IMG/VR virus record: IMGVR_UViG_3300030380_004562
Location: 6,834 to 49,324 of that record
Source: a virus
Length of the DNA: 42,491 nt
Direction: 5' to 3' (one strand)
In this document: one piece after another, positions 1 through 42,491 of the stretch
How positions within the stretch are numbered: the stretch's first letter is position 1
Layout: every line of letters begins with the position of its first letter
Made by a program: the position numbers and the translations under genes
Notes under the pieces: model-generated
What the model was told of the DNA's origin: nothing
The model's input: only the letters and a program-made list of their open reading frames with translations
Database searches by the model: none

Positions 1-48
1 GTTTATAATAAAGCTATAGATGATATGATAAAAGATAAAGACAGATGA
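1..48 (+). CDS. C-terminal end of a protein cut by the window start
   Basis: An open frame runs from base 1 to a TGA at 46-48 and encodes 15 residues ending in a charged KDKDR tail. The stop overlaps the next start in an ATGA junction (ATG at 45), the translational coupling seen elsewhere in this window, which supports a real gene end. Nothing can be said about function from this fragment. Confidence 0.5.
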   Translation, partial: VYNKAIDDMIKDKDR

Positions 49-368
49 AAAAATTAAGTGGTTTTAAAATGAAAGGTTTTAGTGGGTTTGGAAACTCACC
101 GGCAAAAGTTGATTTAACTAAGAAAAAAGGTTTAGGACCTAGGGCTAAGAAAAAAGATTTTGATCGTAAAAAATTTGAAGAATATACCAGGGTTATGCAA
201 GGTATGGAAAATACGCGGGAAGAACTTTTTAGTGATGAGATGACACATAATATAGTTAAAAAAAATATTAAAAAGAAAAATAAATATCCAAAGAGTTATA
301 CTAAAAAAGATATAAAGTTTTTAGAAGATCAACGTGAAGATGTTGTTAGAGAAGAAGATAAAAAATAA
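45..368 (+). CDS. small basic hypothetical protein with N-terminal SPAK motif
   Basis: This 107-residue protein is lysine-rich and very hydrophilic, with no membrane segment or catalytic motif I recognise. Its N-terminus has a Gly/Phe-rich stretch followed by NSPAK, resembling the (S/T)P(L/A)K motif near the start of several other small proteins here (4366, 25246, 38566, 38805). The rest is charged and probably helical or disordered. It is coupled by ATGA overlap to the gene upstream and is followed seven bases later by a zincin-like gene. A DNA-binding or internal virion role is possible but unproven. Confidence 0.6.
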   Translation: MKKLSGFKMKGFSGFGNSPAKVDLTKKKGLGPRAKKKDFDRKKFEEYTRVMQGMENTREELFSDEMTHNIVKKNIKKKNKYPKSYTKKDIKFLEDQREDVVREEDKK

Positions 369-374
369 ATACAC

Positions 375-776
375 ATGGGATTTAAACTAGGTAAAGAAAG
401 AAGTAACTACGCTATTAATGGCGAGGTAACTAAAAAACTACGTTTTGGTAAAGAGCGTGGTAGTGATGCTTCTGTGCCTGGTACACCTGTTATTAGAAAA
501 AAATTAGACAAAGGTATAATGGGTGAAGCTAATAATGATGGTACAATATTTATTAGTGACAAAGTAATACCAGGTAGTAACAATGAAAAACACGTGTTAG
601 CCCACGAAATGGTACATCTTACAGATATGAAAATAGGTAAGTTAGCTTATAACGATGATTATGTAAAGTGGAACGGTAAAATGTACGAAAGAAAAAATGG
701 TATGATTAATTATGAAGGTCAAATGCTACCAGAAGGAGATAAGTCTTTTCCTTGGGAACAAATGCCTTGGGAATAA
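375..776 (+). CDS. small zincin-like metallopeptidase domain protein
   Basis: This 133-residue protein contains LAHEMVHLTD, an HExxH zinc-binding motif (H77, E78, H81) with D84 as a possible third ligand. A preceding segment, DGTIFISDKV, would form the edge strand typical of small zincins. No signal peptide or membrane segment is visible. Similar short HExxH proteins occur among late genes of many environmental phages, but their substrate is unknown. Possible roles are processing of virion proteins or peptidoglycan-associated cleavage; the sequence does not decide. The motif is clear, the function is inferred. The C-terminus is acidic and Trp/Pro-rich (FPWEQMPWE). Confidence 0.65.
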   Translation: MGFKLGKERSNYAINGEVTKKLRFGKERGSDASVPGTPVIRKKLDKGIMGEANNDGTIFISDKVIPGSNNEKHVLAHEMVHLTDMKIGKLAYNDDYVKWNGKMYERKNGMINYEGQMLPEGDKSFPWEQMPWE

Positions 777-789
777 TAAAACAAATAAT

Positions 790-1176
790 ATGTTAGGAAA
801 ATTATTGTCTGGCGGTACAGCTGAACTTATAAAAGGTGTAGGTGGTGTTATAGATAACTTACACACATCAAAAGAAGAAAAGCTAGCTGCAGAACAAAAA
901 ATAAAAGAATTAATTGCTAATTATGAGGTTGAAATGGAAAAAAACATTACAGCTCGTTGGCAAACAGATTTAAAATCAGATTCATGGCTTAGTAAAAATG
1001 TTAGGCCAATGGTATTGATATTTTTAATAGTATGCACCATGCTATTAATATTTATAGATGCAGGTGCAATAAAATTCAACGTTAAAGATTCATACGTTGA
1101 TCTATTACAATTAGTATTAATAACAGTGATCGGTGCTTACTTCGGTGGTAGATCACTAGAAAAAGTAAAAAAATAA
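790..1176 (+). CDS. holin, 3TM GTA-holin-like
   Basis: This 128-residue protein resembles the 3TM holin family first described for gene transfer agents (GTA_holin_3TM). It has an N-terminal amphipathic Gly-rich helix, a charged TSKEEKLAAEQKIKELIA helix, then SWLSKNVRPMV leading into a strongly hydrophobic segment at about residues 71-93 and a second at about 105-121. It ends with the characteristic GAYFGGRSLEKVKK. Holins make lesions in the inner membrane that time lysis. An in-frame start at 712 exists, but it overlaps the zincin gene by 65 bases and adds residues atypical of the family, so the ATG at 790 is preferred. No endolysin lies next to it. Confidence 0.8.
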   Translation: MLGKLLSGGTAELIKGVGGVIDNLHTSKEEKLAAEQKIKELIANYEVEMEKNITARWQTDLKSDSWLSKNVRPMVLIFLIVCTMLLIFIDAGAIKFNVKDSYVDLLQLVLITVIGAYFGGRSLEKVKK

Positions 1177-1180
1177 AATT

Positions 1181-1825
1181 ATGGGACAAAATTCAACAGA
1201 AGTAGCTTATGGATTTGGACAGTTTGGTAGTGCTTATTCAGATTTAGCAAAACCTATAGTACCACCAACTGGATTAGTTATAACAGCTATAACGTTTTTA
1301 GCTAACAACACACCTACAGTATTAACCCCTGAAAAACTAGATAGCGAAGGACCTAGTTACATTAATATACAAGATACAAGTGGAGACATTCAAGTTGCAG
1401 ATAACCATGCTAATTTTAATGGCGTTGTTGCTAGAGATGTTAGTAATGGTACTATTGCAGCTGGAAGTGATGTTACAATTGCGTCTGCTAGTGATAAAAT
1501 AAAGGTTGGACAATACGTTTTATTAGTTGCTCAAGGAGACTCGGATACAACTGGTATAACAATTGATTCAGAAACTCCAATACCAATTACTAGAGGACCT
1601 AATCAGCAAGGAGTTAAAGTTACGTCTTATGATGGCGCGACTACAGTTAAGTTAGATGCTCAAATTACACCATCAACTCAAGGTTTAATTTTCCTTGATG
1701 ACTTTCATGGTGCTGGTGGTTTAACAGCCGCTTCACAAGAGTTTCCAAAAGGAGTTACTATATATGGTAGATGGACAGCTTTTACACCTTCTGCAGCTGG
1801 AGTAATATGTTATTTTGGTAAATAA
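1181..1825 (+). CDS. putative virion structural protein (surface/decoration type)
   Basis: This 214-residue protein is rich in Thr, Ser, Gly and Val and is probably all-beta. The N-terminus contains YGFGQFGSAYSDL and the C-terminus ends GVTIYGRWTAFTPSAAGVICYFGK-like with an aromatic strand. This ending recurs in small structural proteins of marine phages, from general recollection rather than a search. It lies four bases after the holin gene and overlaps the following LamG gene by one base (TAATG). A decoration or fibre-tip role is the best guess. Confidence 0.5.
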   Translation: MGQNSTEVAYGFGQFGSAYSDLAKPIVPPTGLVITAITFLANNTPTVLTPEKLDSEGPSYINIQDTSGDIQVADNHANFNGVVARDVSNGTIAAGSDVTIASASDKIKVGQYVLLVAQGDSDTTGITIDSETPIPITRGPNQQGVKVTSYDGATTVKLDAQITPSTQGLIFLDDFHGAGGLTAASQEFPKGVTIYGRWTAFTPSAAGVICYFGK

Positions 1826-2634
1826 TGTTAGGATTAGGTAATACGGTTTGTAGCCCTACATATACACAAGAAGTGTATGCTAGTACTAAATCTATATCTT
1901 TTGATGGTACAGATGATCGCTTACAGTTACCAAGTGGTGTGCTTAGTGATTCACGATTACAAACGCAGGGAACTGTTTCTCTTTGGTTTCAACTTTTAAA
2001 CCCCAACGACTCTAACAACTCACAAAGTATGTTTAGAATGCAAACTGGTTTGATTAGTGGGACAACTGTTGACGATGAAATAGTTCTTTTGTATCACAAG
2101 TTTCACACTAGAATACAGTATACATATAAAGCAGCTAATAACGCTGTAGTACATATTTACGACGTGCCTGGATCAACTAGTAACGATTCATCAGTATATA
2201 GTGACGGTTGGACACACGTTGTAATGACTTGGCACTGGAACGGTTCTGCTGCAATTACCCAATACTATGTAAACGGTTCGTTAATACAAACAGAAACATC
2301 TACGGGTTCTCAATACCAAATAGATAGTGCGTTTACCGAGGGTGCTATTGGTAATGCCACTCAACTTCTAATAGATGCGGGCGGAGCTACTGCTTTTATG
2401 GATGGCGATATAGATCAGTTTGCAATGTGGAACGTACCGTTAAGTAAAAACGCCGTATTTACTATTTATAATGGTGGTAGCCTGTTAGACTTAAAGCAAG
2501 ACATTGATTTCTATGATAGCTCAAGCGAGTTAGTATGCCTATACGAATTTGAAGATGATCTTACAGATAGTTCAGGTGAAGGAAACGACATTACTACATC
2601 TGTTGGCACTTCGTTTGTAGCAAGACAACCTTAA
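1825..2634 (+). CDS. LamG / concanavalin A-like lectin-fold protein 1
   Basis: This 269-residue protein has the layout of a LamG (Laminin_G_3) jelly-roll. It opens with SISFDGTDDRLQLPSG, continues with a VSLWFQL strand, then DGWTHVVMTWHWNG and QYYVNGSLIQTE, and ends with MDGDIDQFAMWNVPLS and an LVCLYEFEDDLTDSSG tail. These are hallmark strands of the family, which binds glycans or mediates adhesion. There is no signal peptide, so it is more likely a virion surface protein than an exported one. It starts with LGLGN, like the second LamG gene at 2955. Its ATG overlaps the preceding stop by one base. Confidence 0.75.
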   Translation: MLGLGNTVCSPTYTQEVYASTKSISFDGTDDRLQLPSGVLSDSRLQTQGTVSLWFQLLNPNDSNNSQSMFRMQTGLISGTTVDDEIVLLYHKFHTRIQYTYKAANNAVVHIYDVPGSTSNDSSVYSDGWTHVVMTWHWNGSAAITQYYVNGSLIQTETSTGSQYQIDSAFTEGAIGNATQLLIDAGGATAFMDGDIDQFAMWNVPLSKNAVFTIYNGGSLLDLKQDIDFYDSSSELVCLYEFEDDLTDSSGEGNDITTSVGTSFVARQP

Positions 2635-2638
2635 TAAG

Positions 2639-2953
2639 ATGAGTAAAAAATACGTAATTATATCTATTGAAGACGTTGAAGACATTGACTTTAATCAAGT
2701 GATGCAAACAGACGCTACATCATTAAGAATTAGTCAAGACGCTACTTCAACTTTTGTCAAGTTTGAAGGAGATACACCTAGTTTTTTAGAAGGTAAAACA
2801 CAATACACTCATGAAGAGTTTATGCTTATAATAAACGATCCTGAAGGTATATGGATGTTAGACGACACAGAGCAAGCCACTCTTTTTAATAAACTACAAG
2901 ATGTTGTTAGCGGTATAACGTGGGATAAGGTTAATCCTTTTAATTGGTTTTAA
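2639..2953 (+). CDS. small acidic protein between the two LamG genes
   Basis: This 104-residue acidic protein has no motif I recognise. Short beta strands (KYVIISIEDVEDI) precede a helical Glu/Asp-rich region, and it ends in DKVNPFNWF. It is sandwiched with gaps of four and one bases between two LamG-fold genes. It may therefore act with them, as a small chaperone or linker for example, but that is positional inference only. Confidence 0.6.
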   Translation: MSKKYVIISIEDVEDIDFNQVMQTDATSLRISQDATSTFVKFEGDTPSFLEGKTQYTHEEFMLIINDPEGIWMLDDTEQATLFNKLQDVVSGITWDKVNPFNWF

Positions 2954-2954
2954 C

Positions 2955-3866
2955 ATGGTATTAGGGTTAGGAAATTCATTAACAAGTTTATATACGCCAG
3001 GCGAAGCAGCGGTTTATATAGCAACCACTAGTTTTGATCTTGATGGAGGTGACGATCATATAAATTTAGGTAATTCATGGAGCTTAAAAGGTAGAGCCAC
3101 AGACACTTCCTCTGGTGTAGGTATTAGCTGTGGCGTTTGGTTTAAACCAGATGATATACAATCAACTGGTCAAACTAATCCTATAGTTAATTGTATACAA
3201 TTCCCTGGTGGTTGGGCTATATCGTATAACAACACAAGAATAGAAGTCGGATTAAATAGAGGTGACGCGGGAAGAGATGCGAACATGAGTATTTCGAGTG
3301 GTTGGAGAACTTTAGGTACTGATGCTAGTCCATTAAGAGCAAGTAACTGGCACCACGTTGGTATGACTTTTGATGGTAGATATTTAAAAACGTATTTAAA
3401 CGGAAGTCAATACGGTAGTTCTGACGCTGGATCCGATGACAATTACATACACCATAACTCAGGAGGAGCCGGTGGAGCGACACAACCAACATGTATGTCA
3501 GTTGGTGACGTTGATTTACTGATTGGTGCTGATCCTAATAATTTAACTAACTCTGGCGGTTGTGGTGTGCCTGGAACCGCAGCTCCCTCGGGCGCTTGCT
3601 TTGAAGGTTTGATAAACGAAGTGGGAGTTTGGAATAAAGTTTTATCTGAAGAATGTTTTAGTGAAATATTTGAAGCTGTAAACACAGGTGGATCAGTATT
3701 AGATTTAACAAAAGATAGTGGCGATTACACTAATAGTGGTGATTTAGTAGGTTTATATAGAGGTGATAGTATAGATGGTACCACAGCTACAAATGTAGCA
3801 GATGCCGGTACTCATGACGGTAGTATGAAAAATGGTATAGGAACTTCGAGTACAGTTCCTTCTTAA
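2955..3866 (+). CDS. LamG / concanavalin A-like lectin-fold protein 2
   Basis: This 303-residue protein is the larger partner of the LamG protein at 1825. It has SFDLDGGDDHINLGNSW, GISCGVWFKPD, SNWHHVGMTFDGRYLKTYLNGSQ, LLIGADP, FEGLINEVGVWNKVLS and a DLVGLYRGDS tail, all in LamG order. It begins MVLGLGN, matching the other copy, so the two probably arose by duplication. A Gly/Cys/Pro-rich loop at about residues 170-215 is longer than in copy 1 and could form a variable binding face. No signal peptide is visible. Capsid or tail surface binding to host glycans is the likely role. Confidence 0.75.
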   Translation: MVLGLGNSLTSLYTPGEAAVYIATTSFDLDGGDDHINLGNSWSLKGRATDTSSGVGISCGVWFKPDDIQSTGQTNPIVNCIQFPGGWAISYNNTRIEVGLNRGDAGRDANMSISSGWRTLGTDASPLRASNWHHVGMTFDGRYLKTYLNGSQYGSSDAGSDDNYIHHNSGGAGGATQPTCMSVGDVDLLIGADPNNLTNSGGCGVPGTAAPSGACFEGLINEVGVWNKVLSEECFSEIFEAVNTGGSVLDLTKDSGDYTNSGDLVGLYRGDSIDGTTATNVADAGTHDGSMKNGIGTSSTVPS

Positions 3867-3883
3867 TAATTAAATTAAATAAA

Positions 3884-4165
3884 ATGGCAAAAAAAGAAAA
3901 AATGGTTGATTTAAAACCAGAAAAAATAACCGACGAACAATTAGAAAAAGTTCAAAAAACAATAAATGGTATTAACAGGGCTCAATTAGAGTTAGGCCAA
4001 ATGGAAATACAAAAACACGAAATGATGCACAATATAGCTGGTTTAAGAGACAGCTTGGCTGTTATGCAAAATGACTTTCAAAAAGAATACGGAACTTTTG
4101 ATATAAATATACACGATGGTACTATAAACTACAAAGACAATGGCGAAGCTGATAAGAAAGATTAG
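3884..4165 (+). CDS. coiled-coil hypothetical protein
   Basis: This 93-residue protein is dominated by a long helix with heptad-like hydrophobic spacing (ITDEQLEKVQKTINGINRAQLELGQMEIQKHEMMHNIAG in outline). A short beta-rich tail, GTFDINIHDGTINYKDNG, follows. It starts with MAKKEK after an A/T-rich leader and overlaps the next gene by 26 bases in another frame. I do not recognise a specific function. A small oligomeric virion or assembly factor would fit the location. Confidence 0.65.
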   Translation: MAKKEKMVDLKPEKITDEQLEKVQKTINGINRAQLELGQMEIQKHEMMHNIAGLRDSLAVMQNDFQKEYGTFDINIHDGTINYKDNGEADKKD

Positions 4166-4361
4166 TGTAGGTAAAGACTACAAAGATAATGCCATGCACT
4201 ATTCTGTTGGTCAAGAAGTTTACGGTGGTCATACTATTTGTGATATTATAGAAGAACAAGATAAGTATTCTATATATATTAGAAAGAAAAAAGATGTATT
4301 ACCTTGGAAAGACTTTAACAAAAACATGGCGGTATCCGTCGAATATAACTTAGAATATTAA
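4140..4361 (+). CDS. small beta-rich hypothetical protein
   Basis: This 73-residue protein contains YSVGQEVYGGHTICDIIEE and YSIYIRKKKD, suggesting a small beta barrel. It starts inside the preceding gene (26-base overlap) and ends four bases before the next. No catalytic motif is apparent and I do not recognise the family. Confidence 0.55.
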   Translation: MAKLIRKISVGKDYKDNAMHYSVGQEVYGGHTICDIIEEQDKYSIYIRKKKDVLPWKDFNKNMAVSVEYNLEY

Positions 4362-4365
4362 AATT

Positions 4366-4575
4366 ATGAGAAATACACCACTAAAAGCCTTTGCATCACC
4401 AGTTAAATCAAGATTTGGCGCTGGAGATGGTGAGGAAACTAAAAAAGTTTTAAAACAAGTTAACCCAGTTGTACAGGGTGCTAAATTAGTAAAAAATATT
4501 AGCAAAGCCACTGTAAAGGGATTAAAAGAAAGACCAAAAAAGAATCCAAGTCACGTAGGCGTACGTAAAATATAA
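4366..4575 (+). CDS. small basic protein with N-terminal TPLKAFASP motif
   Basis: This 69-residue, strongly basic protein opens with RNTPLKAFASPVKSRFG, closely resembling the RTSPLKAFAGKEK start of the protein at 38566. The remainder is Lys-rich and probably unstructured. It lies between the beta-rich protein and the GroES-like gene. It belongs to a set of small basic SP-motif proteins spread over this window. Their function is unknown to me; internal virion proteins or assembly adaptors are possible. Confidence 0.6.
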   Translation: MRNTPLKAFASPVKSRFGAGDGEETKKVLKQVNPVVQGAKLVKNISKATVKGLKERPKKNPSHVGVRKI

Positions 4576-4576
4576 T

Positions 4577-5167
4577 ATGAAAAGCGTTTACAACTTTGTT
4601 GTAAAGCCAAAAGGAGAAAGATATAATAATACTAAAAAATTAGATGGTGGAGAGTTAATTCTTAACACTGATATATATCAACATAAGTATATAAATAGAG
4701 AAGCTATAGTTATATCAACGCCTATAATTGGTGATACAAACATAAAACCAGGAGACACAGTAATAGTACATCATAATGTTTTTCGTAGATGGAACGATGT
4801 TAAAGGTATTGAAAGAAATAGTAGAAGTTATTTTAATGAAAATACTTATTTAATAAACCACGATCAAATTTTTTTATATAAAACAAAAGACAAGTGGATA
4901 GCTCCAAAAGGATATTGTTTTGTATCACCGTTAAAAGCTACAGATAAATTTAACATTAAACGAGAAAAACCTTTACAAGGTATTGTAAAATATTCTGATG
5001 GTACTGTTAAAGTTAACGAGTTAGTTGGTTTTAGACCAAATAGCGAATATGAATTTATAGTTGATGGCGAAAGACTATTTAGAGTTTTATCTAATTTTAT
5101 TACAATTAAATATGAATATCAAGGAAACGAAGAAGCTTATAATCCAAGCTGGGCACAGAGCAGTTGA
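4577..5167 (+). CDS. GroES-like co-chaperonin-fold protein, apparently duplicated
   Basis: This 196-residue protein follows the GroES pattern: an opening strand MKSVYNFVVKPKGE, a loop-then-strand LDGGELIL (residues 22-29), REAIVISTPIIGDT, then the diagnostic IKPGDTVIVHHNVFR (56-70) and a closing NHDQIFLYK. A second half (about 109-180) repeats the logic more loosely: GYCFVSPLK, PLQGIVKYSD, NELVGFRPNSEYEFIVDGERLFRV and NFITIKYE. Phage GroES-like proteins such as T4 gp31 replace host GroES to fold the capsid protein, and this gene sits upstream of the packaging and capsid genes. The assignment rests on pattern recognition only. A non-chaperone beta-barrel remains possible. Confidence 0.55.
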   Translation: MKSVYNFVVKPKGERYNNTKKLDGGELILNTDIYQHKYINREAIVISTPIIGDTNIKPGDTVIVHHNVFRRWNDVKGIERNSRSYFNENTYLINHDQIFLYKTKDKWIAPKGYCFVSPLKATDKFNIKREKPLQGIVKYSDGTVKVNELVGFRPNSEYEFIVDGERLFRVLSNFITIKYEYQGNEEAYNPSWAQSS

Positions 5168-5387
5168 AGAGCTTATTAATGTAGCTAGAGAAAAAATTAT
5201 TACTAATACAGAAGATGATGTATCAGCCGACAGATTAAAAAATGCAGCTGCAACAAAAAAGCTAGCAATATTCGATGCATTTGAAATATTAAACAGAATC
5301 CAAGAAGAAGAAAACTTATTAAACGGTAAAGTAGAAGAAACAAAGAAAAAAGTTTTTAAAGGATTTGCTGAAGGAAGATCAAGATGA
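5112..5387 (+). CDS. putative terminase small subunit
   Basis: This 91-residue all-helical protein contains AGHRAVEELINVAREKI, DRLKNAAATKKLAIFDAFEILNRI in outline, and a Lys-rich C-terminus. It immediately precedes and overlaps the large terminase gene (ATGA junction at 5384), the usual place of the small subunit that recognises the packaging site. No classical helix-turn-helix is obvious. An upstream in-frame alternative start exists at 5061, but the ATG at 5112 reduces the overlap with the GroES-like gene to 56 bases. The assignment is mainly positional. Confidence 0.5.
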   Translation: MNIKETKKLIIQAGHRAVEELINVAREKIITNTEDDVSADRLKNAAATKKLAIFDAFEILNRIQEEENLLNGKVEETKKKVFKGFAEGRSR

Positions 5388-7603
5388 TATACGAACAAAG
5401 TTTAGTTAAAATAATAGAACCTATTAAACGCACGACTATTAGTCGGCTTAACAAATCAAAAAAATGGAAATATGGATACAATAAAGAAAATGATATCGTT
5501 ATTATATCAAAAACTGGTAAAATTGGGCAGATACTTGAAATACAAGGGCTGCGAATTGCTTTGCCGTTGGAACCAGTGCACGTGTACTCCAATGAAAAAA
5601 GCAAATGGCAAAAGATAGAATATTCAAAAGAATTAAGTAGATTAAAAAATATATTTGATTGGAGAAACTATCCTGAAGAACAAAAAGAAAAGTGGTACGA
5701 CTATATAGACGGAGAGTTTAAACGTAGAGACGAAGGTTTTTGGTTTGTGAACGATGGTAAACCAACATATATAACAGGTACACATTATATGTATCTACAA
5801 TGGAGCAAAATAGATGTAGGTGCACCTGACTTTAGAGAAGCAAATAGATTATTTTATATATTCTGGGAGGCTTGTAAAGCTGACAAAAGATGTTATGGGA
5901 TGTGTTATTTGAAAAACAGACGTAGTGGTTTTTCTTTTATGAGTAGTGCTGAAACGGTTAATTTAGCCACTATATCAAGTGATAGTAGATATGGGATATT
6001 ATCTAAAACAGGTGCTGATGCTAAAAAAATGTTTACAGATAAAGTCGTACCTATTAGTATTAACTACCCGTTTTTCTTTAAACCTATTCAAGACGGTATG
6101 GACAGGCCAAAATCAGAATTAGCTTATAGAGTACCAGCTAGTAAGTTTACAAGAAGAAAGATTACAGCTAACGAACAAGTTGAAGAGCTTGAAGGTTTAG
6201 ACACTACTATTGACTGGAAAAACACAGGTGATAATAGTTATGATGGTGAAAAGTTAGCTTTATTAGTACATGATGAAAGTGGTAAATGGGAAAGACCTGA
6301 TAATATCTTAAACAACTGGCGTGTCACCAAAACGTGTCTTAGATTAGGTAGTAGAATTATAGGTAAATGTATGATGGGGTCAACTTCCAACTCCCTAGAC
6401 AAAGGTGGAAATAACTTTAAAAAACTATACAATGCATCAGATGTCACTAAAAGAAATAGAAATGGTCAGACAGCATCTGGTTTATACTCTTTGTTTATCC
6501 CAATGGAATGGAACTACGAAGGATTTATTGATGAGTACGGAGTTCCAGTATTCACTACTCCTGACAGGGATGTGTTTGCCCCAGACGGTGAATTAATAGA
6601 TATAGGTGTAATAGATCATTGGCAAAACGAAGCTGAAGGTTTAAAAGGAGATCAAGATGCTTTAAACGAGTTTTACAGACAATTTCCACGTACTGAAGAA
6701 CACGCATTTAGAGATGAAACAAAAAATAGTATATTTAACTTAATTAAAATATACGAGCAGATAGACTATAACGAGGAAATGGGTAGATCACTGGGTATTA
6801 CAACAGGTAATTTTCAGTGGGTTAACGGAATAAAAGATACGCAAGTAATTTATTATCCAGATCCAAAAGGTAGATTTAAAGTTAGTTGGGTGCCACCGCA
6901 GCAGTTGCAAAATAGAGTGGTGCTTAAAAACGGTATTAAATATCCTGGTAATGAACACATGGGAGCGTTCGGTTGCGACTCTTATGATATATCAGGAACC
7001 GTAGACGGACAAGGTTCTAAAGGAGCATTACACGGCTTAACCAGGTTTAGTATGGAGGACGCTCCTGCGAACAGCTTCTTTTTAGAGTACTTATCAAGAC
7101 CGCCTACGGCTGAAATATTCTTTGAAGATGTTTTAATGGCACTAGCGTTTTATGGTATGCCACTACTTGCAGAGAATAATAAACCTCGGCTTTTATATTA
7201 TTTAAGGCGTAGAGGTTACAGAGGTTTTAGTATGAATAGACCTGATAAAGTTTGGAACAAGTTATCTGTAGCAGAAAAAGAAATAGGTGGTATACCAAAT
7301 TCAAGTGAAGATATAAAACAAGCCCACGCCGCAGCTATTGAGATGTATATACAAGATCACGTGGGTATGAAACAAGATGGTAGTTTTGGTAGTTTATATT
7401 TTAATGAACTATTAAACGATTGGTCTAAATTTGATATAAACAAAAGAACAAAGCATGATGCGTCTATAAGTTCTGGTTTAGCTATAATGGCGAACAACAG
7501 ACATTTATATGCACCTAATGCAAAAATTGAAAAACCAAAATTAAATATACATATTGCTAAGTATTCTAATAAAGGTAGTATGTCTAAAATAATTAAGAAT
7601 TAA
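5384..7603 (+). CDS. terL: terminase large subunit (packaging ATPase-nuclease)
   Basis: This 739-residue protein is the DNA-packaging motor. The ATPase has an atypical Walker A-like loop, KNRRSGFS (K177-S184), a Walker B, LALLVHDE (D297, E298), and a downstream GSTSN motif fitting the coupling position. The nuclease half has acidic clusters at GCDSYD (D532, D535), FFEDVLMA and a final KHDAS (D692), matching the RNase H-like arrangement. A Trp/Tyr-rich N-terminal part (RNYPEEQKEKWYDYIDGE, then FWFVNDGKPTYITGTHYMYLQW in outline) is typical of marine and Bacteroidota phage terminases. It is coupled to the gene upstream, and the portal gene follows after one base. Confidence 0.93.
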   Translation: MIYEQSLVKIIEPIKRTTISRLNKSKKWKYGYNKENDIVIISKTGKIGQILEIQGLRIALPLEPVHVYSNEKSKWQKIEYSKELSRLKNIFDWRNYPEEQKEKWYDYIDGEFKRRDEGFWFVNDGKPTYITGTHYMYLQWSKIDVGAPDFREANRLFYIFWEACKADKRCYGMCYLKNRRSGFSFMSSAETVNLATISSDSRYGILSKTGADAKKMFTDKVVPISINYPFFFKPIQDGMDRPKSELAYRVPASKFTRRKITANEQVEELEGLDTTIDWKNTGDNSYDGEKLALLVHDESGKWERPDNILNNWRVTKTCLRLGSRIIGKCMMGSTSNSLDKGGNNFKKLYNASDVTKRNRNGQTASGLYSLFIPMEWNYEGFIDEYGVPVFTTPDRDVFAPDGELIDIGVIDHWQNEAEGLKGDQDALNEFYRQFPRTEEHAFRDETKNSIFNLIKIYEQIDYNEEMGRSLGITTGNFQWVNGIKDTQVIYYPDPKGRFKVSWVPPQQLQNRVVLKNGIKYPGNEHMGAFGCDSYDISGTVDGQGSKGALHGLTRFSMEDAPANSFFLEYLSRPPTAEIFFEDVLMALAFYGMPLLAENNKPRLLYYLRRRGYRGFSMNRPDKVWNKLSVAEKEIGGIPNSSEDIKQAHAAAIEMYIQDHVGMKQDGSFGSLYFNELLNDWSKFDINKRTKHDASISSGLAIMANNRHLYAPNAKIEKPKLNIHIAKYSNKGSMSKIIKN

Positions 7604-7604
7604 T

Positions 7605-10001
7605 ATGAGGAATTTTCCAAATCAAGTTGTTAGTGATGCTGAAAAAATAAGTTATGAGTATGGCCTTAAAGTAGCTGAGGCTATACAAGGTGAGTGGTTT
7701 GATAGAGATCGTAACACTAATAGATACAATAACAATAAAAATAATTTTCATAATTTAAGATTATATGCTAGAGGCGAGCAACCCGTACAAAAGTATAAAG
7801 ACGAATTATCTATAAACGGTGATTTGTCTTATTTAAATTTAGACTGGAAACCAGTTCCTATTGTTTCTAAGTTTGTGGATATAGTTGTTAATGGTATTGC
7901 CGAAAGAACTTATGATGTAAAAGCTTATTCACAAGATCCTTTTGGAGTTAGTAAAAGAACTGAGTACATGAATAGTATAATGTCTGATATGCGTACTAAA
8001 AGCTTGAAGGAAATGGTTAAGCAAAATTTTGATTTAGACTTATTTGAAAATGAACCTTCAATGTTACCAGATTCTCAAGAAGAATTAGATTTACATATGC
8101 AGCTTAATTATAAGCAAGCTGTAGAAATAGCAGAAGAACAAGCTATAAATGTTTTATTAGAAGGTAATAGATACGAGCTTATTAAAAAAAGATTTTATCA
8201 TGATTTAACCGTATTAGGTATTGGTGCTGTTAAAACTAACTTTAATACATCAGAAGGTGTTACCGTTGATTATGTTGATCCCGCTAACTTAGTTTATTCA
8301 CACACTGAGTCGCCTTATTTTGAGGATATATATTATGTTGGTGAAATAAAATCTGTTCCTATTAACGAATTAATAAAACAGTTTCCACATTTATCAGAAG
8401 AAGATTTAAGAGAAATACAACAAAAAGGAAGCTCTGGTTATGGTAAATACGAAAACAACAGATATAGAGAAAAAGATTATGATAAAAACAAAGTAGATGT
8501 TCTTTATTTTAACTATAAAACTTATATGAATGAAGTTTATAAATTAAAAGAAACAGCTACGGGTGCTGAAAAAGCTATTGAAAAAGACGATCAGTTTAAT
8601 CCAGAAGAAAACCAAAACTTTAGTAGAGAATCTAGAAAAATAGAAACATTATATGAAGGAGCTTTAGTGTTAGGAACTAAAAAGCTTTTAAAATGGCAAA
8701 TGGCAAAAAACATGATGCGCCCTAAAAGTGATTTTACTAAAGTTAAAATGAATTACGCTATTGTTGCTCCGCGTATGTATGAAGGTCGTATTGATTCTCT
8801 TGTAAGACGTATTACTGGTTTTGCTGACATGATACAACTAACACATTTAAAGCTACAACAAGTAATGTCGCGTATGGTTCCAGATGGAGTTTATTTAGAC
8901 GCTGATGGTTTAGCTGAAGTTGATTTAGGCAACGGAACAAACTATAATCCACAAGAAGCTTTAAACATGTTCTTCCAAACTGGTTCTGTTATAGGTAGAT
9001 CATTTACAAGTGAAGGTGATATGAACCCGGGTAAAGTGCCAATACAAGAAATACAATCAGGTAGTGGTGGGGCTAAATTACAGTCACTTATAGGTAATTA
9101 TAACTACTACTTACAAATGATAAGAGATGTAACAGGTTTAAACGAAGCTAGAGACGCTTCTGTTCCTGATCCTAAAGCTTTAGTAGGTGTACAAAAATTA
9201 GCAGCTGCAAATTCAAACACAGCAACTAGACATATATTACAAGGAGGTTTACATTTAACTCAAGAAGTTTGCGAGTGTTTGTCACTTAGAATATCTGATA
9301 TTATAGAATACTCACCAACAAAAGAAGCTTTTATACAGCAAATAGGCGCGCATAATGTTGCTACTTTAACTGAAATGTCTGAATTACATTTATATGATTT
9401 TGGTATATTTATACAATTGCAACCAGATGAAGAAGAAAAAGCGTTATTAGAAAACAATATACAAGTCGCGCTTGGTCAACAAAATATAGAACTTGAAGAT
9501 GCTATTGATCTTAGAGAAATAAAAAATATTAAACTTGCTAATCAACTATTAAAGATTAGAAGAAAAAAGAAAATAGATCGTGACCAACAAATTCAACAAG
9601 AGAACATGCAAGCTCAGGCGCAAGCCAATATAGAGCAGCAACGAGCAGCAGCTCAATTTGAACAACAAAAACAAGAGACTGCGGCTAACACAGCTATATC
9701 AATAGCAACAGCAAGAAATCAACTTGAAATAGAAAAGTTATATCAAGAAGCTGAAGTTAAAAAAATGCTAATGGAACAAGAGTTTCAATATAACATGGAA
9801 TTAGCTAAAGCTGAGAGTACTGGAAGAAAAGATGTTGAATCATCAAAAGAAGATCGTAAAGACGAAAGAACAAAGATACAAGCTACACAACAAAGTGAAA
9901 TGATTGAGCAAAGAAAAAGTGGTGCGCCACCTAAAAACTTTGAGTCATCAGGTAATGATGTAATGGGTGGTATTGATATGTCAAACTTTGGTCCTAGATA
10001 A
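7605..10001 (+). CDS. portal protein
   Basis: This 798-residue protein directly follows the large terminase and shows portal features. It has an N-terminal helical region with WKPVPIVSKFVDIVVNGIAERTYDVKAYS (in outline), a wing region, and then a long helical stem and clip containing GRIDSLVRRITGFADMIQLTHLKLQQVMSRM. Next comes the DVTGLNEARDASVPDPKALVGVQKLA segment common to portals of this type. The C-terminal 150 or so residues are a Gln/Glu/Ala-rich coiled coil (QQENMQAQAQANIEQQRAAAQFEQQK in outline), probably the barrel inside the capsid. The dodecamer would form the DNA entry vertex and bind the terminase and ring proteins. Length fits portals of large short-tailed phages. Confidence 0.88.
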   Translation: MRNFPNQVVSDAEKISYEYGLKVAEAIQGEWFDRDRNTNRYNNNKNNFHNLRLYARGEQPVQKYKDELSINGDLSYLNLDWKPVPIVSKFVDIVVNGIAERTYDVKAYSQDPFGVSKRTEYMNSIMSDMRTKSLKEMVKQNFDLDLFENEPSMLPDSQEELDLHMQLNYKQAVEIAEEQAINVLLEGNRYELIKKRFYHDLTVLGIGAVKTNFNTSEGVTVDYVDPANLVYSHTESPYFEDIYYVGEIKSVPINELIKQFPHLSEEDLREIQQKGSSGYGKYENNRYREKDYDKNKVDVLYFNYKTYMNEVYKLKETATGAEKAIEKDDQFNPEENQNFSRESRKIETLYEGALVLGTKKLLKWQMAKNMMRPKSDFTKVKMNYAIVAPRMYEGRIDSLVRRITGFADMIQLTHLKLQQVMSRMVPDGVYLDADGLAEVDLGNGTNYNPQEALNMFFQTGSVIGRSFTSEGDMNPGKVPIQEIQSGSGGAKLQSLIGNYNYYLQMIRDVTGLNEARDASVPDPKALVGVQKLAAANSNTATRHILQGGLHLTQEVCECLSLRISDIIEYSPTKEAFIQQIGAHNVATLTEMSELHLYDFGIFIQLQPDEEEKALLENNIQVALGQQNIELEDAIDLREIKNIKLANQLLKIRRKKKIDRDQQIQQENMQAQAQANIEQQRAAAQFEQQKQETAANTAISIATARNQLEIEKLYQEAEVKKMLMEQEFQYNMELAKAESTGRKDVESSKEDRKDERTKIQATQQSEMIEQRKSGAPPKNFESSGNDVMGGIDMSNFGPR

Positions 10002-10006
10002 ATTTA

Positions 10007-10028
10007 TTAACTATTATTATATTATATT
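10007..10028 (+). promoter_or_regulatory. candidate late promoter/leader, TTAACTAT + AT-rich
   Basis: The 27-base gap between portal and scaffold genes contains TTAACTATTATTATATT running up to the start codon. A similar (G/T)TAACTA element occurs in the gaps before 13754, 25246 and 35911. It may be a promoter or a translation-enhancing leader. The evidence is only this recurrence at gene borders in an AT-rich genome. Confidence 0.25.
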
Positions 10029-11267
10029 ATGGCAGAAAAAGAAAAGCCAGTGGCAGATAATGAAACTGGCAAAATAAAAGTAAAAGCAAAAAAAGAAAAA
10101 CAACCAGATAGTAATGAAACAAAAGGAAATGTTACTAAGGTTAAAGAAACAATGAAAATGAAACCAGAGGTTGTAGGAGAAACTATGACCAAGGTTGATT
10201 TAGATAAACCAGTAAACCAAGAAAAAAATGAACAACCAGAAGAAACTAAAGAAGACAACGTTAACGATAGCGGAGTGGTTACAGAGCTTGAAAATGCCGA
10301 GTCCGCACAAGAACAAGAAGAAGTACAACAGGAAACAGAAACACAAGAAACACCAGTATTAGAAGAAGTTACTAAAGAAGAGCTTGTTGAAAATACAGTT
10401 GAAGAAGTACAAGAAGCTATAGTTAAAGCAGAAGAAACTGGACAACCTTTACCTGAAAACGTACAAAAGTTAGTTGACTTTATACAAGAAACAGGAGGTG
10501 ACATAAACGATTATGTTACTTTAAATCAAGATTATTCTAATATGGATAATCAAACTTTATTATACGAGTACTATAAACAAACAAAACCGCATCTTTCAAG
10601 TGATGAAATAGACTTTATAATGGAAGATCAATTTGCTTACAATGAAGAAGACGATACTGAAAAAGAAATAAAAAGAAAAAAATTAGCTATGAAGGAGCAG
10701 GTTGCTTCTGCAAAGCAACACTTGGAGAGTGTAAAATCCAAATACTACGAAAATATTAAAGCCGGAAGCAAATTAACTAAAGAACAGCAAAAGGCAATTG
10801 ATTTTTTCAATAGGTATAACGAAGAATCAGAGTTCAATAAAAAACAAGTTAGTGTTTTTGAAAACAAAACAAATCAAGTTTTTAACGACAAGTTCAAAGG
10901 TTTTGAATATAATGTTGGTGATAAAAAATTTAGATTTAACGTTAAAGATACTGGCAAAATAAAAGAAACTCAAAGCGACATTAATAACTTTATCAAAAAG
11001 TTTTTGAACAAAGAAAATTCAATGGAAGATGCTGCGGGTTATCACAAGGGGCTATTTACAGCTATGAACCCAGATCAAATTGCAAATCATTTTTACGAAC
11101 AAGGCAAGGCTGATGCGTTAAAAGAAAGCATTGCTAAATCTAAAAATGTAAGCATGGATCCTAGACAATCGCATAGCGATAATGTTAATACTAGCGGGTT
11201 TACAGCTAGAGTGCTCAATGATGATGGACCTGATTTTAAGTTTAAAATTAAAAACAAAAATAAATAA
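10029..11267 (+). CDS. scaffold / head assembly protein
   Basis: This 412-residue, highly charged protein lies between portal and major capsid genes, the standard scaffold position. The first 140 residues or so are low-complexity Glu/Lys/Val/Thr and probably disordered. The middle (about 145-290) is helical, including KRKKLAMKEQVASAKQHLESVKSKYYENIKAGSKLTKEQQKAIDFF in outline. The C-terminus ends in a basic KFKIKNKNK tail, which could bind the capsid protein as scaffold tails do. There is no protease motif, so it probably does not cleave itself. A preceding AT-rich leader may boost expression. Confidence 0.7.
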   Translation: MAEKEKPVADNETGKIKVKAKKEKQPDSNETKGNVTKVKETMKMKPEVVGETMTKVDLDKPVNQEKNEQPEETKEDNVNDSGVVTELENAESAQEQEEVQQETETQETPVLEEVTKEELVENTVEEVQEAIVKAEETGQPLPENVQKLVDFIQETGGDINDYVTLNQDYSNMDNQTLLYEYYKQTKPHLSSDEIDFIMEDQFAYNEEDDTEKEIKRKKLAMKEQVASAKQHLESVKSKYYENIKAGSKLTKEQQKAIDFFNRYNEESEFNKKQVSVFENKTNQVFNDKFKGFEYNVGDKKFRFNVKDTGKIKETQSDINNFIKKFLNKENSMEDAAGYHKGLFTAMNPDQIANHFYEQGKADALKESIAKSKNVSMDPRQSHSDNVNTSGFTARVLNDDGPDFKFKIKNKNK

Positions 11268-11288
11268 CAAATTTAAAATTTAAAAATT

Positions 11289-12794
11289 ATGGCAATTACA
11301 GGTGGAAATAATTTGAATAGTGTTCCTGCTTCAAATAAGCAAACACTAAACACAAATTACTTGGATTTTGCAGGTGCTGGTAATGACTGGGCACAGCAAT
11401 ATCTACCAGACCTAATGGAGAAAGAAGCAGAGGTATTTGGTCCTAGGACTATTTCAGGTTTCTTATCACAAGTTGGGGCTGAAGAATCTATGACGGCTGA
11501 TCAAGTTATTTGGTCTGAGCAGTCAAGATTACATTTATCATATACAGCAACTGTTGACGCTGATGGTGATACAAATGGTACGTTAGCAATTACTGCTGAT
11601 ATCGATGGTGATACTACTGTTGGTTCTACAACTAGCAGAACTCACGGTATTAGAGTTAATGATATAGTATTAATAGCACAATCTGGCGCTGTTGTTAAAG
11701 CGTTAGTTGTTGAAACTCCAGACTCAAATGTTGTTTCAGTTGAGCCTTATGCAGAAGCAACTTTAGCTGCTGCTGGTCTTTCTGACGGAGCTTCTACTGT
11801 ATTAGTTATCGGTTCTGAGTACGGCAAAGGAGCTTCTTATGCTGATGAGACTGGTACTTTTAAGTCTGAGTCAAGAGGTGCTAACGAGCCAGCTTTCAAA
11901 AGCTTTACTAACAAACCAGTTATAATGAAAGATTACTACGAGATATCAGGTTCTGATACAGCTAGAATCGGTTGGGTTGAAGTTGCTTCTGAAGGAGGTC
12001 AATCAGGTTACTTATGGTACTTAAAAGCTGAAGCTGATACAAGAGCTCGTTTCAACGATTACTTAGAAATGACCATGTTAGAAGCTGAAAAAACAGTTGC
12101 TAACTCTATTATTGGTTTTGGTGCTAATAGTGCTGTTAGAGGTTCTGCTGACGCGGGCGCAGGTGGTGCTGGTACTGAAGGTTTATTTGCTGCTATCGAA
12201 GATAGAGGTAACGTAACTTCTGGTGTTACTGGTGTTAATCCTGCTACTGATTTAGCTGAGTTCGACGCAATACTTGCTGAGTTTGATAAGCAAGGTGCTA
12301 TTGAAGAAAACATGATGTTTGTTAACAGAAGCACTTCGTTAGCAATGGATGATATGTTAGCTTCTATGAACTCTTACGGAGCTGGTGGTACTTCTTACGG
12401 AGTGTTTGATAACTCTGAAGACATGGCTTTAAATTTAGGTTTCTCAGGATTTAGAAGAGGTTCTTATGACTTTTACAAGTCTGACTTTAGATACTTAAAT
12501 GACAAAGCTACAAGAGGTGGTATTAATGATGCTGCTGGTAGCGCTGCTATCCGTGGGGTTATAGTTCCAGCTGGTACTTCTACAGTTTATGACCAAATGT
12601 TAGGTAAAAATCTTAAACGTCCTTTCTTACATGTAAGATATAGAGCTTCACAAACTGATGACCGAAAAATGAAAACTTGGGTTACTGGTTCTGTTGGCGC
12701 TGCTACATCTGCATTAGATGCAATGCAAATTCATATGTTATCTGAAAGATGTTTAGTTGTACAAGGTGCTAATAACTTTATGTTAATGAAGTAA
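11289..12794 (+). CDS. major capsid protein
   Basis: This 501-residue protein follows the scaffold and is assigned as the major capsid protein. It has an N-arm region (SNKQTLNTNYLDFAGAGNDW, then PDLMEKEAEVFGPRTISGFLSQVGAEE). A Thr/Asp/Val-rich beta insertion follows at about residues 80-170. A long spine helix includes YLKAEADTRARFNDYLEMTMLEAEK. The C-terminal part has GFSGFRRGSYDFYKSDFRYLND and a final PFLHVRYRASQTDDRKMKTWVTGSVGAA. An HK97-type fold is expected for tailed phages. Codon use is visibly skewed to GCT, GGT and TCT compared with neighbours, consistent with very high expression. A hairpin terminator follows directly. Confidence 0.85.
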   Translation: MAITGGNNLNSVPASNKQTLNTNYLDFAGAGNDWAQQYLPDLMEKEAEVFGPRTISGFLSQVGAEESMTADQVIWSEQSRLHLSYTATVDADGDTNGTLAITADIDGDTTVGSTTSRTHGIRVNDIVLIAQSGAVVKALVVETPDSNVVSVEPYAEATLAAAGLSDGASTVLVIGSEYGKGASYADETGTFKSESRGANEPAFKSFTNKPVIMKDYYEISGSDTARIGWVEVASEGGQSGYLWYLKAEADTRARFNDYLEMTMLEAEKTVANSIIGFGANSAVRGSADAGAGGAGTEGLFAAIEDRGNVTSGVTGVNPATDLAEFDAILAEFDKQGAIEENMMFVNRSTSLAMDDMLASMNSYGAGGTSYGVFDNSEDMALNLGFSGFRRGSYDFYKSDFRYLNDKATRGGINDAAGSAAIRGVIVPAGTSTVYDQMLGKNLKRPFLHVRYRASQTDDRKMKTWVTGSVGAATSALDAMQIHMLSERCLVVQGANNFMLMK

Positions 12795-12808
12795 GCATTT
12801 ATATTTTT

Positions 12809-12852
12809 AAAGAGGGTGGAGCTTAGTCTCCACTCCCTTTATTTTTTATTAA
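12809..12852 (+). terminator. rho-independent terminator behind the capsid gene
   Basis: Bases 12809-12840 form a stem of about 13 pairs, with AAAGAGGGTGGAG opposite CTCCACTCCCTTT around a CTTAGT loop; there is one G-T pair and one A-C mismatch. A T-rich run (ATTTTTTATTAATTTT) follows. This is a textbook intrinsic terminator. It would limit transcription past the capsid gene and so raise capsid relative to neck mRNA. Confidence 0.8.
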
Positions 12853-12871
12853 TTTTATTATATATTATATT

Positions 12872-13696
12872 ATGGCAAAGAAAAAAGAAACAATTATAGA
12901 CAAAGCAAAAAGTGCTTTTGGTCTAGAAGAACAACAGGTTGTTGATCAACCAAGAGAAAGAATAAAACCTTTTCAAGAGTGGGAAATAAAAGATAGATTA
13001 TATTTATTAAAAGGTGGTAAAAAACCATTATCAAGATCAATTAAATCTTCTGATATATATTATTTTGACAAAGAATTAGGTTATGAAAGAGAACTTAAGT
13101 ATTGTCAAAATCAAAAAACACCGTTTGTAGATGAAATGAAAGGTGATCAAAGATTAGAACATATTGTGTTTAGGTCTGGTAGTTTGTTTGTACCAAAAGA
13201 AAAAACAGTTTTACAAAAATTATTAAGCCTTTATCACCCACATAGAGAAAGTATGTATGAAGAATATAAACCTGCTGCTATAGCCGCTGATGAAATAGAT
13301 GTTTTAGAAATGCAAGTTGACGCGTTAACAGCTGCTAGAAGTGTTGACATTGATTTAGCAGAAGCTATTATGCGTGTTGAGGTTGGCTCTAAGGTGTCAG
13401 AGTTAAGTTCTAAAGAGCTTAGAAGAGATTTATTAGTATTTGCTCGAAATAATCCTAAACTATTCTTAGAACTTGCGGATGATGAAAACGTAATGTTAAG
13501 AAATTTTGGTATTAAAGCTGTTGAGGCTGGTATATTAAGATTGTCTTCTGATCAAAGAAACTTTTTATGGGGTTCTAACGGAAGAAAATTAATGGTTATA
13601 CCATTTGACGAGCATCCATATACTGCTCTAGCGCATTGGTTTAAAACTGATGAAGGTATGGAAATATATTCAAATATAGAAAAAAGATTAAACTAA
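12872..13696 (+). CDS. virion-associated protein of unknown role (neck/head region)
   Basis: This 274-residue protein sits alone between two hairpins, after the capsid gene. It has a basic N-terminus (MAKKKETIIDKAKSAFGLEE) and a central mixed region (EWEIKDRLYLLKGGKKPLSRSIKSSDIYYFD in outline). A conserved-looking helical core, EIDVLEMQVDALTAARSVDIDLAEAIM, precedes the C-terminal ALAHWFKTDEGMEIY. No enzymatic motif is visible. Its position suggests a head-completion, decoration or internal virion role, but I do not recognise the family with confidence. Confidence 0.65.
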   Translation: MAKKKETIIDKAKSAFGLEEQQVVDQPRERIKPFQEWEIKDRLYLLKGGKKPLSRSIKSSDIYYFDKELGYERELKYCQNQKTPFVDEMKGDQRLEHIVFRSGSLFVPKEKTVLQKLLSLYHPHRESMYEEYKPAAIAADEIDVLEMQVDALTAARSVDIDLAEAIMRVEVGSKVSELSSKELRRDLLVFARNNPKLFLELADDENVMLRNFGIKAVEAGILRLSSDQRNFLWGSNGRKLMVIPFDEHPYTALAHWFKTDEGMEIYSNIEKRLN

Positions 13697-13702
13697 TCAA
13701 AC

Positions 13703-13739
13703 TGTAGAGCGGTCGCCCTACGGGGCGATCGTAACTACA
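13703..13739 (+). terminator. strong GC-rich hairpin with TACG tetraloop
   Basis: TGTAG (13703-13707) pairs with CTACA (13735-13739). Inside, a ten-pair helix GCGGTCGCCC/GGGCGATCGT (two G-T wobbles) closes a TACG loop, a C(UACG)G loop of the very stable UNCG class. The inner helix is an island of G+C in an AT-rich genome. No T-run follows on the + strand, so it may be a processing or 3'-end stabilising hairpin, or a pause site, rather than a classical terminator. Confidence 0.6.
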
Positions 13740-13753
13740 AATAAAAATAAATT
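13730..13753 (+). promoter_or_regulatory. candidate leader element CGTAACTACAAATAAAA
   Basis: The bases between the GC-rich hairpin and the start at 13754 read CGTAACTACAAATAAAAA followed by TAAATT. The GTAACTA core recurs before 25246 and 35911, and as TTAACTA before 10029. Part of it overlaps the 3' arm of the hairpin. It could be a promoter core or an A-rich translation enhancer of the Bacteroidota type. Support is limited to this recurrence. Confidence 0.2.
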
Positions 13754-14503
13754 ATGCCAGTAAGTATAGACACAGTATATCAAAGAGTTCAAACTCTTGC
13801 AAACAAAGAACAAAGAGGATATATAACACCTCAAGAATTTAACTTATTAGCTAATCAAGCTCAGATGGAAATATTTGAGCAATACTTCTACGATATAAAA
13901 AATCAAAACAAACTTCCAGGTAATGCAGAAGAATATTCTGACAATTTAGATACTCTATATGAAAAAATAGGTGAGTTCGAAGTGAATCAAGATAATACTT
14001 GGATGCTTACTAATATGCCTGTTACAGGTAATAATATTAGCTTGAGTGTTCCTTGGAATCAAATATATAAAATAGGAACTATTTTTGTAAATAGAAACGT
14101 TGCTGACTTATTAAAACCAAGAGATTTTAATTTAGCATTACAAGGGCCATTAACAGCACCAACAATAACAAGGCCATTAGCTACTTTAAGAGCGACTGGT
14201 GTTGATGTTTGTATAGGCGTTGACAATAATGGCGATGGTATATTTGCTACGCCAGCAGATGATTTAAACATGTCTATTAGCTATATAATGAGACCACCTC
14301 AAGTTCAATGGGCTTATGTTATTGTAAACGATAAAGCTTTGTATAACGATAATATAGCTGTAAACTTTGAATTACACTCTTCAGAAGAAACTGAATTAGT
14401 TTATAAAATATTAAAACTTACAGGTGTAAATTTAAAAGCACCTGAAGTAGTACAAGTTGGCCAAACTTTAGAGCAAACTCAAATACAACAAGAAAAAAAA
14501 TAA
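13754..14503 (+). CDS. putative neck / ring (adaptor) protein 1
   Basis: This 249-residue protein begins with a helical segment (IDTVYQRVQTLANKEQRGYITPQEFNLLANQAQMEIFEQYF in outline). Next is a beta region containing SVPWNQIYKIGTIFVN, and near the C-terminus FELHSSEETELVYKILKLTGVNLKAPE. It ends in a Gln-rich tail. This layout, together with its position just before another neck protein and the muzzle, matches the small portal-adjacent ring proteins of crAss-like and T7-like podoviruses. Those seal the portal and connect it to the nozzle. The assignment is by architecture and context, with no catalytic feature expected. Confidence 0.6.
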   Translation: MPVSIDTVYQRVQTLANKEQRGYITPQEFNLLANQAQMEIFEQYFYDIKNQNKLPGNAEEYSDNLDTLYEKIGEFEVNQDNTWMLTNMPVTGNNISLSVPWNQIYKIGTIFVNRNVADLLKPRDFNLALQGPLTAPTITRPLATLRATGVDVCIGVDNNGDGIFATPADDLNMSISYIMRPPQVQWAYVIVNDKALYNDNIAVNFELHSSEETELVYKILKLTGVNLKAPEVVQVGQTLEQTQIQQEKK

Positions 14504-14507
14504 ATAA

Positions 14508-15878
14508 ATGGCATTAATAAATCAAACACCACAAGCTTATTACAATGGAAGTGATTATGGTAATTATCAGTTTGTTTCTTTAGCTGATATAATAAATCAA
14601 TTTATGTTAGTTTATGTAGGTGAAGACAAATTAATATCAAAAGCAAAAAGAGTTGATGTTGTCTTTCACGCACAACGTGCTTTAGCTGAATTATCTTTTG
14701 ATACATTAAAATCTTTTAAATCACAAGAATTAACTTTACCACCAAGTCTACAAGTAAAACTTCCACAAGACTATGTAAATTACACAGATATTTTTTGGGT
14801 TGATTCTGCTGGAATTAAACATCCTATATATCCCACTAGACATACGCAAAACCCTGTTGAAGCACCTTTGCAAGACGGTAATGGTGAGTTTAAACTAGAA
14901 AAAACTGGTACCACTACTAGTGGAAGTAATAGTATAGTAATGTCAGAAAGAGTTGAAAATATATTACCAGGCATGCTTGTTACAGGTTTGTACATACCAG
15001 GATATTTAACTGGTGACAAAATGGTTGTAGAATCTGTTTTACACTCTACCTCAGCTACTACTATTACAGTAGTTAACGCGGCTGGTGCTGGTGTAAACTC
15101 TACACAGTCAGGTGTAATTTTATTACAGTTTGAAAATGCAGAAACAACAGTAACAACAGTTGGCTCTTTAATACTACCTGACAACGCGACTCATGTAGTA
15201 GATAACTTAGACTGGAACACTACAGATTATAAAATATCAGCGGACGCGGCTTCTGACATAGCGTCACTAGAAGTTGGTATGTTAGTTTATCACCAACGAT
15301 TTGCAATTGGAACAAAAATAGTTGCTATTGACGGTGCAACTATATTTGTTGATAACGTGCCTACTATATCAGTAAACCCTAACTCCGAGCAAGTAGTTTT
15401 TGTTGATCCAAACAAAGATACTAAAACTTGGAGTAAATATAAAAGTTCAAATCCAAGCGAACATGAAGAATATAACTATGATTATGATGACGAGGTTCTT
15501 AACGCTAATTTAGGTGGTAGATATGGTTTAGATCCTACTATATCTCAAGTTAACGGTAGCTTTTATATTGACGAAGTTAGAGGTTTAATACACTTTAGCT
15601 CTAATTTAGGTAGTCAATGTATAGTTTTAGATTATATTAGCGACGGTTTAGGAACTGAAGATGAAATGCAAGTACACAAGTTTGCTGAAGAAGCTATGTA
15701 CAGATATTTATTACACGCTATTGCTTCTGGTAAAATTAATACACCAGAGTACATGGTACAAAGACTTAAAAAAGAAAAATTTGCAGCTATTAGAAATGCA
15801 AAATTAAGATTATCAAATTTAAAACTAGAAGAATTAACTCAAGTACTTAGAGGTAAGTCTAAGTGGATAAAACACTAG
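14508..15878 (+). CDS. putative tail tubular A-like ring protein with inserted beta domains
   Basis: This 456-residue protein has a helical start (SLADIINQFMLVYVGEDKLISKAKRVDVVFHAQRALAELSFDTLKS in outline) followed by PPSLQVKLPQDYVNYTDIFWVD. Its end, HKFAEEAMYRYLLHAIASGKI then FAAIRNAKLRLSNLKLEELTQVLRG, is like gp11/tubular A adaptors. The middle (about 125-300) is an insertion of one or two Thr/Val/Gly-rich beta units with NILPGMLVTGLYIPGYLTGDKMVVESV and LEVGMLVYHQRFAIGTKIVAIDG, a mobile domain also visible in the protein at 23441. It lies three bases before the muzzle gene, as expected of a tail ring protein contacting the nozzle. Confidence 0.65.
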   Translation: MALINQTPQAYYNGSDYGNYQFVSLADIINQFMLVYVGEDKLISKAKRVDVVFHAQRALAELSFDTLKSFKSQELTLPPSLQVKLPQDYVNYTDIFWVDSAGIKHPIYPTRHTQNPVEAPLQDGNGEFKLEKTGTTTSGSNSIVMSERVENILPGMLVTGLYIPGYLTGDKMVVESVLHSTSATTITVVNAAGAGVNSTQSGVILLQFENAETTVTTVGSLILPDNATHVVDNLDWNTTDYKISADAASDIASLEVGMLVYHQRFAIGTKIVAIDGATIFVDNVPTISVNPNSEQVVFVDPNKDTKTWSKYKSSNPSEHEEYNYDYDDEVLNANLGGRYGLDPTISQVNGSFYIDEVRGLIHFSSNLGSQCIVLDYISDGLGTEDEMQVHKFAEEAMYRYLLHAIASGKINTPEYMVQRLKKEKFAAIRNAKLRLSNLKLEELTQVLRGKSKWIKH

Positions 15879-15881
15879 TAT

Positions 15882-18800
15882 ATGCCAGAGATGAAAAAAC
15901 AGTTTACCAAGGGTAAAATGAATAAAGATTTAGACGAGAGACTTGTTCCTAATGGGGAATATAGAGACGCCATGAACATTCAAGTAGCTACCTCAGAAGA
16001 CGGTGACGTAGCTACTGTACAAAATATACTTGGTAATTCTAGAATACCTATTTTAGTAAAAAGTCCTTTTGGTGGTGCGATTGGAGTTGGTCCTACACTT
16101 GCTCCTTTTATTTTTCCATCAGAAGCTAAAGTAGTTGCTTCAATTTCTGATGAAAAAGTTGATACGCTTTATTGGTTTATTTGGACGCCTGATATAGATT
16201 ACATTATAAGTTATAACAAAAATGATGCTTCACCTAGATTTATTTTTGTAGATAAAAATAAAAGCGCTCTTAAATTTAGTGAAGACTACGTTATAACTGG
16301 TATAAACATTATTGATGGTATGATTTTTTGGACAGACAACAGAACTGAACCAAAAAAAATAAATATACAAAGATGCCTTGCTGGAACAACAGATCCTTAT
16401 AATGGTATACCAACTTCTATCATATTTGCTCAGCAAACTAAATTAATAAATTTAGACGCTCAACTTGGGCCCGCTGGTGGTCCAACCTCTAACAATACTC
16501 CTGTCGATATAGAAGAAAAGCACATTACTGTTATTAAAAAAGCACCTCCTAAACCTATGGGTATGGAGTTGGAAGGTGTAAGAGAAAATGACAGGGTATA
16601 TACTGGAATAATTAATTTAGAAACAGACGATGACGCTGTAAACACTTCTTCTTTTGCTCAACAATCATATTTTAACGGGCCACAAACTATTGCTGATCAA
16701 TCTGATGTTTATGATTTTTCAGCTTTTGATGTTGGTGATGTTGTTGCTATAAGAATAAGTGAAGGTATTACAAACAACGGTAATATAGTTAACTTAGGTG
16801 CTTTAAATAATCCAACAAGCGGTCTAACAGGTTGGCAAACCGGTAATAACAACGATATACTAGAGGGTACTAAAGTTGTTTTAAGTGTGTTTGACGATTA
16901 TAATGATCCACCTGGTTTACCCATAACAGATTATAGTATAAAAGGAATTTTAGTATCTAGTAATGCTGGCACAACAACTACAAGTGTTCCTAATGGACAA
17001 GGTGGTGTTATATACCTTGAAATTACAAATATAGTAGGTTATGCGCCGCAAGCAGATCCTACAATAGGACAACAAACATTGCAAATGGCAATAGATTTGT
17101 TTGATGAAGAAGAGAAACTATTTGAGTTTAAATTTCCAAGATTTTCATATAGATATAAATACGAGGACGGTGAATATTCTCCGTTTGCCCCTTTTACTCA
17201 AGTAGCTTTTGTACCTGGTTCTTTTGATTACCATCCTAAAAAAGGTTATAATTTAGGTATGGCAAACACAATAAGAGCTATAAGATTAAGTAGATTTTTA
17301 AACAAAAAAACACCACAAGATGTTGTTGCTGTTGATATTTTATTTAAAGACGAACCATCACCAGTAATATATGTAGTTGATACTTTAAAACCAAAAGATA
17401 ACGCTTTAAATAACGCACAATTTTTAAGCGGTGTACCATTAAACGCTTGGAATACCGTAAGAAATGGTGGTCAATATGTTATAGAAAAAGAAACAGTAAA
17501 TCAAGTAGTAGAAGAAAATCAATTATTAAGACCTTGGGATAATGTGCCAAGGCGCGCTTTAGCTCAAGACGTAACGGGTAATAGAGTTGTTTATGCTAAT
17601 TACGTACAGAATTATGATTTATTAACTCAAAGTGGTTCTCAATATTATCCTGAGTTTAAAACCGCTTGGAAAGAGTTTAACCCTTTACCTGCTCAATCGA
17701 ATAAATCTTGTAAAACATTACGAGAATATCAGCTTGGCGTTGTTTTTATAGATAAATATGGTAGAGAAACCCCTGTTATATCTAACCCATCTGGAACGAT
17801 GAAACTTGAAAAAGAAAGAGCCGCTTTAAACAATAGGATAAGAGTAGGTTTAAAAGGCGATATTACAAACCACCCGCAAGACGTAGACTATATGAAGTTT
17901 TTTGTTAAAGAAACGTCAGGAGAATACTATAACATGGCTATGGATAGGTGGTACAATGCTGAAGACGACAATGTTTGGCTTGCTTTTCCTTCTAACGAAA
18001 GAAACAAAATAGATATAGATACGTTTTTAATATTAAAAAAAGGCTCTGATCAAGATAATTTAGTAACAGAGCCAGCTAGATATAAAGTTTTAGCAATTGA
18101 AAGTGAGGCGCCAGATTTTATAAAAACAAAACCTTTATTAGTTAACGAGATTGTACACTATTATCCTTCTTATGACGCAGGCGGAACGCTGTTATCTGAT
18201 AACACGCCTATTTTTGAAAATGATATAAGCAATGCCCCAATAGAAGGTATAAAAGAATTTAAATTACTATATAATCAGTATAAAGATTCAACAGCTTCTA
18301 ATTTACACGAGTATTTAGCTACTGGTAATGGAGAGCTGTATATAGAATTTGCCCATCAAACAGAAGAGGAAATTTCTAATAGATATAAAATAACCAATAT
18401 AACTTGTACATGGGATGGTGGAACTGTACAAGATGATGACACTTTTAATATACAAACTGAAAAACCTTTAGGAAATGATGTTAATTTTATTTCAGACGAT
18501 CCAACTGGACTTGACCCACAGCAAATTACAGATGGTACTATTATTCGTTTTTATAAATACGAAGTAATTAATGCCGCTCAATTTGACGGTAGGTTTTTTG
18601 TTAAAATATATATGGATGATGTTTTCAAGCAAAACATAGAAAAACAATATAAAACAGAAGAAGGGTATAGAGTGCTACAAGAAGAGATGATATACTACAT
18701 GAAAGAAAACTGGTTTGAACAGTTTACGCAGCATATGTCTTGGTGGTTTACAGCTGGTTATCAAGAGTCTGAAAGAGATAATGATGGCTTTATGGGAAGT

Positions 18801-21800
18801 AGAATTCATAGTCCTGCTTATACTTATCCTAATTTTAACACAAAAGCATCAGGTAATGATTTTTTTGGTAGTATTTGGTCTTTAATGAATAGGACCGCTC
18901 TGATGAAATATTGGGGAGCACCTGGTGATAATGATTATGATCATGCGGAAGAACACGGTGGTAGCTCTTATAATACAGATTCAAATGGAAACTTAAAACA
19001 CTATGGCCATTACGGTAATGATAAATTTATGGCTTCGGCTTTATATTTTAGAAGATACAAACTTATTGATAATGAATATCATGATAATTCCTTTAATTTA
19101 ACATTTGACAGCTCATTGTATGGTAGTTGGAGTGGTAGATATAATCACAGGTGGGCTTATTGTTATTTTACTTCTGGAGATAAAAGAGACCCTAACAATT
19201 GGGTACACGTAAGCGAGGCACAGCACGAGGCTAACTGGGGAGTAGGTAGTCATTTTTCATACTACGATCAAGTAGGCGATGGTTGGAGAGAATATGTATT
19301 CGAAGGGCCTAGATGGCAGGGTAGTGGTGATGGAAGCAGTGAGCCATCACATAATTGTTATCAGTACAAAGCTGGTACATATGAAGATAATTATAACGCT
19401 TGTAGAGATGCGGAGGTTTGGTTTATAGATAACGGTAGAATTACGGGTAAAAGAACTACAAGCAACGATTTAGTACTTAATGACGCGGACGGTGAATACC
19501 ATCAATATATAACTGAAAACGATTATAATTGTGATAAAGATGGTTCTGCTGGTGGACCTAGAGGTTTAGTTAAATATCAAGGCGCTAATAAACACTCTTT
19601 ATATCTTAGTTTTGGCGGTATATTTGGTATGCGTAATCCAGGTGGCGGTACTACCACTCATAAACACGAGAATCATTTTGGTATAGGTGCTTGGAATGAT
19701 AAAGACAATAACGGTTTTTATGATGATACTAATTTAAACAATTTTGTAGGCAAAATGAACCCGGGTTATAGGTACAAGTGGAAAGAAGATCCAACTAAAA
19801 CTCTTTTTACATTAGGTGCAAGAATTTATGGCGACGGAAGATATCTTAACCACAGCACAAGACGTGGTACATATAAAGGAAAAACATACAGTCTGAAACT
19901 TAAAAAAGCCCCAACCCGCTTTAACATGAGTAGAAATATGGATGGCGCTGTTGCTCATAATTACAGAAAAGGTTGGAGAATGTTTGACATAGTGCCAGTA
20001 CCTGTTTGGGATCCAACTGTGCAGGGAAAAATACCCGCTGGTCTTGAAATAAAATTAACTCCTTGTAATTCTTCTGGAGGTGATACAGACAATGGTAATG
20101 TAACTACTGGTGATCAAACAGGTCCTAATGGCAATGAAGTTAGTATATACGTTAAAACTTTAGTTGATTCTAATTCTAATTACGGCGTTAAAAAACTTCA
20201 CGAAGGTATGGCTTTGCAGTCATTTAAAAGGGCTAGCGATAACACCACTGTAACTATTCAAAGTATATCTGGTTTTAATGACACAAACGAAAAATGGCAC
20301 ACGGGTAATGATTTTTTAGTTGTTATTAAGATAATACCTAGAGATACAAGTGGCGCTGTTAACGCTTTAAAACCTAACTACTATGAGTTACAATTAGGTG
20401 GTTATAACTTTCCAATGCAAGAAAATGATCATAGTTGGTTACAAGCGCCTGGATCAACCACACATCCTCAAGTAGGTACTAATGGAGAGTATCATTTTGT
20501 GCAAGTTGGCATGAACGGTCATAACTCAAACACTGAGTTTAATATTAATGAAAACGCTTACAAAATTGGCTCTCAAAATGGAAACGGTCAAGCTTTTGGT
20601 AAAATTGGTGCTGTTGGTTATAAAATACAATTTGTTGATGAAATAGAACCTGAAGAAGTTTTTCCAACAAACCCTGCTATATGGGAAACAGAGCCAAAAG
20701 AAACAAAAGATTTAGATATATATTACGAGGCAACAGGAGCTATACCTTTTAATTTTACAGCAGAAAATGTTCACGAGGCTTTTCCAATTGGAAGCTATAT
20801 AACACCCCCGGGTCAGTGGCTTAGTATAGCTAGTGGTGAACCCGTGTATGTTTACGGTTACTTAAACGAAGAAATACTTTTAAGTGAAATAAACCCAATA
20901 GCCGTAGATGATATTAATACTAATATAGATGATACCATAGCAGTGCCTATTAATTCAAGTCTTTATTTTCAAGCAAACGGCATATACTTTGTGACTACTC
21001 CTAGCGGGTTAACGTTTAGCGTAGAAGTAACAGGTATTGGTAATGCTTTAAATATTTCCGCTATAACTATAGAACCAAGGTTGTATAATGGTAATTTTGA
21101 ATTACCTTATTTTAACTGTTATTCTTTCGGTAACGGTGTTGAGTCTAATAGAATTAGAGATAACTTTAACTTACCTTTTATATCTAATGGTGTAAAAGTT
21201 TCCACAACATTAGAGGCAGATTATAAAGAAGAAAGAAGACAATATGGTTTAATTTACTCTGGTATATATAACTCTATAAGCGGTGTTAATAATTTAAATC
21301 AATTTATACAAGCTGAAAAAATAACTAAAGATGTAAACCCAATATACGGTAGTATACAAAAATTACACTCAAGAGACTCTGATTTAGTAACTTTTTGTGA
21401 AGATAAAGTATTAAGAATACAGGCCAATAAAGACGCGTTATTTAATGCTGATGGCAATACTAACGTAACCGCTAGCTCTAATGTTTTAGGACAAGCAATA
21501 CCTTTTGCTGGTGAGTATGGTATATCTACAAACCCAGAAAGCTTTGCGTCTGAAGATTATAGAGTTTATTTTACTGATAAAGTTAGAGGTAAAGTATTGA
21601 GATTATCAAGAGACGGTATGACGCCTATATCACAATATGGTATGACAGACTGGTTTAAAGATAACTTAAGATTAGTGCCTGATGAAGGTAAAATAATGGG
21701 TAGTTATGACGATAGAAACGACGAGTACAATTTAAAACTAGAAATAAAAGAAAACGTTACTGACGAGGCTTTTACACCGAAAATAATTACATATAGCGAA

Positions 21801-23033
21801 AAAGTAAAAGGTTGGGTAAGTTTTAAATCTTTTATTGAAATGCAGAATGCTGTTAGCATGGCAAATGATTATTATACTTTTTTTGAAGGCGAACTTTACA
21901 AACATTACGACGAAACTGTAGATAGAAATACTTTTTACGGTAACTTTACAGAATCTTCTTTCGATGTTGTTTTAAACGATCAACCTTCTTTGGTAAAAGT
22001 TTACAATACACTAAACTATGAAGGCACACAGTCGAGAGTACAACCTTTTGTAAACGAGCTAGTACAATTAGATTTTCAACCAAATACTACTTATAATGAT
22101 CAAAGAATTTATAATCTTGCTAAAAAAGAGGGTTGGTATGTTGAAACTATAGTTACTAATAAAGAAACAGGTGAGATAAACGAGTTTATAGAAAAAGAAG
22201 GTAAATGGTTTAACGCTGTAAATAAAGTTGTTGATATTGTAGTAGAAAAAGCTGATACAGCTGATTTTAGTTTTCAAGGTATTGGTACTGTTGGTAACAT
22301 TGGCTCTGTTGTTACTGGTGGAGGTACTACAATGCAGTGCCCAGTGCCTACAATTAGTGTTAACGCTAATTCTGACTTAACGTTTGTAATACCACCGCCA
22401 ACGCCGCTAAGTGCTACTTTAGGTGGTTATGACACCTACGCTTGGACATTGACATCGCCTACTGGAATAGTAACAACTGGTTCAACTGGTGTTTTACCTT
22501 CTGTTAGTAACGCGGATTTATTATCAAATGGCACTGGTGATTGGACATTTGACGTGCAGTTTAATTGGGTAGATATAACATCTTGTACAAGCACGGCTAC
22601 TATTTACATCGCGCCTGGATGTACAAATTCTCAAGCAGTTAATTATGATGCTAACGCTAATCTTGATGATGGAAGCTGTCGATTACCTGATCCTATATTT
22701 GGTTGTACCGATCCTACGGCTAGCAATTATAACCCAGCAGCCACACAAGATGATGGTAGTTGCCAGTATAGACTACCTAATGATCCAATAGATTTTGGTG
22801 ATCTTGATATTCCTACTGATGACGATGACGATACACGTGGTGAAATAAGTGAGATTGCAACACCTCTTCAAGAGCCTATTAAAGAAGAACCTGTCAAAGA
22901 AGAATCTGTTATAGAATTAATTTCAGAGGTTCTTCTAGAACCAACACCAGAAATAGATGCAGATGCATATGATGATGGTAGTAGTCCAGATGATAGTGAA
23001 GAGGATATTAAAAAAATAAAAAAAGGATATTAA
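15882..23033 (+). CDS. giant tail nozzle/muzzle protein (T7 gp12-like) with host-repeat tail
   Basis: This 2383-residue protein starts with KQFTKGKMNKDLDERLVPNG then EYRDAMNIQV, a signature of gp12-like nozzle and crAss-type stabilisation/muzzle proteins. Beta-propeller-like segments continue through residues 1-900 (YRYKYEDGEYSPFAPFTQVAF). They resume at about 1780-2090 (HSRDSDLVTFCEDKVLRI, FASEDYRVYFTDKVRGKVLRLS, MGSYDDRNDEYNLKLEI). Between about 945 and 1595 lies a large Tyr/Trp/Gly/Asn/His-rich insertion (WWFTAGYQESERDNDGFMGS), a plausible receptor-contacting domain. An immunoglobulin-like region precedes two cysteine repeats at 2246-2294. An acidic Glu/Asp-rich terminus ends in IKKIKKGY. 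It is probably the distal tail tube and main host-contacting part. Confidence 0.8.
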   Translation: MPEMKKQFTKGKMNKDLDERLVPNGEYRDAMNIQVATSEDGDVATVQNILGNSRIPILVKSPFGGAIGVGPTLAPFIFPSEAKVVASISDEKVDTLYWFIWTPDIDYIISYNKNDASPRFIFVDKNKSALKFSEDYVITGINIIDGMIFWTDNRTEPKKINIQRCLAGTTDPYNGIPTSIIFAQQTKLINLDAQLGPAGGPTSNNTPVDIEEKHITVIKKAPPKPMGMELEGVRENDRVYTGIINLETDDDAVNTSSFAQQSYFNGPQTIADQSDVYDFSAFDVGDVVAIRISEGITNNGNIVNLGALNNPTSGLTGWQTGNNNDILEGTKVVLSVFDDYNDPPGLPITDYSIKGILVSSNAGTTTTSVPNGQGGVIYLEITNIVGYAPQADPTIGQQTLQMAIDLFDEEEKLFEFKFPRFSYRYKYEDGEYSPFAPFTQVAFVPGSFDYHPKKGYNLGMANTIRAIRLSRFLNKKTPQDVVAVDILFKDEPSPVIYVVDTLKPKDNALNNAQFLSGVPLNAWNTVRNGGQYVIEKETVNQVVEENQLLRPWDNVPRRALAQDVTGNRVVYANYVQNYDLLTQSGSQYYPEFKTAWKEFNPLPAQSNKSCKTLREYQLGVVFIDKYGRETPVISNPSGTMKLEKERAALNNRIRVGLKGDITNHPQDVDYMKFFVKETSGEYYNMAMDRWYNAEDDNVWLAFPSNERNKIDIDTFLILKKGSDQDNLVTEPARYKVLAIESEAPDFIKTKPLLVNEIVHYYPSYDAGGTLLSDNTPIFENDISNAPIEGIKEFKLLYNQYKDSTASNLHEYLATGNGELYIEFAHQTEEEISNRYKITNITCTWDGGTVQDDDTFNIQTEKPLGNDVNFISDDPTGLDPQQITDGTIIRFYKYEVINAAQFDGRFFVKIYMDDVFKQNIEKQYKTEEGYRVLQEEMIYYMKENWFEQFTQHMSWWFTAGYQESERDNDGFMGSRIHSPAYTYPNFNTKASGNDFFGSIWSLMNRTALMKYWGAPGDNDYDHAEEHGGSSYNTDSNGNLKHYGHYGNDKFMASALYFRRYKLIDNEYHDNSFNLTFDSSLYGSWSGRYNHRWAYCYFTSGDKRDPNNWVHVSEAQHEANWGVGSHFSYYDQVGDGWREYVFEGPRWQGSGDGSSEPSHNCYQYKAGTYEDNYNACRDAEVWFIDNGRITGKRTTSNDLVLNDADGEYHQYITENDYNCDKDGSAGGPRGLVKYQGANKHSLYLSFGGIFGMRNPGGGTTTHKHENHFGIGAWNDKDNNGFYDDTNLNNFVGKMNPGYRYKWKEDPTKTLFTLGARIYGDGRYLNHSTRRGTYKGKTYSLKLKKAPTRFNMSRNMDGAVAHNYRKGWRMFDIVPVPVWDPTVQGKIPAGLEIKLTPCNSSGGDTDNGNVTTGDQTGPNGNEVSIYVKTLVDSNSNYGVKKLHEGMALQSFKRASDNTTVTIQSISGFNDTNEKWHTGNDFLVVIKIIPRDTSGAVNALKPNYYELQLGGYNFPMQENDHSWLQAPGSTTHPQVGTNGEYHFVQVGMNGHNSNTEFNINENAYKIGSQNGNGQAFGKIGAVGYKIQFVDEIEPEEVFPTNPAIWETEPKETKDLDIYYEATGAIPFNFTAENVHEAFPIGSYITPPGQWLSIASGEPVYVYGYLNEEILLSEINPIAVDDINTNIDDTIAVPINSSLYFQANGIYFVTTPSGLTFSVEVTGIGNALNISAITIEPRLYNGNFELPYFNCYSFGNGVESNRIRDNFNLPFISNGVKVSTTLEADYKEERRQYGLIYSGIYNSISGVNNLNQFIQAEKITKDVNPIYGSIQKLHSRDSDLVTFCEDKVLRIQANKDALFNADGNTNVTASSNVLGQAIPFAGEYGISTNPESFASEDYRVYFTDKVRGKVLRLSRDGMTPISQYGMTDWFKDNLRLVPDEGKIMGSYDDRNDEYNLKLEIKENVTDEAFTPKIITYSEKVKGWVSFKSFIEMQNAVSMANDYYTFFEGELYKHYDETVDRNTFYGNFTESSFDVVLNDQPSLVKVYNTLNYEGTQSRVQPFVNELVQLDFQPNTTYNDQRIYNLAKKEGWYVETIVTNKETGEINEFIEKEGKWFNAVNKVVDIVVEKADTADFSFQGIGTVGNIGSVVTGGGTTMQCPVPTISVNANSDLTFVIPPPTPLSATLGGYDTYAWTLTSPTGIVTTGSTGVLPSVSNADLLSNGTGDWTFDVQFNWVDITSCTSTATIYIAPGCTNSQAVNYDANANLDDGSCRLPDPIFGCTDPTASNYNPAATQDDGSCQYRLPNDPIDFGDLDIPTDDDDDTRGEISEIATPLQEPIKEEPVKEESVIELISEVLLEPTPEIDADAYDDGSSPDDSEEDIKKIKKGY
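22617..22763 (+). repeat. two GC.D...DDGSC repeats in the muzzle C-terminus
   Basis: Residues 2246-2294 hold two tandem copies of a 21-residue unit. Each opens with GCT(N/D), has an NY(D/N)(A/P).A core and closes with DDGSC. They are linked by RLPDPIF. The same unit occurs in the exported protein at 39498. Units of this kind are common in secreted Bacteroidota proteins; the two cysteines probably form a disulphide and the Asp cluster may bind calcium. That is family knowledge and inference. Confidence 0.85.
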
Positions 23034-23034
23034 T

Positions 23035-23439
23035 ATGGTAACTGTAACGTTAAACAATATAAATAATTTAAATGATTCTTTACAGGTAGGCGATTTAGTG
23101 TACACAACACCAACACAAAACACTATTGCTAATAACTTAAATAGTGATTTAGTAACTACAACTAACAATGTTGTTGGTGGTAGTGCTGGTAATACAAATA
23201 TAGTTGGTATACTTAGAAGAATCACTGTAACTGGTAATACTGTTGTTTTAGATATTGATGAAACTTTATTTTTTAACACAGTAGTGCCTCAGTCAGGAGA
23301 TTTTTTAATGTTTTCTAAGTATAATCAAACAAGAGGTGACGTGTTAGGTTATTATGCACAAGCAAAATTTAAAAATGATTCAAGAGAAAAAGCAGAGCTT
23401 TTTTCTGTAGGTAGTGAAGTTGTAATAAATAGCAAATAA
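23035..23439 (+). CDS. small virion structural protein
   Basis: This 134-residue, beta-rich protein has VTLNNINNLNDSLQVGDLVYTT, TVVLDIDETLFF and a conserved-looking C-terminus, GDVLGYYAQAKFKNDSREKA followed by ELFSVGSEV and a Ser-Lys end. That ending is familiar to me from structural proteins of diverse marine phages, though I cannot search. It is coupled through TAATATG to the muzzle gene and again to the next tail gene, so it is likely a tail-tip or baseplate-hub component. Confidence 0.6.
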   Translation: MVTVTLNNINNLNDSLQVGDLVYTTPTQNTIANNLNSDLVTTTNNVVGGSAGNTNIVGILRRITVTGNTVVLDIDETLFFNTVVPQSGDFLMFSKYNQTRGDVLGYYAQAKFKNDSREKAELFSVGSEVVINSK

Positions 23440-23440
23440 T

Positions 23441-25195
23441 ATGTCATACGAAACAAGTGAATTTATAAAGGAATTAAACGACGTGCAAGCACCGGTTGGT
23501 TTTCATTACATGCCTAATGGTAGGTTAATGAAAGATGCTGATCATATAGCTAGATACGGTTATGTTCAAAGAAAAATAAGTAGTATTAATATTGACCTTC
23601 AAGATATATCTTACAACGGTGAAACTAGGTATTTTGAAATAACAGGTGATGGTTATTTTAGCTTAGAAATAACTGATAGCGATAACAAACACTATAATTT
23701 CTACAGTAAAACTTGGGTTAATAGTGGTGTTTCTGGTATTAAAAATGGATATCTACATAAAATAAATTTAAAAGGATCTTATAGTAACTACATTATATTT
23801 CCAAGTAATACGTCTTCTTTAAAAACATATACTTTAAAACTTATAGCAGAAACAGTTGGCAACGTAAAAACAATTCATCAAGATAATAGCATAAACTTAA
23901 ATAAATCAACAGGGTCAGATTCTAATGTTCTTGCAAAAATATTATACCAAGATGTTGTAAAGCAGTTGCATTTGTCGTGTATAGCACCTAGCCAATACAG
24001 CACTATAACATCTACTGTTGACGGTACTATATCAAGCGCTAACAAATTAATACTTGATGACGTTATGGCTAACAAAGGGGTTTTAGTTGGTGACTTAATA
24101 ACCGGTACTGGTGTCGCTGCTTCAACGTACACGTTAGTTAGCAGCTTTGATCCCGATAATGACAATAATAAAGAAATATCTTTAAATAGAAACACAAGTA
24201 TAAGCGATGCTGTTACCGTTACTTTTACACCTGCTTTTAATGGGGTTAAGCCCCACAACACTGAAAGCACAAATGGTAGAGACAGCTTTGACATGACTAC
24301 TGGTGGTAGTTTAGATGCTAATTTTACCGTAACAATAACAGCACCGTCTGGTAGATTATTTTCTATAAAAAAAATACCTACAACCCAAGATCTTTGTTCT
24401 TTTAAAACCGTAAACATAGGTAGCGCTGGTTCTGCTTTACCAGAAGAAGATGTAAGTGGTAGTACTTTTTTTAGATTTCCAGTTAATAATATAGCCGGTT
24501 TACAAAAGGGTATGTCATTAGATCCTTCTAGATCAGACGATACTATTGTTCCAGCTGTACTAAGTGATTATACAACAACGGAAACTAGAACTAGTTTTGC
24601 TAATATAAACGGCGCACAAGTTGTTACTAGCGAAACGCGTATAAAAAGCACTTTTAACGCTGTAGATCCAAACCATAATGATGTAACCGCGATTCATAGG
24701 TCGGGCAAAGCTAGTGCGCAAGCTGGTAACTTGATTTTTAATGTTCAGCAGCCTGATGCTTTAAAAGATAATACAAGTGTAAAGATATATGGTCATGGTA
24801 AAAAAAATATAAGCTCTTTAAATAACGGTATGGAAGTTGAAATAAGCAACGTGCTATTAACACCTACAGATCTTACTGTTACTACCACTGGTTCTGTTAG
24901 TAGTAGTACTACAGTTCCTATTAATAACTTAGCGCTAGTTACTGCTGGCGCTGAAATAAGTGGTGTTAATATAGCTTTTGCAGCGTCAAATCCAACAGTT
25001 ACTGGTAAGGCTGCGTTATCAGGTGCTGGAAATATTACATTATCAGCCGCACAAACCTTGGAAAGTGGACAAGAATTAAAAATAGAAAATTTTACTAACG
25101 TAATAACTTTAACCGGTAGGATAAATGTTAAAAACTTTCCAGAATCTGATACTACTATATTCTTTGATTTAGAGAGGTTCTTAACATCAATTTAG
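23441..25195 (+). CDS. putative tail fibre / tail structural protein
   Basis: This 584-residue, Thr/Ser/Asn-rich protein is predicted mostly beta. The N-terminus contains YMPNGRLMKDADHIARYGYV, followed by a small beta domain (YFEITGDGYFSLEITDSDN). Repetitive beta units include GDLITGTGVAASTYTLVSSF, the SLDPSRSDDTIVPAVLSDYT area and the C-terminal AEISGVNIAFAASNPTVTG. They resemble the inserts of the ring protein at 14508. It follows the muzzle cluster and ends the tail block. A fibre or appendage role is likely, but no receptor-binding motif is definable. Confidence 0.6.
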   Translation: MSYETSEFIKELNDVQAPVGFHYMPNGRLMKDADHIARYGYVQRKISSINIDLQDISYNGETRYFEITGDGYFSLEITDSDNKHYNFYSKTWVNSGVSGIKNGYLHKINLKGSYSNYIIFPSNTSSLKTYTLKLIAETVGNVKTIHQDNSINLNKSTGSDSNVLAKILYQDVVKQLHLSCIAPSQYSTITSTVDGTISSANKLILDDVMANKGVLVGDLITGTGVAASTYTLVSSFDPDNDNNKEISLNRNTSISDAVTVTFTPAFNGVKPHNTESTNGRDSFDMTTGGSLDANFTVTITAPSGRLFSIKKIPTTQDLCSFKTVNIGSAGSALPEEDVSGSTFFRFPVNNIAGLQKGMSLDPSRSDDTIVPAVLSDYTTTETRTSFANINGAQVVTSETRIKSTFNAVDPNHNDVTAIHRSGKASAQAGNLIFNVQQPDALKDNTSVKIYGHGKKNISSLNNGMEVEISNVLLTPTDLTVTTTGSVSSSTTVPINNLALVTAGAEISGVNIAFAASNPTVTGKAALSGAGNITLSAAQTLESGQELKIENFTNVITLTGRINVKNFPESDTTIFFDLERFLTSI

Positions 25196-25214
25196 TAAAA
25201 AAAATAGAAAAACT

Positions 25215-25235
25215 GTAACTATTATACATATAAAA
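25215..25235 (+). promoter_or_regulatory. candidate late promoter element GTAACTATTATACATATAA
   Basis: The 50-base gap between the tail block and the ejection-protein block contains GTAACTATTATACATATAAA about ten bases before the leader AATAAAATT of the next gene. It matches the GTAACTATATAA element at 35897 and the TTAACTATTATTATA element at 10007. It could mark the start of the ejection-protein transcript. Confidence 0.3.
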
Positions 25236-25245
25236 CAATAAAATT

Positions 25246-25935
25246 ATGGCTTATAAAAAATCATCTCCTGCTAAGTTTATAAACGCTTTGTTTGGCGGTG
25301 CCGCAAGAAGAAGAGAACAAAGAGCAGCTAACGAAGATTTAGGTAATCAAATGGATTCGTGGGAGGATACTAAAATGACAAACCCTTATGCTGGCGTAAA
25401 AAACCCATACGCTGATATGGAAAATGTTTATGAAGATCAAACTGTAGATTTAAAAGCCGCAGAGTTTGCTAAACAGCAATCACAACAAAACATGGCTAAT
25501 ATTATGGCTAATATGAAAGGCGCTGCTGGTGGTAGTGGTGTAGCTGGTTTAGCGCAGGTGTTAGCTAATCAAGGTGCTAAACAGGCACAACAAGCCTCTG
25601 CTGATATAGGTAGACAAGAACAAGCTAATCAAGCTAGAGCAAGAGGTGAGGCTGGTAGACTACAACAATTATCTAGAGAAGGTGAACAAAAAAGAGATAT
25701 GTTAGAAAGAGAAGGTAAGCGTATGGTAGAACAGTTTGATATGGATAAACAAAATAAAATGCTTGAAATGGCTCTTGGTAGAAAAGCTTCTGCTGACCAA
25801 GCTATTGACAATGCGAACGCACAGTTAGATCAATTTGTTTCCGGTGCCGTTACTGGTGGTTTAACCGGTGGTTTATCACTACTTGGGGGTTCTGGAGGTT
25901 CTGGAGGGGGTTCTGATAGTAGTGGTACTGAATAA
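25246..25935 (+). CDS. putative internal virion (ejection) protein, gp14-like
   Basis: This 229-residue protein has a short basic N-terminus with KSSPAKFINALFGGAARRR, then NPYAGVKNPYADMENVYEDQ, a motif pattern frequent in phage internal proteins. An Ala/Gly/Gln-rich helical region follows (AANMKGAAGG-like, GVAGLAQVLANQGAKQAQQA). A long charged helix (GRLQQLSREGEQKRDMLERE) comes next, and the Gly-rich hydrophobic C-terminus is GAVTGGLTGGLSLLGGSGGS. This matches small ejection proteins that cross the outer membrane during DNA entry (T7 gp14 type). It heads a block with the protein at 25950 and the giant protein at 26781. Confidence 0.65.
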   Translation: MAYKKSSPAKFINALFGGAARRREQRAANEDLGNQMDSWEDTKMTNPYAGVKNPYADMENVYEDQTVDLKAAEFAKQQSQQNMANIMANMKGAAGGSGVAGLAQVLANQGAKQAQQASADIGRQEQANQARARGEAGRLQQLSREGEQKRDMLEREGKRMVEQFDMDKQNKMLEMALGRKASADQAIDNANAQLDQFVSGAVTGGLTGGLSLLGGSGGSGGGSDSSGTE

Positions 25936-25949
25936 TAAAAAATAAAATT

Positions 25950-26777
25950 ATGGCAGATAAAGTAGTTAAAAAATATTTTGAAAATATGCCTTATGGCGAA
26001 AAGTCTAAGGCGAGCGAAGTGCACGGTAAAGCAAATCAAGATGTTATAAATAATTTTGTATCAAGCTTGGTTAGAAACTATGACGTGGCTATGGCAGAGG
26101 GTGATAAAATAAAAGCGGGTAAATTTTATAATGCTGTTACAAAAATAAACTCTGATTTAGAAAATTTAAAAGGTATTAAAGAAGAGTTTGCTATGAACTA
26201 CGGCGGTGGTGTAGGTGGCAAAAACTTATTTTCAAATTATACGGATTTAACTTGGGATCGTAAGTTTTGGACTGAGCAAGGCAGAATAAACTTTGATGAT
26301 AATATGAACATGCTTCTTACCGTTGCTGATGATCAAGGTCAAGATGTAACAAAAAAAATATCTGATATTACAGAGAATTGGGTTATAAAAGGTAACGGCG
26401 AAAACTCTTATATGACCATGCAGCAAGACGCTGTTAAACAGCAAAACACTATGGGTAAACCATTAGACTTTGATGTTGATTTTGCTGTTAGTAATTTATT
26501 AGCAGAAAATGATAACTGGAAGTCTTTTGTATCTGATAAAATTGGTGGTAGATATTTCTTACAAGATTATATGAGCGAAAATGCTGAAATGCTACAAAAA
26601 ATGGGGCCTGGCGCTGAAAACATATTACAGCTTGACGCGTTTAATCCAGAAATAGATAATAGACTACATGAGTACTTTGCTAATAGAATTAAACGGTCTT
26701 TTGATCCTAACTTTCAAACTAGAGAAGAAGCTAGAAAAGCTGATGAAATAAGAAACCAAACTAAAAAATCAAGCTAA
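25950..26777 (+). CDS. putative internal virion (ejection) protein
   Basis: This 275-residue protein is mixed alpha/beta and charged, with no membrane segment or catalytic motif. Recognisable stretches are NKISDI-type strands, WDRKFWTEQGRINFDDNMNM and a helical C-terminus, LHEYFANRIKRSFDPNFQTR, followed by a Lys-rich end. Its gap to the giant protein is three bases and its start sits in the AAAATTATGG context. By position it is a virion-internal or ejection partner. I do not recognise the family independently. Confidence 0.55.
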   Translation: MADKVVKKYFENMPYGEKSKASEVHGKANQDVINNFVSSLVRNYDVAMAEGDKIKAGKFYNAVTKINSDLENLKGIKEEFAMNYGGGVGGKNLFSNYTDLTWDRKFWTEQGRINFDDNMNMLLTVADDQGQDVTKKISDITENWVIKGNGENSYMTMQQDAVKQQNTMGKPLDFDVDFAVSNLLAENDNWKSFVSDKIGGRYFLQDYMSENAEMLQKMGPGAENILQLDAFNPEIDNRLHEYFANRIKRSFDPNFQTREEARKADEIRNQTKKSS

Positions 26778-26780
26778 TAA

Positions 26781-29700
26781 ATGGACGTAAAGTTTAATAC
26801 ATTTTTTCAAGGCACTAGAGCTCTTGCGAATTTACACTCTCAAAATAATGTAGAGCTGGATACTATTATGCAGCCTTATGTTGACCGTTTTAACAATGGT
26901 GAAATTACAGAAAAAGAACTTGCCGAGGTAAGAAAGCGAGAGGCTAATATATTAGCTAATAAAAAAGAAGTGCAAAGGCAAGAGCAAGAAGAAAAAAGAA
27001 AAATAGAAGCTCAAACTACAGCAAAAACAACTACAAAAAAGCCTGAAGAAAAAAAGCCTAAGATTCAAAACAACAATCCTTTATACAACAGTTTTAGACC
27101 TGACGTTAAGCTTGATAAACAAGGAAATGATTTTTTTAATCTTGAAGAAAAAGACGCTAAAGGTAGATTAGATACAAAGTTTAAAAATACTAATATAAGT
27201 TTTGAAAAAACAAACATAGCAATAGGCACTAAAAACCCAGATGATATTAGAGAAGGGTTTTTTAGCGATATATCAACACTTGTTGATGACACCGCGGACT
27301 CTTATAGAAAATCTAGAGACGCTATAAAGGTTGTAGCTAAAGATGATAATGGTAACGTAATAGCTACAGAGCTTATAGAATTAGACGTGCAAGGTATGCT
27401 TCAACCAAAAGAAGGTTGGGATGCTATTAAAGTAAAAAATTACAATAAACTAGCTAATTTTTTAGACGAACATTTAAGTGAAGAGTCAAAACAACTTGTT
27501 TTGCAAAACAGCGAGGATATAGCTGAAATACTTAAAAAAACAGAAGAAAACATACTTGAGCCTACTGAACAAGAATATGTAGATCAAATAAATAAAAAAC
27601 AAATAACATCAATAGATATATTTGATGAAAAAGAAGATTTTGTAGCTACACCTGGTGGTGGTATGCCTATTACTCAAGAGTTTGGCGGTTACGAAGAAGA
27701 AATAAAAGAAGCTAGAACACAGCTAATAAAAGAAAGAAAAAACGCTGCTAATGTTAGTGACATGCCTTATAAAGGTCCAACTATTGATGAGGTAAAAGAA
27801 AGAGCTTTGTTAAACTTACAAAATAAAGAAAAAAGATATGTAAGACAGGAAAAGTACGATGAATATCTTAATGATATTGAAAAGTTTAGTAGAGGTCTTG
27901 GTCTTGATATCAATAGAGAAATAGAGCAACTAGCAGAAGAACAAGGTATAAAAAAAACAGGACCACTTGGTATAACTCAAGAATATGTAGATTTTGCACA
28001 AAGCGTTAAAGACTCTTATAAAGAAAAATACTATTCTTTAAAACAAGCTGGTGCAGATGAAGAGGCTAATGCTATTTTAGATTATAAAAAAAATGAAGTA
28101 GCGCTAAAAATATCTGTAGATAAACTAACTGTATCAGATGCTTATAAAAGATTTAACGAAACAAATGTTAATATAAACGATTTAAATCATGTTTATCCTA
28201 GGGCTGAGCAAGAGGTTAAACTGGAAAACGGTAAAATAATACCCTTAGACATTTGGGAACAGCATATGAGAGATCACGCTGAGTTACAACCTATACTTGA
28301 AGAAGTTCAAAATTCTATGTTGGTAGCCGATAAGTCTATCAAAACTATAAAAGATAGAAACTTTCAGTGGGATATGATAAAAAGAAACTATAACGATTTT
28401 GAGCGTACGCAAGAAATTCTAGGTTATGGTTTTGCTAACATAGGTGTTGGTACTATTTATGGTATACCTAAGCTTTTGAGCTTTGGTTATGCTGAGGGAG
28501 GTATTAGTGATGACGAAATGATTAGGATTAAAGAGGTAAACGCTAAAGTTAGAAACTCTTTTAGAAAGGATGTAGATTTTGATAGAGCTTTTGAAGATGG
28601 AAATTTTGGTAGGTTTATGGGTCAAGCTGCTGTTGATCAGATACCTATATACGCCACTATAGCGACTGGTAATGTAGGCTTAGGTATTCTTGGTGCTTCT
28701 GTTTTTGGTGACAAGTGGGCTGAAATGACTATGGAAGAAAGATATAGCAATGGACTTATAAACCATCCAAAGTGGAAAAAATGGTTTATGAGTTTAGGTT
28801 ATGGGGCTTCTGAAATAGTTTTAGATTATGCTATTACAGTTCCAATAATGCGTAATGCTAAATTGGCTATGATGGGTGGGACCGGTAAAGCCTTAGTAGA
28901 TAATAGTAGTAATGCTTTTTTTAGAAAATTTACAGCTAGAAGTTTAGTTTATTCTCCGCTTTTAGAAGGTATTAGTGAAGGCTCTACGCAGATAGCTCAA
29001 AACATGATAGATGGTAAAAATATACTTGAAAACTTAGACCACGCTGCTTTTTTAGGTCTTACAATGGGTTTTGGTATTGGCGGTGGTGGTTTTGTTGTTG
29101 GCGCTATTAATTCTCAGTTTTCAGATCATAAAACGTTTAAAACAGTTAGAGAAAAGCTTACAGAAATGCAAGAGCTACAAAAATCTATTGATGACTTAAA
29201 CTTGTATAAAAACGAAAAAGGTGTTGATACAAAAAAGGCTGAACAAGAAATAAAAAACCAAGAAAAAAGAAGAGATGAGTTATTAGATGAAGCTAATGAT
29301 CTTATAAAAACTATACACTCTGATGTTAAAGATCTTGAGGAAAATGCTTATAATGCTTTTTTAGATCATATAAACTATCAAGAACAATTAAAAATAAGAG
29401 CCAAAGAAATATTAGAAGGTAATCTACCTGAGGTTCAAAAACAAAAACAACTAGGCGTTTTACTTACAATGTTCAATGATTCTAAAAGCGCGGCTAATGA
29501 GTTTAAAGATCCAAAAACATTTGGTAGTAGATGGCCTTTGATAAGAGCAGACAAATCAGAAGAAGGTAAGAAAAGGTATAATGATTTAATAAAAGAATCT
29601 AAAAGAATATTAAAAGAAGATGGTGTTTTAGACGCAGATGAAAAACAAATAGACAAAAAAGCTAAAGAAATATGGGCTAAAGAAGAAGTTAGAAAAAGCA

Positions 29701-32700
29701 ATGAGGTATTTAAAAGAAATAATTTAAGTAAAAATTATAATTATTTCGAAACAATGGAAGATGGTGTAAAAGAAATCAACAAGCAAATACAAGAGGAAAT
29801 AGATTTTTATAATAAAAAACTACAAGACGGCGTAGAGGAAGTTGTTATGGATGGTGAAAAAATAAAAGTTAAAGAAATTATTGATGGACTTGTAGAAGAA
29901 AGAAAAATACTTAGCTCTAATATTAGATCAGGTAAAATGTATGGCTTAACTCGTATTGACAAGCGTGACATGTCTAGTAAATCTATATCTATAGTAGAAA
30001 CACAAGCTAGAGCTGAAAGATTTGAAACTAGAGTACACGAAGGTGCTCATCAAGCTTTTTGGGATGCTTTAATGCTTGATGATAATAGTGCTCAATTTGA
30101 ACCAATGGCTGAGCAAATATTAGAGTGGACTAAAAAAAATGACGAGCGATTATATAAAAGAATACTTTTAAAAACACAAGGGCAATCAGCTTCTGAAATA
30201 GTAGCAGTTTTTGTTGAGGAAGTTGCAGACAGTGGATTCACTACTGAAAGTAAAAGAAACTTTGCTAATCTTTGGGGTTTAATGGCTAACAAAACCATGT
30301 ATGATATTTATGGAGAAAAAGTAGATTTTTCAGGAGAAACAAATGCAGTAAAATTTTTAGCTGGTCTTAGTAAAAAAATAAAAGAAGGTAAGCTTGTTAA
30401 AAAAGATATACAAAGTATACGTCGAAGTGAACTTTTAAAATCATTTGCTGGTATTAAAAATGCAAAAGGTAAAAAAACTATGTTTTCTAGAGACGTAATT
30501 AATCCTAAAGCAAAAGAATATTTAGAAGCTAAAATAGATGGAGAATTAATATACACAAATGAATCTTTAGTTGATATAATAAATGCTAAAACTTCTTCTC
30601 AAGAAGAGAGGTTTGCTGCTGTTGAAGCTTTAATTGAGAAAAATTGGCCTGTAATCAGTAAGTCTTTAAAGTTTAATCCAACTGGTAATATATCAATGCC
30701 TTCTATTAAAGAGGCTATAGCTGAGCAAATGTTAGGTATATTTCCTAGGGTTATATTAGCAGATGGTAGTAAAATAAATAGAGAGGGCAAGCGTTTACTT
30801 GATACATACAATAAGGAACAAAAAGTAACAACTTTTTTAGACGCAACATTAAGACCTAGACAAGCTGAAATACTTGTTAGAGCTAGCGCTATAGATTCTA
30901 TTACTGAAAACGTAGACTTGTCAGAAGCGAAAGATGTTAAAGCTCCAGAACCAACAACAACAACAACACAACAGCGTGTAGTTATAAAAGAAAAAGTAGT
31001 ACTAGAAACTTTTGGTGAAAAAGCTTTACAAAACGAAATAAGAGGTAATGTTGTGGGAATTGGAATCTCAGGTATCAACAAGTATATAGATGTTAAAAAA
31101 GCAATAACTGATCATAAAAAGTTTACTAAAGATGGCACTGAAATAACACCAGAATACAAAGCGGCACAAAAGAAATTAGAAAAAGCTGCTGTAGAAAAAT
31201 ATAAAAAACAAGGGTTTACAGAGAAAGAAGCAAAAAAACAAGCTAAAAAAGATCACGGTGTTGTTGAATTAAAATCTCTACGTGAACCAAAGGGTATGTA
31301 TTATCCAATATTAGAGAAAATCGCTGCTGTGTACGGTGTTGACCCATTAAGATTAATTAGAGAGCAAGATTTTGATACAAAACAAAGAAAATCTGCTCAA
31401 GATTATATATTGTCAAAAAGAGATGAGCATATTGTTTCAATACCAGAAGGTACTACAAGAGCGGGTGACCCAACAGGTATTGCTAACACAATAATAGGTA
31501 GAGAGTTTTTTAAAGCTGGTGGTAGAATGAAATTTAAAACCACTGGTACTGGTAAAGGTTTAAAAGAACAAGCTAAACAAAGAATAGAACCAATGGATTA
31601 TTTAGCTATATTTGGTTTAATACCTAAAGCTAGGGTTAATAATTCGTCTGTTGATCCAGCTCTTAGATCTCAAATAATATCAACAGCTACTATAGCTATT
31701 AACCAAGCGGTGAGACAAGAAAAAGACGCTCTTAATTTAACTAAAGAAAGAATTGATAGAATAAAAGACGGTAAGGGCTCTGTTATGTTTTCAAGTGATA
31801 ATGATGCTACAAACTTCAAAAAGACCTACCAAATAACATTAACTGAATTAAGTAAAATAATTGGTTATAGGAGAATACCAATGATAACTAAAACTAGAAA
31901 GTCTGGTAAAACAGGTGAGTTAAAAGAATATTCTACAAGAGATTTAAACGCGCCGCTTGTTATTAATGGAAAAGAAACTGGAGAGACAATATTAAATGGT
32001 GCTACTAGAGTTGTAAATGAATTTGTAAAAGAAAATCCAGAGTTTAGAAACTTATTAAGAAGTACTCTTACCGGTGGTTATAATGCTGGTTTATTTTTAT
32101 ATGCAGAGAGAGATTCTAAAACACCTATTAACGCGCCAGTATTTGATGAGTTAATTGACAATGTAGAAGCCGAGCAGGTTGCTGGTAGAAAAAAATATAC
32201 TACAGATAAATTTGTAAGAGCGGGTTTTAATCAAGATTTTTTAAAAAATTATGATGCTTTAACTGAAAATCAAAAGCTTGACTTTCTATATAAATTTTTT
32301 AAATCTGTAGAAAAACATTTAAAAAACAAACCAAATGATGCTTGGCTTTTTATAGAGTTAATTAGAGACACAAGTAAAAGCCAAAATACACTTACTAGAA
32401 TTTTAGCTCCATTTAAGTTTTATCCAAGGTACAAAGACGGTAGTGTTATTAGTGATCAAAAAGTTACTGAAGAACATACTGATCCACAAAATTTAATTGG
32501 TAAATCATTATTAGCGGCTGCTTTAGTAGGTAAAGTAGATTTTGTATGGCAAGTTATTGGTAAGTCTTATATGCAAGGACCACTACTTGATAGCAAAAAA
32601 TACCCGCACGACACAATTGTTAATAAGGCTGGTTACAAAGAAACAATGCCAGACGTTTATTATGAATTAGTAGTTCCAAGAATTTTAAATGGAGAGTTAA

Positions 32701-35700
32701 AACTACCAAATGGTTACGCTTCAATCGTAAGGTTAGCTGTAGCTGTACACCCAGATACTAGACAGCAAATAGACTTAGGCATGTATTATTTGCCAGAGTC
32801 TAACATGACTATAACAGAATTTTTTAAAGTAGATAACGTTGAAAGTATAGAGCAACAAAACGAGTTAATTGTTAAGCAATTAACAGGCGAAGTTGACGCT
32901 ATGTTCTCAAGAGATTTTGGTAGTATAGGTTTAAATCCTGTAACACAACAAGGTAAACAACTAGACAAAGCGGTAATGTTTTCTAGAGAAACGTTTGATA
33001 AATTTCAAGCTCAAAAACAAAAAGGTAAAGAGTTTGTTAAATCAATAAAACCACAGTTAAAACAGTCTAGAGGTATTACAGTTTTAGACTTTGATGATAC
33101 ATTAGCTACAACTAAATCTTTAGTTAGATTTACAACTCCAGATGGTGAGACAGGTACGTTAAACGCGGAACAATATGCCAGTACATACGTAGATTTATTA
33201 GATCAAGGTTATGTATTTGACTTTTCAGAGTTTAATAAAGTTGTTAAAGGTAAAATAGCACCACTGTTTCAAAAAGCATTAAAGCTACAAAAGAAGTTTG
33301 GTCCTGAAAATATGTTTGTATTAACAGCTAGACCACCTGCCGCTCAAAAAGCTATATTTGATTTTTTAAAAGCTAATGGCTTAAATATACCTTTAAAAAA
33401 TATTACTGGTTTAGGTAATAGCACTGCTGAAGCAAAAGCATTGTGGATAGCTGATAAAGTTGGTGATGGTTATAATGACTTTTATTTTGCTGACGACGCG
33501 TTACAAAACGTACAAGCTGTTGATAATATGCTAGAGCAGTTTGATGTTAAGCGTAAAGTACAACAAGCAAAACTTATGTTTAGTCGAGACATGGATACAA
33601 ACTTTAATGATATACTAGAATCAGTAACAGGCATAGAATCTATAAAAGAATTTTCTAAAACACAAGCTGAAATAAGAGGTAAAAGCTCTAAATACAAAAG
33701 TATAATACCTCCTTCTGCTCAAGACTTTATGGGATTAATATATAACTTTATAGGTAAAGGTAAACGAGGTGATGCTGATTTAGCTTTCTTTAAAAAAGCT
33801 TTAGTAGATCCGTTTGCTAGAGGTATAAATGAATTAAATACTTCAAGACAAAGAGCTGCAAACGATTTACAAAACTTAAACAAAAAACTACCTGAAGTTA
33901 AAAAGAAATTATACAAAAAAGTAAAAGGCACTAATTTTACCAATGACCAAGCAATGAGAGTTTATCTTTGGAATAAAGCTGGTTTTGAAGTACCTGGTTT
34001 ATCTAAAAGAGATCAAAAAACATTAGTTGAAGCGGTTGAAAACGATTCTAAACTAAAGGCTTACGCAGAAGCTGTAAGCTTAATTTCTAAACAAGAAAAT
34101 GTTTATAGAGAACCTAAAGAATATTGGTTGTCAGAAAATATAGCATCAGACCTGTTAGATGATGGCGCTGTTGGTGATGCTAGATCAAATTTTATAGCTG
34201 AGTGGATAGAAAATAAAAATGTTATATTTAGTCCTAAAAACTTAAATAAAATAGAAGCTATATATGGTAGTAAGTTTAGAGAAGCTTTAGAAGATGTTTT
34301 ATATGCTATGGAAACTGGTAGAAGCAGGCCAAGAGATGGTGGTAGGTTATTAAATATGTATACCAATTGGGTTAACAACTCTGTTGGTGCAATTATGTTC
34401 TTTAACATGAGATCTGCACTTTTACAGACTATATCTATGACCAACTATATAAACTGGTCTGATAACAATCCTTTGAAGGCTGCCGCCGCGTTTGCTAATC
34501 AAAAACAATATTGGAAAGACTTTACTTTCATATTTAATTCAGACTTCTTAAAACAAAGGAGAACAGGTAATAGAAGAGGTATAAACGAACAAGAGTTATC
34601 AGCTGCTGTTGCAGGTAGTGATAATAAAGCTAAAGCAGCTATTGCTTGGTTGCTTAGTAAAGGATTTTTACCTACGCAAATTGCAGATAGTTTTGCTATT
34701 GCTAGTGGTGGTGCTACTTTTTATAGAAACAGAATTAAAAAGTATTTAAAAGAAGGCATGACACAAGAGCAAGCTGAGAAAAAAGCTTTTTTAGATTTTC
34801 AAGAAGTTACTGAAGTGTCACAGCAGTCTGCAAGACCTGATATGATATCGCAGCAACAAAGAAGTCCCCTTGGTAGATTAATACTTGCATTTGGTAATAC
34901 ACCTATGCAGTATGCAAGGATAATGAATAAAGCAGCTAGAGATTTAGTTAACGGTAGAGGTGATTATAAAACGCATATATCTAAAATAGCTTATTATGGT
35001 TTCATACAGTCTGTTATATTTAGTGCTTTACAATCTGCTTTATTTGCTTCGTTAGGTGATGACAAAGAAGAAGACTTTAATAAAAAGAAAGAAAGAATAC
35101 TAAATCAAATAGTTGACAGTATGTTAACAGGTATTGGTTTTGGTGGTAAGGCAATTAGTACCGTTAAAAATACTATAATAACATTTTTAGATCAAAGAGA
35201 CAGAGGTTTTAGAGCTGACCACGCTTATACTTTATTGCAGCTTTTAAGTTTTTCTCCACCAATAGGTTCTAAATTAAGAAAAGTATATTCGTCTATAAAA
35301 ACAGATCAGTACAACAAAGATGTTTACATGAGGAGAGGTTTTACTTTAGACAACCCTATATGGCAAGCTATTGGTAATGTTGTTGAGGGTATTACTAACT
35401 TGCCTCTTGGTAGAATGTCAAACAAAATGTTAAACATTGATAATGCTCTTGACGAAAGCAACAAGTGGTGGCAGAGAGCTGCTTTACTTTTAGGTTGGAA
35501 TACTTGGGATTTAGGTATTAGAGATCCTGATATTGAAGAAATAAAAGAAGAAGTAAAAAAAGAAAAGAAACAAGCTTCTAAAATAAAAGCAGAAATAAAA
35601 AGAAAAGAGAAGCAAATAGAAAAACAAGAGGCTGAAAAAGCTATAGTAGAAGAAAACAAAAAGAAAAGTGAAAAAGATGGTAGATGCGCTGCTATAAGTG

Positions 35701-35876
35701 GAAGCGGTAAAAGATGTAAAAACAAAGCAGTGAGTGGTGGTTTTTGTACAATACATGAAAAAGTTGAGGCTAGAAAAGACGGTAAACAAGTTCAGTGTTC
35801 TGCTACGAAATCTAACGGTAAACGATGTAAAATGAAAACTACTAATAAATCTGGTAGATGTTACTACCACGATTAG
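26781..35876 (+). CDS. giant polyvalent internal virion protein: HEGAH peptidase, HAD phosphatase, MFSR-punctuated
   Basis: This is a 3031-residue putative ejected multi-domain protein. Residues 1-1233 contain coiled coils, Gly/Ala-rich hydrophobic helices (about 611-650 and 754-778) and a zincin motif HEGAH (1086-1090), with downstream glutamates E1139 and E1146/E1147 as candidate third ligands. MFSRD, MFSSD, MFSRD, MFSRE and MFSRD occur at 1234, 1669, 2041, 2066 and 2266. The 2066-2265 segment is a HAD phosphatase: DFDDT (D2103, D2105), LTARP (T2182) and FADD (D2238, D2239). From 2266 to the end is a helical, partly hydrophobic module shared by large marine phage proteins (VGAIMFFNMRSALLQTISM; IAYYGFIQSVIFSALQS). 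Two C-terminal Cys/His finger-like repeats (from C2969) close the protein. Polyvalent-protein identity is by architecture; cleavage at MFSR is inferred. Confidence 0.8.
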   Translation: MDVKFNTFFQGTRALANLHSQNNVELDTIMQPYVDRFNNGEITEKELAEVRKREANILANKKEVQRQEQEEKRKIEAQTTAKTTTKKPEEKKPKIQNNNPLYNSFRPDVKLDKQGNDFFNLEEKDAKGRLDTKFKNTNISFEKTNIAIGTKNPDDIREGFFSDISTLVDDTADSYRKSRDAIKVVAKDDNGNVIATELIELDVQGMLQPKEGWDAIKVKNYNKLANFLDEHLSEESKQLVLQNSEDIAEILKKTEENILEPTEQEYVDQINKKQITSIDIFDEKEDFVATPGGGMPITQEFGGYEEEIKEARTQLIKERKNAANVSDMPYKGPTIDEVKERALLNLQNKEKRYVRQEKYDEYLNDIEKFSRGLGLDINREIEQLAEEQGIKKTGPLGITQEYVDFAQSVKDSYKEKYYSLKQAGADEEANAILDYKKNEVALKISVDKLTVSDAYKRFNETNVNINDLNHVYPRAEQEVKLENGKIIPLDIWEQHMRDHAELQPILEEVQNSMLVADKSIKTIKDRNFQWDMIKRNYNDFERTQEILGYGFANIGVGTIYGIPKLLSFGYAEGGISDDEMIRIKEVNAKVRNSFRKDVDFDRAFEDGNFGRFMGQAAVDQIPIYATIATGNVGLGILGASVFGDKWAEMTMEERYSNGLINHPKWKKWFMSLGYGASEIVLDYAITVPIMRNAKLAMMGGTGKALVDNSSNAFFRKFTARSLVYSPLLEGISEGSTQIAQNMIDGKNILENLDHAAFLGLTMGFGIGGGGFVVGAINSQFSDHKTFKTVREKLTEMQELQKSIDDLNLYKNEKGVDTKKAEQEIKNQEKRRDELLDEANDLIKTIHSDVKDLEENAYNAFLDHINYQEQLKIRAKEILEGNLPEVQKQKQLGVLLTMFNDSKSAANEFKDPKTFGSRWPLIRADKSEEGKKRYNDLIKESKRILKEDGVLDADEKQIDKKAKEIWAKEEVRKSNEVFKRNNLSKNYNYFETMEDGVKEINKQIQEEIDFYNKKLQDGVEEVVMDGEKIKVKEIIDGLVEERKILSSNIRSGKMYGLTRIDKRDMSSKSISIVETQARAERFETRVHEGAHQAFWDALMLDDNSAQFEPMAEQILEWTKKNDERLYKRILLKTQGQSASEIVAVFVEEVADSGFTTESKRNFANLWGLMANKTMYDIYGEKVDFSGETNAVKFLAGLSKKIKEGKLVKKDIQSIRRSELLKSFAGIKNAKGKKTMFSRDVINPKAKEYLEAKIDGELIYTNESLVDIINAKTSSQEERFAAVEALIEKNWPVISKSLKFNPTGNISMPSIKEAIAEQMLGIFPRVILADGSKINREGKRLLDTYNKEQKVTTFLDATLRPRQAEILVRASAIDSITENVDLSEAKDVKAPEPTTTTTQQRVVIKEKVVLETFGEKALQNEIRGNVVGIGISGINKYIDVKKAITDHKKFTKDGTEITPEYKAAQKKLEKAAVEKYKKQGFTEKEAKKQAKKDHGVVELKSLREPKGMYYPILEKIAAVYGVDPLRLIREQDFDTKQRKSAQDYILSKRDEHIVSIPEGTTRAGDPTGIANTIIGREFFKAGGRMKFKTTGTGKGLKEQAKQRIEPMDYLAIFGLIPKARVNNSSVDPALRSQIISTATIAINQAVRQEKDALNLTKERIDRIKDGKGSVMFSSDNDATNFKKTYQITLTELSKIIGYRRIPMITKTRKSGKTGELKEYSTRDLNAPLVINGKETGETILNGATRVVNEFVKENPEFRNLLRSTLTGGYNAGLFLYAERDSKTPINAPVFDELIDNVEAEQVAGRKKYTTDKFVRAGFNQDFLKNYDALTENQKLDFLYKFFKSVEKHLKNKPNDAWLFIELIRDTSKSQNTLTRILAPFKFYPRYKDGSVISDQKVTEEHTDPQNLIGKSLLAAALVGKVDFVWQVIGKSYMQGPLLDSKKYPHDTIVNKAGYKETMPDVYYELVVPRILNGELKLPNGYASIVRLAVAVHPDTRQQIDLGMYYLPESNMTITEFFKVDNVESIEQQNELIVKQLTGEVDAMFSRDFGSIGLNPVTQQGKQLDKAVMFSRETFDKFQAQKQKGKEFVKSIKPQLKQSRGITVLDFDDTLATTKSLVRFTTPDGETGTLNAEQYASTYVDLLDQGYVFDFSEFNKVVKGKIAPLFQKALKLQKKFGPENMFVLTARPPAAQKAIFDFLKANGLNIPLKNITGLGNSTAEAKALWIADKVGDGYNDFYFADDALQNVQAVDNMLEQFDVKRKVQQAKLMFSRDMDTNFNDILESVTGIESIKEFSKTQAEIRGKSSKYKSIIPPSAQDFMGLIYNFIGKGKRGDADLAFFKKALVDPFARGINELNTSRQRAANDLQNLNKKLPEVKKKLYKKVKGTNFTNDQAMRVYLWNKAGFEVPGLSKRDQKTLVEAVENDSKLKAYAEAVSLISKQENVYREPKEYWLSENIASDLLDDGAVGDARSNFIAEWIENKNVIFSPKNLNKIEAIYGSKFREALEDVLYAMETGRSRPRDGGRLLNMYTNWVNNSVGAIMFFNMRSALLQTISMTNYINWSDNNPLKAAAAFANQKQYWKDFTFIFNSDFLKQRRTGNRRGINEQELSAAVAGSDNKAKAAIAWLLSKGFLPTQIADSFAIASGGATFYRNRIKKYLKEGMTQEQAEKKAFLDFQEVTEVSQQSARPDMISQQQRSPLGRLILAFGNTPMQYARIMNKAARDLVNGRGDYKTHISKIAYYGFIQSVIFSALQSALFASLGDDKEEDFNKKKERILNQIVDSMLTGIGFGGKAISTVKNTIITFLDQRDRGFRADHAYTLLQLLSFSPPIGSKLRKVYSSIKTDQYNKDVYMRRGFTLDNPIWQAIGNVVEGITNLPLGRMSNKMLNIDNALDESNKWWQRAALLLGWNTWDLGIRDPDIEEIKEEVKKEKKQASKIKAEIKRKEKQIEKQEAEKAIVEENKKKSEKDGRCAAISGSGKRCKNKAVSGGFCTIHEKVEARKDGKQVQCSATKSNGKRCKMKTTNKSGRCYYHD

Positions 35877-35896
35877 GTAAAGAATTAAAAAAATAC

Positions 35897-35910
35897 GTAA
35901 CTATATAACA
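35897..35910 (+). promoter_or_regulatory. candidate late promoter element GTAACTATATAACA
   Basis: The 34-base gap after the giant gene contains ACGTAACTATATAACA ending at the start codon of the envelope-protein gene. It matches the elements at 25215 and 10007. It may start a transcript for the envelope and lysis genes. The evidence is recurrence only. Confidence 0.28.
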
Positions 35911-37011
35911 ATGGTGAAGAAACTAATAACAATACTACTTACAATTACTTTAGCAGCATGTCTAGTGCCAAAAAAATGTTGCTCACAGACAAAAGAAATA
36001 GATATTAAAAAGCTTTTAAAGTTTTCTACGTTTTACGCCGCGGTTAATGGTGGTACTTCTTTATCTGATGTCGATGTTTTTTCTGTTGATAATGGTTTGT
36101 CTACTAGCACTATATCAACACCTTATGACTATAACTTTACTATTGGACTTCGTAAAATAGCTAGATTTGGATATGAAAATAAAGCGCAGACTTTTTATGA
36201 TGGTACAGAATCTAATTATAGTGACGCAGCAACTGTAGGTAAAGTTAAAGGTATTGAATATTTGTTTGAGGTAGATTATAAGAGACAAGAGGGCGAAAAC
36301 TATATGGATCAACATCACTTTATTAGATTTAGTTCTGATGATGGTTGTCCTGATGAATTATGCGTAAACTTTTTTGCTTTAAAACTGGAATATTTAGAAG
36401 ACGGTTTTGCAGACATAAAATACTTTGAAGCATCAGAAAGGTATAGACATAGAGATGGCAAGCATCTATCTTGGAATGTAGGTTTTACACACCGTTTAGC
36501 TGAACCTTACGGTTATAATCCTTTAGACGAGTGGATGCTTGATAATGGTAATATACATTACACTTACTTGGCTTTACAAGAAGGTTACAATGTGGATGTT
36601 GCTAATAATGAGTACAAAGATCCTAATGGTAATATAGTAGCAACTAGCGCGGAAGTGTGGGAAGCTGTGGTTATACCGCAGGTATTATCTGATTATACTG
36701 AAAAGAAAAGAAACGAATTAAAAAATATAATACAACACTCGTTAGTAATGGGTTTTGATTATTATAAATACAATAAAAATACTTGGTTACATGCGTGGGG
36801 AAGTTTAATGCCTTGGCACTACAACGATGGTGATGAATTTAGTTACCATAATTATATAGAAGACGAACAATGGTATGATTATTCTGGTGGTTTAATATAT
36901 GGCGTAAAAGTAAACAAACAGCTAGGTTACTTTGTAGAAGGTAAATATAACAAGTACTGGAATAGAGAATGGTACGATTTTAAGTTAGGAATGAATTATA
37001 CAATTTTTTAA
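35911..37011 (+). CDS. putative outer-membrane lipoprotein / beta-barrel-like protein
   Basis: This 366-residue protein starts with a clear signal peptide: Lys-Lys, then ITILLTITLAAC. LAAC is a lipobox with C17 as the acylation site. The mature part has alternating aromatic strands typical of outer-membrane barrels (FYAAVNGGTSLS, YNFTIGLRKIARFGYENKAQ, GIEYLFEVDYKRQ, LSWNVGFTHRLAEPYGYNP, LVMGFDYYKYN, LIYGVKVNKQLGYFVEGKYN). It ends FKLGMNYTIF, with the terminal Phe characteristic of barrel proteins. Similar proteins are encoded by many marine phages, as I recall, without known function. A role in envelope modification, superinfection exclusion or a virion-delivered pore is conceivable. Being both lipobox-bearing and barrel-like is unusual. 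Confidence 0.65.
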   Translation: MVKKLITILLTITLAACLVPKKCCSQTKEIDIKKLLKFSTFYAAVNGGTSLSDVDVFSVDNGLSTSTISTPYDYNFTIGLRKIARFGYENKAQTFYDGTESNYSDAATVGKVKGIEYLFEVDYKRQEGENYMDQHHFIRFSSDDGCPDELCVNFFALKLEYLEDGFADIKYFEASERYRHRDGKHLSWNVGFTHRLAEPYGYNPLDEWMLDNGNIHYTYLALQEGYNVDVANNEYKDPNGNIVATSAEVWEAVVIPQVLSDYTEKKRNELKNIIQHSLVMGFDYYKYNKNTWLHAWGSLMPWHYNDGDEFSYHNYIEDEQWYDYSGGLIYGVKVNKQLGYFVEGKYNKYWNREWYDFKLGMNYTIF

Positions 37012-37012
37012 A

Positions 37013-37294
37013 ATGGCAAAAGAACTAAACGAAAACACTAGCTTTAAAGTTAGTATACAAACATTAATAGCTATAGGTTTTGGTATGGCTACAATTATAG
37101 GCATGTGGTTTGCTTTACAAGCAGATATAGCTGAAGCAAAAGAATTACCAGCCGCGCCAGATCCAGAGGTTACACGTATGGAGTTTGACATGAAAGATCA
37201 AATGATACGTAATACTATCATGGAAACAAAAAAAGATGTTGAAGAAATAAAAGAGTCGTTAGAAAAAATAGAAGATAAACTATACAATAGATAA
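37013..37294 (+). CDS. single-pass membrane protein with coiled coil (holin- or spanin-like)
   Basis: This 93-residue protein has one membrane segment near the N-terminus (SIQTLIAIGFGMATIIGMWFA in outline, about residues 14-33). A spacer of EAKELPAAPDPE follows, then a charged coiled coil (RNTIMETKKDVEEIKESLEK, about 65-90). This is the topology of an inner-membrane spanin (Rz) or an inverted XhlA. It lies in a run of envelope-directed genes. No partner outer spanin is evident unless it is the lipoprotein just upstream. The assignment is structural only. Confidence 0.6.
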   Translation: MAKELNENTSFKVSIQTLIAIGFGMATIIGMWFALQADIAEAKELPAAPDPEVTRMEFDMKDQMIRNTIMETKKDVEEIKESLEKIEDKLYNR

Positions 37295-37297
37295 TCA

Positions 37298-37660
37298 ATG
37301 GAAAATCAAGAAACAGTTTGGCAGCAGTATGTTGTGTATTTATTATTAATGCTGTTAATGTTTATTGCTGGCACTTCTTTTGGTCAAATAGAAGTTACTC
37401 ATTTTAACGCGGGTTGGAATAGTAATAATGATGTTCCTTGGATAATGGATTTAAAAGACTGTAAAAGCATGGGCTATACTGATATAGCTAAAAACCCAGA
37501 CATAGCTAAAGAACATAAAATAGCTGTTGTACCTACAATTATAGTGTTTAAAGACGGTGAAGAAGTTGCTAGGTTTCAAGCTGATCTTAGTTTTAAAATG
37601 GTAGCAACAAGAGAAGAAGTACAAGAAGAAATAAGTAATATAATAATGAGTGATTTTTAA
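37298..37660 (+). CDS. exported thioredoxin-fold protein lacking CxxC
   Basis: This 120-residue protein has an N-terminal hydrophobic segment (VVYLLLMLLMFIAGTSFGQ) ending in the Phe-Gly-Gln pattern common at flavobacterial signal peptidase sites. The mature part fits a thioredoxin fold. HKIAVVPTIIVFKDGEEVAR contains the cis-proline loop and following strands, and a Cys in KDCKSMGY lies near where the active-site helix should be. However, the usual WCxxC is absent; only one Cys remains. It is therefore probably a redox-inactive or single-Cys periplasmic partner. Redox control of disulphide-rich exported proteins such as 39498 is speculative. Confidence 0.6.
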   Translation: MENQETVWQQYVVYLLLMLLMFIAGTSFGQIEVTHFNAGWNSNNDVPWIMDLKDCKSMGYTDIAKNPDIAKEHKIAVVPTIIVFKDGEEVARFQADLSFKMVATREEVQEEISNIIMSDF

Positions 37661-37661
37661 T

Positions 37662-38054
37662 ATGGCATACGTACAAAAAAACAATCCTTTTCCTGTAACA
37701 AGTTGTGGTAGACGTAGAACGTTTACTCAAGGTGGTAGCCCGGGTAAAGATCGTACAGAAGAAAGTCCGTTTCAAAAAGCAGATCCACGTAGAACTATAG
37801 GTCCTGGTAAAAATTTTAACAAAGCAAAGCCAACAGGCACAGGTGCTGACGCCGGTGGTGGTATGACACAAAAAGGTGTTAATGAATACAAAAGAAATAA
37901 CCCTGGTAGTAAATTAAAAACAGCTGTCACTACTGATCCTTCTAAATTAAAAAAAGGTAGTAAAGCAGCTAAACGTAGAAAATCATTTTGTGCTAGATCA
38001 AAAGGTTGGACTGGCGAAAGAGGTAAAGCAGCGAGAAGAAGATGGAATTGTTAA
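37662..38054 (+). CDS. small basic SP-motif protein
   Basis: This 130-residue, strongly basic protein starts at the ATG of a TAATATG junction; a start four codons upstream overlaps the previous gene. The N-terminus has NNPFPVTSCGRRRTFTQGGS followed by PGKD. A Gly/Thr-rich linker follows. The C-terminus, KSFCARSKGWTGERGKAARR with a final RWNC, is similar to small basic phage proteins I have seen but cannot name. Four Cys/Arg-rich clusters could bind zinc or nucleic acid. It overlaps the PAP2 gene by 13 bases. Confidence 0.6.
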   Translation: MAYVQKNNPFPVTSCGRRRTFTQGGSPGKDRTEESPFQKADPRRTIGPGKNFNKAKPTGTGADAGGGMTQKGVNEYKRNNPGSKLKTAVTTDPSKLKKGSKAAKRRKSFCARSKGWTGERGKAARRRWNC

Positions 38055-38569
38055 AAGATTTTAAAATAAAAAAGTATTTAGATAAAAAACCACCTAGTGA
38101 TAATTCTACAACCACTAAGGGTGAGATAACTGAATTAACTAAAATACCTATAAAAGAAAAATTTATAAAAGAAAAAGATGACATTAAAAAATCTTTTAGT
38201 AAAATAGTTAAAGAAGACGAGTTGGTTGAAAAGCTTATTAAACAATCTGCACCTATTATTATGAAAATAAAAAAACATCATAATAGACCAAGACCTAAAG
38301 TTATAGCTAAAAAACTAAACACAAAAATGAAAGATATGGAAATGGCTTCAATGAAAACGCCGTCATATCCATCGGGGCACTCTGCTCAAGGTTATTTAAT
38401 AGGCATGACTTTGGCAAACAAATACCCTCAAAAAAGAGACAAGCTAATGAAAACAGCTAGAGATATATCCTACAGTAGAAGAGTGGCTAGAGCACACTAC
38501 TTATCTGACTCTAGGCTTGGAGAAGAAATAGGTAAAGATATGTATAACTATATAAAAGATAAAATATGA
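38042..38569 (+). CDS. soluble PAP2-family acid phosphatase
   Basis: This 175-residue protein contains the complete three-part PAP2/vanadium-haloperoxidase signature. KxxxxxxRP is at K75-P83, PSGH at 110-113 and SRxxxxxHxxxD at S145-D156. H113, H152, D156, R82 and R146 are the expected catalytic residues. No membrane helices or signal peptide are visible, so it belongs to the soluble class A-like group rather than the lipid-embedded one. The first 60 residues are charged and probably unstructured. It could dephosphorylate nucleotides, sugar phosphates or exposed lipid phosphates; the substrate is unknown. It is coupled by overlaps to basic small-protein genes on both sides. Confidence 0.85.
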   Translation: MELLKDFKIKKYLDKKPPSDNSTTTKGEITELTKIPIKEKFIKEKDDIKKSFSKIVKEDELVEKLIKQSAPIIMKIKKHHNRPRPKVIAKKLNTKMKDMEMASMKTPSYPSGHSAQGYLIGMTLANKYPQKRDKLMKTARDISYSRRVARAHYLSDSRLGEEIGKDMYNYIKDKI

Positions 38570-38805
38570 AATTAAGAACATCACCATTAAAAGCTTTTGC
38601 TGGTAAAGAAAAATTACAAAAAATATCAGGAGAACTTAAAAAAGCTAGCAACTTACACGCTGGCCAAGCTAAAAAAATAGATAATATGCTTGACTCTCCT
38701 ATGAAAGGAAAATTAAAGCCCTGCCAAAAAGCAGCTGCTAGAAAAAAGTTTGATGTATATCCATCAGCTTACGCTAACATGTGGGCATCAAATCACAAGT
38801 GTTAA
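38566..38805 (+). CDS. small basic protein, TSPLKAFA N-terminus and YPSAYAN C-terminus
   Basis: This 79-residue protein opens with RTSPLKAFAGKEKLQ, close to the start of the protein at 4366. It ends CQKAAARKKFDVYPSAYANM followed by WASNHKC, a small module with two Cys and a conserved-looking YPSAYAN.W core that recurs in phage proteins. It is coupled by ATGA to the PAP2 gene, and its stop overlaps the next ATG (TAATG). Nucleic-acid or virion binding is conceivable; I do not recognise an established function. Confidence 0.6.
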   Translation: MKLRTSPLKAFAGKEKLQKISGELKKASNLHAGQAKKIDNMLDSPMKGKLKPCQKAAARKKFDVYPSAYANMWASNHKC

Positions 38806-39263
38806 TGGCTTACGATATTAAAGCTAAATTTATAAAGAACAGCCCGCTACCTTGTTGGCAAGGTTATGAGCGTGTGCCTGGCACGGCCAAAGGGGCTAAA
38901 GGTAGTTGCCGTAAATCATCTCCAACAAAAGAATATGTGAGCGACGCGCAAAGAAAAGCTGTTTGGGCTAGTAAAGCAGATGGTGGTGCTGGTAATCCAA
39001 ATAAAATGTTATCACCAGCCAAAGCAAAGCAGAAAGGTGGTGGTACAACTAAAGTTTGTTTACCTAAAGCTAAAATAGCTAGCATGAGTAGCGCTGAAAA
39101 AAGTAAAGTAATAAATGCTAAACGCGCCGCTGGAAGCAAAGGAAAATATAAAAGATCTAGCTCTAGCAATGTTACTGGCACTAAAAGTGATGGTTTAAGA
39201 GACTGGGTAAAACAAGATTGGAGACAAGTTGGTAACCCAAGTAAAAAATGTGGAGAAAAATAA
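38805..39263 (+). CDS. small basic protein with CWQGYERVPGT and SPTKEYVSDAQRKA modules
   Basis: This 152-residue basic protein contains a short N-terminal module, NSPLPCWQGYERVPGTAKGA then KGSC, followed by KSSPTKEYVSDAQRKAVWAS with a Lys/Ser-rich region. The ATG at 38805 overlaps the preceding stop by one base and is preferred over one eight codons upstream. Later Lys/Ala/Ser-rich segments (STAEKSKVINAKRA-like) and a final WKQDWRQVGNPSKKC-like tail are low-complexity. Several such modules recur in phage proteins in other orders, suggesting shuffled small DNA- or virion-binding peptides. Function unknown. Confidence 0.6.
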   Translation: MAYDIKAKFIKNSPLPCWQGYERVPGTAKGAKGSCRKSSPTKEYVSDAQRKAVWASKADGGAGNPNKMLSPAKAKQKGGGTTKVCLPKAKIASMSSAEKSKVINAKRAAGSKGKYKRSSSSNVTGTKSDGLRDWVKQDWRQVGNPSKKCGEK

Positions 39264-39264
39264 T

Positions 39265-39501
39265 ATGTGGAAATTATTTAAAGATAAAAACGATATAAAC
39301 GAAAAAAACGTAGTTGGTTTTATATCATTTGCCATAATGGTATTATTTGCTATTATAGATTTAGGTACCGCTGTTATATATATGGGATATGTAGGAGGTG
39401 GAGAACTAGAAATTAATGACACCATATACAACTCTTTTGTTATGGTAACATTGGGATGCTTTGGTATTAGTGCGTTTGAAAAAGTAAAAACAAAAGAATG
39501 A
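39265..39501 (+). CDS. two-segment holin-like membrane protein
   Basis: This 78-residue protein starts MWKLFKDKNDINEKN, then has two membrane segments (VGFISFAIMVLFAIIDLGTA and SFVMVTLGCFGISAF) and a basic EKVKTKE end. The end echoes the GAYFGGRSLEKVKK tail of the holin at 790, so it may be a shorter, second holin or an antiholin. The ATG at 39265 follows the previous stop by one base; an ORF start at 39229 lies inside the upstream gene and is rejected. The next gene overlaps it by ATGA. Confidence 0.6.
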   Translation: MWKLFKDKNDINEKNVVGFISFAIMVLFAIIDLGTAVIYMGYVGGGELEINDTIYNSFVMVTLGCFGISAFEKVKTKE

Positions 39502-41957
39502 AAAAAATATTATTATTACTATTACTACCTATATTTAGCTTTGGACAAAACTGTATACCAACGTTAACAGTTAAAGATACATGTTCATATGGCTACGCTA
39601 GAACTTGGATAGAGTGGAACTCGTTAGACAGTGGTTGTGCAATACAAAATATACATAGAGGAACTCCATACAACACTTACACTTGGAGTTGGAATAGTCA
39701 AGATACCAACTATATGTTTATTAATAATTATAGTCCTGGTGATCCTTTCGCTAGCTCAGAAGGTTTTTGGGTGGTATTTGAAATGGCTGACAGCACTTTT
39801 ACTGATACTGTTTTTGCAAATCAGTTTGTTTGTATTGAAGGTTGTATGGACCCTGCTTATGATAATTATGATCCATTGGCTAATATACCAGATGTTTGCT
39901 TAGCAATACCACCACCACAAGATGATTGTGCTGATAGCACTACAACATCTATAACTTTAGAAATAACACCAGATACATATGAAAGCGAAACATCAATAGA
40001 TATTATAAACCAAAATGATAGTGTTTTATTTAACCTACCACAAGGGTTTTTTAATAGTGTTGGAACTGGTAATTTATATACTAATACTATATGTGTACCT
40101 ATAGATGATACAGTAAGATTTATAATATATGATTCCTATGGAGACGGAATATGTGGTTCTTGTTTTGGAGGTGTTGATGGTAAAGTTTTAATCACCGATG
40201 AGTGTGGTGATGTTATATATAGTTTACTACCTGGTGATAATTTAAACTTCGGAGATTCTGACACTTCAGACGCTTTCGCAATGAAAGATTGTAGTTGGGA
40301 ACCTATAGTTGGTTGTCCTAACCCAGGTTATTTAGAGTTCAATCCAGCAGCTGATTCAATGAATCCAGCATTATGTGCTACGCCGAGAGTTGTAGGTTGT
40401 ATGGATACTACTATGTTTGATTTTGATCCTACTGCTAATGTACCTTTGATGGAAGATAGTTGTAATTATGAATTACACTTAACAGATGGAGGGGGTGATG
40501 GTTGGCTAGGTGCTTATATTATGGTAAATCAACTAGGTAATTCATATGGCCCATATACTAATGTAAGTTCTTCTGTAGAGATTATACATTTAAATTTAAA
40601 ATCAAATCACCCGGTAACAATTAGAGCTTATTCACAAACTAGCTCTGACGCCACACTAGATCAGGTTGGTTTTAAATTAATAAACCCAGAAGGAAATATT
40701 ATATTGTCAGGTGGTACAAATCCTTGGAATGATAGAATAAGAATATTTCCAGATAACTATATAGTGTTACCAAATTGCCCTACTATATGCGACCCATATG
40801 TTTATGGTTGCATGGACAATACGGCGTACAATTATAACGATACTGCAAATACTAGCGATGGTAGTTGTTACTATGCTCCAGGTTGTACTGATCCACAGTA
40901 TTTAGAGTATTACACTCAAGGTTTTACAGCTGATTATAACGATGGTAGTTGTGATACACAAGCTGTTTGGGGTTGTACAGATCAGTATGCTTTTAATTAT
41001 GATCCTACGGCTAATTTAGATAACGGTGGTTGCATATCCGTTATTTTAGGCTGTATGAATGAATTAGCGTTTAATTTTAATCCAAACGCAAACACACCAG
41101 ACACTTGTATACCTGTAATAGAAGGATGTACTTCGCCTATAGCTTTAAATTATGATTCGTTAGCAAACACAGATGATGGAAGTTGTATAGGTGTGGTTTA
41201 TGGGTGTATGGATCCAAACGCTTTTAACTATGATCCTCTAGCTAACGTAGATGATTCTAGTTGTGTAGAAATAGTTTATGGATGTATGGATGCTACGGCG
41301 TTTAATTACAACCCTATAGCTAATATTGATAACGGAAACTGTATACCATTTGTTTATGGTTGTACTGATAGCACAATGTTTAATTATGATCCTACAGCTA
41401 ACACAGATAATAACTCTTGTATACCTTACATATATGGTTGCACGGATCCTTCTATGCTTAATTATAACCCACAAGCAAATACGGAGGACTTTAGTTGTAT
41501 TGCTTTTGTTTATGGGTGTATGGATAGTTTGGCCCTTAATTACGATTCACTTGCTAACACGGATAACGGTTCGTGTATCGAAATCATTATGGGCTGCATG
41601 GATCCAAATGCGTATAACTACGAACCAATTGCTAATGTTAATGATACTTTATCTTGTTTATATAGTGCTAATTGCATTACTGGTCCAGGTAATCCTTATT
41701 GGTTAAATGACCCTTGCTACGCTTGGGTATTAGAAGTTGATGATTATTGTTGTGGAAATGCGTGGGATACAATATGTCAATCAACTTATGATTATTGTGC
41801 TGGTACTTGGTCAGGTCCTGTACAAAATAGATATATGCCAAAAAAATTAATAGCAGTTACTGATTTACTAGGTAGACCAACTAAAATAATAAAAAACAAA
41901 GTTTTACTCTACATATATAATGATGGTAGTGTAAAAAGAAAATTAATAAATAAATAG
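39498..41957 (+). CDS. T9SS-targeted secreted protein with 14 GC.D...GSC repeats
   Basis: This 819-residue protein has an N-terminal signal peptide (KKILLLLLLPIFSFGQ, cleavage near residue 16). Residues about 155-270 and 327-430 look like two Asp/Gly-rich beta modules (IIYDSYGDGICG; TDGGGDGWLGAY). Fourteen copies of the GC(M/T)D...DNGSC-type repeat lie between residues 115 and 720, eleven of them tightly arrayed at the C-terminal side. A CC..AWD..C module (about 725-776) follows, as seen in Bacteroidota surface proteins. The last 40 residues, PKKLIAVTDLLGRPTK then YIYNDGSVKRKL, match a T9SS type A sorting domain. It should be exported through the host outer membrane. Starts at an ATGA junction with the holin-like gene. 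Confidence 0.85.
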   Translation: MKKILLLLLLPIFSFGQNCIPTLTVKDTCSYGYARTWIEWNSLDSGCAIQNIHRGTPYNTYTWSWNSQDTNYMFINNYSPGDPFASSEGFWVVFEMADSTFTDTVFANQFVCIEGCMDPAYDNYDPLANIPDVCLAIPPPQDDCADSTTTSITLEITPDTYESETSIDIINQNDSVLFNLPQGFFNSVGTGNLYTNTICVPIDDTVRFIIYDSYGDGICGSCFGGVDGKVLITDECGDVIYSLLPGDNLNFGDSDTSDAFAMKDCSWEPIVGCPNPGYLEFNPAADSMNPALCATPRVVGCMDTTMFDFDPTANVPLMEDSCNYELHLTDGGGDGWLGAYIMVNQLGNSYGPYTNVSSSVEIIHLNLKSNHPVTIRAYSQTSSDATLDQVGFKLINPEGNIILSGGTNPWNDRIRIFPDNYIVLPNCPTICDPYVYGCMDNTAYNYNDTANTSDGSCYYAPGCTDPQYLEYYTQGFTADYNDGSCDTQAVWGCTDQYAFNYDPTANLDNGGCISVILGCMNELAFNFNPNANTPDTCIPVIEGCTSPIALNYDSLANTDDGSCIGVVYGCMDPNAFNYDPLANVDDSSCVEIVYGCMDATAFNYNPIANIDNGNCIPFVYGCTDSTMFNYDPTANTDNNSCIPYIYGCTDPSMLNYNPQANTEDFSCIAFVYGCMDSLALNYDSLANTDNGSCIEIIMGCMDPNAYNYEPIANVNDTLSCLYSANCITGPGNPYWLNDPCYAWVLEVDDYCCGNAWDTICQSTYDYCAGTWSGPVQNRYMPKKLIAVTDLLGRPTKIIKNKVLLYIYNDGSVKRKLINK
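40806..41657 (+). repeat. tandem array of 11 cysteine-bounded repeats in the secreted protein
   Basis: Eleven degenerate units of about 21 residues, with short linkers such as VVY, FVY or IIM before the next unit, occupy this stretch (three more lie further upstream, from 39840). Each opens GC(M/T)D or similar, has an NY(D/N)P.AN core and ends in an Asp/Asn cluster plus Cys. The unit starting at 40870 is divergent. At DNA level copies differ widely, so the array is old rather than freshly amplified. It is a protein repeat and not a CRISPR array. Confidence 0.85.
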
Positions 41958-41959
41958 AT

Positions 41960-42313
41960 ATGGCAACATTAACACCAACTTTAACATTAACAAGTACTGA
42001 CGCTACTATTGATCAACTTTCTTTTTCGGTTAGTGACTCTTTAAATATTACTAAGGCTGTAATTAGCCCTAGTAAAGTTGCTTTAAGCACAGGTGATTTA
42101 ACGCTACTTGCAGCAGCATCTTATACTAAGGCATATGTTTATCTTAGAAATACAGACGACGCAATAGCTATGGATATTGATTTTGGTACTACGTTATCAA
42201 TACAATTAGCAGCTGGAGAATTTGCTTTTTTCCCATGGGAATCAAGTCAAAACATATTGGCTAAATCAGCTTCAGGTACACCATACTTAGAATACGCTGT
42301 ATTCGAAGCATAA
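41960..42313 (+). CDS. small all-beta structural protein, paralogue 1
   Basis: This 117-residue, Thr/Ser/Ala-rich beta protein starts MATLTPTLTLTSTDATIDQLSFSVSDSLNITKA (in outline) and ends in a strand YLEYAVFEA. It lies two bases after the secreted-protein gene. The gene after it starts with a similar pattern (MATTATINITSADL, then SLGISANTNLTKA), so these two are tandem paralogues. A virion spike or decoration subunit would fit, with FAFFPWESSQ as the only aromatic stretch. No named family recognised. Confidence 0.6.
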   Translation: MATLTPTLTLTSTDATIDQLSFSVSDSLNITKAVISPSKVALSTGDLTLLAAASYTKAYVYLRNTDDAIAMDIDFGTTLSIQLAAGEFAFFPWESSQNILAKSASGTPYLEYAVFEA

Positions 42314-42345
42314 AACAAATAATTAACAATAAATAAAAACAAAAC

Positions 42346-42491
42346 ATGGCAACAACAGCAACAATTAACATTACTAGCGCAGATCTATTGCCTGGTAGTT
42401 CTTTGGGTATAAGTGCTAACACGAACCTAACAAAAGCCGGAATAACTACTGACATAGATCAAAAGTTATCAGGCGTTGTAAAGGTTACTGT
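42346..42491 (+). CDS. small all-beta structural protein, paralogue 2 (cut by window end)
   Basis: The ATG at 42346 follows an A-rich leader and opens a frame that runs to the end of the window (48 complete codons). Its start, MATTATINITSADLLPGSSL then GISANTNLTKA, parallels the neighbour at 41960. The remainder is outside the window. It is probably the second member of a tandem pair of virion surface proteins. Confidence 0.6.
   Translation, partial: MATTATINITSADLLPGSSLGISANTNLTKAGITTDIDQKLSGVVKVT

What the first reader, a model, noticed from the sequence alone, without database searches (positions are those of the whole stretch)
26781..35876. 3031-residue virion polyprotein punctuated five times by MFSR(D/E), with its own metallopeptidase motif
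Seen: MFSRD (1234), MFSSD (1669), MFSRD (2041), MFSRE (2066), MFSRD (2266), each preceded by small or hydrophobic residues. They divide the protein into an N-terminal part with HEGAH and into separate modules. Known: large polyvalent proteins of phages and conjugative elements are packaged and injected as multi-enzyme chains, and many contain zincin peptidase domains. Inference: MFSR(D/E) is a processing site cut by the embedded peptidase (or by the small HEMVH zincin at 375), releasing separate effectors in the virion or the new host.
Basis: partly seen in the sequence, partly recalled or inferred. Interest (0 to 1): 0.85.

Follow-up and report, generated by a model that had tools for sequence, protein, structure and literature searches.

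The report
Interdomain tag in phage polyvalent proteins
A giant phage protein, probably carried in the virus particle and injected into the host, has a short tag (Phe/Tyr-Ser-Arg/Lys) at the borders between its modules, always downstream of a built-in metallopeptidase, and the same layout recurs in unrelated phages, so these tags are the best candidates yet for where such proteins are cut apart.

Summary
The 3031-residue ORF carries four MFSR and one MFSS, far above chance, and one HEGAH motif. MFSR(D/E) is only this phage's version of a looser motif, roughly [V/A/I/T]-x-[F/Y]-S-[R/K]. Across 55 relatives with HExxH and HAD-like domain located, FS[KR] is at background upstream of the single HExxH (19 vs 16.9 expected) and strongly enriched between it and the HAD-like domain (80 vs 22.4). 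Sites sit at edges of homology blocks (70 vs 30.2, 0 of 2000 random shifts); permuted triplets do not. AlphaFold puts three window sites at low-confidence domain junctions; the other two are at or near one. A second, unrelated set of LPD5-type polyvalent proteins shows the same layout: [FY]SR enriched 3-4 fold only downstream of HExxH, no site in ten proteins inside a Pfam domain, first site 9-12 residues after LPD1 in all ten. No description of this tag turned up in the papers searched. Processing by the embedded zincin is the best-supported mechanism but unproven: no cleavage data, two relatives keep the motif without HExxH, and several other polyvalent-protein types have a zincin without the motif. 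Docking and structural-linker rivals remain open.

The parts
26781..35876 (+). 3031-aa large polyvalent protein (LPP), probable ejection/internal virion protein
   Evidence: last gene of a packaging/structural cluster (TerL, portal, capsid by PHROGs); positional counterparts in isolated Elemovirus, phi38:1 and Gundel_1 annotated 'structural protein'
29733..30446 (+). zincin-like metallopeptidase domain (approx. residues 985-1222)
   Evidence: alignment A2; AF2 strands followed by the HExxH helix and a Glu helix; homology of 6 of 8 relatives ends at 1218-1224
30036..30050 (+). HEGAH (residues 1086-1090), catalytic-type HExxH
   Evidence: HExxH in 61/61 aligned relatives, one copy per protein
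30195..30218 (+). EIVAVFVE (residues 1139-1146), invariant downstream Glu residues, candidate third zinc ligand
   Evidence: E620, F625, E627 of the segment invariant in 9; downstream Glu 98% in 61
30480..30494 (+). motif 1, MFSRD (residue 1234), end of the zincin module
   Evidence: 151 aa after HExxH; relatives 138-166; pLDDT <50 up to the site
31785..31799 (+). motif 2, MFSSD (residue 1669)
   Evidence: inside pLDDT <50 stretch, segment 440-449; homology ends 1671-1672 in L005, L010, L013; relatives have MFSK, LFSD, MFSQ
32901..32915 (+). motif 3, MFSRD (residue 2041)
   Evidence: C-terminal end of module 2, just before the confidence drop at segment 826-830
32976..32990 (+). motif 4, MFSRE (residue 2066), before the HAD-like domain
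   Evidence: low-confidence helix; homologous position is xAR, xSR or FSR in relatives; homology of many relatives begins at 2080-2100
33063..33566 (+). HAD-superfamily phosphatase-like domain (approx. residues 2095-2262)
   Evidence: Foldseek: Legionella Lem4 HAD domain and viral HAD/PNKP phosphatases; Pfam HAD only weak
33576..33590 (+). motif 5, MFSRD (residue 2266), after the HAD-like domain
   Evidence: pLDDT <50 at segment 1042-1044; aligns to FSK/YSK/ASK in most relatives
33603..35519 (+). conserved C-terminal block (residues 2275-2913)
   Evidence: coverage by about 75 relatives; A3 58% mean column identity
25246..26777 (+). two small proteins just upstream (229 and 275 aa), candidate ejection-complex partners
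   Evidence: gene order only; inference

Best explanation
The ORF is a large polyvalent protein probably carried in the virion and injected. [FY]S[KR] (here MFSR) is a short linear punctuation mark placed at the C-terminal edge of the embedded zincin and between the cargo modules that follow. Most likely it is a processing site read by the zincin of the same polypeptide, in cis or in trans, which frees the modules during packaging or after injection. Shown: over-representation, placement at module edges, restriction to the part downstream of HExxH, conservation of HExxH plus a downstream Glu, and recurrence in a second polyvalent-protein type. Inferred: that the mark is cut, by which enzyme and when.
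For: FS[KR] upstream of HExxH 19 vs 16.9, between HExxH and HAD-like domain 80 vs 22.4, P 4e-21; strict consensus 1 per 61 kaa upstream vs 39 per 111 kaa downstream. Block edges 70 vs 30.2 (0/2000 shifts), permuted triplets not. 66 sites fall in 18 context clusters. The zincin ends immediately before motif 1. Low-confidence junctions at motifs 1, 2 and 5. Single HExxH kept in 61/61 aligned members, Glu 98%. In L020 an extra stretch sits between the HAD-like domain and the C-terminal block, with FSK at its end. Unrelated LPD5-type proteins: [FY]SR 3.4-3.8 fold downstream, background upstream; strict consensus 0 vs 21; no site in a Pfam domain and 15 of 33 within 30 aa of an edge vs 3.6 expected. 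F-type at the post-HAD site goes with more FS[KR] elsewhere in the same protein (p=0.0035). Precedent: P1 DdrB is processed and MPTase autoprocessing is predicted (PMC5512222).
Against: No proteomic or biochemical data. L048 and L061 look full length, lack HExxH and keep FS[KR]. Several zincin-bearing polyvalent proteins lack the punctuation: Elemovirus gp21, ctfjg026, Gundel_1, Pag-Yong1, BA3 and HExxxH types. N4 vRNAP and plasmid MPTase proteins move unprocessed (PMC5512222). The long linker 1377-1412 has no motif. A divergent clade is only weakly enriched (22 vs 12.6). The two zincin types are not demonstrably homologous beyond HExxH. Sequences within a set are related, so P values overstate independence.
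Confidence: 0.5

Rival explanations
1. The motif is a non-cleaved short linear motif: a docking or sorting tag bound by a packaging, portal or chaperone protein so that each module is held or threaded during encapsidation and ejection.
For: Repeated, exposed, interdomain, one per border; N4 vRNAP is packaged unprocessed although the MPTase region is needed for encapsidation (PMC5512222); persists in two members without HExxH.
Against: Does not by itself explain absence upstream of the zincin in two unrelated sets.
Confidence: 0.2
2. The motif is a structural linker element, for example a helix-capping or strand-ending turn where modules join, favoured where modules are shuffled, with no partner protein.
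For: Ser followed by charged or small residues suits a helix N-cap; motif 5 precedes a predicted helix; the core S[KR] persists while the preceding residue changes among F, Y, A, S and Q; ASK is also enriched at edges.
Against: Should be equally common upstream of the zincin and in other multidomain proteins, but both are at background; exact spacing after LPD1 and ART-PolyVal ends.
Confidence: 0.17
3. The motif is a cleavage site, but for another enzyme: the small HEMVH zincin at 375-776, a maturation protease, or a host protease.
For: Members without HExxH keep the motif; a small zincin gene exists in the window.
Against: Position relative to the embedded zincin is conserved; no maturation protease recognised in the window; the small zincin could not be traced in relatives with the loci held.
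Confidence: 0.1
4. Chance or shared ancestry only: the motif is a by-product of composition and homologous descent.
For: Some sites are homologous among relatives (18 and 17 sites in the two largest clusters).
Against: 18 separate contexts, 19 changes of the motif-rich state on the tree, replication in an unrelated set with Pfam borders, controls flat.
Confidence: 0.03

Closest known systems
Polyvalent proteins of phages and conjugative elements (Iyer et al. 2017, PMC5512222)
   Same: Very large multi-module phage protein with an embedded zincin-like MPTase, mosaic architecture, predicted delivery with DNA and predicted release of modules by the peptidase.
   Different: That paper predicts processing but names no cut site; 'linker' and 'FSR' do not occur in its text. 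Pfam assigns almost none of this protein's modules. The tag is the addition.
Phage P1 DdrB (MPTase protein proteolytically processed before packaging)
   Same: Zincin-bearing polyvalent protein of a phage, processed (PMC5512222).
   Different: P1 DdrB, DarA and DarB contain no [FY]S[KR].
LPD5/LPD1/LPD38 polyvalent proteins of other phages and prophages (e.g. L186, L193-L272)
   Same: HExxH, then [FY]SR about 140-205 aa later, then tags between modules including ART-PolyVal, MuF_C and LPD37.
   Different: Different zincin clade and different modules; Arg rather than Lys preferred; tag often L/M before F/Y.
Elemovirus gp21, phi38:1 gp101, Gundel_1 g74 (isolated flavobacterial podoviruses)
   Same: Related TerL and portal (27-63% identity), a very large last structural gene, zincin in three of the four LPPs examined.
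   Different: No tag punctuation.

Membership tests
Polyvalent protein (Iyer 2017) | Single polypeptide with many distinct modules, mosaic between relatives | tested here: met
   homology blocks with different partners, edges at 1200-1240, 1380-1400, 1500, 1660-1680, 2080-2100
Polyvalent protein (Iyer 2017) | Catalogued LPD/ART/MuF domains | tested here: not met
   Pfam finds only DUF5763 below cut-off in P0001 and nothing in ten relatives' variable parts; so it is filed by architecture, not by shared Pfam domains
Polyvalent protein (Iyer 2017) | Packaged in virion and injected | not testable with these tools
   gene order and 'structural protein' annotation of positional counterparts only
Zincin-like MPTase | HExxH helix followed by a helix with a Glu ligand, after a beta sheet | tested here: met
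   (HExxH 100%, Glu 98% of 61); AF2 order strands, HExxH helix, Glu helix at modest confidence
Zincin-like MPTase | Fold match to a solved zincin | tested here: inconclusive
   Foldseek of the 741-residue model gave nothing at E<0.001; model mean pLDDT 63.8
Self-processing polyprotein | Recurrent site at domain borders | tested here: met
Self-processing polyprotein | Cleavage at those sites by an encoded protease | not testable with these tools
   needs proteomics or biochemistry
HAD-superfamily phosphatase (residues 2095-2262) | DxDxT motif and Rossmannoid fold | tested here: met
   DFDDT at 2103; Foldseek to Lem4 HAD (prob 0.91) and viral HAD phosphatases; all PDB E-values above 0.01

The most novel reading that the evidence does not exclude
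[FY]S[RK] is a widespread, previously undescribed cleavage code of phage polyvalent proteins: a zincin near the middle of the chain reads the tag at its own C-terminus and between each following effector module, in phages of Bacteroidota and of Pseudomonadota, so the mature effector set can be predicted from sequence.
Probability: 0.4. Interest if true: 0.87.

Novelty: new variant of a known kind. Interest (0 to 1): 0.74.

Why it matters
Iyer et al. proposed that zincins process polyvalent proteins but no site was known. A tag that predicts where the chain is divided makes the question testable with one virion peptide map, would delimit hundreds of unannotated effector modules, and would say which parts of an injected multi-enzyme chain act separately in the new host.

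Tried and rejected
Literal MFSR as the conserved element: rejected. Start-codon remnants (M of MFSR): rejected, other residues occupy the position in relatives. DNA-level repeat: rejected, synonymous codons differ. Early upstream/downstream and co-variation counts used a pattern that missed LDFDDT-type HAD domains; redone. LDNYFSR just after HEWFH in LPD5-type proteins is domain-internal and was excluded. Pfam, PHROGs and PDB searches for module identity gave almost nothing. Foldseek of the zincin model was uninformative. LPD38 proteins from 400 Pseudomonadota genomes as a whole: no overall enrichment (7 vs 5.8). ART-PolyVal genome searches gave too few full proteins. Ten isolated phages or archaeal viruses with LPD38-type proteins: 19 sites vs about 12.5 expected, not punctuated as a group. 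Single-module scans found few relatives. A scan for HExxxH-zincin relatives returned two loci. In one search hhalign gave probability 13 with E 0.0022 for the two zincin types; I do not claim homology. Small HEMVH zincin: untraceable in the loci held.

Full report
Observation. The ORF at 26781-35876 is open and 3031 residues long. MFSRD, MFSSD, MFSRD, MFSRE and MFSRD stand at 1234, 1669, 2041, 2066 and 2266 and HEGAH at 1086-1090. MFSR occurs 4 times against 0.007 expected. The copies use different synonymous codons, so selection is on the protein. The other window ORFs checked have FS[KR] at background (3 vs 2.8).

Setting. The record is a 49.3-kb virus contig. Upstream lie terminase, portal and capsid genes by PHROGs. 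TerL and portal match isolated flavobacterial podoviruses: Elemovirus, Cellulophaga phages, Gundel_1 and the genome ctfjg026. In Elemovirus, phi38:1 and Gundel_1 a very large gene near or at the end of the structural cluster is annotated as structural protein. The protein is therefore probably an ejection or internal virion protein; this is inference.

What the motif is. A scan of viral contigs gave 80 relatives and a later scan found that at least 584 contigs encode relatives of the C-terminal half. Literal MFSR is almost absent from the first 80. At the position of motif 5 most relatives have FSK, YSK or ASK, and at motif 4 the homologous position is FSR, SR or AR. The conserved element is thus [FY]S[KR], usually with a small or beta-branched residue at -2 and K, M or L at -1. 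FSK is 3-fold over-represented in 69 non-redundant relatives (160 vs 52.6) and near background in 192 control ORFs from the same loci (29 vs 20.8).

Where it lies. In all-against-all comparisons the sites gather at the edges of homology blocks: 70 of 204 FS[KR] sites against 30.2 +/- 5.1 when positions are shifted, 0 of 2000 shifts reaching it; YS[KR] 27 vs 13.2; permuted triplets, FS[DE], FT[KR] and LS[KR] show nothing, AS[KR] is also raised (first seen). In 55 relatives in which both the HExxH and the HAD-like domain were located, FS[KR] occurs 19 times against 16.9 expected upstream of HExxH and 80 times against 22.4 between HExxH and the HAD-like domain. In many of them the first site is 138-166 residues after HExxH (151 in the window), which is where homology of the zincin module stops. 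The 66 sites tested fall in 18 context clusters, and on a tree of 86 proteins the motif-rich state needs 19 changes, so this is not one inherited site. Proteins whose post-HAD site is of F or Y type carry more FS[KR] elsewhere (70 vs 15.4 expected) than the others (16 vs 8.8; p=0.0035), without phylogenetic correction.

Structure. AlphaFold2 on residues 1225-2330 (mean pLDDT 77) puts motifs 1, 2 and 5 at stretches below 50, motif 3 at the end of a module just before a drop, and motif 4 in a low-confidence helix leading to the HAD-like core. One long linker, 1377-1412, has no motif. The model of residues 520-1260 (mean 63.8) has strands, the HExxH helix and a Glu helix in zincin order and a disordered tail that contains motif 1. 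HExxH is kept in 61 of 61 aligned members and a downstream Glu in 98%. The HAD-like domain matches HAD phosphatases by fold; the other modules are unassigned.

Generality. Genome searches for LPD38 led to L186, a Pseudomonadota polyvalent protein with FYSR, SFSR, TFSR and LYSR between domains. A viral scan gave 80 loci, 44 non-redundant proteins. Excluding the first 60 residues after HExxH, FSR is 37 vs 9.7 and YSR 28 vs 8.3 downstream, while upstream they are 6 vs 6.4 and 3 vs 4.8. The first site falls 142-204 residues after HExxH in 25 of 32 proteins with one. In ten proteins with Pfam annotation, 33 sites were tested: none inside a domain, 15 within 30 residues of an edge against 3.6 expected, the first 9-12 residues after LPD1 in all ten, and 9 residues after ART-PolyVal in three. 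A strict consensus occurs 1 time upstream and 39 downstream in the window family, 0 and 21 in the LPD5 type.

Limits. Ten other isolated LPD38-type proteins, including HExxxH-zincin types, are not punctuated as a group, nor are P1 DdrB, DarA and DarB, nor the closest isolated flavobacterial relatives, and a divergent clade of the family is weakly enriched (22 vs 12.6). L048 and L061 appear full length, lack HExxH and keep FS[KR]. Members of each set share ancestry, so the P values overstate independence; replication in the second set matters more than any single value.

Mechanism. Iyer et al. 2017 (PMC5512222) predicted that zincins process polyvalent proteins, cite processing of P1 DdrB, and note that N4 vRNAP and plasmid MPTase proteins are transferred unprocessed. 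They describe no linker motif, and library searches found no other description (open-licence papers only). A tag that marks the end of the zincin and each later border, absent before the zincin, is what a self-processing chain would show. I hold processing by the embedded zincin at 0.5; a docking tag, a structural linker and a different protease share most of the rest. The tag itself as a real, conserved interdomain element I hold at above 0.9.

Noticed in passing
window 35685-35873: Two C-terminal repeats of the type C-x6-G-x2-C-x(9-11)-C-x2-H (DUF5763-like, below cut-off) at the end of the polyvalent protein; look zinc-binding.
   Followed up: no
window 39498-41957 and the end of 15882-23033: Tandem repeats of the form GC(T/M)D..NY(D/N)..A...DGSC, in an 819-aa ORF with an N-terminal signal-like segment and at the C-terminus of the 2383-aa structural protein.
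   Followed up: no
window 4577-5167: GroES-like co-chaperonin (PHROG 13932, E 2e-17) just upstream of the terminase; a GroES is annotated in the same place in Elemovirus and phi13:2.
   Followed up: partly
window 375-776: 133-aa ORF with HEMVH; weak matches to two unknown PHROGs. Could not be traced in relatives with the loci held.
   Followed up: partly
window 38042-38569: ORF with RPRP...SYPSGHSA, resembling a PAP2-type phosphatase motif.
   Followed up: no
L020 polyvalent protein, residues about 3241-3694: A stretch of about 450 residues lies between the HAD-like domain and the C-terminal block, with SRK near one end and FSK at the other, as if a module had been inserted at the tag.
   Followed up: partly
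L256:4528-10527, residues 1170-1234 of the translated segment: LAGLIDADG domain inside an LPD5-type polyvalent protein, perhaps an intein or homing element.
   Followed up: no
L281:2563-11571 (Methanosarcina virus MetMV): A 3002-aa polyvalent-type protein in an archaeal virus with HELTH and one PMFSRSD 429 residues later.
   Followed up: no
L184, L185, L187: LPD38 polyvalent proteins whose zincin-like motif is HExxxH instead of HExxH and which lack the tag.
   Followed up: partly
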